64,000 bases of DNA from Sphingobium sp. WTD-1. GTDB taxonomy: Bacteria > Pseudomonadota > Alphaproteobacteria > Sphingomonadales > Sphingomonadaceae. Below, one piece after another: positions 1 to 64,000 of this stretch. The translations under genes and the position numbers were made by a program. Position 1 is the stretch's first letter; each line of letters begins with the position of its first letter. The notes under the pieces are model-generated. The model did not search any database, was not told the DNA's origin, and was given only the letters and a program-made list of their open reading frames with translations. Location of the stretch: the NCBI RefSeq assembly GCF_030128825.1, contig NZ_CP119127.1, positions 4,453,501 through 4,517,500 on the forward strand. The letters are read 5' to 3'.

Positions 1-1
1 G

Positions 2-118
2 ATTCCTCAGACCCCGCCCGTCTATCATATCCGCATCACGCGGAACCGCGTGCGCCAGCCGGTTCGCGCCGCCACCCTGTCCGCCCCCGCCCTGCCCGGC
101 AGCGCCCTCGCTGCCTGA
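2..118 (+). CDS. C-terminal fragment of an unidentified protein (cut by window start)
   Basis: An open frame enters from the left edge and gives 38 residues ending ...LPGSALAA before TGA at 116-118. The residues (VYHIRITRNRVRQPVR, then an Ala/Pro-rich end) use the codons typical of this genome. Its end lies 15 bp from the stop of the convergent pssA gene, as expected for a real gene end. No family can be named from so short a tail. Confidence 0.5.
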   Translation: MPQTPPVYHIRITRNRVRQPVRAATLSAPALPGSALAA

Positions 119-132
119 ACAGGGCATAAGGC

Positions 133-900
133 TCAGCCAACAGGCTGCTTGCGCACCTTGGCGTAGGACAGGATGCCGAACGGGATCAGCAGCACATAGA
201 CACCGCAGATCAGCAGCAGGGTGAGCCAGGGCTGGGTCGCCAGCGCCGCCGCCAGCAGGCCGACAAAGGCGATGAGTTCCAGCCGGATGCGTTTGCGCAA
301 CCGCAGCGCCGACCAGCTATAGGTGGCGATGCTGGAGATCATCAGGAAGGCCACGAACGCGGTCCAGGGCGCGACCACATACCAGGCGCGGAAAATCTCT
401 TCACCCGTCACCATCCACAGATAGAGCGGCACGAAGGTGAGGCCGGCACCCGCGGGCGCCGGCACGCCGGTCAGGAAGCCGGCCGATTTGTGCGGCTGTT
501 CCTCGACATCGATATTGGCGTTGAACCGCGCCAGGCGCAGCGCGCAGGACAGGGCATGGGCGAGCGCGAAGATCCAGCCGAATTTCGGCATGGCATGCAG
601 CGACCAGAGATAGAGGATCAGCGCCGGCGCGACACCGAAGGCAATCGAATCGGACAGCGAATCCAGTTCGGCGCCAAAGCGGCTCTCGCCCCGCAGCATC
701 CGGGCGATCCGGCCGTCGAGTCCGTCGAGCATGCCGGCGAACAGGATGGACAGCACCGCCCGCTCCCACTCACCCGAAATGCCGTAGCGCACGCCGGTGA
801 GGCCGAAGCACAGCGCCATCGCCGTCACCGCATTGGGTGCCAGCATGCGCAGCGTGATGCCGCGCCGCAGCCCGCGCGGAACGGCGCGACGCCGCCTCAC
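133..900 (-). CDS. pssA: CDP-diacylglycerol--serine O-phosphatidyltransferase
   Basis: Inner-membrane enzyme that makes phosphatidylserine from CDP-diacylglycerol and serine. The 255-residue product carries the complete CDP-alcohol phosphatidyltransferase motif: D59, D62, G63, A66, R67, G76, D80 and D84. The motif lies early, as is usual for the PssA subfamily, and several hydrophobic membrane segments follow. The start is GTG and overlaps the psd stop in a GTGA, so the two genes are translationally coupled. A later Met (residue 19, MLAPNAVT) is a less likely start. Next to psd the assignment is firm: PssA makes the substrate of Psd, giving phosphatidylethanolamine. Confidence 0.95.
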
Positions 901-1655
901 TGCTGGATGCCCGCGATCACGCGGCGATCGCCGATCTGGCCCAGGATCGTTTCGCCCGCGACGGTGCGCTGGCCCAGGATCACGCGCGGCGCGGTGCCAG
1001 CGGGCAGATAGACATCGACACGGCTGCCAAAGCGGATGAGGCCGATGCGCTGGCCGGCGGCGACCATGTCGCCCGGCTTGACGAAGGGCACGATGCGGCG
1101 CGCAACAAGGCCGGCAATCTGGGTGAAGCCGACGCGCAGCCCGTCATGGCGCTCGACCAGGATATGCTGGCGCTCATTATCCTCGCTCGCCTTGTCGAGA
1201 TCTGCGTTGAGGAACTTGCCCGAAATATAGGTGACGGCCTTCACCGTGCCGCCGATCGGGGTGCGGTTGATATGGACGTCGAACACGCTCATGAAGATCG
1301 ACACGCGGATCAGCGGCTGATCGCCCAGACCATCGGGCCCGGCCATCTCGCGCGGCGGCGGCACGCGCTGGATCAGCGTCACCAGGCCATCCGCCGGGGC
1401 GATGATCGCGCCTTCATCCTGCGGCACGGCGCGGATCGGATCGCGGAAGAAGGCCAGCACCCAGATGGTCACCATCAGCATCAGCCAGCCGATGATTTCC
1501 CAACCCATCACGAAGAACAGGCCGGTGATCGCAGCCGCGATCGCACCGAACTTCACCCCTTCGGGATGGACCGAGGGGAAGCGCCATTTGACATTGCCGC
1601 CTGCGGCAATCGTGATCTCGTCATTTTCCATGGGCATGTCTTTAGGGGGAGACAT
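897..1655 (-). CDS. psd: Phosphatidylserine decarboxylase proenzyme
   Basis: Decarboxylates phosphatidylserine to phosphatidylethanolamine. From the chosen ATG the product is about 252 residues, the short soluble-type Psd. Two hydrophobic segments lie near residues 37-70. The self-cleavage site is FGS at residues 209-211; Ser211 would become the pyruvoyl group. Conserved D89 and H128 (in [11 protein letters not shown]) fit the self-cleaving protease site of the family. The open frame runs up to 1808, but the extra N-terminal residues look non-coding and AGGA sits just upstream of 1655. It is the first gene of the psd-pssA operon, divergent from icd. Confidence 0.93.
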
Positions 1656-1763
1656 TGATCCTGACAACGACGATCCCCGTCCTTGGCTCCCGGCATGAAC
1701 GCGCATCGCACAACAGTCTTGCGCATGCATCGCATGATCGGCCGGAAAACCGGCGCTGGACGG

Positions 1764-1792
1764 TTGAACATTGGCGCCGCTTTGCCTAGGGC
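1764..1792 (+). promoter_or_regulatory. Possible sigma-70-type promoter for icd
   Basis: TTGAAC at 1764-1769, a 17-nt spacer and TAGGGC at 1787-1792 lie 42 nt before the icd start. The -35 box is good and the -10 box weak. A small inverted repeat (GCCGG-AAAA-CCGGC, 1741-1754) lies just upstream. This is inference from spacing and box similarity only. Confidence 0.3.
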
Positions 1793-1834
1793 GTCCCCAT
1801 AATTCCACCCAAGAGAAGAAGGCGAATAGGCGCT

Positions 1835-3055
1835 ATGGCGAAGATCAAGGTGAAAAACCCCGTCGTGGAAATCGACGGCGACGAAATGACCCGCATCATC
1901 TGGGAATGGATCCGTGAGCGTCTGATCAAGCCCTATCTCGACATCGACCTGAAATATTACGATCTTTCGGTCGAGAAGCGCGACGAGACCAACGACCAGA
2001 TCACCGTCGACGCGGCCAACGCGATCAAGGAATATGGCGTCGGCGTGAAGTGCGCGACCATCACCCCGGACGAAGCGCGCGTCGAGGAATTCAACCTCAA
2101 GCAGATGTGGCGCTCGCCCAACGGCACGATCCGCAACATCCTGGGCGGCGTCGTGTTCCGCGAACCGATCGTCATCAAGAATGTCCCCCGCCTGGTTCCG
2201 GGCTGGACCGACCCGATCGTCATCGGCCGCCATGCATTCGGTGACCAGTATAAGGCGACCGACTTCGTCGTCCCCAGCGCCGGCAAGCTGCGCATGATCT
2301 GGGACGGCGAAAATGGCGAGAAGATCGAGAAGGAAGTGTTCAACTTCCCGTCGGCCGGCGTTGCCATGGGCATGTACAATCTGGACGATTCGATCCGCGA
2401 CTTCGCCCGCGCCAGCATGAACTATGCGCTCGATCGCGGATGGCCGCTGTACCTGTCGACCAAGAACACCATCCTCAAGGCCTATGACGGCCGCTTCAAG
2501 GATCTGTTCCAGGAAGTGTTCGACGCCGAATTCGCCGAAGCGTTCAAGGCCAAGGGCATCATCTACGAACACCGCCTGATCGACGACATGGTCGCATCGG
2601 CGCTGAAGTGGAGCGGCAAGTTCGTCTGGGCCTGCAAGAATTATGACGGCGACGTCCAGTCGGACACCGTGGCCCAGGGCTTCGGCTCGCTCGGCCTGAT
2701 GACCTCCGTCCTGCTGTCGCCCGACGGCAAGACCGTGGAAGCCGAAGCCGCGCACGGCACCGTCACCCGCCATTATCGCCAGCACCAGCAGGGCAAGGCG
2801 ACCTCGACCAACCCGATCGCCTCGATCTTCGCCTGGACCCAGGGCCTGTCGTTCCGCGGCAAGTTCGACGGTACGCCCGAAGTCACCAAGTTCGCCGAGA
2901 CGCTGGAGCAGGTCTGCATCAAGACCGTCGAAGGTGGCGCGATGACCAAGGATCTGGCCCTGCTGATCGGCCCGGATCAGGCCTGGATGACCACGGAGCA
3001 GTTCTTCGAGGCGATCCGCGTCAATCTGGAAGCCGAAATGGCCAAGTGGGCCTGA
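1835..3055 (+). CDS. icd: NADP-dependent isocitrate dehydrogenase (eukaryote-like type)
   Basis: TCA-cycle enzyme converting isocitrate and NADP+ to 2-oxoglutarate, CO2 and NADPH. The 406-residue length and the N-terminus ([19 protein letters not shown]) match the homodimeric IDH class shared by mitochondria and many alphaproteobacteria, not the E. coli class. The substrate loop RSPNGTIRN is present with Ser94; LGMM-type DDMVA and [10 protein letters not shown] segments carry metal and cofactor contacts. Single-gene unit: divergent from psd and followed by a strong hairpin terminator at 3115. It feeds 2-oxoglutarate to the odhAB/lpdA complex encoded 10 kb downstream. Confidence 0.97.
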
Positions 3056-3114
3056 TAAAGGCTTTTTACCGGAACTGATCGCTTCCTGAAGCTTTCAATA
3101 CGGAAACGGAACGA

Positions 3115-3145
3115 GGCGGCGCCGCATCCCGGCGCCGCCTTTTCC
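3115..3145 (+). terminator. Rho-independent terminator after icd
   Basis: Perfect 10-bp stem GGCGGCGCCG/CGGCGCCGCC with a 5-nt CATCC loop, followed by TTTTCC. It separates icd from the next plus-strand gene. Confidence 0.85.
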
Positions 3146-3174
3146 TTTTCGGATTGATGCGACGGGAGCAAAGC

Positions 3175-4788
3175 ATGACCACGACAGCCAAGAAGCGCCT
3201 GGAAGTCCGGGCGGCGGTGCCCGGCGATGTGCGCGGCATCCAGCGGCTGATCGCCCGCGCCTATCCTGGCATGCCCAATTATTCGCTGGCCACCATCCGC
3301 GGCCAGATCAACAATTTCCCCAATGGCTGCTTTGTCGCCCTCTACGACAGCAAGGTCGTGGGCTATTGCGCCACCATGCGCGTCAGCAAGGCGATGGCCT
3401 TTTCCCATCATGACTGGGAGGAAATCACCGCCAACGGTTTCGGCACTCGGCACAGCGCCGCGGGCGAATGGCTTTATGGCTATGAAATGGCGGTCGATCC
3501 CAAGCTGCGCGGGCTGCGCATCGGCCAGCGCCTCTATGACGAGCGCAAGGAACTGGCCGAGGAACTGGACCTGCACGGCATCGTCATCGCCGGCCGCATG
3601 CCCGGCTATGCCCGCGCCAAGCGCCGCGTCGGCAGCGCAGCCGACTATCTGGATAAGGTGGTCAGCGGCAAGCTGCGCGACCAGGTCATCAGCTTTCAGT
3701 TGAAGAACCAGTTCGAGCCGCTGGGCGTGCTGGAAAATTACCTGCCTGAAGACAAGCAGTCGGACGGCCATGCCGCCCATCTGGTCTGGCGCAATCCCTA
3801 TGTCGACCCGGACGAGGCGCCCGAAATGCGGGTGCCGCGCGGCGTGGAAAGCGTCCGCCTCGCCACCTGCCAGTTGCAGGCACGCGCGGTGAAGGATTTT
3901 GACGAGTTCGTCCGCAACATCGAATATTTCGTCGATGTCGCGGCGGATTACCGATCGGACTTCATCGTCTTCCCCGAGCTGTTCACCCTGCCGCTGCTCT
4001 CGTTCGAGACGAAGAAGCTGTCGCCGATCGAGGCGATCGACAAGCTGACCGGCTATACCCCGCGCCTGACCAAGGAACTGACGCGGATGGCGCTGGAATA
4101 TAATATCAACATCATCGGCGGATCGCACCCGACCCGCGCCGACGATGGCGACATCCAGAATATCGCCTATGTCGCGCTGCGCGACGGATCGGTCCACACC
4201 CAGGAGAAGATCCACCCGACCCCCAACGAAGCCTTCTGGTGGAACATCAAGGGCGGCGACGCGCTCGACGTGATCCAGACCGATTGCGGGCCGATCGGGG
4301 TACTGATCTGCTATGACAGCGAATTTCCCGAACTGGCCCGGCGCCTGGTCGACCAGGGCGCGCGCATCATCTTCGTCCCCTTCTGCACCGACTCGCGCCT
4401 GGGCTATATGCGCGTGCGCTATTGCGCGCAGGCCCGCGCGATCGAAAATCAATGCTATGTCGTGATGTCGGGTAACGTCGGCAATCTGCCGAACGTCGAC
4501 AATATGGACATCCAATATGCCCAGAGCGCGATCCTGACGCCGTGCGACCTGCCCTTTGCCCGTGACGGCATCGCCGCTGAGGCGAGCGAGAATGTCGAAA
4601 CGCTGACCATGGCGGATGTGAACCTGGCCGATTTGAGCTGGGCGCGGGCCGAAGGCACGGTCCGCAACCTGCGCGACCGCCGCTTCGACCTCTATCATAT
4701 CGACTGGGACAGCAATCCCGACCACAGCCACGCGCCAAGCGGCGGCCCGGTGCCGGCGGGCGGCCATAATTCGCCGGGCGGCGGCTGA
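3175..4788 (+). CDS. GNAT acetyltransferase-nitrilase superfamily fusion (YhcX-like)
   Basis: A two-domain protein of 537 residues. Residues about 8-200 form a GNAT fold (EMAVDPKLRGLRIGQRLYDE is the acetyl-CoA-binding region). Residues about 225-510 form a carbon-nitrogen hydrolase with its complete catalytic triad: Glu268 (FPELF), Lys345 (EKIHP) and Cys379 (LICYDSEFPE). The same order occurs in Bacillus subtilis YhcX. An amide hydrolase joined to an acyltransferase is implied, but the substrate is unknown. The ATG at 3175 has GGGA 7 nt upstream and is preferred to an upstream in-frame TTG at 3154. The last 25 residues are Gly/Pro-rich and probably disordered. Confidence 0.88.
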   Translation: MTTTAKKRLEVRAAVPGDVRGIQRLIARAYPGMPNYSLATIRGQINNFPNGCFVALYDSKVVGYCATMRVSKAMAFSHHDWEEITANGFGTRHSAAGEWLYGYEMAVDPKLRGLRIGQRLYDERKELAEELDLHGIVIAGRMPGYARAKRRVGSAADYLDKVVSGKLRDQVISFQLKNQFEPLGVLENYLPEDKQSDGHAAHLVWRNPYVDPDEAPEMRVPRGVESVRLATCQLQARAVKDFDEFVRNIEYFVDVAADYRSDFIVFPELFTLPLLSFETKKLSPIEAIDKLTGYTPRLTKELTRMALEYNINIIGGSHPTRADDGDIQNIAYVALRDGSVHTQEKIHPTPNEAFWWNIKGGDALDVIQTDCGPIGVLICYDSEFPELARRLVDQGARIIFVPFCTDSRLGYMRVRYCAQARAIENQCYVVMSGNVGNLPNVDNMDIQYAQSAILTPCDLPFARDGIAAEASENVETLTMADVNLADLSWARAEGTVRNLRDRRFDLYHIDWDSNPDHSHAPSGGPVPAGGHNSPGGG

Positions 4789-4801
4789 CCCTATCCCTCG
4801 G

Positions 4802-4828
4802 ATCGGCCGCCGCTGCGTGGCGGCCGAT
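4802..4828. terminator. Hairpin between convergent genes (GNAT-nitrilase and glmS)
   Basis: Perfect 10-bp stem ATCGGCCGCC/GGCGGCCGAT with a 7-nt loop, touching the glmS stop codon. It lies between two converging genes and could end transcription from both sides. There is no strong T-run on either side. Confidence 0.5.
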
Positions 4829-6651
4829 TATTCGACGGTGACGCTCTTGGCCAGATTGCGCGGCTGATCGACGTCGGTGCCCTTCAGCACGGCGACATGA
4901 TAGGCCAGCAGCTGAACCGGCACAGCATAGACCATCGGCGCGATCAGCGGGTGGACCTTGGGCATGGTGATGGTGGCGAGGCACCCCTCGCCTGCCGCCT
5001 GCACCCCGTCATAGTCGGAAATCAGCACCACCTTGCCTCCGCGCGCCTGCACTTCCTGCATGTTGCTGACGGTTTTTTCGAACAAGGGGCCGCTGGGCGC
5101 GATGCAGATCACCGGCACCAGTTCGTCGATCAGCGCGATCGGGCCATGCTTCATCTCGCCGGCGGCATAGCCCTCGGCATGGATATAGCTGATTTCCTTG
5201 AGCTTGAGCGCGCCTTCGAGCGCCAGCGGATAATCGGTGCCACGGCCGAGATACAGCACGTCGCGCGCCGGCACGATATGATGGGCCATCGCCTCGATCG
5301 CCTCGTCATAGGCGAGCGCGCCGTTGATCGCGGCGGGCGCTTCGGCGAGGTGACGGACGATTTCCTTCTCGTCCTTGGCGCTGAGCTTGCCCTTGGCCCG
5401 CGCCAGATTGGCGGCGAAGGCGGCCAGCACGGCGAGCTGGCAGGTGAAGGCCTTGGTCGATGCGACGCCGATTTCCGGGCCGGCATGGGTCGGTAGCAGC
5501 AGGTCGGCCTCGCGCGCCATCGAGCTGGTCGGCACATTGACGACGACGGCGATCTTCTGCCCCTGGGCGCGGGCATAGCGCAGCGCTGCCAGCGTGTCGG
5601 CAGTCTCGCCCGACTGGCTGATGAAGAGGGCCAGGCCGCCCTCCTCCATCACCGGCTCGCGGTAGCGGAACTCGGAGGCGAAATCCAAATCGACCGGCAC
5701 GCGGGCGAACTGTTCGAACCAGTAGCGCGCGACCATGCCGGCATAGAAGCTGGTGCCGCAGGCGACGATGGTGACACGGCGGATGGTCGACAGGTCGAAA
5801 TCCGGGATCGGCAGCGACACGCGGTCGTCCATCCGCTGCAGATAGGCCTTGAGCGTCTGGGCCACGACGACCGGCTGCTCGTAGATTTCCTTCTGCATGA
5901 AGTGGCGATGATTGCCCTTGTCGATCATCGCCCCGGACACGCCGGAAATGGTGACGGGGCGTTCGACCGGGTTATTGTCCTTGTCGAAGATTTCGGCGCC
6001 GTCCCTGGTGATGACGACCCAGTCGCCCTCGTCCAGATAGGCGATGCGCTGGGTCAGCGGCGCCAGCGCCAGCGCATCGGACCCCAGGAAGGTTTCGCCA
6101 TCGCCATAGCCCACGACCAGCGGCGAGCCGAGGCGCGCGCCGATCAGCATGTCGGGATGGCTCTTGAACAGGATGGCAAGCGCGAAGGCACCGTGCAGAC
6201 GCGGCAACACCTGCGCCACGGCATCCTTCGGCGCCACGCCCTGCTCCACCAGTTCGCTGACCAGATGGGCGACCACTTCGGTGTCGGTCTGGCTGTCGAA
6301 GGTGCGGCCGCGGGCAATCAGTTCGTCGCGCAGCGGCTTGAAATTCTCGATGATGCCATTGTGGACCAGCGCCACTTCGCCGGTCGCATGCGGGTGCGCA
6401 TTGCTGGTGGTCGGCGCGCCATGGGTGGCCCAGCGGGTATGGGCGATGCCGGTGGTGCCGGCCAGCGGCGAGGCGGCCAATTCCTTGACCAGATTGTTGA
6501 GTTTGCCCTCGGCCCGGCGGCGATCGATCCGACCATCATGCACGGTGGCGACACCGGCGCTGTCATAGCCGCGATATTCCAGCCGCTTGAGGCCATCGAC
6601 CAGCCGCTCCGCGACCTGATCCTTACCAATAATTCCGATGATACCGCACAT
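4828..6651 (-). CDS. glmS: Glutamine--fructose-6-phosphate aminotransferase (isomerizing)
   Basis: Makes glucosamine-6-phosphate from fructose-6-phosphate and glutamine, the entry step to UDP-GlcNAc for peptidoglycan and lipid A. The 607-residue length is standard. The N-terminal class II glutamine amidotransferase starts MCGIIGI, so Cys2 is the nucleophile after Met removal; HTRWATHG and HNGIIENF follow. Two SIS sugar-isomerase domains follow (ACGTSFYAG; SQSGETADT; LGRGTDYPLALEGALKLKE). It is last in the order glmU, phosphoesterase, glmS on the minus strand, 116 nt after the phosphoesterase. I see no glmS ribozyme, which is expected because that element is typical of Gram-positives. Confidence 0.97.
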   Translation of the reverse strand: MCGIIGIIGKDQVAERLVDGLKRLEYRGYDSAGVATVHDGRIDRRRAEGKLNNLVKELAASPLAGTTGIAHTRWATHGAPTTSNAHPHATGEVALVHNGIIENFKPLRDELIARGRTFDSQTDTEVVAHLVSELVEQGVAPKDAVAQVLPRLHGAFALAILFKSHPDMLIGARLGSPLVVGYGDGETFLGSDALALAPLTQRIAYLDEGDWVVITRDGAEIFDKDNNPVERPVTISGVSGAMIDKGNHRHFMQKEIYEQPVVVAQTLKAYLQRMDDRVSLPIPDFDLSTIRRVTIVACGTSFYAGMVARYWFEQFARVPVDLDFASEFRYREPVMEEGGLALFISQSGETADTLAALRYARAQGQKIAVVVNVPTSSMAREADLLLPTHAGPEIGVASTKAFTCQLAVLAAFAANLARAKGKLSAKDEKEIVRHLAEAPAAINGALAYDEAIEAMAHHIVPARDVLYLGRGTDYPLALEGALKLKEISYIHAEGYAAGEMKHGPIALIDELVPVICIAPSGPLFEKTVSNMQEVQARGGKVVLISDYDGVQAAGEGCLATITMPKVHPLIAPMVYAVPVQLLAYHVAVLKGTDVDQPRNLAKSVTVE

Positions 6652-6767
6652 GGTGGAAAGCCCCGCCGAACCAGATTAGTCAGATAGCGTCCATATAGGA
6701 CAGCTTTGTCGCCATGCCATTAATGCCGGTCAGGCAACAGCGCCATGGCTGAGCCATGAAAAGAATG

Positions 6768-7631
6768 TCATCGAGGCCGGACGGTGATCAGCCAGATATC
6801 GGGCGGCGCCAGCATGCGGAAGGGCAGGCCGCTGGTGCCCACGCCCCCGGACACGATCATCGCCTTCCTGCCATCCTGATAACGGCCACAGGCATAGCGG
6901 GTGCCATAGCGGGAGGGGACATAGACGATCCCGGCAAAGGGCAGTGCCACCTGCCCGCAATGGGTATGGCCAACCAGGGTCAGCGACGGCGCATCGGGCA
7001 ACAGCGGGAAGACGTCGGGTCCATGCGACAGGATCACCGGCGCGCCGCCAATGTCCTGCATCGCCTTCAGCGTATCGGGTATGTCAGGCTTGCGGGTATA
7101 GATATCCTTGAGGCCGCCGATCGCCAGCGGCCCGCGCCGCACCGCGCCATCCTGCACCAGGGTGATGCCCAGATCGGCAAAGGCGCGCTGCCAGTCATCG
7201 GCGCTCAGCGCCACCCGATTCTTCCTGCTGCGGCTGTCATGATTGCCCAGCACCGCGACCACGCCCATCGGCGCACGCAAGCCCGCGAACGGGGCGATGG
7301 CAGCGCGCGCATCATAGGTCGCACCCCATTTATTGTCGCCGATATAGTCGCCGCCCAGCAGGATCAGATCCGGCCTGAGGCCGTTGATCTGGGCCACGAT
7401 CCGCGCCATCCGCGCCGGGCTGTTGTCCGGCCCGGAAAGATGGGTGTCCGTCAGCAGCGCGACCCGGATCGGCTGCTGCGACGCGCCCGCCGGGAAAGGC
7501 AGCACGACATCGGCGCGTCGCACGACCGGCATGGCGCGCGCATTCATCAACAGCCAGAGCGGCCCTGCTACCGCGACCAGCAGCAGGAACAGCAGGGCGG
7601 ACAGAAACGGCCGGCGCCGGATGAAATTCAA
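6768..7631 (-). CDS. Membrane-anchored metallophosphoesterase
   Basis: Calcineurin-like phosphoesterase of 287 residues with an N-terminal membrane segment (about residues 5-28, very Leu-rich). The catalytic domain has all metal-binding blocks in order: TDTHLSG, GGDYIG, GNHDSR, SHGPD and GHTHCGQ. This resembles the YkuE/YaeI phosphodiesterase group, but the substrate is unknown. The start is TTG at 7631, overlapping the glmU stop in a TTGA, with the membrane anchor directly after it. The first internal ATG would remove the anchor. Coupling to glmU may hint at an envelope role. Confidence 0.82.
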   Translation of the reverse strand: MNFIRRRPFLSALLFLLLVAVAGPLWLLMNARAMPVVRRADVVLPFPAGASQQPIRVALLTDTHLSGPDNSPARMARIVAQINGLRPDLILLGGDYIGDNKWGATYDARAAIAPFAGLRAPMGVVAVLGNHDSRSRKNRVALSADDWQRAFADLGITLVQDGAVRRGPLAIGGLKDIYTRKPDIPDTLKAMQDIGGAPVILSHGPDVFPLLPDAPSLTLVGHTHCGQVALPFAGIVYVPSRYGTRYACGRYQDGRKAMIVSGGVGTSGLPFRMLAPPDIWLITVRPR

Positions 7632-9043
7632 GCCTTCGCCTTCCGCTCGCGCATGCGGGTGCGGAACGCCGCCGCCCAGCCCGGCTTGCTTTCCTGTTGC
7701 GGGCGGACGAGGCACAGCGCGTCGGCCGGAACCGGCTTGGTCACAACGCTGCCCGCCGCGACGATCGCGCCATCGCCGATCGTCGCCGGCGCGACCAGCG
7801 CGCTGTTGGAGCCGATGAAGGCGCCCGCACCGATCTGCGTCTTGTACTTGAAGAAGCCGTCATAATTGCAGGTGATGGTGCCCGCGCCGATATTGGCGGC
7901 GGCGCCGACACTGGCGTCGCCGATATAGGAGAGGTGATTGACCTTCGCTCCTTCGTCGAGGCGCGCCTTCTTGATCTCGACGAAATTGCCGACCTTCGCC
8001 TTGGGGCCGATGTCGGCGCCCGGACGCAGCCGGGCATAGGGGCCGATGTCGGCGCCGCTGGCCACGGTCGCGCCCTCCAGATGGGAGAAGGCATGGATGA
8101 CGACATTGTCGGCGATGGTGACACCCGGCCCGAAGACGACATTGGGTTCGACCGTCACGTCGCGGCCCAGCACCGTGTCGTGCGCGAAGAAGACGGTCTG
8201 CGGCGCGACCAGGGTCACGCCCTCGCGCATTGCTTCGGCGCGGCGGCGGTCCTGCCACACGGCTTCGACGCCGGCCAGCTCGGCGCGGCTGTTGACGCCG
8301 GCCACTTCCCACGCTTCCGTCTCGATCACGGCGCTGTTCGCGCCGGGCAGCATGATGATGTCGGGCAGATAATATTCGCCGGCCGCATTGTTGTTGCCGA
8401 TCTGGTCGAGCAACACGAACAGGTCGCTCGCCCGCACCGCCATCAGGCCGCTGTTGCACAGGGTGACGGCGCGCTCGGCCTCGCTCGCATCCTTAAACTC
8501 GACCATCTTCTCGATAATGCCCTGGCCATCGGCGATGATCCGGCCATAGGCGGCGGCATCATCCGGGCGGAAGCCCAGCACCACCGCGCGCGGCTCGTCG
8601 CCCCGGCTCAGCCGATCGAGCATCGCCTTCATCGTCGCGCCGCTGACCAGCGGCACGTCACCATAGAGGATCAGCACATCGCCGGCGAAGCCCGCCAGCG
8701 CATCATGCGCCTGCGCCACGGCATGACCGGTGCCAAGCTGCTGTTCCTGCACGGCGATGGCGACACCACTGCCCTCGATCGCCTTTTCCACCTGCTCGCG
8801 GCCGGCGCCGACCACGACCACCTGCCGCTCGGGCAGCAGGTCCGCGACGCTGGCAAGCAGGTGCAGCAGCATCGGCCGCCCGGCGATCGGGTGCAGCACC
8901 TTGTGCGTGCCGGACTTCATCCGGGTGCCCTGCCCGGCGGCAAGGATGACGACTGCGAGGGGCCGGGCATTGGAGCTGGGTGCGGTCACGGCAAGCGCGT
9001 CCTTCTTGTTCAAGTGGTCTGGAATATCACGGCTCTCTGCCAT
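7628..9043 (-). CDS. glmU: Bifunctional UDP-GlcNAc pyrophosphorylase / glucosamine-1-phosphate acetyltransferase
   Basis: Final two steps to UDP-GlcNAc: acetylation of glucosamine-1-phosphate, then uridylylation. The 471-residue product has the N-terminal pyrophosphorylase signature LAAGQGTRMKS and a C-terminal left-handed beta-helix of hexapeptide repeats (IGDASVGAAANIGAGTITCNYDG). The chosen ATG at 9043 has AAGG 7 nt upstream and gives a tail of about 28 residues before the catalytic domain; a GTG near 8990 is an alternative. It is divergent from gph with 43 nt between start codons, so the two promoters must overlap. It heads a unit with the phosphoesterase and probably glmS. Confidence 0.95.
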   Translation of the reverse strand: MAESRDIPDHLNKKDALAVTAPSSNARPLAVVILAAGQGTRMKSGTHKVLHPIAGRPMLLHLLASVADLLPERQVVVVGAGREQVEKAIEGSGVAIAVQEQQLGTGHAVAQAHDALAGFAGDVLILYGDVPLVSGATMKAMLDRLSRGDEPRAVVLGFRPDDAAAYGRIIADGQGIIEKMVEFKDASEAERAVTLCNSGLMAVRASDLFVLLDQIGNNNAAGEYYLPDIIMLPGANSAVIETEAWEVAGVNSRAELAGVEAVWQDRRRAEAMREGVTLVAPQTVFFAHDTVLGRDVTVEPNVVFGPGVTIADNVVIHAFSHLEGATVASGADIGPYARLRPGADIGPKAKVGNFVEIKKARLDEGAKVNHLSYIGDASVGAAANIGAGTITCNYDGFFKYKTQIGAGAFIGSNSALVAPATIGDGAIVAAGSVVTKPVPADALCLVRPQQESKPGWAAAFRTRMRERKAKA

Positions 9044-9086
9044 GTTTGCCTTGCCATTGCCACCGCCGACGCGGCATGGCGATGCC

Positions 9087-9755
9087 ATGGCACGCTTATC
9101 CTTCGACATTGTCGGCTTCGACCTCGACGGCACCCTGCTCGACACCAGCGGCGATCTGGCCGCGGCGGTCAATTATGCGATCGGCACGATCGGCCGAGCC
9201 CCCTTCCCGGTCGATTCCATCCGGCCCTTCGTCGGCAAGGGCGCCAAGGTGATGCTGCAGCGCGCGCTCGACGCATCGGGCGGCTATGACGAAGCGATCC
9301 TCGACCAGACGCTGCCGATCCTGCTCGATTATTATCAGCAGAATCTGGCGCTCCACTCCCTGCCCTATCCCGGCATGATGGCGATGCTGGATGCGCTGGC
9401 GGAGCGCGGCGTGAAGCTCGCCATCTGCACCAACAAGGCAGAACGATTCACGCTTCCCTTGCTACACCAATTGGGCCTGTTCGACCGTTTCGCCTCGGTC
9501 GTGGCCGGTGACACGGTCGGCATCGCCAAGCCCGATCCGGCGCCGATCCATGCGATGATCGAGCGGGCCGGTGGCGGCCGCACCATCTTCCTGGGTGACA
9601 CGATCAACGACATTGCGGGCGCCCGCAATGCCGGCATTCCCAGCATCGCGGTCAGCTTCGGCTTCCTCGACGGTCCGGTCGAAAATCTGGAGGCCGATGC
9701 GGTGATCCACCATTTCGACGAACTGGTGCCGATGCTGGAAGCCTGGCCGGCATGA
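9087..9755 (+). CDS. gph: Phosphoglycolate phosphatase-like HAD hydrolase
   Basis: HAD-superfamily phosphatase of 222 residues. Motif I is DLDGTLLDTSGDL with the nucleophilic Asp near residue 12. Motif II is ICTNKAE, the conserved Lys lies in GIAKPDPAP, and motif IV is LGDTINDI. A helical cap after motif I fits the Gph subclass, which removes phosphate from 2-phosphoglycolate made during DNA repair or oxygenase reactions. Specificity within the family cannot be fixed from sequence. ATG at 9087 puts motif I near the N-terminus; upstream in-frame codons lie antisense inside glmU. The gene ends in an ATGA overlap with the crotonase. Confidence 0.85.
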   Translation: MARLSFDIVGFDLDGTLLDTSGDLAAAVNYAIGTIGRAPFPVDSIRPFVGKGAKVMLQRALDASGGYDEAILDQTLPILLDYYQQNLALHSLPYPGMMAMLDALAERGVKLAICTNKAERFTLPLLHQLGLFDRFASVVAGDTVGIAKPDPAPIHAMIERAGGGRTIFLGDTINDIAGARNAGIPSIAVSFGFLDGPVENLEADAVIHHFDELVPMLEAWPA

Positions 9756-10513
9756 GCTTGCGCCTGGAGCGGGACGGCGCGGTCGCCCGGCTGCTGATCG
9801 ACCGGGCCGATCGCCGCAATGCCATGACCCAGGCGATGTGGGAGGCTCTGCCCCACCTGGTCGCCGACGCCATGGCCGATGCGGACATCCGCGTGCTGAT
9901 CCTTGCCTCGGCGACGCCCGGCCTGTTCTGCGCCGGCGCCGACATCAACGAATTTGCCGCCTGTTCGGGCGATGCCGACTGGCGCGCCGCCAACCAGGCC
10001 GCGATCCGCGCCAGCCAATATGCGCTGGCCCATGCGGAAAAGCCGGTGATCGCGGCGATCGACGGCGATTGTGTCGGCGGCGGATGCGGGCTGGCGATCG
10101 CCTGCGACCTGCGCATCGCGGCGCCCACCGCGCGGCTGGGCATCACCCCGGCCAGGCTCGGCATCGTCTATTCGCTGTTCGACACCCGCCTGCTGGTCGA
10201 TCTGGTCGGGCCGGCACGGGCCAAACGCATCCTCTTCACCGGCGCGCTGCACGATGCCGAGGCGGCGCTTGCCATCGGCCTGGTCGACGAGATCGCCGCC
10301 GATCCGTTGGCCGCCGCTGACGCATTGGCCCGCGAGATTGCCGCCAATGCCCAGCATAGCGTGCGCGCGTCCAAAGCGATGGTCCGCCGCATCCTCGACG
10401 GACAGACGGATGACGACATGGTGACGCTGGAGATGTTCCGCGACGCCTTCACCTATCCCGATTTCGCCGAAGGCGTCGCGGCGTTCCGCGAGAAGCGCAA
10501 GCCGCATTTCTGA
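9752..10513 (+). CDS. Enoyl-CoA hydratase/isomerase family protein
   Basis: Crotonase-fold protein of 253 residues. The CoA-binding and oxyanion segments are visible: FCAGADINEFAA and GDCVGGGCGLAIACDLRIA. The glutamates used by classical enoyl-CoA hydratases are not evident at the usual places (the segment reads ACDLRIAAPTARLGITPARLG), so the reaction may be an isomerisation, hydrolysis or another crotonase chemistry. It starts in a 4-nt ATGA overlap with gph, so the two are co-translated; no metabolic link between them is obvious. Confidence 0.82.
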   Translation: MSLRLERDGAVARLLIDRADRRNAMTQAMWEALPHLVADAMADADIRVLILASATPGLFCAGADINEFAACSGDADWRAANQAAIRASQYALAHAEKPVIAAIDGDCVGGGCGLAIACDLRIAAPTARLGITPARLGIVYSLFDTRLLVDLVGPARAKRILFTGALHDAEAALAIGLVDEIAADPLAAADALAREIAANAQHSVRASKAMVRRILDGQTDDDMVTLEMFRDAFTYPDFAEGVAAFREKRKPHF

Positions 10514-10619
10514 TCCAGTTTAGCCACTTTCCCGCTCGGCCCGTCGCAACCGTTACGCTCTCTTAACCATCGACATTTACCGGATAATGCAGGATGGCGC
10601 TCCTGCATGATGTGACGTC

Positions 10620-11807
10620 ATGCCGTCATACTGCACAAAGGATCGGTCGCGCTTCGTGGGTGAGAATTTCGCCTTCTTCCTGCCCATCATGATGGCCAGC
10701 TTCGGCGTCGCCTTCCTCATCGTCTGGGGTTGGGGCGCGCGCGAGGCCGGCTGGTGGAGCGGTGCCTTCTTCAGCGTCGCCACGGGCTTTTCCGTGCCGG
10801 TCGCGTTCGACTTCCTGCCGACGGACCTGTGGGGCATCGTCGCCGACACCGCCTTTGCCACCGGCTTCCTGCTGTTCAGCCAGGCGCTGCTGGCGCGCTG
10901 GCGCCCCAATTGGGTGCTGAGCCTGCGCATCGCCATCTGGGCGATATCGATCCTGATCTGCAGCTTTGCGGTGATGCGGGACACCATCCCGCTGGAACTG
11001 GTGTCGTCCGATTTCGGCTGCTTCCTGCTGATTTCCATTCCGCTGATTGCGGGCCGCGGCCAGTTGCGCGGCTGGCCCGATCGCGCCCTCTATGCCGCCG
11101 TCACGCTGGTGGCGCTCGACAATCTGCTGCGCGGCAGCAGCGTGTCCTTCACCCTGCCCGGTGGCGTGCCGTTCCGCGACAGCCAATATGCCTTCCTGAT
11201 GCAGGCATTGGCCTGCATGTTCGGCCTGTTCCTGGCGCTATCGGCGCTCGCGGCAGCCATGCAGGACGTGCTCACCCGCTATCGCCATGATGCCCATGTC
11301 GATCCGCTGTCGGGCCTGCTCAACCGGCGCGGGTTCGAGGAAGCTGTGGCGCGCCATGGCACCAGCGGCAGCCTGATCGCCTGCGACATCGACCATTTCA
11401 AGCGGGTCAACGACGCCCATGGCCATGCGCTGGGCGACCGGGTGATCGTTGCGCTGGCCGATACCCTGCGGGCGCTCGCCCCCGTCGATGCCGTAATTGC
11501 CCGCTTCGGCGGCGAGGAATTCATCCTCTTCCTGCCCGGCGCAGACCCCGCCATGGCGACCGGCATAGCCGACGCGATCCGGCTGCGTTTCGCCCAACAG
11601 GTGGCAAGCCGGCTTGGCCTGCCCGGCCCGCTCACCGCCAGCTTCGGCCTCACCAGCCTGCACCGCGCCGACCGTTCGATCCATGACGCGATCGCACGGG
11701 CCGACAGCGCGCTGTATGAGGCAAAGGAAAAGGGCCGCAACCGCGTCGCCATTCGGCCCGCGCTGGCGCCCGCCGGCGATGCTCAGTCGAGCCGCGCCAT
11801 CGCCTGA
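10620..11807 (+). CDS. Membrane-bound diguanylate cyclase (GGDEF domain)
   Basis: Makes the second messenger cyclic di-GMP from two GTP. Residues about 15-215 form a hydrophobic sensor region with around six membrane segments. Residues about 225-385 form the GGDEF domain with DIDHFKRVNDAHGHALGD and the active-site variant GGEEF at 297-301, a catalytically competent form. The allosteric product-binding site (RxxD just before GGEEF) reads APVD here, so feedback inhibition is probably absent. There is no EAL domain. The ATG at 10620 has no clear ribosome-binding site, so the exact start is uncertain. It stands alone and overlaps the tail of the next, convergent gene. Confidence 0.88.
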   Translation: MPSYCTKDRSRFVGENFAFFLPIMMASFGVAFLIVWGWGAREAGWWSGAFFSVATGFSVPVAFDFLPTDLWGIVADTAFATGFLLFSQALLARWRPNWVLSLRIAIWAISILICSFAVMRDTIPLELVSSDFGCFLLISIPLIAGRGQLRGWPDRALYAAVTLVALDNLLRGSSVSFTLPGGVPFRDSQYAFLMQALACMFGLFLALSALAAAMQDVLTRYRHDAHVDPLSGLLNRRGFEEAVARHGTSGSLIACDIDHFKRVNDAHGHALGDRVIVALADTLRALAPVDAVIARFGGEEFILFLPGADPAMATGIADAIRLRFAQQVASRLGLPGPLTASFGLTSLHRADRSIHDAIARADSALYEAKEKGRNRVAIRPALAPAGDAQSSRAIA

Positions 11808-12058
11808 AGAAAGGCGTCCCGTGCCGCCTGGCGCTTGAGCCGCCGGCGTCGCAGCAGGATCGCGACCGCGCCGAAGGGCAGGCACACCGCCAGTCCCAAG
11901 ACTGTCTGCGGCAATATCTGCAGCGTCATTTCGGGATGGCGCACGATCGCGATGATGTCGGCCAGCGCGGTCAGCACCGAAAAGATGATCCATAGCGCGA
12001 AGAACAGCCGTTCCGGATTGGCCGAGGGCACCGACTGGCTGGAGGGGAATTGGTTCAT
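11783..12058 (-). CDS. Small membrane protein, unknown function
   Basis: A 91-residue protein with two hydrophobic segments (FFALWIIFSVLTALADIIAI and a stretch ending in LPFGAVAILL), then a very basic helix (RRRRLKRQ) and a short C-terminal helix. This suggests an inner-membrane protein with a cytoplasmic tail. The ATG at 12058 is chosen because the frame's earlier start falls inside the lpdA terminator. Its last 25 nt overlap the end of the diguanylate cyclase gene on the other strand. No family recognised. Confidence 0.55.
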   Translation of the reverse strand: MNQFPSSQSVPSANPERLFFALWIIFSVLTALADIIAIVRHPEMTLQILPQTVLGLAVCLPFGAVAILLRRRRLKRQAARDAFLQAMARLD

Positions 12059-12091
12059 CCGCGCGGGATAAAGCAGCGCACGCTCTTTTCC

Positions 12092-12123
12092 CAAAAGAAA
12101 AAGGCCCCCGCTTGGCGGAGGCC
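12092..12123 (-). terminator. Rho-independent terminator of the TCA cluster, after lpdA
   Basis: On the minus strand GGCCTCCGC-CAA-GCGGGGGCC (9 bp with one G-T pair) is followed by TTTTTCTTTT, 31 nt beyond the lpdA stop. It marks the end of the mdh-to-lpdA cluster. Confidence 0.88.
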
Positions 12124-12153
12124 CCTTCCCTTAAACTGCGATAGCGCGGTCGA

Positions 12154-13554
<1,401 letters not shown>

Positions 13555-13575
13555 GGGGTTTTCCCTTCTCCAGTC

Positions 13576-13643
13576 ATGCCAGCCTAACTGGCATCGCTCT
13601 GCCCCAAATCAAGGGCAAGAGGCGCCCCGGCCGAAGCCGGGGC
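13576..13643 (-). other. Two hairpins in the odhB-lpdA intergenic gap
   Basis: The gap contains ATGCCAG-CCTAA-CTGGCAT (13576-13594) and GCCCCGGC-CGAA-GCCGGGGC (13624-13643). Neither is followed by a T-run in the direction of transcription, so RNA processing or stabilisation is more likely than termination. Confidence 0.5.
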
Positions 13644-13661
13644 AACAATAAATGGTGATTA

Positions 13662-14909
<1,248 letters not shown>

Positions 14910-14917
14910 GTGCTTTC

Positions 14918-17713
14918 TCAGCCTTTCTTCTGGCGACGGATTTCTTCACGAACGCTGTGACCCAGCGCATCGGCGACGAGGGCGCCCTGTTCGGACACAT
15001 GGCGCGAGGCCAGGCCCGTGGCAGGCGATGCCGATGCCTTGCGGCCGGCATAGCGGGCGCGCATCGGCGCCTTGCCGGCCTTGGCCAGCGCTTCCTCGAT
15101 ATAGGGCTCGACGAAGAACCAGGCGCCGTTGTTGCGCGGTTCTTCCTGACACCAGACGACCTCGTCCAGATTGGTCATGCGCTCGATGCGCGTGGCCAGT
15201 GCGTCGGTGGCGAACGGATAAATCTGTTCGATACGGACGATCTGGGTGTTGGCGTCGCCGGCAGCGTCGCGGGCTTCCATCAGGTCGTAGAAGACCTTGC
15301 CCGAGCAGAGCACCAGGCGCTTGGTATCCTTGTCGGCCGACCCGTTGGGGTCCGACAGGATGCGCTTGAAGTGCGTTTCGCCCAGGAAGTCCTCGGCCTT
15401 GCTGACGGCAGCCTTGTGACGCAGCAGCGACTTGGGCGCCATGATGATGAGCGGCTTACGGAAGGGCCGCAGCATCTGGCGACGCAGCGCGTGGAAGTAA
15501 TTGGCCGGGGTCGTGATGTTCGCGACCTGGATATTGCCCTCGGCACAGAGCTGCAGATAGCGTTCCAGACGCGCCGAGCTATGCTCGGGGCCCTGGCCTT
15601 CATAGCCGTGCGGCAGCAGGCAGACGAGGCCGTTCGACCGCAGCCACTTGGTTTCCGACGACGCGATATACTGGTCGAAGATGATCTGTGCGCCATTGGC
15701 GAAATCGCCGAACTGCGCTTCCCAGATCACCAGGCTCTTCGGGTCCGCCAAGGCGAAACCATATTCGAAGCCCAGCACGCCATATTCGGACAAAGGCGAG
15801 TCCAGCACTTCGAAACGGCCATGCGGCACGGTCGAAAGCGGGATATATTTGGCCTCGGTGTCCTGGTCGGTCCAGACCGCGTGACGCTGGCTGAAGGTGC
15901 CGCGACCCGAGTCCTGACCCGACAGGCGAACGCCATAGCCTTCCGACAGCAGCGAGCCGAAGGCCAGAGCCTCGCCGGTCGCCCAGTCGAAATTGGCACC
16001 CGACTTGAACATCTCGGCCTTGGCATCCAGCACGCGCTTCAGCGTCTTGTGGACATTATGGCCTTCGGGAACCGTGGTCAGCGTGCGGCCCAGGCTGTCG
16101 AACAGCTTCTGGTTGATCGCCGATTCCACGCTCTGGCGCGCGGTTTCGGCATCGGCCGGCTTGTGCAGGCCCGACCAGCGACCGGCGAACCAGTCGGCCT
16201 TGTTGGCCTTGTAGCTCTTGGCGGCTTCGAACTCGTCTTCCAGATGGGCGACGAACTCGTCGGTCGAACCGGAAACGAACGCGTCGTCCACCACGCCTTC
16301 CGCCTTCAGGCGCGCGGCATAAATGTCGCTGACCGGCGGATGCTGACGGATTTCCTTGTACATCAGCGGCTGGGTGAAGCCCGGCTCGTCGCCTTCGTTA
16401 TGACCGAAGCGGCGATAGCACCACATGTCGACGACGACGTCGCGATGGAATTTCTGGCGATATTCCATGGCGAGCTTGGTCGCGAAGGTCACGGCTTCGG
16501 GATCGTCGCCATTGACGTGCAGGATCGGCGCCTGGACACCCTTCGCCACGTCCGACGGATAGGGCGAGCCGCGCGAGAATTGCGGGCTGGTGGTGAAGCC
16601 GATCTGGTTGTTGATGATGAAGTGGACGCAGCCGCCGGTGTTGTAGCCGCTGACACCCGAGAAGCCGAGGCATTCCCAGACGATACCCTGGCCGGCAAAG
16701 GCCGCGTCGCCGTGGATCAGCACGGGCAGAACCTGCTCATGCTTGGTAAGGTCATCGCGGAAGGTCTGCTGCGCGCGGACCTTGCCCAGCACCACCGGAT
16801 CGACGGTTTCAAGGTGCGACGGGTTGGGGACCAGCGACATGTGGACCTTGACGCCGTCGAACTCACGGTCGGTCGAGGTGCCGAGATGATATTTCACGTC
16901 GCCCGAACCACCCACGTCTTCGGGATTGGCGGTGCCGCCCGAGAATTCGTGGAAAATGACGCGGAAGCCCTTGGCCATGACGTTGGCGAGGACGTTCAGG
17001 CGGCCGCGATGGGCCATGCCGAACACGATCTCGCGCACGCCCGATGCGCCACCATATTTGATGACCGCTTCGAGCGCGGGGATCATGGACTCGCCACCGT
17101 CGAGGCCGAAGCGCTTGGTGCCGACATATTTGCGGCCCAGGAACTTCTCATACTGCTCGCCCTGGATGACCTTGGCCAGGATCGCCTTCTTGCCCTCGGG
17201 CGTGAAGTGGATTTCCTTGTCCTTGCCTTCCAGGCGTTCCTGCAGGAAGCGGCGCTCTTCGACGTCCGCGATATGCATATATTCAAGGCCGACATTGCCG
17301 CAGTAATTCTGGCGCAGAATCGTCACGATCTCCGCGACGGTCGCGTACTGCAGGCCCAGCGTGCCGCCCAGGAAGACCTTCTTCGACGCATCGGTCAGGC
17401 CATGATATTCCGGGGTCAGGTCCGCCGGCAGGTCACGCTTGGCCAGGCCCAGCGGATCGAGATTGGCGGCCAGATGACCGCGCACGCGATATGTGCGGAT
17501 CAGCATCTGCGCGCGGATTGCGTCCTCGGCAGCCGATGCGATATCGGCCTCGGAAACAGCGGCACCCTGCGCCTTTGCAGCAGCCTTCACGGCCACCTGC
17601 ATCTGCGTCGGGTCCATCGCCCCGGTCAGGTCGTCGGTGTCCGCCAACGGCCAGTTGGGGCGTGCCCAGCTCGGCCCCTGTTCGATCTCGAAATCCTGGT
17701 TCTCGTAACCCAT
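14918..17713 (-). CDS. odhA: 2-oxoglutarate dehydrogenase E1 component
   Basis: Thiamine diphosphate enzyme that decarboxylates 2-oxoglutarate and passes succinyl to E2. About 931 residues from MGYENQDFE, the usual size. Visible segments are the N-terminal E2-binding region, the cofactor-binding region [10 protein letters not shown], and the conserved [10 protein letters not shown] and [11 protein letters not shown] blocks. ATG at 17713 has GGGA 9 nt upstream; another ATG at 17728 is possible. The frame continues to 17797 without support. The gene is 98 nt after sucD, and that gap holds a 9-bp hairpin. Confidence 0.95.
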
Positions 17714-17760
17714 CGTCTTGTGTCCCATGCATGCCGCGTGCAGTCGCGGAGCGGGAAAGT

Positions 17761-17784
17761 GCGGCCGGGGTGCAGCCCGGCCGC
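17761..17784 (-). other. Hairpin in the sucD-odhA intergenic gap
   Basis: Perfect 9-bp stem GCGGCCGGG/CCCGGCCGC with a 6-nt loop, 27 nt beyond the sucD stop. No T-run follows on the coding strand, so it may be a partial terminator or a transcript-end stabiliser. Confidence 0.5.
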
Positions 17785-17811
17785 GTTTCCATATCATATT
17801 TTAAAGGCGGA

Positions 17812-18696
17812 TCAGCCCTTCAGCACTTCCAGCAGGGTCTCGCCCAGCAGGCTCGGGCTGGCAGCGACCTTGATGCCGGCCGCTTCCATCGCCGCGATCT
17901 TGCTTTCCGCGTCGCCCTTGCCGCCCGACACGATCGCGCCGGCGTGGCCCATGCGACGGCCCGGAGGCGCCGTGCGACCAGCGATGAAGCCGGCCATCGG
18001 CTTCTTGCGGCCCTTCTTGGCTTCGTCGATCAGGAACTGGGCAGCCTGTTCTTCCGCGTCGCCGCCGATTTCACCGATCATGATGATCGATTCGGTGGCG
18101 TCGTCGGCCAGGAACAGTTCCAGCACGTCGATGAAGTTGGTACCGTTGACCGGGTCACCGCCGATGCCGACGGCCGTGGTCTGGCCCAGGCCCGCATTGG
18201 TGGTCTGGAACACGGCTTCATAGGTCAGCGTGCCCGAACGCGACACGACGCCGACCGAACCCTTCGAGAAGATGTTGCCGGGCATGATGCCGATCTTGCA
18301 TTCGCCAGGCGTCAGCAGGCCGGGGCAGTTCGGGCCGATCAGGCGCGACTTCGAACCCGACAGGGCGCGCTTCACCTTGACCATGTCCAGAACCGGGATG
18401 CCTTCGGTGATCGCGACGATCAGCGGGATTTCGGCATCGATCGCTTCCAGGATCGAGTCGGCCGCGAACGGCGGCGGAACGTAGATGACCGAGGCGTCGG
18501 CGCCGGTCTTCGACTTGGCTTCGGCAACGGTGTCGAACATCGGCAGACCGATGTGGGTCGTGCCGCCCTTGCCGGGGGTCACGCCGCCAACCATCTGCGT
18601 GCCATAGGCAAGAGCGGTTTCGGTGTGGAAGGTGCCGGTGGCACCGGTCATACCCTGGGTGATGACCTTGGTGTTCTTGTTCACCAGAATGGACAT
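17812..18696 (-). CDS. sucD: Succinate--CoA ligase, alpha subunit
   Basis: Substrate-level phosphorylation step converting succinyl-CoA to succinate with ATP or GTP formation. The 294-residue product starts [15 protein letters not shown], has the CoA-binding Rossmann domain ([11 protein letters not shown]), and the active-site His region in [23 protein letters not shown] at 18696 has AAAGGG 9 nt upstream; the frame's earlier start at 18762 is unlikely. The partner beta-subunit gene sucC is not adjacent: mdh directly precedes it and odhA follows. Confidence 0.96.
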
Positions 18697-18744
18697 ATGT
18701 GTCCCTTTATTCTCTGTGGACGTGGCACTTGGGTCTAAAGCGAC

Positions 18745-18780
18745 CCGTCCCAGGCTGCGCACTTACCTGGAACGGGACGG
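18745..18780 (-). other. Inverted repeat in the mdh-sucD intergenic gap
   Basis: CCGTCCC and GGGACGG (18745-18751 and 18774-18780) form a 7-bp stem, extended by AGG/CCT across a bulge. It fills the gap where sucC stands in many other bacteria. There is no strong T-run after it. Confidence 0.4.
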
Positions 18781-18795
18781 TGCAAGCTGGTTGGC

Positions 18796-19764
<969 letters not shown>

Positions 19765-19818
19765 TCATCCTCCAAGATGTGAACTCTGGAATTGTCAGTG
19801 CGCCTACGCCCATATTGT

Positions 19819-19844
19819 GGGGGTTTCAACCAAACAAAGCCCCC
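19819..19844 (-). promoter_or_regulatory. Hairpin in the mdh leader region
   Basis: GGGGG (19819-19823) and CCCCC (19840-19844) enclose a 16-nt AT-rich loop, 61 nt before the mdh start. If the mdh promoter lies upstream this would be a leader stem-loop. Its function is unknown. Confidence 0.3.
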
Positions 19845-19892
19845 TGTGGCAAATTATCTTTGCAATTCATTCGCAGTTGCATTAGAGGCTTT

Positions 19893-19994
19893 TTCACACC
19901 CTGTCGCTCCTGGTCTCCTACCCTGGACCTAGAGCCTTCCCTGCAGCGGTAGCCTGCCGGATGCTTCCCAAGTGGAAGCATCCGGTCTGTTTTT
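19893..19994 (+). ncRNA. Candidate intergenic small RNA between mdh and zapE
   Basis: A strong intrinsic terminator on the plus strand (12-bp perfect stem CCGGATGCTTCC/GGAAGCATCCGG at 19957-19968 and 19974-19985, loop CAAGT, then TCTGTTTTT) lies between two minus-strand genes, so it ends no plus-strand gene. Upstream is a possible promoter (TTGCAA at 19860 and a weak -10 near 19883), which would give an RNA of about 100 nt. It contains pyrimidine-rich stretches (GCTCCTGGTCTCCTACCC) resembling anti-Shine-Dalgarno loops. The 5' end is a guess. On the minus strand the hairpin has no T-run. Confidence 0.35.
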
Positions 19995-20074
19995 CCGTAA
20001 GAAAGTTGCGCCCTGATGAACGTCGACGCAAGCGGCGATAGGGCGAAATGCGCGCACGACGGGGCGCGCCGCGC

Positions 20075-21187
20075 TTATTTGGGGCCGTGGCCCAGCGCAA
20101 GATAATCGTCGGACTGCATTTCCATCAGCCGCGACACCGTCCGCTCGAATTCGAACGCCCCATCCCCTTCGGGATAGAGTCGCATCGGCTCGGCGTCGGC
20201 CGAGGCGAGCAATTTGACCTTATATTCGTAGAGCGAGTCGATCAGCGTGACGAAGCGCGCTGCCTCGTTGCGCTTCTCCGGCCCCAGCACCGGGATGCCG
20301 ACGATGATGACCGTATGATATTTGCGCGCGATCGCCAGATAGTCGGGCGCACCGCGCGCCTCGACGCACAGCCGCTTGAACGAGAAGACGGCGACGCCCT
20401 TCAGGCTCTTGGGCACATGCATGGTGCGCCCGCCCTGAACGACGATCTCCTCCGAGGGCACCTTGGCCCGGTCCTCGACCGAAAAGTCGGTCAGGCGGAA
20501 GAAGGCCTCCGACAGCGCCCTGGTCGCCTCCGGCCCATTGGGCACATGCCACAGCTTCGAGTCGCCCAGGCGGTCGCGGCGATAATCGACCGGACCGTTC
20601 AGCGTCATCACATCCAGCTTCGCCTTGATGAGGTCGATGAAGGGCAGGAAGAGCTGGCGATTGAGGCCATTCTTGTAGAGCTCGTCCGGCTCGCGGTTGG
20701 AGGTGGTGACGATCGTCACCCGCTTTTCCAGCAGCCCCGTGAACAGGCGCGACATGATCGCCGCATCGGCCATATTGTTGACGACCATCTCGTCGAAGCA
20801 GAGCAGCCGCGCCTCTTCGGCCAGCGACTCGACCACCGGCGGGATCGGATCGCCCGACTCGGACTTGCGCGCCTCGGCCAGGCGGGCATGCACGTCGAGC
20901 ATGAATTCATGGAAATGGGCGCGCTTCTTGCGCTGGACATGGACCGTGTCGAAGAACAGGTCCATCAGCATCGACTTGCCGCGCCCGACCCCACCCCACA
21001 TATAGAGGCCCCGCGGCGGCTCGGGCTGCTTGCGCAGCAGCTTCCACAGCGTCGAGCCACGCGCCGGCGTCGCTTCCAGATCATGCTGAAGCTGGTCGAG
21101 TCGCACGGCGGCGGCACGCTGGTCCGGGTCGGGCCGCAATTCACCAGCCGCGACCAGCGCATCATAACGGGCGATAACGCTGGTCAC
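20075..21187 (-). CDS. zapE: AFG1/ZapE-family ATPase
   Basis: Cell-division-linked ATPase (ZapE in E. coli, AFG1/LACE1 in mitochondria), reported to act at the Z-ring under stress and in turnover of respiratory subunits. The 370-residue product has the Walker A GGVGRGKS at 65-72 and a Walker B LLCFDEM. The start is GTG at 21187, overlapping the thioesterase stop in a GTGA. The frame continues to 21598, but that part is only the shadow of the thioesterase gene. Its position after sdhB fits the AFG1 link to respiratory complexes. Confidence 0.92.
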   Translation of the reverse strand: MTSVIARYDALVAAGELRPDPDQRAAAVRLDQLQHDLEATPARGSTLWKLLRKQPEPPRGLYMWGGVGRGKSMLMDLFFDTVHVQRKKRAHFHEFMLDVHARLAEARKSESGDPIPPVVESLAEEARLLCFDEMVVNNMADAAIMSRLFTGLLEKRVTIVTTSNREPDELYKNGLNRQLFLPFIDLIKAKLDVMTLNGPVDYRRDRLGDSKLWHVPNGPEATRALSEAFFRLTDFSVEDRAKVPSEEIVVQGGRTMHVPKSLKGVAVFSFKRLCVEARGAPDYLAIARKYHTVIIVGIPVLGPEKRNEAARFVTLIDSLYEYKVKLLASADAEPMRLYPEGDGAFEFERTVSRLMEMQSDDYLALGHGPK

Positions 21188-21645
21188 TGCGCCTTGGGCG
21201 CCTTGCGCAGCGTGGCGGTGGACGCGGCGACCGGCTCGCCCTCCTGGGTGATCAGCATGCGCAGGAACATGAGGCGCCCGGTCTCGCGCAGCAATTCCAC
21301 CTCGGCCAGCAGGTCGGGACCGACCTTGCCCGCGCCCAGATATTGCATCGACAGGTCGATGGTTACACCGTTCACCTGATCGCGATAACCCATCGCCCAC
21401 AGGCCGCCAAAATAGGCATGGTCGGCAAAGGCGGCGAGGAAGCCGCCATGCAGCGTATCGAGCCGGTTGCGGTGGCTGGTGCGGGTTTCCAGCGCGACAT
21501 GCGCCTTCTTCTCGCCCAGCCCGCGCATATAGCCCCGGCCGATGGCCTGCAGGAAGGTGTCGGGATGCGGATCGTGCCAGGCAGTCCAGCCCGACCATTT
21601 CCCTTCGTTCAGCGGTCGCCCGCCTGCAACACCGTCGCTGGTCAA
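21184..21645 (-). CDS. PaaI-like hotdog-fold thioesterase
   Basis: Hotdog-fold acyl-CoA thioesterase of 153 residues. The signature is HGGFLAAFADHAYFGGLWA on the central helix, with the Asp/His pair of the PaaI group, and GVTIDLSMQYLGAG in the following strands. The start is probably TTG at 21645, only 1 nt after the sdhB TAA; there is no clear ribosome-binding site, so the exact start is uncertain. Middle gene of sdhB-thioesterase-zapE. The acyl-CoA substrate is unknown. Confidence 0.82.
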   Translation of the reverse strand: MTSDGVAGGRPLNEGKWSGWTAWHDPHPDTFLQAIGRGYMRGLGEKKAHVALETRTSHRNRLDTLHGGFLAAFADHAYFGGLWAMGYRDQVNGVTIDLSMQYLGAGKVGPDLLAEVELLRETGRLMFLRMLITQEGEPVAASTATLRKAPKAQ

Positions 21646-21646
21646 C

Positions 21647-22435
21647 TTACAGCTGCCGTTCGACCATCATCTTCTTGGTCTCCGCGATCGCCTTGGCCGG
21701 GCTCAGGCCCTTGGGGCAGACGTTCGCGCAGTTCATGATGGTGTGGCAGCGATAGAGGCGGAAGGGATCTTCCAGCTCGTCGAGGCGCTCGCCGGTGAAC
21801 TCGTCGCGGCTGTCGGCCAGCCAGCGATAGGCCTGCAGCAGGATCGCCGGGCCCAGGAACTTGTCGCTGTTCCACCAGTAGCTGGGGCAGCTGGTCGAGC
21901 AGCAGGCGCACAGGATGCACTCATAGAGGCCATCCAGCTTCTCGCGATCGGCGGGCGACTGCAGCCGCTCCTTGCCGCTCGGCGCCGGGCTGACGGTTTG
22001 CAGCCAGGGCTTGATGCTGTTGTACTGGGCGTAGAAGTGGGTGAAGTCCGGCACCAGATCCTTGATGACGTCCATGTGCGGCAGCGGGGTGATCTGCACC
22101 TGCTTGCCGGCGCACTCGTCGATCGCGGTGGTGCAGGCTAGGCCGTTCTTGCCGTTCATGTTCATCGAGCAGGAACCGCAAATGCCCTCGCGGCACGAAC
22201 GACGGAAGGTCAGGGTCGAGTCATACTCGTTCTTGATCTTCAGCAGCGCGTCGAGAACCATCGGCCCGCAATTGTCGAGATCGATCTCGAACGTGTCGTA
22301 GCGCGGATTCTCGCCCGAGTCCGGATCGTAGCGATAGACCTTGAAGCTGCGGACATTGGTCGCGCCCTCGGGCGCCTTGTGGGTCACGCCCTTGCCGCTG
22401 ATCTTGCTGTTCTTGGGCAAAGCAAATTCGGCCAT
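21647..22435 (-). CDS. sdhB: Succinate dehydrogenase iron-sulfur subunit
   Basis: Electron-transfer subunit of complex II, carrying electrons from the SdhA flavin to quinone. The 262-residue product has all cluster ligands: the [2Fe-2S] set CREGICGSC with the later CTTAIDEC, and the two C-terminal motifs [12 protein letters not shown] and [20 protein letters not shown] at 22435 ([11 protein letters not shown]) is chosen; the frame runs to 22558 without support. sdhC, sdhD and sdhA are not upstream, since the next gene is divergent, so sdhB has its own promoter in 22436-22699 and is first in an operon with a thioesterase and zapE. Confidence 0.95.
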
Positions 22436-22699
22436 CGCTCGTCGAGCCTCTTCGTCGATGTCTGTCTGATGGGGGTCCGCATAACGAAAAATCTGCAAAG
22501 GTCCAGCACTGAGACCATGTTTCTGCCCCTGCGCCTCCTTGTTGCAAATCGCTTGCAAATAAAGCGGCTTCCGGGGGGCTATTGCTTGCTTCCTTCGCCA
22601 TGCGCGCTAGAGCGGGGCGACCTGCCCGGATCGTCATGGCGATCATGGCCGGGGAAGTAATGCCCCTGCGGCGGCGAATATCTGTGGGGACCGCATTCA

Positions 22700-23779
22700 T
22701 TGCCGATCGACATCTCCTTTCTTGCCATCGCCGAAGCGCAGCAGGTGTTCCACTGGCTGCCGGCCGCGCTTGAACTGGGCAAGCGCGCGGATGTCCGCGT
22801 CCATGTACTCTCGCCCTCGCGCCTGATTCTCGATCTGGTCGCCAGCTATGATCCCGACGGGCGGCTCGACCTCATCAAGCTGCGCCGTCCTTCGACCAAG
22901 CCCGATTCCCTGTTCCGCCTGCCCTCGCGGCTGGCGACGCTGCTGCTCAACTATCGCGCCATCGCCCGCTTCCCGACCCTGGTAACGACGGAGATCACCA
23001 GCGCCTGGCTGAAACGGATGCCCGGCTTTGCCACGCGCCTGATCCTGATCAAGCATGGCGCGGGCGACCGGGCCGGCGGCTACAAGCAGCGCCACGCCGA
23101 TTTCGACCTGACCATCGTCGCGGGCGAGAAGGACCGGCGGCGGATGATCGAATATGGCCTTTGCACCGAAAACAATTGTCTGGTCGGCGGCTATGCCAAA
23201 TTCGAACTGCGCGCGCCGCGCCGGCCCTTGTTCGACGATGACAAGCCGGTGCTGCTGTACAATCCGCATTTCGACCCCGACCTGTCCTCCTGGGTCAATG
23301 ATGGACCGCAGGTCATGGCCGCGCTCGAAGCGCTGCAGGGCTGGAACGTCATCATCGCGCCGCATGTGAAGCTTGCCCGTCGCATCCCGCCGATCCACAG
23401 CGACAGCCCGCATATCCGTGTCGACATGGGCAGCCGCCACTCGATCGACATGAGCTACACGACCAGCGCCGACGCCTATCTGGGCGACGTGTCGAGCCAG
23501 GTTTACGAGTTTCTGCTCACCCCCCGCCCCTGCATCTTCCTCAACCTCGACCATCATGACTGGCGCGCGGATCAGGCCTTCGCCCATTGGCGTCTGGGTC
23601 AGGTGATCGACCGCGCCGATGCGCTTCAGGGCGCGCTCGATCGGGCAGCGGACTTGCAACCGGGCCTTGTTGCTGCTCAGGAAGCGGCAATGCAGGATAG
23701 TATCGATCTTTCCCCGGTCCCCGCCTCGCAGCGGCAGGCCGCCCTCATCCTCGATTTTGCGCAGAAGGCACAGGCATGA
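22700..23779 (+). CDS. CDP-glycerol glycerophosphotransferase-like (TagF/TagB family) protein
   Basis: Predicted to transfer a polyol-phosphate unit from a CDP donor. The 359-residue product has a GT-B-like layout with the family's blocks: KHGAGDRAGGY (118-128, His119), NPHFDPD (188-194), a PHVK segment (221-224) and the hallmark DVSSQVYEFL (263-272) that binds the CDP side. It is shorter than Gram-positive teichoic-acid polymerases, suggesting a single-unit transferase. TTG start with GGGGA 9 nt upstream. It overlaps the next gene by ATGA. Family membership is fairly clear; the acceptor and donor are unknown. Confidence 0.72.
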   Translation: MPIDISFLAIAEAQQVFHWLPAALELGKRADVRVHVLSPSRLILDLVASYDPDGRLDLIKLRRPSTKPDSLFRLPSRLATLLLNYRAIARFPTLVTTEITSAWLKRMPGFATRLILIKHGAGDRAGGYKQRHADFDLTIVAGEKDRRRMIEYGLCTENNCLVGGYAKFELRAPRRPLFDDDKPVLLYNPHFDPDLSSWVNDGPQVMAALEALQGWNVIIAPHVKLARRIPPIHSDSPHIRVDMGSRHSIDMSYTTSADAYLGDVSSQVYEFLLTPRPCIFLNLDHHDWRADQAFAHWRLGQVIDRADALQGALDRAADLQPGLVAAQEAAMQDSIDLSPVPASQRQAALILDFAQKAQA

Positions 23780-24879
23780 TGCAGACGATCAGCACCACCC
23801 TCGGCCCGGTTCGCCTGCTCGGCAAGAACGCGACCCCGATCTGGGGCATGTCCAACGCCGAACGCAATCGCCGCATGGCGGAAAGCGCGGCCAAGAATGG
23901 CAGCATGCTGGCGCCGGGCCATGAACTGGTCTTCAACCTCGCCTATGCCTTCGATCCGCTGCTGCTGCGGCTGGTGCTGGAAACGCCCGGCACGATGTTC
24001 GCCTGGGCCGGCCAGCCGATCGTCGGTCAGGTGCCCGCGGGCAGCGACCCGATGCAGGCCAGCGGCCTCATCGACCTGTCGGACGGGCGCAAGCTCTACA
24101 ATCGCCAGCTGCGCAAGCTGGAACAGCCGATGGTGCGCGAACTGGTGCCCCAAACCCGCAAGGCGATCGAGCGGCAAAGCTATTTCGGCGCCTATAAGGG
24201 CGTGACCGACCTGCTGACCAAATATCTCTGGCCCGAACTGGCGCTGATCCTGACGCGGATCGCCGCGCAGCTGAAGATGACGCCGAACATGGTGTCGGTG
24301 ATCGGCGTGACGCTCTGCCTCGTCGCCACCTTCCTGTTCGCCAAGGGGCTGTTCTGGACCGGCTTCCTGTGCGGCTTCATCTTCATGGTGCTGGACACGG
24401 TGGACGGCAAGCTCGCGCGCTGCACCATCACCTCGTCCAAATGGGGCAATGTGATCGACCATGGCGTCGACCTGGTCCACCCGCCCTTCTGGTGGTATTT
24501 CTGGGGCGTGGGCCTCACCTATTGGGGGCTGGGCCTGTCGGCCGGCACCTTCACCTTCATCATGACCGCCGTGATCGCCGGTTATATCCTCCAGCGCCTG
24601 ATCGAGGGGATGTTCCTCAAGGACTTCAAGATGGACATCCATGTGTGGCGTCCGTTCGACAGCCAGTTCCGCCTGATCACCGCGCGCCGCAACCCGAACA
24701 TGGTGATCCTGTTCGTGGCGCTGCTGTTCGGCCGGCCCGACATCGGCCTGATCGCGCTTGCCTGGTGGACCATCATCTCGCTGGTCGTACATGCCGTGCG
24801 CCTCGCCCAGGCCTATATCGTCCACCGCTCCGGCCGGCCGATCGTCAGCTGGATGGACGAAGCGGAAGCCGCCGCATGA
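23776..24879 (+). CDS. CDP-alcohol phosphatidyltransferase with an extra N-terminal domain
   Basis: Membrane transferase of 367 residues. The complete CDP-alcohol motif is present: D207, D210, G211, A214, R215, G224, D228, D232. About six membrane segments span 170-345. Residues 1-140 are soluble and unusual for the family. The junction (KYLWPELALILTRIAAQLKMTPN) resembles that in fused nucleotidyltransferase-phosphatidyltransferases such as IPCT-DIPPS of hyperthermophiles, but the N-terminal part lacks a nucleotide-binding G-x-G-x-R motif and looks shrunken. It probably joins a CDP-activated alcohol to an unknown acceptor. Overlaps both neighbours by ATGA. Confidence 0.82.
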   Translation: MMQTISTTLGPVRLLGKNATPIWGMSNAERNRRMAESAAKNGSMLAPGHELVFNLAYAFDPLLLRLVLETPGTMFAWAGQPIVGQVPAGSDPMQASGLIDLSDGRKLYNRQLRKLEQPMVRELVPQTRKAIERQSYFGAYKGVTDLLTKYLWPELALILTRIAAQLKMTPNMVSVIGVTLCLVATFLFAKGLFWTGFLCGFIFMVLDTVDGKLARCTITSSKWGNVIDHGVDLVHPPFWWYFWGVGLTYWGLGLSAGTFTFIMTAVIAGYILQRLIEGMFLKDFKMDIHVWRPFDSQFRLITARRNPNMVILFVALLFGRPDIGLIALAWWTIISLVVHAVRLAQAYIVHRSGRPIVSWMDEAEAAA

Positions 24880-25307
24880 ACGCCACCATCGCGAAATTCG
24901 GCTGGCCCGCGACGCTGGTTGCCGAGTTCGACCATTGGGTCGTGTTGCTGCGCCCGGCCCAGCCGACGCTGGGATCGCTGGTGCTGGCCGCCAAGAGCGA
25001 CGCGACCGCGTTCGGCGAGCTGCCGGGCGCGGCCCATGCCGAACTCAAGACCGTGACCGCAGCGATCGAGGCGGCACTGACCCGTGCTATAGGCTATGCC
25101 AAGATCAATTATCTGATGCTGATGATGGTAGACCCGCACGTCCATTTCCACGTCATCCCCCGTTATGAAGGGGAGCGCAGCATCGCCGGCCTGACCATTG
25201 CCGACGCCGGTTGGCCAAGCCAGCCCGACCTGGGCGCAGCGGTCAAGATTGACAGCGAAAATGACACGGCGCTGCGTGATTGGCTGAAGGGCTATTTCGC
25301 CGCCTGA
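24876..25307 (+). CDS. HIT-family hydrolase/transferase
   Basis: Histidine-triad protein of 143 residues with the active-site motif HVHFHVIPRY (HxHxH followed by two hydrophobic residues) in the second half. HIT proteins cleave or transfer nucleoside monophosphates from nucleotide-linked metabolites. Third gene of a unit with two ATGA overlaps, so its substrate is probably a nucleotide product or intermediate of the CDP-dependent reactions encoded upstream; this link is inference. The start ATG at 24876 sits in the upstream stop. Confidence 0.82.
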   Translation: MNATIAKFGWPATLVAEFDHWVVLLRPAQPTLGSLVLAAKSDATAFGELPGAAHAELKTVTAAIEAALTRAIGYAKINYLMLMMVDPHVHFHVIPRYEGERSIAGLTIADAGWPSQPDLGAAVKIDSENDTALRDWLKGYFAA

Positions 25308-25316
25308 CCAAGCCGA

Positions 25317-26348
25317 TCAGGGCCGGAAGGTCAGGCTCAGCACGAAGCGGTTCGAGTCCTTGCCCCAATTATATTCGGCCTGCATCGCCCAGTGGCTGGA
25401 CAGTTCCAGATTGGCGCCACCGATCGCGGCCCAGGGCCGGCTGCTCTTGAGGTCGACCTTGTAGCGCAGGTTGACACCATCACCGTCCTCGAACAGCGCG
25501 CCGCTGCGGACCAGGCCCGACACGGTCACGTCCATGTCGTAATAATTGGCACCGACATAGGGTGTCAGCATGACATCCTTGCCCAGCGCAAAGCGCGGGC
25601 CGACGCGGCCGGCGATGTTGGTCATCTTCATGTCGGACCGGTCCTTGGACGACACGCTGATCGTCTTGGCCAGCGACAGGGCTGCGAACCAATGGTTCGT
25701 CCCATAGCCCACTATGCTGCCGACCGTGAAAGACGTGTTGTCGACATTGGCGGTGAACGGCAACTGGCTATGGCCGCAGGGCTTGGCGGGGCGGCAGAAG
25801 GGAAAAGGCACGAAGGCATCGAGGTCGATGTCGACACCGACATTGACATGCCCCTTCACCTTGCCGATCCCGGCAAACAGGTTGAGGAAGGGGAACAGCC
25901 AGACGTCCGCCTTGAATTCGGTGTTGCTGCTGTGGCTTTCCATCTGTGTCGTGGTGACGAAGGGCACTTCCAGCAATGCCCCCCCTGCCGGCGGATCCTC
26001 GCCTTTGGCGATGGCAACCGCCAGGTTTCGGCTGTCCATATTCTGGACATTGTGGATCAGCATGCCGCTGGCGCCCAGCGCCCGCTGGATATGATAGCCG
26101 CGCTCGATCGCCGCGCGCCCGCCAATCGGCAGCAGCGGATATTTCTCGCGCTCAGGCGGTGCGGGCGCCGGTTCCGTGGCCACCGTCGGCACAGCCGGAT
26201 CGGCAGGGCCGCTGGCCGTGCCGGCATCGGTCGCGACCTGGGTAATGATCGGGACAGGCGGCAAGTCCTGCGCCTGCGCCTGCGCCCGGCCGGCCAGGCC
26301 CAACGGCGCGGCCAGCATCGTGACGGATAGCAGCGTCAATCCTCGCAT
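25317..26348 (-). CDS. Outer-membrane beta-barrel protein, unknown family
   Basis: A 343-residue secreted protein with a signal peptide (LLSVTMLAAPLGLAGRAQAQ). A Pro/Ala-rich spacer follows to about residue 70, then alternating hydrophobic strands ending RFVLSLTFRP, a typical outer-membrane insertion signal with aromatic residues near the C-terminus. Two cysteines (CRPAKPC) sit in a predicted loop. The start ATG at 26348 has AGGGG 9 nt upstream. It is divergent from another outer-membrane gene (26524) with 175 nt between starts. No specific family recognised. Confidence 0.68.
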   Translation of the reverse strand: MRGLTLLSVTMLAAPLGLAGRAQAQAQDLPPVPIITQVATDAGTASGPADPAVPTVATEPAPAPPEREKYPLLPIGGRAAIERGYHIQRALGASGMLIHNVQNMDSRNLAVAIAKGEDPPAGGALLEVPFVTTTQMESHSSNTEFKADVWLFPFLNLFAGIGKVKGHVNVGVDIDLDAFVPFPFCRPAKPCGHSQLPFTANVDNTSFTVGSIVGYGTNHWFAALSLAKTISVSSKDRSDMKMTNIAGRVGPRFALGKDVMLTPYVGANYYDMDVTVSGLVRSGALFEDGDGVNLRYKVDLKSSRPWAAIGGANLELSSHWAMQAEYNWGKDSNRFVLSLTFRP

Positions 26349-26523
26349 CGCCATCATCCCCTGTCCCCCGGCGCACCTCGCTCTTTCGGTGCCAAGCACA
26401 CTATATGCGGGAAAGCCCGCCGCCTGGCTTCTGGGTAATTTCCCCGCGACGACTGCACATTTCTCCCGATATCGCCGCCCTCGCCTTCCTCTAGGCTGGT
26501 CCCATATGACAGGGAGACATGGC

Positions 26524-27729
26524 GTGCGACACGCGCTGGCCGGGCCGAGCCTGATGATGTGCCTGGGCATGGCCCTGCCCGCCGCCGCCCAGAACACGCC
26601 TTCGCGCGAGATTATGGACCAGGCGCAAAGCGTGCAGGCCAGTGAGACGAAGGCTGACGACCGCACAGAGCCCCCCACCCCGGATGCCACTCTTCCCTTG
26701 GCGCCCCCGAGCACCAAGCCGGATCTGGTGATCGCGCCGATTCCACTGTCCAATCCGGCAATGGGCACCGGCCTCGCGGGTGCGGCGATACTCTATTATA
26801 ACCCCAACGGCTCCTCCCGCCCTTGGATCAGCGGCATTGGCGGCGGCTATACCAGCACTGACAGTTGGGGCGTCGGGGTCTCGCACAACATGACGCTGGC
26901 GGACGACCGGCTGCGCTTCCAGGGCTGGGCCGGTTATGGTGTCGCCAATCTGCGCTTCTATGGCATCGGCGCCAATGCCGGTGCATCCAACCTGTCGATC
27001 AAGCTGCGCGACAAGGCCTTCGCCGCCATGGTGGACACCCAATATCAAATCTTCAGCAAAGGCTTCCTGCGCCACCTCTCCTTTGGCGCACGCCTCTATT
27101 ATCTGAACATGGACGCCCGCGCCTCGCTACCGCTGCCCAATCATCCCAACCTGACACCACCGGCGATCGAGCGACACAGCCAGATTTCGATGCTCGGCCC
27201 CTCCTTCACCTTCGACAGCCGCAACAATCCGGTCGATCCGCGCAAGGGCGTCTACACCACGGGATCTTTGACCTATGGCGCCGACTGGCTGGGCAGCGAC
27301 TTCACCCATCACAAGTTGCAGATCGCGGGCAATGGCTATTTCCCGCTGGGGCGCGAAACCGTGCTGGTGGTGCGCAAGACACTGTGCGAGGCGTCGGACG
27401 GCGCGCCTTATTATGACCTGTGCCTCTATGGCCAGAATGGCGACCTGCGCGGCTATGAGACCGGCCGCTATCGCGACCGGGCCAGTTGGGCGTTGCAAGG
27501 CGAGGTCCGCCAGCATCTGTTCGGCAAGATCGGCATGGTCGCGTTCGGCGGCGTCGGCGGCATTGCGCGCAGCGGCAAGGATATCTGGAAACATACCAAG
27601 ATGCTGCCGGCCGGCGGCTTTGGCCTGCGCTATCTCGCTTCGAAGGATGCCAATGTGAATCTGCGGGCCGACATTGCCTGGGGCAAGGACGGCGCCGCTT
27701 TCTATTTCGGGATCGGGGAAGCCTTTTAG
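26524..27729 (+). CDS. BamA/Omp85-like surface-antigen barrel protein (no POTRA domains)
   Basis: A 401-residue outer-membrane barrel of the bacterial surface antigen (Omp85 C-terminal) type. A signal peptide ends PAAAQ; a low-complexity Pro/Thr segment follows; beta strands then run to the C-terminus (AFYFGIGEAF, terminal Phe). The strand-rich GPSFTFDSRNNPVDPRKGVY matches the Omp85 'FDTRDNPxxPxxG' signature, and GDLRGYETGRYRD matches its conserved LRGY loop. There is no room for POTRA domains. GTG at 26524 has AGGGAG 7 nt upstream; ATG at 26506 is an alternative. The cargo is unknown. Confidence 0.75.
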   Translation: MRHALAGPSLMMCLGMALPAAAQNTPSREIMDQAQSVQASETKADDRTEPPTPDATLPLAPPSTKPDLVIAPIPLSNPAMGTGLAGAAILYYNPNGSSRPWISGIGGGYTSTDSWGVGVSHNMTLADDRLRFQGWAGYGVANLRFYGIGANAGASNLSIKLRDKAFAAMVDTQYQIFSKGFLRHLSFGARLYYLNMDARASLPLPNHPNLTPPAIERHSQISMLGPSFTFDSRNNPVDPRKGVYTTGSLTYGADWLGSDFTHHKLQIAGNGYFPLGRETVLVVRKTLCEASDGAPYYDLCLYGQNGDLRGYETGRYRDRASWALQGEVRQHLFGKIGMVAFGGVGGIARSGKDIWKHTKMLPAGGFGLRYLASKDANVNLRADIAWGKDGAAFYFGIGEAF

Positions 27730-27733
27730 GCGC

Positions 27734-28504
27734 TCACGCGCCGTAGCGCCCTGCTTCCACCCATTTCTCGGTGAGCGCATTGGCCGCATCGACATCCTGC
27801 GGGAAATCGACTTCCTGCCACTCCAGCCCCTCGATCGACACGGTGCCGACCCGGTTGCCCTTGGCGATGATGTCGATCGCGCGCAGATACCAGCGGGCGA
27901 CGCCTTCGGGCGTGCGCATCATCTGGTCGACCTGGTTGCGGAAGATCGCCGGCCCTTCGCCCACGAACGCCAGCATGCCGATCGATTCGGCATTGGTGTC
28001 GGGCGGCAGCAGCCGCTTGCCGATATGGTGCAGGCGACCGCTCTCGTCCCGGCTCACCTTCATGTCGTCATCGTCATAGTCGCCGTCGGGCTTCACATCG
28101 ACGGTGACGGTGATCGCGTCCTTGGCACCCGAGACCAGCTTCGCGACGATCTCGTCCGACACGATGGTGTCGCCGTTCAGGATGATGAAGTCCTGATCCA
28201 TCTCCTCGCGCGCGATCCAGCAGCTGCCCAGATTGTCGGCGACCTGGAAGAAGGGATTGAACAGCGTGCGAATGCGCGCGCCGGTCTCGCGATAGAGTTG
28301 CAGCGCATGATCCTCGACCCGCTCGGTGCGGAAGCCGGTGACGACGACGATGTCGGTCACGCCATTGGCGACCAGCGCGGCGATCTGCCAGCTGATCAGG
28401 GTGCGGCCGTTGAAGTCGATCATGCACTTGGGCACGTCACGGGTCAGCGGCAGCAGGCGCGAACCCTGGCCGGCGGAGAGGATGATGGCTTTCTTGATGG
28501 TCAT
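27734..28504 (-). CDS. Sugar/alcohol-phosphate nucleotidyltransferase (COG1213-like)
   Basis: Nucleotidyltransferase of 256 residues with the signature LSAGQGSRLLPLTRDVPKCMI (catalytic Lys26) and the metal-binding ILNGDTIV. It resembles enzymes that make CDP-activated choline, inositol or related alcohols, and less closely hexose-phosphate uridylyltransferases. Its product could be the CDP-alcohol used by the phosphatidyltransferase at 23776; this is inference from context. Divergent from the flippase gene with 126 nt between. Confidence 0.75.
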   Translation of the reverse strand: MTIKKAIILSAGQGSRLLPLTRDVPKCMIDFNGRTLISWQIAALVANGVTDIVVVTGFRTERVEDHALQLYRETGARIRTLFNPFFQVADNLGSCWIAREEMDQDFIILNGDTIVSDEIVAKLVSGAKDAITVTVDVKPDGDYDDDDMKVSRDESGRLHHIGKRLLPPDTNAESIGMLAFVGEGPAIFRNQVDQMMRTPEGVARWYLRAIDIIAKGNRVGTVSIEGLEWQEVDFPQDVDAANALTEKWVEAGRYGA

Positions 28505-28630
28505 GCCCGCGCTTTAGAGCGATTTCGCAGCGCAGGGAAGAGAAGGACGCATTTGCGCAATGCGCCGCCCTTCCCTAGATAGACGCCCGCCAGCAACAAA
28601 CGGCGTGTCACGCGAAAGGCTCCTGTTCCG

Positions 28631-29977
28631 GTGAAGTTGAAGCGCGCAAAGGGTAGCAGCGCACAGGATGGCTTTGCCCGTATCCTGGCCAATACCGGCT
28701 GGCTGCTGGGCGGCAAGGGCGTGGGCGCGGTACTGAGCCTTGCCTATCTCGCCATTGTCACCCGCACGCTGGGCGTCGCCGATTTCGGCCGCTTCGCGCT
28801 GGTGCTGAGCGCCGCCAACGTCATCAAGACGCTGGTGTCCTTCGACAGCTGGCAGATCGTCGTGCGCTATGGCCAGCCGCATCTGGCGGACGGCAATGGC
28901 AACGCGCTCAACCGGGTGCTGCGTTTCTGCATCCTGATCGATCTCGCCTCGGCCTTGGCCGGAGGCCTGATCGCCGCGATCATCATCCTGGCCTTTGGCA
29001 ACCAGCTGCAACTGGGGCCGGGCATGGGGCTTCAGGCCTGGCTGTTCTGCATGGTGATGATGATCACCATCCGCTCCTCCCCCACCGGCATATTGCGCCT
29101 GTTCGACCGGTTCGATTCGGCCGCCGTCGCCGAAACCATGATCCCGGTCGGGCGGATGATCGGCGCAGGCCTGGCCCTGGCCCTGATGCCCGGCATCACC
29201 GGCTTCCTGATCGCCTGGGGCGGCGCCGAACTGCTGTGTGCGGCGGCCTATTGGTATCTTGCCCTGCGCGAAGGCAAGGGTCGGCTCGGCAGCTGGACCG
29301 CCGGCCGGGCGCTTGATGCACGCCACGAAAATCCCGGCATCGTCGGCTTCCTGACCGCCACCAACCTGCAGACCAGCCTGTCCGCCATGGGACAGCAGGT
29401 CGCGGTGCTGGTCGTCGGCCTGTTCGTCGGGCCGGTGGGCGCGGGCCTCTATCGCCTTGCCAACCAGCTCGCCCAGTCGCTGACCAAGATTTCCAGCCTG
29501 CTCTCGCGCAGCATCTTCGTCGAACTGTCGCGCACCCAGTCCAGCCATGGCGTGGATGCGTTGCGGTCCCTGTTCCGCCAGACCAACCGGCTGGCGCTGA
29601 TCGCGGGCGCCATCATTATCGCGCTGATCCTGACCATCGGCCATCCGCTGCTGGGCCTGATCGCGGGCAAGGAATTCCTGCCCGCCTATCCGCTGCTGAT
29701 GCTGCTGGGCGTATCGGCCTGTATCGACCTGGTCGGGGTCAGCTATCGCCCGCTGCTAATGGCGACCGACCGGGCCGGCCTTTCGCTGCGCATTACCTTT
29801 GCCTCCACCCTGCTGCTGTTGGGGATGCAGGCGGTGCTGCTACCGATGAACGGCACGATAGGCGCGGCGATCGCCAATATCGTCGCCTCGATCGCCGGGT
29901 TTCTGATGATGGGCCTGGCGACGCGCCGCGCGCTGGCATTGCGCGATCCGTTGCCGCCGGAACCCGGCGCAAACTGA
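28631..29977 (+). CDS. Lipid-linked oligosaccharide flippase-like membrane protein (Wzx/MurJ superfamily)
   Basis: A 448-residue polytopic protein with about twelve hydrophobic segments. The start of the first repeat (LANTGWLLGGKGVGAVLSLAYLAI then RTLGVADFGRFALVLS) is typical of polysaccharide export flippases of the MOP superfamily. It probably moves a lipid-linked glycan or polyol-phosphate unit to the periplasmic face. GTG start at 28631. It sits between two nucleotidyltransferase genes, supporting a role in making a surface glycoconjugate. The cargo is unknown. Confidence 0.83.
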   Translation: MKLKRAKGSSAQDGFARILANTGWLLGGKGVGAVLSLAYLAIVTRTLGVADFGRFALVLSAANVIKTLVSFDSWQIVVRYGQPHLADGNGNALNRVLRFCILIDLASALAGGLIAAIIILAFGNQLQLGPGMGLQAWLFCMVMMITIRSSPTGILRLFDRFDSAAVAETMIPVGRMIGAGLALALMPGITGFLIAWGGAELLCAAAYWYLALREGKGRLGSWTAGRALDARHENPGIVGFLTATNLQTSLSAMGQQVAVLVVGLFVGPVGAGLYRLANQLAQSLTKISSLLSRSIFVELSRTQSSHGVDALRSLFRQTNRLALIAGAIIIALILTIGHPLLGLIAGKEFLPAYPLLMLLGVSACIDLVGVSYRPLLMATDRAGLSLRITFASTLLLLGMQAVLLPMNGTIGAAIANIVASIAGFLMMGLATRRALALRDPLPPEPGAN

Positions 29978-30062
29978 GCGGCACCAGCCCGCCATCCCTG
30001 GATCGAGGGGGAGAGGAACGACGCACTGGTGCCGCGCCCGGTTCAGCCTGATGAGACCGGGC
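29978..30062. terminator. Paired hairpins between convergent genes
   Basis: The region holds a 10-bp inverted repeat GCGGCACCAG/CTGGTGCCGC (29978-29987 and 30026-30035) and a 7-bp stem GCCCGGT/ACCGGGC (30036-30042 and 30056-30062). It lies between the ends of two converging genes and may terminate both. Confidence 0.45.
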
Positions 30063-30071
30063 TAGGGAAAT

Positions 30072-30434
30072 TCAATAATATTTGAAGGCGGTGACGACGC
30101 CATTCTGGGTGCTGCATTTGAAGGTCTTCTTGACCGTCTTCTGCTTGCCGTCCTTTTCGATCACGACATTGACCAGCGCACGCACGGCGCCGCGGCTGTC
30201 GCTCTTCTTGTCGGTATCCTCGACCTCGCGCAGGGTGACGTCAATCACGCCCTTCTTGGCCCCCTGAGCCTTGGCCTCATTCAGGCAAGCCGCGACCGAA
30301 ACGTCGCGGGAGTCGCCGCTGACCGGGGTAACCGGCGTCGGTGCCGGCGGCGCAGCGGGCGTTTCTGGTGCGGCCTGCGCCATCAGAGCGAGGGTGGCGG
30401 GCAACAAAGTCGCCAGGGGCAGAATCTTGCGCAT
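30072..30434 (-). CDS. Small secreted protein, unknown function
   Basis: A 120-residue protein with a clear signal peptide (MRKILPLATLLPATLALMAQA) and a Pro/Ala/Thr-rich spacer. A compact basic domain (about 45-120) follows, with alternating charged and hydrophobic residues and two cysteines (VAACLNEA, FKCST) that may form a disulphide. GGGAG lies 7 nt before the ATG. I recognise no family. It probably acts in the periplasm. Confidence 0.65.
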   Translation of the reverse strand: MRKILPLATLLPATLALMAQAAPETPAAPPAPTPVTPVSGDSRDVSVAACLNEAKAQGAKKGVIDVTLREVEDTDKKSDSRGAVRALVNVVIEKDGKQKTVKKTFKCSTQNGVVTAFKYY

Positions 30435-30539
30435 GCGGGTGCTCCCTTCATCGGGCCCATCTGCCGGGTCCGATTGGTTCTAGCATGCAGCCAAAGCGCG
30501 CGGCATCGGGAATAACCCGATAGGGAAGCGCCCTGCGCC

Positions 30540-31331
30540 TTAGCGCGCGAGGATGGATTCGATCAGCACGATGTCGTCGGGCTTGTCGGCATCGATACAG
30601 GCCTCTGCCTGATCCATCGCCACCAGCCGCGCCGTCAGGCCGAAACGCCGCCCCACCCGCGCAATGCCGCCGCGCAGGGTCAGGATGCGCAGCAACGCGC
30701 CAACCAGCGCCAGCGGGCCGAAGGCGGACAATATCTTCCAGCCCTTCTTGCGGTCCTGTTCGACATCCTGCCACAGCGCGATCACCGGCCGTGCCCTGGC
30801 GCTGCCGAACCAGAAGATGTTCGCGCCCGACCACCAGCCGTCGCGAAATTTGAGCCAGGTGCGGCGCGACTGCGGATAATGGGCCAGCAGGGTCGTCTTC
30901 TCGACCATGGCGACGGCGATGTCGGCGTCCGTCGCCTCCGCCACGAACTGGTCCAGCATCGCCGCGTCGAGCAGCACATGGTCGGCTGTGGTCATCAGCA
31001 GCGGGAAAGGCAGGTCCGCCTTTTCCATCAGCTCCAGCAGAGAGGAGGCAATGCCCTTGCCGCCGCGCTCGAACCGCACGCGCGGATCGCTCGCCAGCCA
31101 GGCGGTGGCCGGATCATCGGCGAAATATTCGGGATTCTGCGTCAGCACTACCAGCTGGCCGATCGCCGGATGGGCGAGCAATGCGCGTGCCGGGCGGTTG
31201 ATCATCGGCTCGCCTGCGACCGGCACCAGCGGCTTGACCGGTACGCCGGCAGCGGTGGCGAGCGGATCGGCGATCGGCCGCGCGCCGGCCAGCAGGATCG
31301 CGGTGATGGTGGCGGGATGAGGGGATGTCAT
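30540..31331 (-). CDS. MobA-like nucleotidyltransferase
   Basis: NTP-transferase of 263 residues. The signature is ILLAGARPIADPLA followed by VPVKPLVPVAGEPMI, with the conserved Lys at 33; the metal-binding Asp is in TTADHVLLD. A basic, partly hydrophobic C-terminal third (about 190-240, LALVGALLRILTLRGG) could touch the membrane. It lies 40 nt downstream of the M23 peptidase on the same strand and near the flippase and another nucleotidyltransferase, so a role in building a surface polymer is plausible. The substrate is unknown. Confidence 0.72.
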   Translation of the reverse strand: MTSPHPATITAILLAGARPIADPLATAAGVPVKPLVPVAGEPMINRPARALLAHPAIGQLVVLTQNPEYFADDPATAWLASDPRVRFERGGKGIASSLLELMEKADLPFPLLMTTADHVLLDAAMLDQFVAEATDADIAVAMVEKTTLLAHYPQSRRTWLKFRDGWWSGANIFWFGSARARPVIALWQDVEQDRKKGWKILSAFGPLALVGALLRILTLRGGIARVGRRFGLTARLVAMDQAEACIDADKPDDIVLIESILAR

Positions 31332-31371
31332 GCCCGCTCGTTAGCCGAGCGAGCCACCGCCGCAAAGCCGC

Positions 31372-32910
31372 TTATTTCCCCGCAGCGGCTGGTGCGCCAG
31401 CGGTCGGCGCGGCCGCCGCCACCTCATGCGTGCCGACCTTCAGCCCCTTGAGCTGGGCCAGGCGCGCGCGGAAGGCGGCCAGATCGCTGCCGGTCAGCTG
31501 CGCCGTCGTGGTGAACTTCACCGACAGCGGATTGACCACCTGGCCACCCCGATACAGCTCATAATGAAGATGCGGACCGGTCGACAGGCCGCTGGAACCG
31601 ACATAGCCGATCACCTGGCCGCGCCGCACCCGCTGGCCCGGTACCGCCGCGATCCGGCTCATATGGGCATAGCCGGTGGCCAGGCCGCCGCCATGGGAAA
31701 TGCGGACATAATTGCCATGGCCGCCATGGCGGCCGGCAAAGGCAACCACGCCATCGGTCACGGCATAGATGGGCGAACCATAGCGCGCGCCGAAATCGAT
31801 GCCGGCATGCATGCGGGTATAGCCCAGGATCGGATGGCGGCGCATGCCGAAGCCCGACGTCATTCGCCCGCCGTCGACCGGCGCGCCCAGCACGCCGCGT
31901 TTTTCGCCCACGCCCGATGCCTCGAACCATTCGGTGCGGCCGTCGCTGGTCCATTTCAGCATGTCGACCGCCTTGCCCCGCGCCCGGCGGAAACCGGCGT
32001 AGAGCAGCTCGCCGACCTCGACATCGCCGGTTTCGGCGCGATGATATTCGGTGATGATGTCATAGCGGTCGCCTGCGCCGATCGATCCCAGATCGACCTG
32101 CTTGGCAATCACCCGCAGGAAGGCCTGCACCGCCTTGGGCGGCGCGCCGGCGGCGCGGGCCGAGCGATAGATGCTGTCGCCGACCACGCCCTGGATGCGC
32201 AGTGGGGTATTGTCGACGCGAATGGGCACGCGCGTCACCTGCAGCACGCCGCCGACCCGGTTGAGTTCGACCGCCAGGTCGAGCCGCGCGCGGAAATTGA
32301 GCTTGTCGAGCGGCCGGGGCGACGTGCGGCTGGCACGCCGGCCCAGGATGATGTCGAGCCGGGTGCCCGGCTTCACGCCTGCGCCGATGTCGCCGCCGAC
32401 CATGCTGGTCACGGTCGCGACATCGCCGCTGCTGACGCCGGCACGCGACAAGGCGCGAGCCAGCGTGTCGCTGCTGCCGATCTGGGCATTGAGTTCGATC
32501 TGCGGGCGCTCGGGCGTTTCCTTGAGCGGCTGCACCGCGTCGATCGCGCCCATCCGCCGGCCGCTGTCCGCGCCCAGCGCCAGCGGCGTGATCATCTGGC
32601 TGCGCACCTCGTCATATTGCGCTGGCGTCAGCAGGGGTTCGGGCGCGCCGGGCACCGGCTGGAAACCGGGCGAGAGATAGAGGGCGGTGGCGCACAGGCC
32701 AAAACAGGTGGCAAGGCCGCGAAACCAGGTAAGGCTGCCGACATTCTGCCCCAGGTCCGGGACCAGATTGACGTCCTCTGCCCAGTCGCGCAGGCGCGTG
32801 CGCCAGTCGCGCGGCACCGCCGGTCGCTGCAGGCTGTCCGCCAGCCATAGCGACATGGACGCGCCACCGTGCTGAAAACCCGACTGATTATCCTGGAACA
32901 AAAGCCGCAA
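31372..32910 (-). CDS. M23-family (LytM-like) peptidoglycan endopeptidase
   Basis: Envelope protein of up to 512 residues. A basic N-terminal segment and one membrane anchor (about 62-80) precede a long periplasmic region with a LysM/OapA-like part. The C-terminal LytM domain (about 355-460) has metal ligands in MHAGIDFG and HLHYEL. These enzymes cut peptide cross-links in peptidoglycan or activate amidases during division. The longest frame starts with TTG at 32910; ATG at 32856 is an alternative. A perfect CtrA-type box lies 83 nt upstream of the TTG. Confidence 0.88.
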   Translation of the reverse strand: MRLLFQDNQSGFQHGGASMSLWLADSLQRPAVPRDWRTRLRDWAEDVNLVPDLGQNVGSLTWFRGLATCFGLCATALYLSPGFQPVPGAPEPLLTPAQYDEVRSQMITPLALGADSGRRMGAIDAVQPLKETPERPQIELNAQIGSSDTLARALSRAGVSSGDVATVTSMVGGDIGAGVKPGTRLDIILGRRASRTSPRPLDKLNFRARLDLAVELNRVGGVLQVTRVPIRVDNTPLRIQGVVGDSIYRSARAAGAPPKAVQAFLRVIAKQVDLGSIGAGDRYDIITEYHRAETGDVEVGELLYAGFRRARGKAVDMLKWTSDGRTEWFEASGVGEKRGVLGAPVDGGRMTSGFGMRRHPILGYTRMHAGIDFGARYGSPIYAVTDGVVAFAGRHGGHGNYVRISHGGGLATGYAHMSRIAAVPGQRVRRGQVIGYVGSSGLSTGPHLHYELYRGGQVVNPLSVKFTTTAQLTGSDLAAFRARLAQLKGLKVGTHEVAAAAPTAGAPAAAGK

Positions 32911-32992
32911 CCCCCGGGGTGCTTTTTATCGCATCGCCAACGCAATGGTCCGCGCGCCATGCGTCGGACCGCACCCTTGTGAACGCGCAGGG

Positions 32993-33007
32993 TTAAAGTC
33001 AATTTAA
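32993..33007. promoter_or_regulatory. Perfect CtrA-type binding site (TTAA-N7-TTAA)
   Basis: TTAA at 32993-32996, seven bases, then TTAA at 33004-33007 match the full CtrA recognition sequence of alphaproteobacteria. It lies in the 231-nt divergent region between the M23 peptidase and the helicase, nearer the peptidase. AT-rich 4+4 matches are rare in this GC-rich DNA. An additional half-site (TTAACC) lies at 33067. Confidence 0.5.
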
Positions 33008-33141
33008 GACGCCGCCATGACGCGCGCCACTGCGACGAAACGTGCCCATGGCCGGGCAGAGTCCCGTTAACCAACGGAACATCGGGCCGATCGCGCAAAG
33101 TCCTTGCCCTGCCCGCCATCCTGCACGACATAGACCCCATC

Positions 33142-36066
33142 ATGGCCCAGTTCGCCCGTTCGCCCGTCACCGCTGTGCTGGGCCCCACCAATACCGGCAA
33201 GACCCATCTCGCCGTCGAGCGCATGTGCGGCCATTCGAGCGGCATGATGGGCTTTCCGCTGCGCCTGCTGGCGCGCGAAGTCTATGACCGCGTCGTCGCG
33301 ATCAAGGGCGCGCAACAGGTCGCCCTCATCACCGGCGAAGAAAAGATCGTGCCACCGGGCGCGCGCTATTTCCTCTGCACCGCCGAATCCATGCCGATCA
33401 GTGGCGGCAGGGAAGCCGCTGCGATGACCGGCGGCCTCAGCGATTTCGCCTTTGTCGCGCTGGACGAGGCGCAACTGGGCGCCGATCCCGAACGTGGCCA
33501 TATCTTCACCGACCGCATCCTGCGCGCCCGCGGCCGGGAAGAAACGATGATCCTAGGTTCCGCCAGCATCGCCAAGACAGTCAAGAGCCTGGTCCCGGAG
33601 GTCGAGATCATCGGCCGGCCGCGCTTTTCCACCCTCTCCTATGCCGGTGCCAAGAAGCTGTCGCGCCTGCCCCGCCGCTCCGCCATCGTCGCCTTCTCGG
33701 CCGAGGAAGTCTATGCCGTGGCGGAAATGCTGCGCCGCTTCCGGGGTGGCGCGGCGGTAGTGATGGGCGCCCTGTCGCCGCGCACCCGCAACGCCCAGGT
33801 GCAGATGTTCCTGAATGGCGACGTCGATTATCTGGTGGCCACCGACGCGATCGGCATGGGCCTCAATCTCGACGTCGCCCATGTCGCCTTCGCCTCGCTG
33901 CGCAAGTTCGATGGTCGCCGCTCGCGCCGGCTGACGGTCGCCGAAATGGCCCAGATCGCCGGCCGCGCCGGGCGCCATCACAAGGACGGCACCTTCGGCA
34001 GCCTGGGGTCGGAGGATGGCGACGCCGCCTTCACGCCGGAAGAGATAGAGGCGATCGAGGCGCATCGCTTTCCGTCCGTCGACCAGCTTTTCTGGCGCGA
34101 CGGCGTGCCGCGCACCGACAGCATCGATCATCTGATCATCGACCTGGAGGCGCGGCCCGACCGCCCGGAACTGCGCGCCGCGCCGCAGGCGGTCGACCTG
34201 GCCGTGCTGCGCCGCATGGCCGAAGATCCCGAGGTCCAGACCCGTGTCCGCTCCAAGCGCGATGTCGAACGGCTCTGGGCCGCCTGTGGCCTGCCCGATT
34301 TCCAGAAGCTGGGCGCGGAACATCATGCCCGTACCGTGGCGCGCATCTGGCGTTTCATCGCCGGCAATGGTTCGGGCTTTGGCGGCCATATCCCGCGCGA
34401 CTGGTTCGCCCAGCAGATCGCCCGCCTCGATTCGGTCCAGGGCGATATCGACACCTTGTCGGGCCGGATCGCCGCCGCGCGCACCTGGTCCTATATCGCC
34501 CATCGTCCCGACTGGCTGGCCAATCCGGTGGAGATGGCCGAACGCACGCGCATGCTGGAAGAAAAGCTGTCCGATGCGCTGCATGCAGCCCTGACGCAGC
34601 GTTTCGTGGACCGACGCACCTCTGTTCTGCTAAGGGATATCGGACAGAATGCGAGCAATCTGCCGGTCACGGTCGACCCGGATGGGACGGTCTGCGTCGA
34701 TGGCGAGACGATCGGGCGACTTGACGGATTTCGTTTCTCAGTCGATCCCGCTACGCGACTCCAGGACAGAAAGCTGTTGCTGGCGGCGGCGGAAAGGCGC
34801 CTTGGAAAGGTATTACGAGTGAAGGCTGACGAATTGATGAGCGCTGCGGATACGGATTTCGCGCTCATGGACGATGCGGGACAGACGCCGGGCATCGCCT
34901 GGCAGGGAACCCCGGTCGCAACGCTGATGGCGGGCGCAGGCCTGCTCGCGCCCGAAATCCGGCTCGATCGCGCGCTCGCCGCGCTGGGCCCGGATGTGCA
35001 GAAGCAGGTGACGACCCGTCTGGCGACCTGGTTCGAGGCGCAGAAGCAGAAGCATCTGCTGCCGCTGGTCAAGATGAGCGAAAGCGCTGCCGATCCGGCC
35101 GTGCCTGCCGTCGTCCGCGCGGTCTTCGCCCAGCTGGCCGATGCCGGCGGCGTCGCGCCGCGACTCGACCTTGATTCGGCGCTCGGCCATCTCGACAAGG
35201 ATCAGCGCCATCTGCTGCGCCGCGCCGGCATCGATATCGGCGTGCTCGACCTCTATCATCCCGGCCTGTTGAAGCCGGGCGCGGCGCGCTGGCGCGCGGC
35301 GCTGCAGGCGGCGCGCATCGGCAAGCCCTGCCTGCCGCTGCCCCAGCCGGGCCTGACCCTGATCCCGACCGGCGACAAGCCCCAGGAAATGGGCGCGCGC
35401 ATCGCCGGCTTCCGCAGCTTCGGTCCGCAGATGCTGCGTATCGACATGGCCGAGCGCATGGCCCGCACCGCGCATGAGACGATCGCGAAGAATGAGCCGT
35501 TCAGCGCGCTCAGCCCACAGATCGTGTCGCTGGGCCTCAGCGAAGAGGCGTTCCTGCAACTGATGCGCGCCGCCGGCTTCCGCCCGATCGACCCGGTGCC
35601 GACCCCGGCGCCCGTCGCCGAGATGCCGGCCGAAGCCGCGCCCGCCGTGGAAGGCACGGACGTGGCCGAAGCGACCGACGCCGCGCCTGAAGCAGCAGCG
35701 GAAGCTGTTACCGAGGCCCCCGTCGAAGCGGCTGCCGAAGTGGCGACCGAAACCCCGGCCGAAGCGCCCGTCGCTGCCACCGGTGCCAACTGGGTGTTCA
35801 AGGGCCGACAGAAGGGTCGCCCGCAGGGCGATCGTGGCCCGCGCGCGCCCCGTCGCGACCAGCAGCAGCGCCCCGAAGGCAAATTTGCCGGCAAGAGCGA
35901 CAATCGTGGCGAAGGTCGTGGCGGCAAGGGCGGCGATCGCGGCCCGCGCAAGGGTGGCGACCGCGACGATAATCGCGCGCCGCGCGCCACCCCCGCCAGC
36001 CACAAGGCCGCAACCAGCAACCATGCCTTTGCCGGCCTGGCCGAACTGCTGGGGCGCAATGGCTGA
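33142..36066 (+). CDS. Suv3-like superfamily 2 RNA helicase with disordered RG-rich tail
   Basis: ATP-dependent helicase of 974 residues related to mitochondrial Suv3. Walker A is GPTNTGKTH (14-22), the DExH-type motif is DEAQ (108-111), and the C-terminal helicase lobe has TDAIGMGLNLDV and QIAGRAGR. A large alpha-helical middle region follows. From about 830 the protein is an acidic Ala/Glu/Pro repeat region, then a Gly/Arg/Lys/Asp-rich tail, probably RNA-binding. Family knowledge points to RNA turnover. The segment 34610-34900 uses codons that are rare elsewhere here. It ends in an 8-nt overlap with a possible upstream start of the S4 gene. Confidence 0.9.
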   Translation: MAQFARSPVTAVLGPTNTGKTHLAVERMCGHSSGMMGFPLRLLAREVYDRVVAIKGAQQVALITGEEKIVPPGARYFLCTAESMPISGGREAAAMTGGLSDFAFVALDEAQLGADPERGHIFTDRILRARGREETMILGSASIAKTVKSLVPEVEIIGRPRFSTLSYAGAKKLSRLPRRSAIVAFSAEEVYAVAEMLRRFRGGAAVVMGALSPRTRNAQVQMFLNGDVDYLVATDAIGMGLNLDVAHVAFASLRKFDGRRSRRLTVAEMAQIAGRAGRHHKDGTFGSLGSEDGDAAFTPEEIEAIEAHRFPSVDQLFWRDGVPRTDSIDHLIIDLEARPDRPELRAAPQAVDLAVLRRMAEDPEVQTRVRSKRDVERLWAACGLPDFQKLGAEHHARTVARIWRFIAGNGSGFGGHIPRDWFAQQIARLDSVQGDIDTLSGRIAAARTWSYIAHRPDWLANPVEMAERTRMLEEKLSDALHAALTQRFVDRRTSVLLRDIGQNASNLPVTVDPDGTVCVDGETIGRLDGFRFSVDPATRLQDRKLLLAAAERRLGKVLRVKADELMSAADTDFALMDDAGQTPGIAWQGTPVATLMAGAGLLAPEIRLDRALAALGPDVQKQVTTRLATWFEAQKQKHLLPLVKMSESAADPAVPAVVRAVFAQLADAGGVAPRLDLDSALGHLDKDQRHLLRRAGIDIGVLDLYHPGLLKPGAARWRAALQAARIGKPCLPLPQPGLTLIPTGDKPQEMGARIAGFRSFGPQMLRIDMAERMARTAHETIAKNEPFSALSPQIVSLGLSEEAFLQLMRAAGFRPIDPVPTPAPVAEMPAEAAPAVEGTDVAEATDAAPEAAAEAVTEAPVEAAAEVATETPAEAPVAATGANWVFKGRQKGRPQGDRGPRAPRRDQQQRPEGKFAGKSDNRGEGRGGKGGDRGPRKGGDRDDNRAPRATPASHKAATSNHAFAGLAELLGRNG

Positions 36067-36085
36067 CCCCAAGGGGGCCATGACA

Positions 36086-36370
36086 ATGCCAGGGATGGGC
36101 GTCGGCCCGTCCCTGCGCATCGACAAATATCTGTGGTTCGCGCGCCTGTCGAAAAGCCGCTCGACCGCGCAGAAGCTGGCCGAGGACGGCCATATCCGCC
36201 TCAATGGCCGGCGCATCGATCGGTCCCATGCGCCGGTGCGCGCCGGCGACCTCATCACCTTTCCCCACGCCGCCGGCGTCCGCGTCGTCCGCGTGATCCA
36301 GTTGCCCACCCGGCGCGGCCCCGCGCCCGAGGCGCAGGCCTGCTATGAGGAATTGACGGTCGGCAGTTGA
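36086..36370 (+). CDS. S4-domain RNA-binding protein (Hsp15-like)
   Basis: A 94-residue protein made almost entirely of one S4 domain (SLRIDKYLWFARLSKSRSTA, then GHIRLNGRRIDRS and VRAGDLITF). Hsp15 rescues stalled 50S subunits with attached nascent chains; the same role is possible. AAGGGGG lies 9 nt before the ATG at 36086. An ATG at 36059 that overlaps the helicase stop is the main alternative. Directly follows the helicase, so the two may act together in RNA quality control. Confidence 0.85.
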   Translation: MPGMGVGPSLRIDKYLWFARLSKSRSTAQKLAEDGHIRLNGRRIDRSHAPVRAGDLITFPHAAGVRVVRVIQLPTRRGPAPEAQACYEELTVGS

Positions 36371-36383
36371 TCTCGCCGCTGGC

Positions 36384-37175
36384 TCAGAACCGGTAGGCGA
36401 GCGCCAGGAAGCCGTTCGGCCGCGTCGCATGCTCGACCAGCGGGCTGTCCTTGACCCGGCCGAGCAGGCTGGTCGCCCCGACCGATCCGGTCACGCTCCA
36501 GCGGCTATCGAGCCGATAGACGATGTTGAGCAGCGCGGAGATGTCCTTGAACCCTGCCTTGCCGCGATATTGGTCCAGTCCGGACGCAGCGGCCTCGCGC
36601 GTATTCACCCCGAAATAGCCGTCCATATGCTTGCCGTCGGCAAAACTGGTGGCGATCGAGGGGGTGATGATGAGCTTGGGATTGAGGATGACCGGATAGG
36701 ACAGGCTGGCGTCAGCGATCAAGCCGCCGGTGCTGCCGGCAATGCCCTGCGTCGCGCCCAGCGTCGCCACCACGCCGCCGCCGGTCAGATTGGCGAATAT
36801 GCGCCCGCCCACGCCCCAGGACAGCCGATCGACGCCCGTGGGCACGTCGCGCCGGCGATAGCCGGGCATCGGGGTGACGCCCGCGCCGATGGTCAGCGCC
36901 CGGTCATCGACCAGATTGAGCCCCACGCCATTGCGGAAATTGGCAAAGAAGCGCCCCTCGACAATGTCGATCGCCGGCAGCGGCAGCACGCGATAATCGT
37001 CGGCGCCCTGATAGACCGGCGTCACCGCCGCACCCAGGCCGATGACGATCCGGTCCTTGCTCGGCTGCCCGACCGACTGGCGCGAACTGCTGAGATCCTG
37101 CGCCTTGACTGCCACCTGCGCGGCTGCGCCCATGGCGAGGAGCGTCATGCTCCATCGGGCTATCGTCCTTGTCAT
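36384..37175 (-). CDS. MipA/OmpV-family outer-membrane protein
   Basis: A 263-residue barrel with a signal peptide (MTLLAMGAAAQVAVKAQ). The family features are GLGAAVTPVYQGADDYRVLPLPAIDI, repeated Gly-rich strands, an N-terminal half with short loops and a terminal Phe (FLALAYRF). MipA interacts with MltA and PBP1b in E. coli, but most family members are of unknown role. It is on the opposite strand between the S4 gene and fdxA, splitting a set of genes that are usually adjacent. Confidence 0.87.
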   Translation of the reverse strand: MTRTIARWSMTLLAMGAAAQVAVKAQDLSSSRQSVGQPSKDRIVIGLGAAVTPVYQGADDYRVLPLPAIDIVEGRFFANFRNGVGLNLVDDRALTIGAGVTPMPGYRRRDVPTGVDRLSWGVGGRIFANLTGGGVVATLGATQGIAGSTGGLIADASLSYPVILNPKLIITPSIATSFADGKHMDGYFGVNTREAAASGLDQYRGKAGFKDISALLNIVYRLDSRWSVTGSVGATSLLGRVKDSPLVEHATRPNGFLALAYRF

Positions 37176-37529
37176 TCTCTGCTTCCCTGTCGATGCTGGA
37201 TGCCCGTTGCACAGGCATCATGGCGCGGCCCACAGAACCGGCGTCCGATCGCGGCGAGGATAATTTCGACGAAACACACTGTAAAGACGGGATAATATTT
37301 CCAATCCGTGACAAGTTCAGGTGCCAGCCTCGCCCATCCCGTCCAATCGCCGTCCCGAAGAGACGATGCCGCGCGCCTCACATCGATCATTCGGCCGCGA
37401 CATGGGCGCGCGTGCAAGGCGTCGGCCGAAAACCGCCCTTAAAGCCCGGTCAACATTATCCTCATTGACCTTCGGCGCACCTAAGCATAGCAGGGCCGCC
37501 GCTGTCGTAACCCAAAGAGTGCCCTGACA
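37176..37529. other. Intergenic region between MipA-family gene and fdxA
   Basis: These 354 bp carry no open frame with coding character. They must hold the divergent promoters of the MipA gene and fdxA. A near-match to a CtrA box (TTAA-N7-TCAA, 37439-37453) lies 77 nt before fdxA. The DNA is more AT-rich than the surrounding genes. Confidence 0.5.
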
Positions 37530-37868
37530 ATGACCTATGTCGTGACCGACAACTGCATCCGCTGCAAATATATGGATTGCGTCGAGGTCTGCCCCGTGGA
37601 CTGTTTCTACGAGGGCGAGAACATGCTGGTCATCAATCCCAATGAGTGCATCGACTGCGGCGTGTGCGAACCGGAATGCCCGGCCGAGGCGATCCTGCCC
37701 GATACCGAGAACGGCCTCGAAAAGTGGCTGGAACTCAACACCAAATATTCGGCCGAATGGCCCAACATCACGGTCAAGGGCGAGGCCCCGGCCGACGCCG
37801 ACGCGATGAGCGGCGTGGAGAACAAGCTGGAGCAGTTCTTCTCGCCCGAACCCGGCCAGGGCAGCTGA
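37530..37868 (+). CDS. fdxA: 7Fe-8S ferredoxin
   Basis: Small electron carrier of 112 residues with [3Fe-4S] and [4Fe-4S] clusters. The first motif is [17 protein letters not shown], with the spacing of the FdxA type, and the second is [12 protein letters not shown]. The C-terminal extension of about 50 residues is typical of Azotobacter-type FdI/FdxA. It precedes carD, an order I recall as common in alphaproteobacteria. Redox partner unknown. Confidence 0.94.
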
Positions 37869-37879
37869 TCGATATTATC

Positions 37880-37942
37880 CTGCGCCATCAAGGCGCAGCG
37901 TCCCATTTTGTGCCGCACCCCCAGACTTTGTGTCCGGGGGTG
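37880..37942 (+). terminator. Two stem-loops after fdxA
   Basis: CTGCGCC-ATCAA-GGCGCAG (37880-37898) and CACCCCC...GGGGGTG (37916-37922 and 37936-37942, with an inner GAC/GTC pair) follow the fdxA stop. The second is followed by GCAATTTTG. One or both probably end fdxA transcription before carD. Confidence 0.55.
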
Positions 37943-38114
37943 GCAATTTTGTTACGAATCTGCTAAATAGCGCCCAGCGGACGAACATGGTCGCGTTCGT
38001 CCTGGAGTATTCGCATCATGTCTTGACGGTGACGCCGCGGACTTTCCCCGACTCGTGCCCCTGCTGCACCTGCCCCGCGACGGCCCGTTCCCCGGTTGAA
38101 TAGAAAGGTTTCAA

Positions 38115-38642
38115 ATGGCTGCCAAGGCGCTGTCCTTTGACGTTGGTGATTATGTCGTTTACCCCAAGCACGGCGTGGGCCGTGTGATCGAACTCCAAAA
38201 GGAGCAGATCGCGGGCATGGAACTGGAGCTGTATGTGCTCCGTTTCGAAAAGGAGCGCATGACGCTGCGCGTTCCCACCAACAAGGCCGAAGGCGTCGGC
38301 ATGCGCAAGCTGTCCTCCAACAAGACGCTGGAGGAATCGATGGAAACCCTGAAGGGCAAGCCCAAGGTCAAGCGCACCATGTGGTCGCGCCGCGCCCAGG
38401 AATATGAAGCGAAGATCAATTCGGGCGATCTGGTGTCGATCGCCGAAGTGACCCGCGACCTGTTCCGTGCCGACGACCAGCCCGAGCAGAGCTATTCCGA
38501 GCGCCAGATCTTCGAGGCCGCTTCCAGCCGCCTCGCCCGCGAACTCGCCGCGATGGAAGAGACCGACGAGCCTACCGCGCTGCAGAAGATCCTGCGCATC
38601 CTCAATGAGGCCGCGCCGAAATATGCCAAGGTCGAAGGCTGA
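38115..38642 (+). CDS. carD: CarD-family transcription regulator
   Basis: RNA-polymerase-binding regulator of 175 residues. The N-terminal CarD/TRCF-RID domain (about 8-60, FDVGDYVVYPKHGVGRVIEL) contacts the beta subunit. The C-terminal helical domain (about 65-165) with WSRRAQEYEAKINSGDLVSI binds DNA at the upstream edge of the -10 element. CarD stabilises open complexes, especially at rRNA promoters. AAAGG lies 6 nt before the ATG. It has its own 246-nt upstream region and a hairpin terminator. Confidence 0.95.
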   Translation: MAAKALSFDVGDYVVYPKHGVGRVIELQKEQIAGMELELYVLRFEKERMTLRVPTNKAEGVGMRKLSSNKTLEESMETLKGKPKVKRTMWSRRAQEYEAKINSGDLVSIAEVTRDLFRADDQPEQSYSERQIFEAASSRLARELAAMEETDEPTALQKILRILNEAAPKYAKVEG

Positions 38643-38672
38643 TCGCTTCGCCCCAACAGGCTGAAACATGAC

Positions 38673-38706
38673 GAAGGGCGCCCTCCCAAGGGGCGCCCTT
38701 CTTCGT
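38673..38706 (+). terminator. Hairpin terminator after carD
   Basis: 11-bp perfect stem GAAGGGCGCCC/GGGCGCCCTTC with a 7-nt loop, followed by TTCGTT, 31 nt past the carD stop. Confidence 0.75.
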
Positions 38707-38788
38707 TACCGCAGAGCCATTGCGGGAATCCCACCCTCGTCCGTTGACTCCCCCGAACCGTTCTTCAGGACGCATAGGGAACAGTCGC

Positions 38789-39946
38789 ATGATGGATCAG
38801 AATGACGCGCAGCAGGATCTGATCCAGCGCGGCTATTCGCGCCGCGACGCCGCCCGCATATTGGGCGTGCTGGGCGCGGGCGTGGCGGTCGCCACCGCCG
38901 GCACCCCGGTCTGGGCGCAGCGCAATGACGGCCCGGAAGAAGGCAATTTCCCCAAGGTGCGGATCGGCTCCAACGAATGCTGGACCGGCCCCTTCCCCGT
39001 CGCTCAGGCCGCCGCGGCGAAGATCGTCTCCCACGCCAATTTCTACCATCCCGGCACCGAAGTTACCGACTTCAAGAAGACGCTCGCGACCATCGAGGGC
39101 GTGCCGGTCGACCATGTCCTGCCCTGGCCGGGGTCCAGCGATCCGCTCTCGCGCATCGTCGTCGCCTTCTGCTCGCCGCAAAAGGGGCTGGTGACCGCCG
39201 ATGTCAGCTATGAACAGCCCTGGGGCACGGCGGAATGGGCCGGCGCCAAGGTGACGAAGGTGCCGCTGACGCCCGACTATCGCCACGACGTGAAGGCCAT
39301 GCTGACCGCCAATCCGGATGCCGGCCTCTATTATATCTGCTCGCCCAACAACCCCACCGGCACGCTGACGCCGCTGGCCGACATTGAATGGCTGGTCGTG
39401 AACAAGCCAGCCGGATCGATCGTCCTGGTGGACGAGGCCTATCTCCATTTCTCGCACGGCCAGTCGGCCGCGCCGCTGGTCGCGCAGGGCAAGGACGTGA
39501 TCGTGCTGCGCACCTTCTCCAAGCTGTTCGGCATGGCCGGCATGCGGCTGGGCGCCACCATCGCGCGGCCGGATCTGCATGCCAGGATGATGCGCTATGA
39601 TGGCAAGCGCATGTCGACCAACCTGCCCCTGCCCTCGGTCGTGTGCGGCACCGTGGCGCTGACGCAGAAGGCGCTGATCGAGCAGCGCCGGGCCGAGATG
39701 ATCGCGGCGCGCGACTTCACCTTCGCTCATCTCACCAAGCGCAGGGTCAAGTTCATTCCGTCGGACGCCAACATGTTCATGGTCGACTGGGGCAAGCCGG
39801 CAGCCGGGGTGCAGGCCCAGTTCCTGGCGGCGGGCGTCGGCATCGGCCGCAACTGGGCGCCCTGGCCCACCATGTCGCGCGTCACCGTCGGTTCCATGGC
39901 CGACATGCAGGCCTTCTGCGCCGCGCTCGACAGGATCATGGTCTGA
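38789..39946 (+). CDS. Tat-signal class I/II aminotransferase (HisC-like)
   Basis: PLP enzyme of 385 residues. The first 45 form a probable twin-arginine signal: SRRDAAR (17-23), a hydrophobic stretch LGVLGAGVAVATAGTPVWAQ and a cleavage-like end. The fold type I catalytic region follows: CSPNNPTGT, DEAY (215-218) and the PLP lysine Lys245 in TFSKLFGMAGMRLG. This resembles histidinol-phosphate aminotransferases, which are normally cytoplasmic. AGGGA lies 9 nt before the ATG at 38789. Single gene between carD and a convergent small-protein gene. Confidence 0.83.
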   Translation: MMDQNDAQQDLIQRGYSRRDAARILGVLGAGVAVATAGTPVWAQRNDGPEEGNFPKVRIGSNECWTGPFPVAQAAAAKIVSHANFYHPGTEVTDFKKTLATIEGVPVDHVLPWPGSSDPLSRIVVAFCSPQKGLVTADVSYEQPWGTAEWAGAKVTKVPLTPDYRHDVKAMLTANPDAGLYYICSPNNPTGTLTPLADIEWLVVNKPAGSIVLVDEAYLHFSHGQSAAPLVAQGKDVIVLRTFSKLFGMAGMRLGATIARPDLHARMMRYDGKRMSTNLPLPSVVCGTVALTQKALIEQRRAEMIAARDFTFAHLTKRRVKFIPSDANMFMVDWGKPAAGVQAQFLAAGVGIGRNWAPWPTMSRVTVGSMADMQAFCAALDRIMV

Positions 39947-39950
39947 AAAC

Positions 39951-39978
39951 GGGCCGGCTTCGCTGTGGAAGCCGGCCC
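39951..39978. terminator. Bidirectional hairpin between convergent genes
   Basis: 11-bp perfect stem GGGCCGGCTTC/GAAGCCGGCCC with a 6-nt loop, immediately after the aminotransferase stop and before the end of the convergent small gene. Confidence 0.6.
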
Positions 39979-39984
39979 GCTGGA

Positions 39985-40230
39985 TCAATTGCCCTTCACC
40001 GTATCAGCGGCATCCTTGGCGGCGTCGCCGACATCGCTCGCGGCCTGACCGACCTGGCTCGCCGCGCTCGACACCGCATCATCCTTGCGGGTCTGGCTGC
40101 TGATCAGGAAGAAGGCGGCAACCGCGACCACCACGACCAGCAACAGGATCGCGATGGTCGTGCCCCCGCCGCCGCTGCGCTTCTCGATGATGGTCGTCGT
40201 GGGCGCCGGGCGCTCCTGATAGTCTGCCAT
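39985..40230 (-). CDS. Small single-pass membrane protein
   Basis: An 81-residue protein. A short polar N-terminus with a GGGG hinge is followed by a strongly hydrophobic segment (about 26-45, IAILLLVVVVAVAAFFLISS). An Ala/Asp/Ser-rich amphipathic tail (SQVGQAASDVGDAAKDAADT) then repeats a small-x-x-small pattern, as in stress-related amphipathic helices. GAGGAG lies 8 nt before the ATG. The open frame continues far upstream, but that part is the shadow of the asparaginase-like gene. Function unknown. Confidence 0.72.
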   Translation of the reverse strand: MADYQERPAPTTTIIEKRSGGGGTTIAILLLVVVVAVAAFFLISSQTRKDDAVSSAASQVGQAASDVGDAAKDAADTVKGN

Positions 40231-40310
40231 ATATCGTCTCCTCTTTATCACCCCGTGGGGGCAACAATGCCGGAGCGTGACAAAGGTTTCAGAGCAACCG
40301 GCAGCCGGCC

Positions 40311-40814
40311 TTACTCGCCGGTCGGGACAAAGGCGCCCTTGGCACGGTCCTTGACCACCTTGTCGGCGCGGAACACCGATCCGCTCATGGTGATATAGAC
40401 GCCCGGCTCGGCGACCTGCGCGGTGGCAAAGGCCATGCCGAGGTTGAAGCTCGCATCGCTCTCGCCAAAGCGCGCCGGGGCCAGCGCACCGACCAGCACG
40501 ACGGTCTTGCCGGGGATATCCTGCAACAGCTTGGCCGTCTCGGTCATGGTGTCGGTGCCATGGGTAATGACGATATGCTTCTCGCGCGCGGCGGCGACGC
40601 GGGCGGCAATCAGCGCGCGATCCGTGTCGTCCAGTTCCAGGCTGTCCTTGCGCGTGATTTCCTCGATGCGGAAGGGCCGCTTGACCCGCGCCACCTGCAA
40701 CAGCTTGGCCATCACCGTCTCGCCGACCTGATAGTCGGACAGGGCGTCGAAATAGACCTTGTCGATCGTGCCACCGGTGGTGAGCAGCAGGATGGGGGTT
40801 TCGGGGGACAGCAT
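40311..40814 (-). CDS. Short asparaginase-family protein (N-terminal domain only)
   Basis: A 167-residue protein equal to the N-terminal half of type I/II L-asparaginases. Both catalytic segments are present: TTGGTIDK near residue 12 and THGTDTM near 85. The usual C-terminal domain, about 130 residues that complete the dimeric active site, is absent, and the protein ends cleanly in a stop. Similar short proteins are known in several proteobacteria and in cyanobacteria under the name asparaginase domain-containing, without a settled activity. Single gene. Confidence 0.8.
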   Translation of the reverse strand: MLSPETPILLLTTGGTIDKVYFDALSDYQVGETVMAKLLQVARVKRPFRIEEITRKDSLELDDTDRALIAARVAAAREKHIVITHGTDTMTETAKLLQDIPGKTVVLVGALAPARFGESDASFNLGMAFATAQVAEPGVYITMSGSVFRADKVVKDRAKGAFVPTGE

Positions 40815-40876
40815 GAACGGACTCCGTATATCGATCGCGCCCCCTTAACGGATAATGGCGCGGACCGGAACCGTCC

Positions 40877-41692
40877 CTATTCGCCCCGCGCCATCGCTGC
40901 ACCCCGGTCGCGCGCCGCAACCAGCGTGTCGGTCAGAAGGTCGAGCAGGCGATTGTCGGCGTCCAGCACATTGAGGCCCTGACGCGTCATGCCACCGGGG
41001 CTGGCAACCTGGTCCGCAAGGGTCGCCGGGCTGACGGTGGCGCGCGCGGCCATGTTCGCCGATCCCTGCACCGTCGCCAGCGCCATGCGCGCAGCCTGAT
41101 CGGCGGGAATGCCCAGCGCCTCGCCGGCGCGCGACAGCGCATCAATGAAGCGGAACAGGAAGGCCGGGCCACAGCCGGACAGGGCCGTCACCTGATTGAA
41201 CAGGGCTTCGTCGCCCATCCATTCGGCCAGGCCCAGCGGCGCGATCAGCGCGGCAATGTCGGCCTTGGCCGCCGCATCCGTGGCCGCATCGGTGTAGAGC
41301 GCGACCACGCCCTCGCCCAGCCCGACCGGCAGGTTGGGCATGGCGCAGACGACATCGCGCGGCGCCGGGAAATGCCGGCGCAGGTCGGCGATCGGCGTGC
41401 CGGCCAGGATCGACACCAGCCGCGTCTCCGCCGTCAGCAGCGGCGTAAGGCCCGCCGCGACATCGACGATCTGATAGGGCTTCATGCCCAGCAGCACGGT
41501 GGTGCCGGCCGACAGCGCGTCGGGATAGGCGGTGACGACGGTCACGCCCTGCGCCACCGGCTTGCCGCTCGGCCGCAGCACGGTGACGCGGGCGGGATCC
41601 AGCCCGCAGGCCAGCCAGCGGGTCAGCATCTGCCCGGCCATGTTGCCGCAGCCGACAAGGAAAAGATGTTCGGGCCAGCAGGCAATGGTCAT
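40877..41692 (-). CDS. proC: Pyrroline-5-carboxylate reductase
   Basis: Last step of proline synthesis: reduces pyrroline-5-carboxylate with NAD(P)H. The 271-residue product has the Rossmann motif VGCGNMAGQM, the block MPNLPVGLGEGV and the ProC signature near the C-terminus (ALSGCGPAFLFRFIDAL, then VASPGGMTRQGLNVL). ATG at 41692 (MTIACW) is chosen; the upstream frame runs antisense to nothing useful. It lies 23 nt after the YbjN gene on the same strand. Confidence 0.93.
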   Translation of the reverse strand: MTIACWPEHLFLVGCGNMAGQMLTRWLACGLDPARVTVLRPSGKPVAQGVTVVTAYPDALSAGTTVLLGMKPYQIVDVAAGLTPLLTAETRLVSILAGTPIADLRRHFPAPRDVVCAMPNLPVGLGEGVVALYTDAATDAAAKADIAALIAPLGLAEWMGDEALFNQVTALSGCGPAFLFRFIDALSRAGEALGIPADQAARMALATVQGSANMAARATVSPATLADQVASPGGMTRQGLNVLDADNRLLDLLTDTLVAARDRGAAMARGE

Positions 41693-41715
41693 GGTCAGGC
41701 TTTCAGGCAGAAATG

Positions 41716-42222
41716 TCAGGCTTCGCCGCGGGTTTCGATCAGGCTCGCGCTGATCGCCTCGCTCGGGCTCTTGCCGCCCCACAGGACGAACTGGAACACC
41801 GGATAGAAACGCTCGCACTCGTCGATCGCGGTCTCGATCAGCACCTGCGCCTGGTCCAGCGTCAGCGTTCCGCCCTGCCCCAGCAACGCGCCATGGCGGA
41901 ACAGGATGATGCCGCTCGACGACCACAGCTCGAAATGGCCGAGCCAGAGCTGCTCGTTGATCAGGCCCAGCGTCTCGTAGATGACGGCGCGCTTGTCGTC
42001 ATTGACGCGGATGTCAGGCAGCGCGAGAAGCTGCAGCACCTGATCCTCATCACGCCAGATGCCGCGCAGCTCATATTGCGCCCACGACCCCTGGGTGCTC
42101 GCGACGATCTCGTCCTCGCCGACCTGCTCATAGCTCCAGCCATGTGCCTCGTAAAAGGCCGCCAGCATGTCGATCGGCGCGGCCTCATGGCCGCCATTCT
42201 CAAATTCGTCGCTATCCATCAT
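41716..42222 (-). CDS. YbjN domain-containing protein
   Basis: A 168-residue soluble protein of the YbjN family (tetrameric chaperone-like fold related to type III secretion chaperones). Visible family features are an N-terminal acidic part, then WSYEQVGEDEIVAS, LRGIWRDEDQVLQLLALPDIRV and FRHGALL. In alphaproteobacteria it often sits before proC and after the UbiK gene, as here. Its molecular function is not settled. Confidence 0.87.
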   Translation of the reverse strand: MMDSDEFENGGHEAAPIDMLAAFYEAHGWSYEQVGEDEIVASTQGSWAQYELRGIWRDEDQVLQLLALPDIRVNDDKRAVIYETLGLINEQLWLGHFELWSSSGIILFRHGALLGQGGTLTLDQAQVLIETAIDECERFYPVFQFVLWGGKSPSEAISASLIETRGEA

Positions 42223-42264
42223 CGGCGCGCCTTTATCACCGCAAGCGGCGAAAGGACAGGGCGC

Positions 42265-42576
42265 TTACTCGGCGCCCGCATCCTTATCCACAGCTTTCGT
42301 CTTGGCGGCGCGTACGGTCTTGGTGACCGGCTCAGGCGCCTTGCCTTCCAGCGCATCAAGGCGCGCCTTGAGCAGTTCGACTTCCTCGCGCGCGGCGGCC
42401 GCCAGCGCCTTGACCGCGTCAAATTCCTCGCGGGTGACGAAGTCGACGCCGCCGATCCATTCCTTGGCGCGTTCGCGCGCGTTGGATTCGAACTCGCGGG
42501 TCATGCCCGCGACCGTGCCGGCAGCGCCGTTCACCAGCTTGGCCAGGTCGTCGAAAAAGCGGTTCTCGCTCTGCAT
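42265..42576 (-). CDS. ubiK: UbiK/BMFP accessory factor
   Basis: A 103-residue protein with the BMFP pattern: an N-terminal amphipathic helix (FFDDLAKLVNGAAGTVAGM), then VTREEFDAVKALAAAAREEVELL and a coiled-coil ending in LKARLDALEG. UbiK helps assemble the ubiquinone-synthesis complex in E. coli and touches membranes. The Lys/Ala-rich tail is extra. Same-strand neighbour of YbjN and ProC, 42 nt upstream of YbjN. Confidence 0.82.
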   Translation of the reverse strand: MQSENRFFDDLAKLVNGAAGTVAGMTREFESNARERAKEWIGGVDFVTREEFDAVKALAAAAREEVELLKARLDALEGKAPEPVTKTVRAAKTKAVDKDAGAE

Positions 42577-42616
42577 GATCGTCTATCCTCGTATCAGGCG
42601 CGTGGATGCGCCGAAA

Positions 42617-43165
42617 TCATATCTGGGTCTGGAGTGCCGGCGCGACAAGCCTGTGCGCATCCGGGTTCAGGCGGCCGACCTCATAGTTGAGGTAGGAGGC
42701 AAAGACCAGCCAGACCAGATAGGGCAACATCAACGCACCGGCAAAGGGACGGATCCGCCAGAACAGGGCAGTGGTGAGCGCCACCAGCAGCGCCAGCACA
42801 AGGATCAGCCCCAGCGCCGCGCCGACCTGATGCGCGCGGAAGAAGAGCGGCGACCAGGCAAGGTTGAGCGCCAGTTGCACCAGGAACAGCGCGACCGCTG
42901 CCCCCCGTCCCCTGGCCCCGCGCGCATGCAGCACGATCGCGAAGGCCAGTGCCATCAGCACATAGAGGATTGTCCAGGCCACGGCGAACGCCCAGCCCGG
43001 CGGCATCAGCGCGGGCAGGTTGAGCGAGGCGAACCAGCGATTGCCGAAACCGCTATTGGCGAGCCTGCCCGACAGGAAGCCGAGAAAGACGATCGCGGGA
43101 ACCGTCACCAACGCCCAGCGCAGATAGGCAAGACGCAACTGACCCTGGGACGCGATCTCGTTCAT
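42617..43165 (-). CDS. tspO: TspO/MBR-family membrane protein
   Basis: Five-helix membrane protein of 182 residues. Family marks are the Trp- and Pro-rich segment NLPALMPPGWAFAVAWTILY, then NLAWSPLFFRAHQ in helix 3 and LVWLVFASYLNYEV in helix 5. TspO binds porphyrins and related ligands and has been linked to tetrapyrrole and stress regulation. ATG at 43165 has GGAG 11 nt upstream; TTG at 43171 is an alternative. Its function here is not known. Confidence 0.88.
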   Translation of the reverse strand: MNEIASQGQLRLAYLRWALVTVPAIVFLGFLSGRLANSGFGNRWFASLNLPALMPPGWAFAVAWTILYVLMALAFAIVLHARGARGRGAAVALFLVQLALNLAWSPLFFRAHQVGAALGLILVLALLVALTTALFWRIRPFAGALMLPYLVWLVFASYLNYEVGRLNPDAHRLVAPALQTQI

Positions 43166-43183
43166 CGGCAACGCAGCTCCAAG

Positions 43184-46100
43184 CTATTCGGCGGGTTCGG
43201 GCGAATCCTTGAGCGCCGAATCCAGTTTGCGACCAACGGTTTGCGGAGAAACCGTGCGCTTGGCAACGCGCGAATAGAAAATGGGAATGAGGAACAGGGT
43301 GATGAGCGTCGCCAGGCTGACGCCGAACACGATCACCACGCCGATCGAATGGCGCGCCGCCGCACCGGCCCCGCCGCGCAGCACCAGTGGCACCGCGCCG
43401 ATGACGGTCGCGATCGACGTCATCAGGATCGGGCGCAGACGCCGCTTGGCCGCCTCGCGGATCGCCTCGGCAATCTCCATCCCCTCGTCGCGCAACTGGT
43501 TGGCGAACTCGACGATCAGGATGCCGTTCTTGGCTGCCAGGCCCACCAGCATGACGATGCCGATCTGGCTGTAAAGGTTGATCGACCCGCCGGTGATCGC
43601 CAGGCCCAGCGCGCCGCCGGCCACCGCCAGCGGCACCGTCGCGATGATGACGCCGGGGTGGATGAAGCTTTCGAACTGGGCCGCGAGCAACAGATAGACG
43701 ATCAGGATGGTGAGGCCGAAGACGATCCAGATCGACCCGCCGGTCTCACGCAGCGACTGGCTTTCGCCGCGATAGCCGATCGCCAGCACCTCGGGCGACT
43801 GGCGCGCCTGATCCTCCAGGAAGGCGAGCCCCTGCCCCAGCGACGTCCCCGGCGCCAGCGCGGCGGTCAGGGTGATGGCGCGCAGCTTGTTGTAACGGTT
43901 GAGCTGACGCGGCCCGGCCACTTCGCGCACGGTCACGACCGCCGACAGCGGCACCAGCACGCCGCTGCGGCTGCGCACCTGGATACGTTCCAGATCAGCG
44001 AGCGTCTCGCGCCCCTCGCGCTCCGCCTGCACCAGCACGCGATATTCCTCGCCGCGATCGACATAGGTGGTGACGCGGCGCGAACCGAGCAGGCTCTGCA
44101 GCGCCTGGCTGACATCGTTCACCGACACGCCCAGGTCGCCGGCGCGCTGCAGATCGGTCTCGATCCGCATCTGCGGCTTGGTTTCCTTGTAATCGCTGTC
44201 GAGGTTGATGAGGCCCGGATAGCTCGCCGCCGCCAGCATGATACGGTCGCGCGCGGCCACCAGCCCTTCATAGGTGGAGCCGGCCAGCACGATATTGACC
44301 GGCAGGCCGCGACCACGGCCCAGGCCCGATCGCGGCGCCGCATTGCCGCGCACGCCAGGCTGGTCGGCGATCACCTTGTTGATGATGGTCGCGACTTCCG
44401 CCGTGGTGATGGTGCGGTCTTCCCAGGGGCGCAGGAAGGCAATGACGTTGCCACCATTATAATCGTCGGTGGTGCCAAAACCCGATGGTGTGCGGATCAC
44501 CAGATTCTGCAGCGTGCCGTCCTTGCGGAGGAAGGCGAGATCATTCTCGATCTTCTGCATATAGGCCATCATCCGGTCGAAGCCGGTGCCTTCGGGCGCG
44601 TTGATATTGGCCTCGACCACGCCGGTATCCTCGGCCGGAGCCAGTTCGGCCGGCAGGCGGGTGAAGAGGAAGAAGGCGACCCCCAGGAAGATCGCGACAC
44701 CCAGCAGCGGCATCAGCGGCTTCTTCAAGGTCCAGTCGAGCCAGCGGCCATAGCCATGCTCGATCCGCTGGAAGCGATCGTCCACCCAGCGCGCCAGCCG
44801 GCCACGCTCGGCATTCTTGAGCAGCTTGGAGCAGAGCATCGGCGCGAGGCTCAAGGATATGAAGCCCGAGAAACCGATCGCCGCGATCATCGCGATGGCA
44901 AGTTCGCGGAACAAGAGGCCGGTCTGGCCGGCGAGGAACATGACCGGCACGAACACGGCGCAGACGACCAGAGTGGTCGAGATGATGGCAAAGCCCACCT
45001 GCCGCGTACCGAGATAGGCGGCGACCAGCGGATCTTCGCCCTGCTCGACGCGGTGATAGACATTTTCCAGCACCACGATCGCGTCGTCGACCACCAGGCC
45101 GATGGCGAGGACGAAGGCGAGCAGCGTCAGCAGGTTGATCGACAGGCCGAGCAACCACATCACCGCGCAGGTGGCGAGCAGGCAGATCGGCACCGTCACG
45201 GCCGGCACGATCGTCGCGCGCACCGATCCCAGGAACAGGAAGATGACGAGGATGACGAGCAGAGCCGCCTCGATCAGCGTGTCATAGACATTGTCGATCG
45301 CGCGTTCGATAAACAGGGATTCGTCCGTGCCGATAGCGACGCGCATGCCCTTGGGCAGGGTCGGCTCCAGTTCCTTGATCAGCGCCTTGGCCTTCTGCGC
45401 CACTTCCAGCGTGTTGGCGCCCGACTGGCGGATGATGCCGATGCCGATCGCCGTGCCCTGGTTGGAACGGAAGCTGCTATAGGGGTTTTCGGCCCCTTCC
45501 TCGATCCGGGCAACATCGCCCAGCTTCACCTGATAGCCATCCTCGCCCCGGCCCACGACCAATTGCGCGAACTGGTCCGGCGTGGCGAAGGGCCGCTCGA
45601 CGCGCAGCGTCTGGTTCTGGTCCTTCGATTCAAAGCGGCCGGCGGGCAGTTCGACATTCTGGGTGCGCAGCGCCGCCTCGACATCGGCCGGGGTCAGGCC
45701 GAAGGCGGCCAGCTTTTCCGCATTGAACCAGATACGGGTCGACGGACGCGCCTCGCCACCGATGGTGACGCGGGCGACGCCATCGATCGCGGCGAAGCGG
45801 TCGGCAATGTTGCGGTCGAGATAGTCGCTGATCTGGATCGGCGACCAGCCGGGGCGCGAGAAGGCGAGGAACAGGATCGACCGCGCATCGGAATCGACCT
45901 TGCGAATCTCCGGGGCCAGCGCATCCTCGGGCAGATCCTGCGTCACCGACCCGACACGGTCGCGCACGTCATTGGCGGCGCTGTCGATGTCGCGCGAGGG
46001 ATCGAACTCGATATTGATGTTGGACGTGCCGTCCTGCGAGGTCGAGGTGATGGTCTGGATGCCCTGCACGCCCGCGACCGCATCCTCGATCTGCTGGGTG

Positions 46101-46288
46101 ATGCGGGTTTCCACCACCGACGCGGCGGCGCCGGTATAGGTGGTTTCGACCGAGACGATCGGCGGATCGGTATCGGGATATTCGCGGACCGACAGGCTGA
46201 AATAGCCGACCAGGCCGACGATGCACATCAGCACCGCGACCACCGCCGAAAAGACCGGCCGGCGGACCGAGAGATCGGAAAGCTGCAT
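43184..46288 (-). CDS. RND multidrug efflux permease (AcrB-type)
   Basis: Inner-membrane proton antiporter of 1034 residues in the hydrophobe/amphiphile efflux family. Twelve membrane helices and two large periplasmic loops are visible. The proton-relay pair is in GLVVDDAIVVLENVYH, and the twin repeat is RPVFSAVVAVLMCIVGL at the start and RPILMTSIATVIGAVPL in the second half. ATG at 46288; an upstream open frame overlaps the adaptor gene and is rejected. It is 4 nt after the adaptor gene. No outer-membrane factor or regulator gene is adjacent, so it must use a TolC-like channel encoded elsewhere. Confidence 0.95.
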   Translation of the reverse strand: MQLSDLSVRRPVFSAVVAVLMCIVGLVGYFSLSVREYPDTDPPIVSVETTYTGAAASVVETRITQQIEDAVAGVQGIQTITSTSQDGTSNINIEFDPSRDIDSAANDVRDRVGSVTQDLPEDALAPEIRKVDSDARSILFLAFSRPGWSPIQISDYLDRNIADRFAAIDGVARVTIGGEARPSTRIWFNAEKLAAFGLTPADVEAALRTQNVELPAGRFESKDQNQTLRVERPFATPDQFAQLVVGRGEDGYQVKLGDVARIEEGAENPYSSFRSNQGTAIGIGIIRQSGANTLEVAQKAKALIKELEPTLPKGMRVAIGTDESLFIERAIDNVYDTLIEAALLVILVIFLFLGSVRATIVPAVTVPICLLATCAVMWLLGLSINLLTLLAFVLAIGLVVDDAIVVLENVYHRVEQGEDPLVAAYLGTRQVGFAIISTTLVVCAVFVPVMFLAGQTGLLFRELAIAMIAAIGFSGFISLSLAPMLCSKLLKNAERGRLARWVDDRFQRIEHGYGRWLDWTLKKPLMPLLGVAIFLGVAFFLFTRLPAELAPAEDTGVVEANINAPEGTGFDRMMAYMQKIENDLAFLRKDGTLQNLVIRTPSGFGTTDDYNGGNVIAFLRPWEDRTITTAEVATIINKVIADQPGVRGNAAPRSGLGRGRGLPVNIVLAGSTYEGLVAARDRIMLAAASYPGLINLDSDYKETKPQMRIETDLQRAGDLGVSVNDVSQALQSLLGSRRVTTYVDRGEEYRVLVQAEREGRETLADLERIQVRSRSGVLVPLSAVVTVREVAGPRQLNRYNKLRAITLTAALAPGTSLGQGLAFLEDQARQSPEVLAIGYRGESQSLRETGGSIWIVFGLTILIVYLLLAAQFESFIHPGVIIATVPLAVAGGALGLAITGGSINLYSQIGIVMLVGLAAKNGILIVEFANQLRDEGMEIAEAIREAAKRRLRPILMTSIATVIGAVPLVLRGGAGAAARHSIGVVIVFGVSLATLITLFLIPIFYSRVAKRTVSPQTVGRKLDSALKDSPEPAE

Positions 46289-46292
46289 CGGC

Positions 46293-47357
46293 TTAGCCGG
46301 CGGCCTTGGCGGCCTTGCCGCCCTTGTCGTCATCACCCTTCTTGTCGCCGGCCAGGCGCACCGGCGCGCCGTCGGTCAACTTCACCACGCCTTCGGTCAC
46401 GATGTGCTGGCCGGCCTTCACGCCGCCCAATATCTCGACCAGGCCGTTCTGGCGGATGCCGGTTTCGACCTTGGTCCGCTTGGCGGTGCGCCCCTCCAGC
46501 ACGAAGACGAAGCGTTCGTCGCCATCGCCGATCACGGCCAGTTCGGGCACGCCCAGAGACTGGCGCTCGCGCGAGAAGACGCTGACCGTCAGCAGCATGC
46601 CGGGCTTCAGCGCCTTGTCGGGATTGGGCATGATCGCACGGACGCGCACGGCGCGGGTGGCGGGATCGATCACGGGATCGATCGTCGCGATCGTGCCGTT
46701 GAACGGCCGATCGGGCCAGGCTGCGGACACGGCCTTGATCGGCATGCCCTCGCGGATCATCGACAGGCGCGTCTCGGGCACGGTGAAGTCCAGCTTGATC
46801 CGCGAAATATCGCTGACCGTGGCGATCGCGGTGCCGGCGGTGATGACCGCGCCGGGCGATACGGTGCGCAGCGACACCCAGCCGCCGAAGGGCGCGCGGA
46901 TGGTGCGGTCGCCGATGCCGGCACGGGCGAGGTCGGCATTGGCGCGGGCGCTGCTGGCGAGCGCAATCTGCTGCTCGACCGTGGCGCCGGTGGCAAAGCC
47001 GCGCGACTTGAGCGCCTGGATGCGCTTCAACTGCTGGTCGGCCTGCAGCGCGGTCGCCTCGGCCGCAGCCAGCTCGGCCTTTTCCTGGCCCACGGCCATG
47101 CGGGCGATCACCTGCCCCTTGGACACGAAACCGCCATCGGTGAAGTTCAGCACATCGATCCGCTCGGTCACCGGTGCGGACAGCACCACCTGCTCATTGG
47201 CGAGCGCGGTGCCGACCGCCTCGACATTGTCGGTAAAGCGGGTGGGCGCAATCGCCACCGCCTCCACCAAGGCTGGCGGGCGAGCTTTCTTTTCCTTCTC
47301 CCCGCCGCAACCGGCAAGACAAAGGGCAACGAGAATGACAGGCAGGGTCGAGCGCAT
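46293..47357 (-). CDS. RND efflux periplasmic adaptor lipoprotein
   Basis: Membrane-fusion protein of 354 residues. A lipoprotein signal has a lipobox ending LAGC at residue 18. The lipoyl/hairpin core (EQVVLSAPVTERIDVL, then VSKGQVIARMAVGQEKAELAAAEA) is followed by a beta-barrel and membrane-proximal domain. It bridges the permease to an outer-membrane channel. First gene of the two-gene efflux unit. A hydrophilic Lys/Gly/Asp tail ends the protein. Confidence 0.93.
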   Translation of the reverse strand: MRSTLPVILVALCLAGCGGEKEKKARPPALVEAVAIAPTRFTDNVEAVGTALANEQVVLSAPVTERIDVLNFTDGGFVSKGQVIARMAVGQEKAELAAAEATALQADQQLKRIQALKSRGFATGATVEQQIALASSARANADLARAGIGDRTIRAPFGGWVSLRTVSPGAVITAGTAIATVSDISRIKLDFTVPETRLSMIREGMPIKAVSAAWPDRPFNGTIATIDPVIDPATRAVRVRAIMPNPDKALKPGMLLTVSVFSRERQSLGVPELAVIGDGDERFVFVLEGRTAKRTKVETGIRQNGLVEILGGVKAGQHIVTEGVVKLTDGAPVRLAGDKKGDDDKGGKAAKAAG

Positions 47358-47445
47358 GACGAGGGGCTAACGGGCCTTTGTGACGGACACAACCGCATGG
47401 AATGTGTCAAAATGTATCGCAGGGCGGGTAACGAAGCTGGCGCGA

Positions 47446-48183
47446 TTATCCGCCAAGCCGTGCATGAATCAGAAATTCGACATTGCCCTGTGGCCCGGTG
47501 ATCGGACTGGTCGTGATTCCAAGCACTTCCCAGCCCTTCTCACGGACCCAGGCAGCGACTTCGTCGCAGACGCGCTGGTGGATGGCGGGATCGCGCACTA
47601 CCCCGCCCTTGCCCACTTCCTCGCGCCCTGCCTCGAACTGCGGCTTGATGAGGGCGACCAGCTGCGCGCCGGGCCGGGCGAAGCCGATCGGCTTTTCGAG
47701 CACCTTGGCCAGGCTGATGAAGCTGGCGTCGCACACGATGATGTCGACCGGCTCGGTTATATGGGCGTCGGTCAGGATGCGGGCGCTGGTCTGTTCATGG
47801 ACGATGACGCGATCGTCGGAGCGCAGCTTCCAGGCGAGCTGGTTAGTGCCGCTGTCGACCGCGTAGACCTTGGCCGCGCCCTTGCTCAGCAGCACGTCGG
47901 TGAAGCCGCCGGTCGAGCTGCCGACGTCGATCGCGACAAAGCCGGTGACGTCGATGCCATATTCGTCAATCGCATGAGCGAGCTTGATGCCGCCGCGCGA
48001 GACCCAGGGATGGTCGCGCCCGCGCACGTCCATCTCGGCATCGTCGGGCACCTGCTGCCCCGCCTTCTCGACCTTCTTGTCGCCCAGATAGACCAGGCCG
48101 GCGAGAATAAGCGCCTGCGCCCGCGCCCGGCTTTCCGCAAGGCCATTGTCGACGAGCAACTGGTCGGCACGAATCTTGGCCAT
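47446..48183 (-). CDS. tlyA: TlyA-family rRNA (cytidine-2'-O)-methyltransferase
   Basis: A 245-residue protein with an N-terminal S4 RNA-binding domain (1-60, RADQLLVDNGLAESRARAQA) and a FtsJ-like methyltransferase domain with the SAM motif DVGSSTGGFTDVLL. TlyA methylates 16S and 23S rRNA, which in mycobacteria sets capreomycin sensitivity; the short version often methylates only one site. The start codon shares one base with the DsbD stop (TGATG), so the genes are coupled. Confidence 0.92.
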   Translation of the reverse strand: MAKIRADQLLVDNGLAESRARAQALILAGLVYLGDKKVEKAGQQVPDDAEMDVRGRDHPWVSRGGIKLAHAIDEYGIDVTGFVAIDVGSSTGGFTDVLLSKGAAKVYAVDSGTNQLAWKLRSDDRVIVHEQTSARILTDAHITEPVDIIVCDASFISLAKVLEKPIGFARPGAQLVALIKPQFEAGREEVGKGGVVRDPAIHQRVCDEVAAWVREKGWEVLGITTSPITGPQGNVEFLIHARLGG

Positions 48184-50225
48184 CAGCGCACCAGTCCGGT
48201 GAGGGTCGACGGGGTCAGTAGCTGCGGCAATGTCTGGGCCTCCTTGCCCGGTGCGTACCAGAGGTAGAGCGGCACGCCCGAACGGCCCTGCGCTTCGAGG
48301 AAGCGGGTAATCGCCGGATCGGCATTGGTCCAGTCGCCCATCATGACGGTGACGCCCGCCTTCTCGAACGCCGCGCGCACCTCCGCCCGCTCGATCGCGG
48401 CGGCCTCATTGGCCTTGCAGGTCAGGCACCAGTCGGCGGTGAAATAGAGGAAGACCGGCTTGTTCGCGGCGCGCAGCCCGTCGAGCTTTTCCGCGTCGAA
48501 GGCGACGACGGCACCTTCGCCCGCTGCCGTAACCGCTGGCGCGCGGGCAGGCAACGCCATCGCCGCACCGACCAGCAGGACCGCCGTGCCGAGGCCGACC
48601 TGCAACCAGCCGCCGCGCCCGGCCCGCTGGCGCATGCCCAGCCACCAGAGCAGCAGCACCAGCATCAGCGCCGCGCCAAGCCCAATGGTCATGCCACCGA
48701 CACCGCGTTGCTGCCCCAGCAGCCAGGCAAGGCCCAGCGCCGTCAGGAACATCGGGATCGACAATATGCGCTGCAACCGGCCCATCCATGCGCCGGGACG
48801 CGGCAGGCGATTGCGCAGCGCAGGCAGATAGGCGAGCAGCAGGAAAGGCAGCGCCAGACCGAGGCCAAGGCCGGCAAAAATCGCCAGCGCCGCGCCCAAG
48901 GGCAGCACCAGCGCCGTGCCCATCGCCGCACCCATGAACGGCCCGGTGCAGGGCGTCGCGACGAGGGCAACCAGCGCCCCGGTCCAGAAGGCACCGATCA
49001 TGCCGCCCTTCCCTGCCAGCTGGCCACCGCCGCCAAAGGCCGGCAGGTCGAACAGGCCAGCAAGATTGAAGGCGATCGCGCTGACGAGCAGCAGCAGCGT
49101 CAGGATGATGCGGGGGTCCTGCAACTGGAACGCCCAGCCGACCGCGCTGCCCGCGGCGCGCAGCCCAAGCAGCAGGCTACCCAAAGCCAGACAGGCCAGG
49201 ATCACGCCCGCACCATAAGCCAGCGCCTCGCGCCGCGCCGCCCGTTCGTCGCCACCCGCCTTGGCCAGGCTCAGTGCCTTCAATCCCAGGATCGGGAAGA
49301 CGCAGGGCATGACATTGAGCAGCAGCCCGCCCAAAATCGCCCCGCCCAGCGCCAGCAGGATCGTGCCCGCCAGCCCCTTGGGCGCGATCGCCGCGACCTC
49401 GCCGGGCTTGGCCGTGAGCAGGAAGCCGACATGGTCGCCGGTCCGCAGCACCGCCTGCGCAGCGCCGCCCTTGAAGCCCTCGCCTGCCTCGGTCTCGACC
49501 AGCAGCCGGTCGCCTTCGCGGCTGATCTTCTGCGCGGCGGCGAAGCGGGCCAGCCCGTCGCTTAGCGGGAAGAGATGAACGTCGCGCGCCTGCGCATCGG
49601 CGGGGAACGGCACCGACAGGCGCAGCTTGCCATCGACGATCTGATAGGTCGCCTCGCTGCCCAGCGGCCGGGGCAGATGGCCGCGCCAGCCATCGAAGCG
49701 CGCCTGCATCGCCGGCACGACCTTGCCATCGCCCGCCACCAGTTCCAGCGCCAGTTCGCCGCTTTCCGGCACGCATATCTTGTCCGTGCAGGCCAGCCAT
49801 TCGGCCTTCACCCGGATCGGCAGATGCGTGCCGGCCGCCACGTCCGGCGCCACGCCCAGATTGGCGAGCACCGCATAGGGGCCTTCATAGACATGGTTCA
49901 TCAGGCCGGAAATCAGCAGCGTCTCGGGCACCGGATAGCGCAGCGCGCCGATCGTCACGCCCTTGGGCAGGGTCCAGGTCACGGTCATGCCCAGGCCCGC
50001 ATCGCCCGGATTTTCCCAATAGCCGTGCCAGCCCTTTTCCGGCTTCATGGCAAAGGCGATGGTCGTGCCCTTGCCGGGCGCGGGCGCCGCGCTTTCGGCC
50101 ATCAGCTGCGCGGCGATATGCGCAGGGCCGCCACCGAATGCGGCCTGCGCCTGCACCGCCGGCGGTGCGATCGACAGCCCTGCCAGCATGGCGAGCGTCA
50201 TGAATATGACTTGAAAAATCCGCAT
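48183..50225 (-). CDS. Thiol:disulfide interchange protein, ScsB/DsbD type
   Basis: Transfers reducing power from cytoplasmic thioredoxin to the periplasm. The 680-residue product has a signal peptide; an N-terminal DsbD-alpha-like domain with ACTDKICVPESGEL (the ScsB-type pattern); a central CcdA-like membrane domain with paired cysteines in MPCVFPILGLKAL and ATPCTGPFMG; and a C-terminal thioredoxin domain with the active site WCLTC. The N-terminal type suggests periplasmic stress or copper-related thiol repair. First gene of a pair with tlyA. Confidence 0.92.
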   Translation of the reverse strand: MRIFQVIFMTLAMLAGLSIAPPAVQAQAAFGGGPAHIAAQLMAESAAPAPGKGTTIAFAMKPEKGWHGYWENPGDAGLGMTVTWTLPKGVTIGALRYPVPETLLISGLMNHVYEGPYAVLANLGVAPDVAAGTHLPIRVKAEWLACTDKICVPESGELALELVAGDGKVVPAMQARFDGWRGHLPRPLGSEATYQIVDGKLRLSVPFPADAQARDVHLFPLSDGLARFAAAQKISREGDRLLVETEAGEGFKGGAAQAVLRTGDHVGFLLTAKPGEVAAIAPKGLAGTILLALGGAILGGLLLNVMPCVFPILGLKALSLAKAGGDERAARREALAYGAGVILACLALGSLLLGLRAAGSAVGWAFQLQDPRIILTLLLLVSAIAFNLAGLFDLPAFGGGGQLAGKGGMIGAFWTGALVALVATPCTGPFMGAAMGTALVLPLGAALAIFAGLGLGLALPFLLLAYLPALRNRLPRPGAWMGRLQRILSIPMFLTALGLAWLLGQQRGVGGMTIGLGAALMLVLLLWWLGMRQRAGRGGWLQVGLGTAVLLVGAAMALPARAPAVTAAGEGAVVAFDAEKLDGLRAANKPVFLYFTADWCLTCKANEAAAIERAEVRAAFEKAGVTVMMGDWTNADPAITRFLEAQGRSGVPLYLWYAPGKEAQTLPQLLTPSTLTGLVR

Positions 50226-50302
50226 CGGGCCTCTGGTCGCGTGGATGCAAGGGGGCTAGGTCGCTCCCTATCCGCCGTCAAGGCATGAGAAGGTCATAGA
50301 AT

Positions 50303-51982
50303 ATGTTCAAAAGAGTCGCCGCCGCTTTGTTGCTTGCCACCGCCATGCCCGTCGTGGCGCAGAGCCCCGCGCCTGCAGCCGCTCCTGCACCGGCCGCCCG
50401 CAGCATTGCCGCGACTCCGCCCAAGCTGATCGTCGCCATCTCGGTCGACCAGTTTTCGGCCGACCTGTTCAGCGAATATCGCCAATATTATACCGGCGGC
50501 CTCAAGCGCCTGACCAGCGAAGGCGCGGTCTTCCCGCGCGGTTATCAGAGCCACGCCGCGACCGAGACCTGCCCCGGCCACTCGACCATCCTGACCGGCA
50601 GCCGCCCGTCGCGCACCGGCATCATCGCCAATAACTGGTTCGACCTCGACGCCAAGCGCGAGGACAAGAATCTCTATTGCGCCGAGGATGAAAGCCAGCC
50701 GGGCAGCAGCAGCGACAAATATGAAGCCTCGCCCCTGCATCTCAAGGTGCCGACGCTGGGCGGCCGGATGAAGGCGGCCAATCCCGCCACCCGCGTCGTA
50801 TCGGTCGCGGGCAAGGATCGCGCCGCGATCATGATGGGTGGCGCGACCGCCGACCAGGTCTGGTGGCTCGGCGGGCCGCAGGGCTATGTCAGCTACAAGG
50901 GTGTCGCCCCCACCCCGCTCGTCACCAAGGTCAATCAGGCCTTTGCCCAGCGCCTCGCCCAGCCCAATGCCGGCTTCGAGCTGCCCGCCCAGTGCGTGTC
51001 GAAGGATTTCCCGGTCCAGGCCGGCAACCGCACCGTGGGCACCGGCCGCTTTGCGCGTGACGCGGGCGACTATAAGGGCTTCCGCATTTCGCCCGAGCAG
51101 GATGCGATGACCCTGGCCTTCGCCGCCGCCGCAATCGAGAGCATGCAGCTGGGCAAGCAGGCGCAGACCGACATCATCTCGATCGGCCTGTCGGCGACCG
51201 ACTATGTCGGCCACACCTTCGGCACCGAAGGTACCGAAAGCTGCATCCAGGTCGACCGGCTCGACACCGAACTCGGCGCCTTCTTCGACAAGCTCGACAA
51301 GGACGGCATCGACTATGTCGTGGTGCTGACCGCCGACCATGGCGGCCATGACCTGCCCGAACGCCACCGCATGAACGCCATGCCGATGGAACAGCGGGTC
51401 GACATGGCGCTGACGCCCAAGGCGCTCAATGCCACCATCGCCGAGAAGGCCGGCCTGCCCGGCAAGAAGGTGATCTGGAGCGACGGCCCGTCGGGCGACA
51501 TCTATTATGACAAGGGGCTGACCGCCGCGCAGCGCGCCAGGGTCGAGACCGAGGCGCTCAAATATCTGCGCGCCCATCCGCAGGTGCAGACCGTCTTCAC
51601 CAAGGCGGAAATCGCCGCCACCCCCTCGCCCTCGGGCCCGCCCGAAAGCTGGAGCCTGATCCAGGAAGCGCGCGCCAGCTTCTACCCCAGCCGCTCGGGC
51701 AACCTGCTGCTGCTGCTCAAGCCGCGTGTCATGTCGATCCCCGAACAGGCGGTGAAGGGGTCGGTCGCCACCCATGGCTCGCCCTGGGATACGGACCGCC
51801 GCGTCCCGATCCTCTTCTGGCGCAAGGGCATGCAGCATTTCGAACAGCCGCTGGGCGTCGAGACGGTGGACATCCTCCCCAGCCTCGCCGCGCTGATCAA
51901 GCTGCCCGTGCCCAAGGACCAGATTGACGGCCGCTGCCTCGATCTGGTCGCCGGCAATGGCGATAGCTGCGCCGGGCAATAA
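50303..51982 (+). CDS. PafA/SPAP-type alkaline phosphatase
   Basis: Secreted phosphomonoesterase of 559 residues of the alkaline phosphatase superfamily (type I phosphodiesterase-like fold). The signal peptide ends VVAQ. The nucleophile is Thr89 (TETCPGHST), with Lys171 and Arg173 (GKDRA) nearby. These positions match the residues I recall for SPAP of Sphingomonas sp. BSAR-1, which has Thr in place of the usual Ser. Zn ligands lie in VAISVDQF, TADHGGHD and ATHGSPW. Monocistronic; no Pho box recognised. It frees phosphate from periplasmic or outside esters. Confidence 0.95.
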   Translation: MFKRVAAALLLATAMPVVAQSPAPAAAPAPAARSIAATPPKLIVAISVDQFSADLFSEYRQYYTGGLKRLTSEGAVFPRGYQSHAATETCPGHSTILTGSRPSRTGIIANNWFDLDAKREDKNLYCAEDESQPGSSSDKYEASPLHLKVPTLGGRMKAANPATRVVSVAGKDRAAIMMGGATADQVWWLGGPQGYVSYKGVAPTPLVTKVNQAFAQRLAQPNAGFELPAQCVSKDFPVQAGNRTVGTGRFARDAGDYKGFRISPEQDAMTLAFAAAAIESMQLGKQAQTDIISIGLSATDYVGHTFGTEGTESCIQVDRLDTELGAFFDKLDKDGIDYVVVLTADHGGHDLPERHRMNAMPMEQRVDMALTPKALNATIAEKAGLPGKKVIWSDGPSGDIYYDKGLTAAQRARVETEALKYLRAHPQVQTVFTKAEIAATPSPSGPPESWSLIQEARASFYPSRSGNLLLLLKPRVMSIPEQAVKGSVATHGSPWDTDRRVPILFWRKGMQHFEQPLGVETVDILPSLAALIKLPVPKDQIDGRCLDLVAGNGDSCAGQ

Positions 51983-52021
51983 GCCGGCAGCCAGCGAGAT
52001 CGTCTCGCCCGATCCGGCTTC

Positions 52022-52053
52022 GACGCCTCCCCCCTTTGATGGTGGGAGGCGTC
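52022..52053. terminator. Bidirectional hairpin between convergent genes
   Basis: 10-bp stem GACGCCTCCC/GGGAGGCGTC with a 12-nt loop between the phosphatase stop and the end of the next, convergent gene. There is no long T-run. Confidence 0.5.
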
Positions 52054-52078
52054 CTCATTCGCGCATGTGTCGATCGGC

Positions 52079-53392
52079 TCAGACCGCCGCATCCTTCACC
52101 GCCTTCTCCTTGCGCACCAGCCGGTCGATCGAGTCCGGCACCAGCCGCTCGGCAAAGCCCGCGATGAAAGCCAGCAACATCATCCGCAATATGTCGGCAT
52201 CGTAGAAAAAGCCCAGTGCCTTAGACAATCTGGCGATGCCACCGGGCACATGGTCGGGCGCGCGCAGGACATAGGACAGCCTGCCGGTGGCCGGCGCCTC
52301 CGGCTCGGTCCTCGCGCCAGGTACGGGCTTCGAGGAGGTTTCCGGCCTTTTCGTCTCCTGCATCCTGTTGGTCGCGGCCGCGCCGCTTTCGGCTGGCAGA
52401 TCAATGATCGTGCGTTGCGCCGTCAGGCTGGGAAAAAAACGCAGGTCCAGCCCCATCGCGGCGGCCGATCCGGATATCACCACCAGATAAAGGACCATGG
52501 CGAAGACGCCGCCCGCCATGATGGAGCAAGCCACGCTCTCCCGGCTGAAATTGAGCGAAACCAATTCGTTGAAGGGATCAGCAACCAGGATATTCTGCCC
52601 GCCTATATCCTGGAACTTCCGACTGATGCTGACCACTGCGCCGATCATGCCGGTCAGGAAAAGGACGGCCATCGCCGTGGGCATCCAGGGCAATTCGCGC
52701 CACCATGACCAGCGCGGCCCAGTTGTCGTGGCCAGCAGGAAGATGACGGCAATCATCAGCACAACAGCAACGCTGCGCGAGAACAACCACCATTTGACCG
52801 ATGCCAATGTCTCCTCGCGGCGGCTGTTGAGAACATAGAGTTGTTGCATATAGGTGGACAGGCTCAACAGATCAGCCCGTATCTTGTCGGCATCCTCCCG
52901 CAAATCCTTGTCCATCGATGGTGGCAGCGACCCCTCATGTTCGATCAGCGCCTTTTGGGGCGCGATCCGCCGCATCCGGTCGAGCAAGACCCAGCGACGC
53001 GCCACCAGAAAATCATCCGGGATGATCGCGATCATCTGCGCATCAATCTCGACATAATGTTCGAATGCCTGGATCGGCTCGCCGCCAATCTCCGGATCAC
53101 CGCCCTTAAGCCGGGCTGCCGCTGCGGCTTTGCGGGTCGCTTCGAATGACTGGTCCAGTTCCCTAATCCTGGACAGGCACTTTTCGACAGACGACCGGCG
53201 TGGATCCGCGTCAGCTAACAGGCTCAACTTATGCTCGACATAGGTCTTGGTCGACGCGAGCAGCACGGCAATACACTGCCCATAAGCATCAACAATCTGG
53301 CGCTGATTCTGGCAGGGCCGCGCCGACGTCTCACCCGGATTGCCCAGCAGGATTCTGCTGACCATCTGCCGCAATTTAAAAAACCAAGTCAC
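52079..53392 (-). CDS. Uncharacterised membrane protein with central three-helix region
   Basis: A 437-residue protein I do not recognise. Residues 1-215 are hydrophilic and helical, with many Arg/Glu heptads. Three strongly hydrophobic segments follow (RSVAVVLMIAVIFLLATTT; WMPTAMAVLFLTGMIGAVVS; MAGGVFAMVLYLVVISGSAA), separated by a loop with FNELVSLNFSRESVACS. A Pro/Thr-rich spacer and a final helix (MMLLAFIAGFAERLVPDSIDRLV) end it. GTG at 53392 has GGAGG 6 nt upstream; earlier in-frame codons lack support. The 208-nt upstream region is AT-rich and probably holds its promoter. Confidence 0.7.
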   Translation of the reverse strand: MTWFFKLRQMVSRILLGNPGETSARPCQNQRQIVDAYGQCIAVLLASTKTYVEHKLSLLADADPRRSSVEKCLSRIRELDQSFEATRKAAAAARLKGGDPEIGGEPIQAFEHYVEIDAQMIAIIPDDFLVARRWVLLDRMRRIAPQKALIEHEGSLPPSMDKDLREDADKIRADLLSLSTYMQQLYVLNSRREETLASVKWWLFSRSVAVVLMIAVIFLLATTTGPRWSWWRELPWMPTAMAVLFLTGMIGAVVSISRKFQDIGGQNILVADPFNELVSLNFSRESVACSIMAGGVFAMVLYLVVISGSAAAMGLDLRFFPSLTAQRTIIDLPAESGAAATNRMQETKRPETSSKPVPGARTEPEAPATGRLSYVLRAPDHVPGGIARLSKALGFFYDADILRMMLLAFIAGFAERLVPDSIDRLVRKEKAVKDAAV

Positions 53393-53600
53393 GGCCCACC
53401 TCCCCACGAGAAATTGGACGACGTGACGGATGATCGGCAAATTATATTGCAACGAAGCGCAGCGACCCTGGATGCCGGCTATACCGTCATCCATAATCCT
53501 ATGGATCATTGCCGCGGCTCTCAACCGGTTCGGTCCGATATGGATCAATTACATCCGATATTTCGCCGGGTTCGAAATGGACAATTTCGGGCCTTTGAGT

Positions 53601-54602
53601 TCAGATATTCTCGCCGATCCCATCCGTGCTTTCCAGCAGCGCATGGACGCGGTGCGGGGCCGACACTTCCACCCGGCTGGTCACCTCATGCCGGGCCTTG
53701 GCCTGGCGCACATTGCTGTCGGCCGGCACGCTTTCGGTCAGCCATACATTGCCGCCGATGACCGAGCGGCTGCCGATGATGATCCGGCCCAGCACCGTCG
53801 CGCCGGCATAGATGACGACATCATCCTCGATGATCGGATGGCGCGGCTGCGCCTTTTCGAGCGCGCCCTTCTCGTCCGAGGGGAAGCTGCGCGCGCCCAG
53901 CGTCACGCCCTGATAGAGCCGCACCCGATCGCCGACGATCGCTGTCTCGCCGATGACGACGCCGGTGCCATGATCGATGAAGAAGCCGTGGCCGATGCGT
54001 GCGCCGGGATGGATGTCGATGCCGGTATGGGAATGGGCGATCTCGGAAATGATCCGCGCCACCAGCGGCGCACCCAGTTCATAGAGGCGGTGCGCCAGCC
54101 GATGATGAATGATCGCCAGCATCGATGGGTAGCAGATCAGCACCTCGTCCACGCTGCGCGCGGCCGGATCGCCCAGGAAGGCCGCCTCGACATCGCTGTC
54201 GAGCAATGTGCGCAGCGCCGGCAGGCTGTGGGCGAATTCGCCGATGATCCGCGCTGCCGCTGCGTCGACTGCGGTAATCGGGTCGTCCTTCATCGCGTAG
54301 ATGAGTTCGAGCCTGATCTGGCCATAGAGGCGGCTGAGCACGGTCTGCAGCGTCTCGGCGACATAGGCGTCCTCATTGTGCAACCGCACGAAGCTCGGCC
54401 CCAGCCGCAGCGGGAACAGCGCGCCGCACAGCGCGCCGGTGATCTTCACCAGATTGGCGCGCGACGGGAAGCCTTCGGCGCCATATTCGGCATGATGCTG
54501 CTGTTCCTGCCGCCAGCGACTGCGCGCGGCGGCCAGGTCCGTGACCAGCCGGTCCAGATCCCAATAGCCTACGCCTTCACCCTGCATATCGCCGTCCGCC
54601 AT
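53601..54602 (-). CDS. Serine O-acetyltransferase (EpsC-like)
   Basis: Makes O-acetylserine, the direct precursor of cysteine, from serine and acetyl-CoA. The 333-residue product has an all-helical N-terminal region (about 1-180, longer than CysE) and a left-handed beta-helix with GIDIHPGARIGHGFFIDHGTGVVIGE, the acetyl-CoA and serine site, then GATVLG and VIGGNVWLTE. The N-terminal extension fits the EpsC/SAT group of alphaproteobacteria. ATG at 54602 has AGAGG 8 nt upstream. Single gene; no cysteine synthase adjacent. Confidence 0.9.
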   Translation of the reverse strand: MADGDMQGEGVGYWDLDRLVTDLAAARSRWRQEQQHHAEYGAEGFPSRANLVKITGALCGALFPLRLGPSFVRLHNEDAYVAETLQTVLSRLYGQIRLELIYAMKDDPITAVDAAAARIIGEFAHSLPALRTLLDSDVEAAFLGDPAARSVDEVLICYPSMLAIIHHRLAHRLYELGAPLVARIISEIAHSHTGIDIHPGARIGHGFFIDHGTGVVIGETAIVGDRVRLYQGVTLGARSFPSDEKGALEKAQPRHPIIEDDVVIYAGATVLGRIIIGSRSVIGGNVWLTESVPADSNVRQAKARHEVTSRVEVSAPHRVHALLESTDGIGENI

Positions 54603-54717
54603 TCCCTGCGCCTCTTGTCCGATGGGCAACCGGAATAACCCGCGTCTGCGCGCCAGGATAAACGAGTTTTGCTTGGGGGTAGCGAGATTCTCTTTGCCGA
54701 ACGCGCCGGGAGGCCGA

Positions 54718-56052
54718 TCAGACCTTGGCTTCCGGCCTGTTCAGATAGAGGCAGATTTCGACGCGCAGCCCGCCCTCGGGCCGGTTGGCCAGCGTCAGGC
54801 GGCCGCCCTCCTGCTCGACCGTCTTGGCGACGATGGCCAGGCCCAGCCCCATGCCGCGGGTGTTGCGCTGGCGCGCCGTATCGAGCCGGTGGAAGGGTTT
54901 CAGCACCTCCTCCAGCCGGTCGCGCGGAATGCCGGGGCCATCATCATCGACGCGGATCAGCACCTCATTATCGTGCCGCGCAACGCTGACCCGCGCACGC
55001 ACCCCATAATGGAGCGCATTCTCGATCAGGTTGCGCACGGCGCGGCGCAGCGACAGCGGGCGAACCTCCATCTCCAGATGATCCGGCCCGTCATAGATCA
55101 CATCGTCGCCATGATCCTGGAAGGCGTCGACCACCGTCGCGATCGTGACCGCGACATCGATCCGCACCGCCGGTTCGGGATTCTTCTCGCCGCCCAGAAA
55201 GGCCAGCACGGACTCGATCATCTCGCCCATTTCGGCCAGATCCTCGCCCATCGCCTCGCGGATTTCAGGATCGTCCACTGCTTCCAGCCGCAATTGCAGC
55301 CGGGCGAGTGGCGTGCGCATATCATGACCGACCGCCGCCAGCGTCTCGGTCCGCTCGTTGATCAGGCGATGGATGCGGGTCTGCATCGCGTTGAAGGCAC
55401 GGATCAGGTTGCGCACATCATTGGTGCCCGCTTCCGCCACCGCCACCTGCTGCGCCAGGCCGATCCGCTTGGTCGCATGAGTGAGGTCGCGCAGCGGCGC
55501 CAATGTCCGCCGGATCAGCACGCCGCCCGCAATCAGCAGCGCCAGCACCGGGATCAGCGCCAGGCCGAAGCGGCCGAAGGTGAAGGCCCATTTGCCGCCG
55601 CTATGATGCATGCCGAAATAGAGCCAGCTGCCATCCGCCAGTTGCAGCCCGCCATTGATCTGCGAGGAACGGCCGGGCGAATTGAGCCGCAGCCACAGCC
55701 GCGATTCATGCAGGCTGGGTTCCCAGTCGACGATCTGCTGCCGCATCCGCGCCAGTTCGGGCGACAGCGGCGGCGGCGGCGGCGCGGCCAGCGTCCAGTG
55801 GATGTCATAGCGGTCGGTGGTCAGTTGCGCGCTGACCCCGCCGCGCTGGCTGACCGGCGCCTTGGCCACCAGCTTGCGCGCGATCACCAGATGTTCGGCC
55901 AGGCGGCGCGCCTCGTCATCCTGCAGCGACAAATGGCTGGCGCGCTCATAGATGAGCGTGCCCACCACGAATTCCAGCAGGACGGTCAGCAGCAATATGC
56001 CGAAGATGCGGCCGACCAGCCCGAGCGACCGGCTGAACCGCTGTCGTCTCAA
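54718..56052 (-). CDS. EnvZ-like sensor histidine kinase
   Basis: Membrane sensor kinase of 444 residues. Two membrane segments (about 13-33 and 160-182) flank a periplasmic sensor domain of about 125 residues that contains a run of five prolines (91-95). A HAMP region follows, then the H-box VGHDMRTPLARL with phospho-accepting His243, the N box NLIENALHYG, and the ATP lid DDDGPGIP and GMGLGLAIV. The start is TTG, overlapping the response-regulator stop in a TTGA. The signal is unknown. Confidence 0.93.
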   Translation of the reverse strand: MRRQRFSRSLGLVGRIFGILLLTVLLEFVVGTLIYERASHLSLQDDEARRLAEHLVIARKLVAKAPVSQRGGVSAQLTTDRYDIHWTLAAPPPPPLSPELARMRQQIVDWEPSLHESRLWLRLNSPGRSSQINGGLQLADGSWLYFGMHHSGGKWAFTFGRFGLALIPVLALLIAGGVLIRRTLAPLRDLTHATKRIGLAQQVAVAEAGTNDVRNLIRAFNAMQTRIHRLINERTETLAAVGHDMRTPLARLQLRLEAVDDPEIREAMGEDLAEMGEMIESVLAFLGGEKNPEPAVRIDVAVTIATVVDAFQDHGDDVIYDGPDHLEMEVRPLSLRRAVRNLIENALHYGVRARVSVARHDNEVLIRVDDDGPGIPRDRLEEVLKPFHRLDTARQRNTRGMGLGLAIVAKTVEQEGGRLTLANRPEGGLRVEICLYLNRPEAKV

Positions 56053-56759
56053 GCGCGCGCGACTTCCGCGTTGAACATGTAGCCGACGCCGCGCACCGTG
56101 GTGATCGGCGCAGGCCGGTCCTCGGTCGACAGCTTGCGGCGCAGGCGGCTGACCAGCACGTCGATGCTGCGGTCGCTGCTGTCGCCCATGCGGGTGCGCG
56201 ACAATTCGATCAGCCGTTCGCGTGCGATCACCCGCTGCGGATGACTGAGGAAACTGCCCAGCAGGTCGAACTCGGCACCGGTCAGGTCGACGATCGCGCC
56301 GGTCGGCGACCGCAGTTCACGACGCGGGAAGTTGACGATCCAGCCGTCGAAGCGCGCTTCATTCTCGCGCTGCTCGTCCGGGCCACGTTCCACGCCGACA
56401 CGGCGCAGGATGGCGCGGATGCGGGCGATCAGTTCGCGCGTGCCGAAGGGCTTGGGCAGATAATCGTCGGCGCCCAGTTCCAGCCCGACGATACGGTCGG
56501 TTTCGCTGCCCTTGGCGCTGATGAAGATGATGGGCACGTCGCTCTTGCGACGGATCTGGCGGCACAGGTCGATGCCGTTGGTGCCGGGCAGCATGACGTC
56601 CAGAACGACCAGGTCGACCGGGCCGGCATCGAAGGCCACCCACATTTCCGGACCGGACGAGGCCGGACGGACCTGATAGCCATGTTCCTGCAACGCCCGC
56701 GCCGTCAGCGTGCGGAGCGGCGGATCGTCTTCGACAAGGATGATCGAGGGGGCGGTCAT
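56049..56759 (-). CDS. OmpR-family response regulator
   Basis: Transcription regulator of 236 residues and partner of the kinase downstream. The receiver (1-120) has the full set: acidic pair E10/D11, phosphorylated Asp54 (LDVMLPG), Ser81 and Lys103 (PKPF). The C-terminal winged helix (about 135-230) carries the recognition helix SSDRSIDVLVSRLRRKL and a GVGYMF end. ATG at 56759 is chosen; the frame runs to 56822. The TorF-type porin gene lies upstream on the same strand, but this does not prove regulation. Confidence 0.94.
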   Translation of the reverse strand: MTAPSIILVEDDPPLRTLTARALQEHGYQVRPASSGPEMWVAFDAGPVDLVVLDVMLPGTNGIDLCRQIRRKSDVPIIFISAKGSETDRIVGLELGADDYLPKPFGTRELIARIRAILRRVGVERGPDEQRENEARFDGWIVNFPRRELRSPTGAIVDLTGAEFDLLGSFLSHPQRVIARERLIELSRTRMGDSSDRSIDVLVSRLRRKLSTEDRPAPITTVRGVGYMFNAEVARA

Positions 56760-56912
56760 GCGCGGAGCAACATCAGGCTGTTCATGATGTTGGGAGATAA
56801 GCAGCGCCCGGTGGAGGGTCAACCGCAGCTTGCTGCCGAAACACTTCCCAGGGGACGTAGCAACAATTTGTCACGGCAGGGACAGGCCGGCGGCACAAGA
56901 CAGGGTCATGGC

Positions 56913-56932
56913 GGGCCTGCATAAGCAGGCCC
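56913..56932 (-). terminator. Hairpin after the TorF-type porin gene
   Basis: 8-bp stem GGGCCTGC/GCAGGCCC with loop ATAA (plus strand), just beyond the porin stop on the minus strand. No T-run; may be a weak terminator. Confidence 0.45.
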
Positions 56933-56943
56933 GGCCGACAGGA

Positions 56944-57768
56944 TCAGAAGGCGGCGGTCAGCGAGAAGACCACCTTGCCGCGCGCGATCGACGAGCCATC
57001 CGCATCCGAGAAGTTGGGACGGATGTAATTTTCCTCGACGCGAGCGATGTCGGTATCGACGTAGGAAACGCCCAGCGTCAGCGGGGTGCCCGGAATGGCG
57101 ACGTCGGCACCGACCATATAGTCGAGATATTTGCCGGTCGGGGCCAGGCTGGTGCCGTTCGGACCCAGGCCGCTATTGCCGTTCGACCAGCCGACATGGG
57201 CCTTGAGCGTCACCGGCGTGTTGGGAATGCCGCCGCTGACGTCACCCCAGACATAGAAATTATCTTCCTTGTCACCCGGATTGGCGATCGTGCATGCCGC
57301 GTCGCTGCACCATTTGCCCAGCGCCTGCTGCTTGGGAGCGTAGGCCACGCCGACCAGACCCTTTACCGGACCCAGTTCGCTCGACAGCTTGACATAGGGC
57401 TCGGCGAAATCGGTCTTGTTGGCACCCGACGGGTACATGTACCAGGTCAGGCCGACGTCCAGCGTCGCGCCGCCCAGCGGAATGGCGTAACCGGCGAACA
57501 GGTCCAGTTCCATGTTGGAACCACCAAAGGTGCCCCAGCCCGACAGGTTCGAGGCCCAGGTGCCGGCGTAAGCGCCGCTCTCGTGCGTGAGGGTGATACC
57601 GCCCTGAACCGCCATGCCCTTGTCGGACTGCGACACACCACGGAAGCGATAATCGGAAACCAGGCCAACGCTGCCGGATACGGTGACCGGACCTGCGGGT
57701 TCTTCCTGGGCGAAAGCCGGCGCGCTCGACATCAGAGCCAGAGCGGCACAAGCGATTTGATACTTCAT
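56944..57768 (-). CDS. TorF-family putative porin
   Basis: A 274-residue outer-membrane barrel. The signal peptide (MKYQIACAALALMSSAPAFAQ) is followed by the family start VTVSGSVGLVSDYRFRGVSQSD and by repeated beta strands, ending VVFSLTAAF with a terminal Phe. Two cysteines (CSDAACTI) may form a loop disulphide. Many sphingomonads have several copies. AGGGG lies 7 nt before the ATG at 57768. Transported substrate unknown. Confidence 0.9.
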   Translation of the reverse strand: MKYQIACAALALMSSAPAFAQEEPAGPVTVSGSVGLVSDYRFRGVSQSDKGMAVQGGITLTHESGAYAGTWASNLSGWGTFGGSNMELDLFAGYAIPLGGATLDVGLTWYMYPSGANKTDFAEPYVKLSSELGPVKGLVGVAYAPKQQALGKWCSDAACTIANPGDKEDNFYVWGDVSGGIPNTPVTLKAHVGWSNGNSGLGPNGTSLAPTGKYLDYMVGADVAIPGTPLTLGVSYVDTDIARVEENYIRPNFSDADGSSIARGKVVFSLTAAF

Positions 57769-58004
57769 GAACATTCCCCTTTTACGAAAGAATGTTCCGT
57801 CCTGCATCCGCGGCCCGAAGATCTGTTTGAAATCGTCTTCCGTACCGGCGGATGTCTATTGGCCTATTCTTGCCAGCCGCCAGCGCAAACCTCTATCTTC
57901 GCATCTGCACAAGGGAAGAGGAGCGCTGTGATATAGCAATCACGGTTCTTTTCCAAAGACCGTTCACATTGTTTCTATTTGGTGTCCAAATTGCATCTGA
58001 ACAT

Positions 58005-58037
58005 GAAAAAACCGCCACATCCGGGGATGCGGCGGCT
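58005..58037 (-). terminator. Rho-independent terminator after SulP gene
   Basis: On the minus strand an 11-bp stem (CCGCCGCATCC pairing with GGATGTGGCGG, one G-T pair) is followed by TTTTTT, 22 nt beyond the SulP stop. It ends the carbonic anhydrase-SulP operon. Confidence 0.85.
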
Positions 58038-58058
58038 TTTCTGTCATGCAGGCTCGTG

Positions 58059-59555
58059 TCAGGCGACGAGTTGGCGCATCCGTCCGGTCGCGCCGAACAG
58101 CTCCACCCTCGCGCCCGCGCCGGTGCGGCGATCCGCCCATTCGCGCACCATTTCGGCGCAGGTATGGTCGATATGGGTCAGGCGCTCGACGTTGAGGATG
58201 ACCAGCTGCCCCGCCGGCACCGATTCCAGCTTGGCCGACAGCCTGGGCAGGCTCAGGAAGCTTGCCGTGCCGTGCAGCGCCACTTCATGCGCATCGCCGC
58301 GGCTGGCTTCCTCGACGCCCAGGCGCAGGCGGCTGGCATGGGGGATCAGTTCGATCAGCGACAGGCCGATGCCCACCAGCACGCCGGTCAGCAGGTCGGT
58401 CGCGACGACGCAGATCAGCGTCGCGGCCCACACGATCGCCGGCAACGGACCATAAAGATGGAACAGATGCTTGACGTGCGACAGACTGACCAGACGGAAG
58501 CCGGTCACGACCAGGATGCCGGCCAGGGCCGCCATCGGCACTTCGCGCAGCAGCCAGGGCAGCAGGGCGACGAAGCCCAGGATCCAGGCGCCATGCAGGA
58601 TCGCCGACAGGCGGGTCTTGGCACCGGCCTGGACGTTGGCGGACGAGCGGACGATGACGCCGGTCATCGGCAGCGCGCCGGCAAAGCCGCAGAGCAGGTT
58701 GCCCACGCCCTGCGCGCTCAGTTCACGATTGTAATTGGTGCGCACGCCATCATGCATGCGATCGACCGCCGCGGCCGACAGCAAAGTCTCGGCGCTGGCG
58801 ATGAAGGCGATGGCGATGGCGGTGGTGATGATGGTCGGGCTCATCAGCTGCGCCAGCAGGCCCTGCTCGGGCAGGCTGATGGCGGACAGGATCGATTCCG
58901 GCACCACAACACGGGCGACCGGCAGGCCGAGCGCGAAGGCGACCAGCGTCGCGGCGACCACGCCGACCAGCGCACCCGGCACCAGCTTCATCGATGCAGG
59001 GCGGAACTTCTCCCAGCCCAGCATCGCGCCGATGGTGACCAGGCCGACAGCGAAGGCGGTGGCCGCGTCCTGATTGGTCAGGCCCAATATCTGGCCCGGC
59101 ATCGCGATCAGATTGTGCAGGCCGCTCGACAGCGGCTTGTCATCGAACAACACATGGAACTGGCCGACGACGATCAGCACGCCGATGCCCGCCAGCATGC
59201 CATGCACGACCGCCGGCGAAATGGCGCGGAACCAGCCACCCACCTTCAGCAGGCCGGCAACGATCTGGATCGCGCCTGCCAGGATCAGGATGGGGCCAAG
59301 GGCCGACAGCCCCTGTTCCCGCACGATTTCGAAGACGATGACCGCAAGGCCGGCCGCCGGACCGCTGACCTGCAGCGGCGAACCCGCCAGCAGGCCGACG
59401 ACCAGGCCGCCGATGATGCCGGTGATCAGGCCTTTTTCCGGCGGCACGCCGGAGGCAATGGCGATGCCCATGCACAGCGGCATGGCCACCAGGAACACGA
59501 CGATCGACGCCGTGAAGTCGCGGCTGAACGTGCCGCCGGAAAAGGCCTTCAACAT
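58059..59555 (-). CDS. SulP-family anion transporter with STAS domain
   Basis: Membrane transporter of 498 residues. About twelve hydrophobic segments (1-390) include the N-terminal FTASIVVFLVAMPLCMGIA and GLITGIIGGLVVGLLAGSP blocks typical of SulP. A shorter STAS domain (about 400-495) follows, with LVILNVERLTHIDHTCAEM at the regulatory loop. It lies 3 nt after a carbonic anhydrase gene, so bicarbonate is the likely substrate, as for BicA; this is inference. Sulfate cannot be excluded. A strong terminator follows. Confidence 0.93.
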   Translation of the reverse strand: MLKAFSGGTFSRDFTASIVVFLVAMPLCMGIAIASGVPPEKGLITGIIGGLVVGLLAGSPLQVSGPAAGLAVIVFEIVREQGLSALGPILILAGAIQIVAGLLKVGGWFRAISPAVVHGMLAGIGVLIVVGQFHVLFDDKPLSSGLHNLIAMPGQILGLTNQDAATAFAVGLVTIGAMLGWEKFRPASMKLVPGALVGVVAATLVAFALGLPVARVVVPESILSAISLPEQGLLAQLMSPTIITTAIAIAFIASAETLLSAAAVDRMHDGVRTNYNRELSAQGVGNLLCGFAGALPMTGVIVRSSANVQAGAKTRLSAILHGAWILGFVALLPWLLREVPMAALAGILVVTGFRLVSLSHVKHLFHLYGPLPAIVWAATLICVVATDLLTGVLVGIGLSLIELIPHASRLRLGVEEASRGDAHEVALHGTASFLSLPRLSAKLESVPAGQLVILNVERLTHIDHTCAEMVREWADRRTGAGARVELFGATGRMRQLVA

Positions 59556-59558
59556 GAT

Positions 59559-60257
59559 TTACTCCGCAGCTTGTGCGATGAGCGATTCGCCGGCCAGACG
59601 ACGCCCATGCGGCAGCGCCACGGGCAGCTTCTGCCCTTCACGCAGCACCGAGAAACGGCCGGTTTCGCCGTCCAGGCCCAGGACCTGGCCGGCGTGAATG
59701 TCGACATACCAGCCATGCAGGGCGATCTCGCCGCGGGCGATGCCCGACGCGACCGACGGATGGGTGCGCAGGTGCGACAGCTGCACGACGACATTTTCCA
59801 GCGCCATGTTGCGCAGCTTTTCAGCGGCATCCAGGTCGGCAGGATAGGATTCGCGGCACAGCTTCTGCGCGGCATGGCTGTGGCGCAGCCAGGCAGCGAC
59901 ATTGGGCATGCCGGTCAGGTCGGCGTCGGTGGCCAGCGCCTTCATCGCGCCGCAGTCGCTATGACCGCACACGATAATGTCGCGCACGCCCAGCACCATC
60001 ACGGCATATTCGACTGTGGCGGTCACGCCGCCCAGCTGGCTGTCATGCGGCGGCACGATGTTGCCGGCATTGCGGCAGACGAACAGGTCGCCCGGCTGGG
60101 CCTGCATGATGTGCTCGGGAACGATGCGCGAGTCGGCGCAGGAGATCATCAGTGCCTTGGGGCTCTGACCATGGCTGGCCAGCTGATTGTAGAGCGTGCT
60201 TTCGTTCGGGAAGACCTTGGTCTCGAAACTGAATACACGACCGATAAGCTCGTTCAT
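59559..60257 (-). CDS. Beta-class carbonic anhydrase
   Basis: Interconverts CO2 and bicarbonate. The 232-residue product has the zinc ligands Cys40, His99 and Cys102 and the Asp42-Arg44 dyad (SCADSR; GHSDCGAM), with the substrate region RNAGNIVPP. ATG at 60257 (MNELIG) has AAGAGG 9 nt upstream; the ATG at 60266 directly abuts it and is unlikely. It leads a two-gene operon with the SulP transporter, forming a likely bicarbonate supply module. Confidence 0.95.
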   Translation of the reverse strand: MNELIGRVFSFETKVFPNESTLYNQLASHGQSPKALMISCADSRIVPEHIMQAQPGDLFVCRNAGNIVPPHDSQLGGVTATVEYAVMVLGVRDIIVCGHSDCGAMKALATDADLTGMPNVAAWLRHSHAAQKLCRESYPADLDAAEKLRNMALENVVVQLSHLRTHPSVASGIARGEIALHGWYVDIHAGQVLGLDGETGRFSVLREGQKLPVALPHGRRLAGESLIAQAAE

Positions 60258-60390
60258 GGCTTTCATCCTCTTATTGCTATGGCGTTGCCGGTCAGGGGGC
60301 GGACCGGCCTAGCTTGCAAAATACGCAGCCGATTTTGCTGCGGCGCAGCGGAATTGTTAAAAATCATGTCTGGGATGCAAAGCGCCCGAC

Positions 60391-60429
60391 AGGCGCGCCA
60401 AATGGCGGAAAACCGCCATCAGCGCGCCT
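60391..60429 (-). other. Long stem-loop between response-regulator gene and carbonic anhydrase promoter
   Basis: AGGCGCGC (60391-60398), ATGGCGG (60402-60408), AAAA, CCGCCAT (60413-60419) and GCGCGCCT (60422-60429) form a two-part stem of 7 and 8 bp with small internal asymmetries. TTT follows on the plus side only, so its direction is unclear. It lies just past the stop of the regulator gene. Confidence 0.5.
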
Positions 60430-60439
60430 TTTCTGGGGG

Positions 60440-61150
60440 TCAGCGCCGGTCGACGACCGCGCTGAACATGTATCCGACGCCACGAACAGTCACGATCGGG
60501 GCGGGCCGTCCTTCATGGGACAGCTTGCGCCGCAAGCGGCTGACCAGCACGTCCACGCTGCGGTCGGACGAGGGCGCGTCGCGCACCCCGGCCAGTTCCA
60601 TCAGCCGCGCACGGGCAATCACCGCCTGGGCATGATCCAGCAACACGGCGAGCAGCGAAAACTCCGCTGCCGTCAGTTCGACCAGCGCGCCGGCCGGGTC
60701 GGTCACTTCGCGCCGGGCGAAATCGACCACCCAGTCGTCGAAGCGCGCCTGAGTCTGGCGTCGCAAACCCAGCGCCCGCTCGCTCCGCCCGCGCCGCAGC
60801 ACGGCGCGCAGCCGCGCCGCCAGTTCGCGGGTCGAATAGGGCTTGGCCATGTAATCGTCGGCGCCCAGTTCCAGGCCGACCACCCGGTCGACCTCGCTGC
60901 TGTCGGCGCCGACCAGGATGATCGGCACGTCGCTACGCTCGCGCACGTCGCGGCACAGGTCCATGCCGTCCGGCCCGCGCAGCCCCGCATCCAGCACGAC
61001 CGCGCCGACCGGCATCCGGTCCATGGCATTGAAAATATCGCTCGACGAGGCGGCGGGCAGAGCGCGAAACCCGCTCTGCTCCAGGAATTCCCGCACCCTG
61101 TGCCGCAAATCCTGCTGCGTCTCGGCGACCAGTATCAGCGGTGGACTCAT
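60440..61150 (-). CDS. OmpR-type response regulator with degenerate receiver
   Basis: A 236-residue OmpR-type regulator, closely similar in layout to the one at 56049. The DNA-binding domain is intact (SSDRSVDVLVSRLRRKL, GVGYMF). In the receiver, phospho-site Asp54 and Lys103 are kept. However, the acidic pair reads E10-T11 in place of E10-D11, the switch Ser/Thr is Gly81, and the usual Pro in DxxLPG is Arg. Phosphorylation-driven switching is probably altered. No kinase is adjacent. It overlaps the upstream gene by one base (TGATG). Confidence 0.88.
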   Translation of the reverse strand: MSPPLILVAETQQDLRHRVREFLEQSGFRALPAASSSDIFNAMDRMPVGAVVLDAGLRGPDGMDLCRDVRERSDVPIILVGADSSEVDRVVGLELGADDYMAKPYSTRELAARLRAVLRRGRSERALGLRRQTQARFDDWVVDFARREVTDPAGALVELTAAEFSLLAVLLDHAQAVIARARLMELAGVRDAPSSDRSVDVLVSRLRRKLSHEGRPAPIVTVRGVGYMFSAVVDRR

Positions 61151-61587
61151 CAGCCCTTCACGGTCAGCGCGCGCACGCTGTCCAGTTCATTCACCAGCAC
61201 GGCGCGGTCCTGCTGCGCGACCGACACGGCCTCGGCATTGCGGGCGCCGGCATAGCGGGCGACCTCGGCATCCACCTGGCTGCGGGCGGCGGCGCAGGTG
61301 CCGGCATAGCTGCCCGACAGGGGGGCAAAGCGATGGACCGCCTTGCCGAAGGCCGGCACCGACTGGCCCTGGGCCGCGACGGCGCGGTCCACGCGCACAT
61401 CAGCCTGCCAGCGGCAGACCGGGATGGCATTGCGATTGCCGAAGCGCGGCTCGACCTGGGTGAAGCGCACCGACGATGCGGTGTGATAGCTGGCCGTATA
61501 GGCCTGGGCGCCGTGGGTCAGTTCGGCGCTGTGGATCGGGGTGGAGGAAGCGGCGAGCGCCGCAACACTGGCAAGGATCGGCAACAT
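61150..61587 (-). CDS. Small secreted UrcA-like protein
   Basis: A 145-residue protein with a short signal peptide (MLPILASVAALAASSTPIHS) and a compact domain with two cysteines (VCRWQ, GTCAAA) and a helical, Arg/Ala-rich C-terminal half (VDAEVARYAGARNAEAVSVA). This resembles the UrcA family of small secreted proteins common in sphingomonads and Caulobacter relatives; the match is by appearance and is uncertain. It is co-translated with the degenerate response regulator. Confidence 0.65.
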   Translation of the reverse strand: MLPILASVAALAASSTPIHSAELTHGAQAYTASYHTASSVRFTQVEPRFGNRNAIPVCRWQADVRVDRAVAAQGQSVPAFGKAVHRFAPLSGSYAGTCAAARSQVDAEVARYAGARNAEAVSVAQQDRAVLVNELDSVRALTVKG

Positions 61588-61711
61588 GGGAACTTCCCTT
61601 CGAAACAGACATATCCAGCAATAAGCGGGATCCTTCCGACGGGTTTAGGCAGGGAGAATGTCTCCCCAATATGCCGAACGTTACAAATTATTGCTGTGCC
61701 GCAGCATGCCG

Positions 61712-62236
61712 TCAAGCGACCCTTGCGATCACCGGACTGGCCTGAAGCGGCCGCGCCGCCCCCGACAGGGCCTCGATCAGCCCGGAAAGCCACAGCGCAT
61801 CGGCCACGGCGCGGTGCCGCGCGGGGTGCTGCGCATCGGCATGGGCCATGGCCGCCGTGATCCGCGGTTCGTCCGCGCCCCACTCATCCAGCAACAATGA
61901 GACATGATCGATCGCGAACGGCGCCACCACCGACTCCGTATCGGCCAGCGTCTGCAGCCAATATTGATCGATCACGCTGTCGGCGACCACGCGGCTGCCG
62001 GCCACTGCCGCCGCCAACTGCGCCAGCACCACATCGGCCGGTTCACCTTCCGCCTCGATCCGGGCGCGCGACAGGCCGTGCAGCGCCTCGGCTTCGGCGG
62101 TCCAGTCCCAGCCGGCCCAGGCTGCATGAGGTCGAATGATCCAGCTGCGGGCAATGCCGCCGCCTGCTATGCCCACTTCGATCGGGAAGGATCGTCCGTG
62201 CCGGGGCAGGCACGACGCCTCGAAATCGATCGCCAT
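61712..62236 (-). CDS. DnaQ-like 3'-5' exonuclease domain protein
   Basis: A 174-residue protein with the DEDDh exonuclease motifs: DFEAS near the N-terminus (residues 4-8), the Exo II Asp in VVADSVIDQYWL, and HRAVADA near residue 148 with the catalytic His and Asp. Similar short proteins act on RNA or DNA ends, but the substrate is unknown. The ATG at 62236 puts the first motif at residue 4; an in-frame TTG at 62245 is possible. Single gene. Confidence 0.75.
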   Translation of the reverse strand: MAIDFEASCLPRHGRSFPIEVGIAGGGIARSWIIRPHAAWAGWDWTAEAEALHGLSRARIEAEGEPADVVLAQLAAAVAGSRVVADSVIDQYWLQTLADTESVVAPFAIDHVSLLLDEWGADEPRITAAMAHADAQHPARHRAVADALWLSGLIEALSGAARPLQASPVIARVA

Positions 62237-62498
62237 GATGGTCAAAGGCTCTCTCCGAATAATTCCACGTCCGCCCCATTTTTGGGTCTGGCCGTCCACG
62301 TCTGATACGCCCCTGTCTCCTCCAACTATGTCAGGCCGATGTCATTGGCCATCAGGATTTTCGGAAAAGATGCGAACCGACGGTCCGGTGCGACCGATGC
62401 GGCCATCGTACCGGATTTCAACCGCCTATGGCCAGCGGCCTGCATTGCCGCTACCCCGTCACGATGACGGACGGACGACTGCGGGACGCGAACGACTG

Positions 62499-63185
62499 AT
62501 GTGGGTGTTGCTGGGCATCGCCCTGATCGTCGCGGGCTTCGTGCTGCGCTTCAATCCGCTGCTGGTGATCCTCGCCTCGGCCATCGCCACCGGCCTTGCC
62601 GCCGGGCTCGATCCGCTCACCATCCTCGCCGCCTTCGGCAAGGCGTTCAACGACTCACGCTATGTCTCGGTCGTCTGGGTCGTGCTGCCGGTGATCGGCC
62701 TGCTCGAAGCGCATGGGCTTCAGGAACGGGCGCGCGGCCTCATTGACCGGATGCGCGGCGCCACCACCGGCCGCTTCCTCCTCTTCTATCTTGTCGCCCG
62801 CCAGATTTCGGCCGCCATGGGCCTGATCTCGGTCGCCGGCCATGCCCAGACCGTGCGCCCGCTGGTCGCCCCGATCGCCGAAGCCGCCGCCGAGAAGCAG
62901 GCCGGCGCGCTCGATGAGGAGCAGCGCGACGAGATCAAGGCCTGGGCCGCCGCGACCGACAATGTCGGTGTCTTCTTTGGCGAGGATATCTTCCTCGCCA
63001 TCGGATCGATCCTGCTGATCAAGGGGCTGCTGGAGCAATATGGCATCTTGCTCGAACCGCTCCAGCTCTCGGTCTGGGCGATCCCGACCGCGATTGCCGC
63101 GCTGCTGATCCACGGCTTTCGCCTGTGGCGGCTCGACCGCCGGCTGAACGCGCAGGGTGCCAAGGGACCGGAGCACGCCGCATGA
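62499..63185 (+). CDS. DUF969-family membrane protein
   Basis: A 228-residue inner-membrane protein with about six hydrophobic segments and the family blocks FNPLLVILASAIATGLAAGLDP and FNDSRYVSVVWVVLPVIGLLE. A cytoplasmic loop (EKQAGALDEEQRDEIKAW) and FFGEDIFLAIGSILL follow. DUF969 proteins are nearly always encoded with DUF979 partners, as here (ATGA overlap). Together they resemble a split secondary transporter. I recall proposals that the pair transports pyroglutamate-like compounds, based on gene neighbours, but no such neighbours are visible here. Confidence 0.85.
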   Translation: MWVLLGIALIVAGFVLRFNPLLVILASAIATGLAAGLDPLTILAAFGKAFNDSRYVSVVWVVLPVIGLLEAHGLQERARGLIDRMRGATTGRFLLFYLVARQISAAMGLISVAGHAQTVRPLVAPIAEAAAEKQAGALDEEQRDEIKAWAAATDNVGVFFGEDIFLAIGSILLIKGLLEQYGILLEPLQLSVWAIPTAIAALLIHGFRLWRLDRRLNAQGAKGPEHAA

Positions 63186-64000
63186 TCACCCTCCACTGGG
63201 TCTATGCGCTGATGGGCGCGGTGTTCGCCGGCTATGCCCTGCTCGGCGCCGCCGACCGCAGCAATCCGCGCCGCTTCACCACCGCCGCCTTTTGGGCACT
63301 GCTGGCGCTCAGCATGTGGGCGGGCGACCGGATCGGCGACATCGGCAATGGCGTCCTCGTCCTCGGCCTCGTCGCCATTGCCGGCTTCAAGGGGCTGGGG
63401 CGCGGCAGCGGCGGCGTGCCGCTGGACGAGCGCCAGGCGCGGGCCGATCGGCATGGCAATGGCCTGTTCGCCATCGCCCTGGTCATCCCCGTCACCGCGC
63501 TGGCCGGCACCTTCCTGTTCAAGGCGTTCCCCGCCTGGATCGATCCCAAGCAGACTACCCTCATCTCGCTGGCGCTGGGCGTCCTGATCGCGCTCGGCAT
63601 CGGTTGCACCTGGCTGCGCGCCCGGCCGATCGTCGCCCTGCAACAGGGGCGGCAGTTGATGGACTCAGTCGGCTGGGTGGCGATCCTGCCCCAGATGCTG
63701 GCCAGCCTGGGCGCGGTGTTCGCGCTTGCCGGCGTCGGCGATGTCGTCGGCGGCATCGTCCGCCTCGCCATTCCCGATGGCAGCCTGCTCGGCGCGGTGA
63801 TCGCTTATGGCCTCGGCATGGCGCTCTTCACCATCGTCATGGGCAATGCCTTCGCGGCCTTCCCGGTGATGACCGCCGCGATCGGCATTCCGCTGCTGAT
63901 CCACCAATATCATGGCGATCCGGCGATCATCTGCGCGATCGGCATGCTGGCGGGCTTCTGCGGCACATTGCTGACGCCGATGGCCGCCAATTTCAACCTC
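63182..64000 (+). CDS. DUF979-family membrane protein (cut by window end)
   Basis: The frame opens at ATG 63182, overlapping the DUF969 stop, and stays open for 273 codons to the window edge. The first residues are MITLHWVYALMGAVFAGYAL. Eight or more hydrophobic segments alternate with short loops; Gly-rich segments GVGDVVGGIVRLAIPDG and GNAFAAFPVMTAAIG resemble transporter re-entrant loops. It is the partner of DUF969 in a probable two-subunit transporter. The C-terminus lies outside the window. Confidence 0.85.
   Translation, partial: MITLHWVYALMGAVFAGYALLGAADRSNPRRFTTAAFWALLALSMWAGDRIGDIGNGVLVLGLVAIAGFKGLGRGSGGVPLDERQARADRHGNGLFAIALVIPVTALAGTFLFKAFPAWIDPKQTTLISLALGVLIALGIGCTWLRARPIVALQQGRQLMDSVGWVAILPQMLASLGAVFALAGVGDVVGGIVRLAIPDGSLLGAVIAYGLGMALFTIVMGNAFAAFPVMTAAIGIPLLIHQYHGDPAIICAIGMLAGFCGTLLTPMAANFNL

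Follow-up and report, generated by a model that had tools for sequence, protein, structure and literature searches.

A Sphingobium locus that looks like a version of the ceramide phosphoglycerate pathway with an added teichoic-acid-type transferase

The closest described counterpart of the locus analysed here is the ceramide (di)phosphoglycerate (CPG/CPG2) pathway of Caulobacter crescentus, whose genes comprise CpgA-D, CC_1153, CC_1158, CC_1166 and LptC2/F2/G2 (PMC11324152, PMC12275187, PMC13228409). In Caulobacter, ceramide is the substrate that CpgB phosphorylates, the formation of CPG depends on CpgC and that of CPG2 on CpgA, and CpgD converts CTP and phosphoglycerate into CDP-glycerate, with 2-phospho-D-glycerate as the preferred substrate (PMC11324152, PMC12275187, PMC13228409). 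CPG2 supports the viability of Caulobacter without LPS (PMC12275187), and bacteria of the group treated here are reported to carry sphingolipids in place of LPS (PMC11165598). Scattered orthologs of the pathway genes have already been reported in Sphingomonas wittichii (PMC11324152). The synthesis of CPG2 is only partly understood, and several members of the gene list have no proven function.

The window, i.e., the whole stretch of 64,000 nucleotides of Sphingobium sp. WTD-1 DNA that was analysed, holds a set of genes that, judged from sequence, look like a Sphingobium version of this pathway together with an undescribed teichoic-acid-type transferase (Table 1). The gene content reported in the initial annotation was confirmed: ATGA overlaps at 23776-23779 and 24876-24879 connect the genes for the TagF-like transferase (TagFl), the CDP-alcohol phosphotransferase and the HIT protein, and the COG1213-type nucleotidyltransferase, the flippase, the MobA-like nucleotidyltransferase and the two barrel proteins are all present. 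Its view that no named Gram-negative pathway contains such a set has to be abandoned, since the Caulobacter pathway includes CpgA, CpgD, an enzyme of the CC_1153 type and a flippase (PMC12275187, PMC11324152).

Table 1. Genes of the locus and its flanks, with positions in the window.
Feature	Position	Strand	Basis or remark
TagFl, TagF/TarL-like GT-B transferase, TTG start	22700..23779	+	PF04464 weak match; variable slot
CpgA ortholog, CDP-alcohol phosphotransferase with N-terminal domain	23776..24879	+	PF01066 E=1.1e-8
HIT-family hydrolase/transferase, usual CpgA neighbour	24876..25307	+	PF01230 E=1.3e-4; HVHFHVI
Outer-membrane barrel protein ORF, true start probably internal	25317..26768	-	PF13505; lineage-specific insertion
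Omp85-superfamily barrel ORF, true start probably internal	26176..27729	+	PF01103; lineage-specific insertion
CpgD ortholog, COG1213-type, predicted CTP:phosphoglycerate cytidylyltransferase	27734..28504	-	contact residues, neighbourhood
Wzx-like flippase, divergent from CpgD; candidate CC_1166 counterpart	28631..29977	+	PF01943, PF13440
Small hypothetical protein	30072..30434	-	among genus stretches, confined to the window and the four most closely related ones
MobA/CofC-like nucleotidyltransferase, CC_1153 type	30540..31331	-	PF12804
Flank, outside system: succinate dehydrogenase iron-sulfur subunit (SdhB)	21647..22558	-	
Flank, outside system: M23 peptidase	31372..32910	-	

Unlike in Caulobacter, the Sphingobium genes are scattered. 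Candidates for Spt, CerS, CpgC and LptF2/G2, and a weak one for CpgB, are encoded elsewhere in the genome, with matches to spt (50%) and cpgC (42%) at about 2.44 Mb, and cerS, two LptF/G genes and a weak cpgB match (26-29%; E 3e-18 at 29%) beside LptF/G and cerS at about 2.26 Mb; no CC_1158-type phosphoesterase was found among the window genes scanned. Further differences are the TagF-like transferase, which lies outside the described gene list and in a variable slot, and the HIT protein, none being named in the Caulobacter pathway text consulted. The open-access literature searched yielded no description of a TagF-like gene as a partner of this pathway and no report of CPG in Sphingobium.

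Phylogeny, neighbourhood and active-site residues indicate that the CDP-alcohol enzyme is the CpgA ortholog, the COG1213 enzyme is CpgD and the MobA-like protein is of the CC_1153 type. In a tree of 76 rows, the window CDP-alcohol enzyme grouped with genes adjoining cpgB/cpgC and was separated by a 100/100 branch from the lptF2G2-side paralogue, which rules out that it is this paralogue. Its DGxxAR...GxxxDxxxD motif is intact, and AF2299 (4o6m) was the top match of its predicted structure (pLDDT 94). CpgA shares the two-domain layout and the membrane fold of the AF2299/IPCT-DIPPS type (4o6m, 4mnd), whereas the cytidylyltransferase here, CpgD, is encoded by a gene of its own and the lipid acceptor is predicted to be a different one. 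In CpgD, the counterparts of the CTP/glycerate contacts of the C. crescentus enzyme (PMC13228409), matched by order and spacing, are G12, R16, K26, N91, S94 (Thr93 in C. crescentus), N110, G111, D112, M148, K163, S174 and W205. The case for orthology to the C. crescentus genes is built from gene neighbourhood, the tree and the order of residues; a C. crescentus cpgD primer had no match in 212 loci or in 17 genomes of a family whose closeness to Caulobacter was a guess.

The comparison of neighbourhoods across relatives bore out the co-occurrence of the core genes. Indeed, of the 61 genus genomes, 50 carried CpgA together with CpgD and 11 carried neither, so that presence was concordant in 61/61 (Fisher p 2e-12, shared ancestry being ignored), at cut-offs of E <= 1e-40 for CpgD-like and E <= 1e-20 for CpgA-like genes. 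This count includes a genome (G341) whose CpgD-like gene is only 37-38% alike; CpgD is split in two pieces in G306, and a stop interrupts the CpgA match of G307, as it does the CpgD match in each of G318, G331 and G352. CpgD relatives were found in spt/cerS/cpgB/cpgC/lptFG2 loci, including a contiguous CpgD-HIT-CpgA-CpgB-CpgC-MobA arrangement in Hephaestia (L062). CpgA and HIT matches lay in 48 and 49, respectively, of the 80 named loci taken around CpgD relatives (80 of 446 relatives were kept). Some of the locus stretches compared end at contig ends (e.g., L168, L177, L204). The genus CpgD search, like the class CpgA and TagFl searches, was a draw from a larger group.

A single joint pathway including the two outer-membrane barrels, as initially proposed, is ruled out: only 5/49 genus loci, window included, carry the barrel genes, which are a lineage-specific insertion. 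The CpgD and HIT genes overlap in L115, L118, L119 and L126; elsewhere in genus loci the gap between them ranges from a few bases to more than 1 kb, and in S. arseniciresistens (L133) it is occupied by other genes. The proposed scheme of activating an alcohol with a nucleotide, attaching it to a lipid and flipping the product survives in part, in that the core genes co-occur and fit CTP activation, lipid transfer and flipping, but it has to do without the barrels and the pathway had already been named.

HIT and CpgA lie on the same strand in all 40 genus loci having both; HIT was not found in the G341 stretch. The HxHxHxx motif was present in 32/54 HIT ORFs, as called by a crude script. In six loci (L039, L040, L047, L058, L064, L096) HIT lies between a phosphoesterase and an LptF/G gene; this placement matches that of CC_1157 between CC_1158 and CC_1156, and CC_1157, previously called probably unrelated and without high cofitness (PMC11324152), may therefore be the HIT protein. 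The flippase was present in 46/49 genus loci, and a related flippase adjoins TagFl and aasR in L161/L162-type loci. Matches to the MobA-like protein (31-38%) adjoin cerS in sphingolipid loci, as CC_1153 does in Caulobacter (PMC11324152); the gene itself was found in 14/49 of the genus stretches, these extending no further than 3 kb on that side.

The transferase encoded upstream of CpgA resembles the wall teichoic acid polymerases TagF/TarL (PF04464; PDB 3l7i, 8va1) in its GT-B fold, an aligned D-x-S-S motif and weak profile matches. Its PF04464 score (E=0.0079, 15.6 bits) falls under the cut-off of 22.1, a search of its own genome with this family gave no match at E<=0.001, and 12/120 listed homologues carry the domain. 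The motifs HGAGDR, APH and GD.SSQVYE are invariant. The predicted structure (GT-B fold, pLDDT 88) matched TagF chain 3l7l_D with a TM of 0.67, the highest of the 50 matches listed and tenth by E-value; UDP-GlcNAc 2-epimerases matched nearly as well, the fold being generic GT-B. In contrast to TagF/TarL, TagFl lies below the Pfam cut-off, consists of one short domain, is alphaproteobacterial and adjoins sphingolipid headgroup genes, and its donor is probably CDP-glycerate instead of CDP-glycerol. CDP-glycerol was judged less likely because no TagD-type gene was found among the window genes scanned and Caulobacter CpgD did not use glycerol-1-phosphate, glycerol-3-phosphate being absent from the substrates listed (PMC12275187).

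TagFl adjoins CpgA in 45 of the 50 CpgA-bearing genus genomes; in the others, glycosyltransferases or an FkbM-type methyltransferase occupy the slot (four genomes) or the slot is empty (one). It lies upstream of CpgA on the same strand in all 35 genus loci measured by script, with a gap of <=101 bases in 33, and by listed positions in 44/45 genomes. The exception is G341, where TagFl is on the strand opposite to CpgA, and where the nucleotidyltransferase (37%) and TagFl (30%) are divergent while CpgA (69%), the flippase (62%) and SdhB (89%) are kept. Across 32 genus loci, the divergence of CpgA tracked the type of slot gene and that of CpgD, the flippase and SdhB did not. These loci, drawn from 49, comprised 24 TagF1 (including L196, despite an intervening weakly glycosyltransferase-like gene), 5 TagF2 and 3 GT4; those dropped had no CpgA in the stretch (9), another or no slot gene (2), or failed the requirement for 85% CpgD or five genes (6).

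In the class draw, 8/11 genomes with strong TagFl had strong CpgA, versus 22/289 overall, "strong" meaning E < 1e-60 for CpgA and E < 1e-80 for TagFl, thresholds chosen once a gap in the hit lists had been seen; with E <= 0.001 as the limit, CpgA was found in 76/289 and TagFl in 13/289. TagFl is not confined to the sphingolipid pathway. Relatives occur in 7/11 CpgA-less genus genomes, strong TagFl is lacking in 14 of the 22 class genomes where CpgA is strong, and six of the ten other strong-TagFl class genomes (G047, G076, G193, G213, G231, G265) showed no nearby sphingolipid gene except one weak Spt-like match. The last two observations, together with the five genus genomes where TagFl is not next to CpgA and a second TagFl copy in the window genome that adjoins a glycosyltransferase, would fit the rival explanation that CPG2 is made exactly as in Caulobacter and that TagFl serves a separate capsule or exopolysaccharide pathway, being a neighbour by chance or through a shared promoter. 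We consider this unlikely, given the consistent strand and order of the two genes, their ATGA overlap in the window, the divergence of CpgA with the slot gene, and the occurrence of TagFl in ceramide operons of other alphaproteobacteria. Indeed, TagFl in both G146 and G227 has the flippase on one side and aasR-cerR-acp-spt, or the start of this series, on the other, and in G282 two TagFl genes lie within a sphingolipid locus.

G282 also bears on a second alternative, which overlaps with the best explanation, namely that TagFl takes over one of the steps leading to CPG2, such as that of CpgA, instead of extending the product. This genome has no strong CpgA match genome-wide (best 2.7e-4) and no CpgD match in the 20-kb stretch; however, CpgA, CpgD and a CpgC match occur together with TagFl in the window genome, and replacement appears unlikely.

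A pathway for a surface glycan of the glycerol- or polyol-phosphate kind could likewise employ a TagF, a CDP-alcohol transferase, a nucleotidyltransferase and a Wzx-like flippase. That such a glycan is built here on a phospholipid or undecaprenyl carrier and not on ceramide, which was the general idea of the initial annotation and agrees with the match of CpgD to an inositol-phosphate cytidylyltransferase model, is very improbable. In several proteobacterial groups the CpgA/CpgD/HIT/MobA families recur alongside spt, cerS, cpgB and cpgC, the glycerate contacts are kept in CpgD, and the Pfam scan of the genes at 14918-32910 showed none for polymerizing or exporting a polysaccharide.

The locus is therefore best read, with good though not full confidence, as the portion of a phosphosphingolipid pathway that makes the headgroup, with sphingomonad CPG/CPG2 synthesis joined by a TagF-like transferase that would extend this headgroup. 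TagFl would take a CDP-activated unit, most simply CDP-glycerate, since no gene of the locus other than that of CpgD is predicted to supply a CDP-alcohol, and would transfer the phospho-alcohol once or repeatedly onto the CPG/CPG2 headgroup. The phosphoglycerate headgroup of the ceramide lipid would thereby be extended or capped, possibly giving a teichoic-acid-like sphingolipid, which the flippase would turn over and LptF2/G2 would send to the outer membrane, with HIT presumably cleaning up or processing nucleotidyl intermediates.

O-antigen and capsule loci have exchangeable transferase genes, with a swapped transferase between conserved flanks. The Sphingobium locus likewise combines conserved flanks with a swapped central transferase, although its acceptor would be a ceramide lipid. 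Because species differ in the gene that fills the slot next to CpgA, they would also differ in the head of the outer lipid. We only tentatively suggest that Sphingobium and its relatives carry a teichoic-acid-like poly(phosphoglycerate) or otherwise TagF-extended ceramide headgroup whose finishing transferase is exchanged between species, giving a variable, O-antigen-like surface lipid in bacteria that have sphingolipids at their surface in place of ordinary LPS.

The locus documents headgroup genes of the pathway in Sphingobium and adds two candidate enzymes, the TagF-like transferase and the HIT protein, to the gene list, and one of its positions is shown to be exchanged between species. If the TagF-like enzyme does extend the headgroup of a sphingolipid, one building principle would underlie both the sphingolipids of Gram-negative bacteria and the teichoic acids of Gram-positive ones, and there would be a genetic handle on surface variation in sphingomonads.

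All the genes named in the initial annotation, including the two barrel proteins, were found within 22700-31331 (table below), and the two ATGA overlaps linking the TagF-like (TagFl), CDP-alcohol phosphotransferase (CpgA) and HIT genes were borne out. The window lies at 4.45 Mb on contig 1 of the 5.67 Mb genome. However, the view that no named Gram-negative pathway has this gene set does not hold, since the Caulobacter pathway for ceramide phosphoglycerate (CPG) and ceramide diphosphoglycerate (CPG2) exists. An ordinary run of minus-strand genes occupies 14918-22558 (2-oxoglutarate dehydrogenase E1, succinyl-CoA ligase, a malate/lactate dehydrogenase type, ZapE, thioesterase, and SdhB); the listed start of the long ZapE ORF is probably wrong, because this ORF overlaps the thioesterase gene.

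Genes of the locus, with positions in the window
Gene	Position	Strand
TagF-like gene	22700-23779	+
CDP-alcohol phosphotransferase	23776-24879	+
HIT gene	24876-25307	+
COG1213-type nucleotidyltransferase	27734-28504	-
Wzx-like flippase	28631-29977	+
MobA-like nucleotidyltransferase	30540-31331	-

According to the Caulobacter studies (PMC12275187, PMC11324152, PMC13228409), the pathway to CPG and CPG2 includes the ceramide kinase CpgB (CC_1160); CpgC (CC_1161), required for CPG; CpgD (CC_1152, CCNA_01210), a COG1213-type CTP:phosphoglycerate cytidylyltransferase; and CC_1153, a CofC-like nucleotidyltransferase required for CPG2. The same sources name CC_1166 as a potential flippase, propose lipid export via second LptC, LptF, and LptG copies, and place the Sphingomonas wittichii orthologs in six regions lying far apart; the CpgD reaction was shown there for the Caulobacter enzyme, and that of CpgA is a proposal. 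In the window CpgD, counterparts matched by order and spacing exist for the residues reported near CTP, magnesium or glycerate in the preprint PMC13228409 (Gly12, Arg16, Asn90, Thr93, Asn110, Gly111, Met147, Lys161, Ser170, and Trp201), as well as for Lys26 and Asp112, which PMC12275187 assigns to the active site: G12, R16, K26, N91, S94, N110, G111, D112, M148, K163, S174, and W205. Thr93 corresponds to Ser there.

Window proteins were compared by tblastn with 18 stretches of other alphaproteobacteria, and then with these plus three stretches of the window's own genome and 80 named loci, kept from 446 CpgD relatives. The window families were found there next to spt, cerS, cpgB, and cpgC and to genes encoding a fatty acid hydroxylase, two LptF/G permeases, and a metallophosphoesterase; in locus L039, the neighbours identified by Pfam were DAGK_cat, LptF_LptG, Metallophos, FA_hydroxylase, and HIT. 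At least one of the Spt, CerS, CpgB, CpgC, and two LptF/G queries matched in 30 of the 80 named loci, and at least three in 20. Among loci titled with Sphingomonadales genera, such matches were seen only in L062 and L103, in agreement with the published scattered layout in Sphingomonas wittichii; the Hephaestia locus L062 has the order CpgD, HIT, CpgA, CpgB, CpgC, MobA. Elsewhere in the Sphingobium sp. WTD-1 genome, relatives of serine palmitoyltransferase (50% to the L031 gene) and CpgC (42%) were found at 2.4436 and 2.4407 Mb, respectively. Near 2.26 Mb are CerS and two LptF/G genes, along with a CpgB relative that is weak (26-29%) and the least secure of these putative assignments.

In a 76-row tree, a branch with 100/100 support divides the CpgA-position genes and that of the window (62 rows) from 14 rows of a second CDP-alcohol paralogue, located on the lptF2G2 side. 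The DGxxAR...GxxxDxxxD motif is intact in the window CpgA and in all 61 best CDP-alcohol matches examined, and the predicted fold (pLDDT 94) best matched the two-domain enzyme AF2299. A second CDP-alcohol phosphotransferase is present in ten sphingolipid loci (L031, L034, L036, L038, L041, L047, L057, L058, L064, and L096), located toward LptF2/G2, the hydroxylase or CerS and in a clade separate from CpgA. For the "so-far unknown" enzyme of CPG formation supposed in PMC11324152, this paralogue is a candidate. P0079, recorded as a protein of the fungus Friedmanniomyces endolithicus, shares 99% identity with the window CpgA across 84% of the query and probably reflects bacterial contamination of that assembly.

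Within the genus, CpgD (E <= 1e-40) and CpgA (E <= 1e-20) are present in the same 50 of 61 genomes and absent from the same 11 (Fisher value 2e-12, common descent ignored). By contrast, the barrel pair, first counted as a pathway part, is an insertion: of 49 loci, only five carry it, that of the window and those of the four nearest relatives, and the CpgD and HIT genes overlap in L115, L118, L119, and L126. In Sphingobium arseniciresistens (L133:11145-14022), the place of the barrel pair is taken, as judged by eye, by a LysR-like regulator gene together with a large, dehydratase-like one.

TagFl scored below the Pfam cut-off of PF04464. A profile of 13 relatives searched against PDB aligned with the TagF-like Cps3D (E 0.015) and TarL (E 0.019) across the D-x-S-S motif, and the motifs HGAGDR, APH, and GD.SSQVYE are invariant in 34 sequences. 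The model has a GT-B fold (pLDDT 88); among the 50 matches listed, the TagF chain 3l7l_D had the highest TM-score (0.67), yet ranked tenth by E-value, and UDP-GlcNAc 2-epimerases reached 0.65, so that the fold alone leaves the TagFl reaction unfixed.

TagFl adjoins CpgA in 45 of the 50 CpgA-bearing genus genomes. A script placed it upstream, on the CpgA strand, in each of the 35 loci that were measured, the window among them; by listed places this arrangement holds in 44/45, and in genome G341 the two genes are convergent. Nine genomes without CpgA in the stretch around CpgD have it elsewhere, again adjoining TagFl. In the 289-genome class draw, 11 genomes had strong TagFl matches (E < 1e-80), eight of them with strong CpgA (E < 1e-60; 22 genomes in total). 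Besides the window's genome, TagFl lies near sphingolipid genes in four of the other ten: between the flippase and aasR-cerR-acp-spt genes (G146, G227), about 7.5 kb from CpgA (G170), and as two copies in a sphingolipid locus with flippase, MobA-like, CpgB, CpgC, and CerS genes (G282, L155:1563-17465), a stretch with no CpgA or CpgD match in a genome with no strong CpgA match. The fetched TagFl stretches of the remaining six (G047, G076, G193, G213, G231, and G265) had no sphingolipid genes, save one weak Spt-like match in G047. These six cases count against an exclusive role of TagFl in the pathway. A second TagFl copy in the window's genome (C1:2776160-2777269; L152:9094-10329) adjoins a family 4 glycosyltransferase, near a Mutator-family transposase.

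In the five other CpgA-bearing genus genomes, the slot beside CpgA holds a family 4 glycosyltransferase on the CpgA strand (G356, G304) or the opposite strand (G324, taken as the genome of L119 from a 100% identical glycosyltransferase), an opposite-strand FkbM-type methyltransferase (G307, whose CpgA match contains a stop), or no gene (G352). Over 32 comparable loci, CpgA distance was 0.320 between slot types versus 0.176 within type, the values being 0.086 versus 0.079 for CpgD, 0.184 versus 0.186 for the flippase, and 0.058 versus 0.075 for SdhB. After regression on flanking genes, a CpgA difference of 0.093 remained (p 0.0002, 5000 label shuffles), with p 0.002 for HIT (a weaker effect), 0.12 for CpgD, 0.80 for the flippase, and 1.00 for SdhB, all optimistic because the shuffles ignore the tree. 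The G341 locus (L211:7204-10139), in which no HIT gene was found, has a divergent CpgD-like nucleotidyltransferase (37%), which has lost the Asn of the ADN motif, and a divergent TagFl (30%), with less divergent neighbours (CpgA 69%, flippase 62%, MobA 56%, SdhB 89%). Such joint divergence, a single case, would be expected of a TagFl that uses what the local cytidylyltransferase makes.

Among the open papers listed in the literature search, none links a TagF-like enzyme to sphingolipids or gives a description of this locus in Sphingobium. In the proposed form of the CPG pathway, CpgD would form CDP-glycerate, and CpgA would transfer phosphoglycerate onto ceramide phosphoglycerate. TagFl would then attach one or more further units, with a CDP-alcohol as donor, in the simplest case CDP-glycerate. 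Nucleotidyl leftovers may be hydrolysed by HIT, and the lipid would be brought out by the second Lpt permeases, presumably with the flippase.
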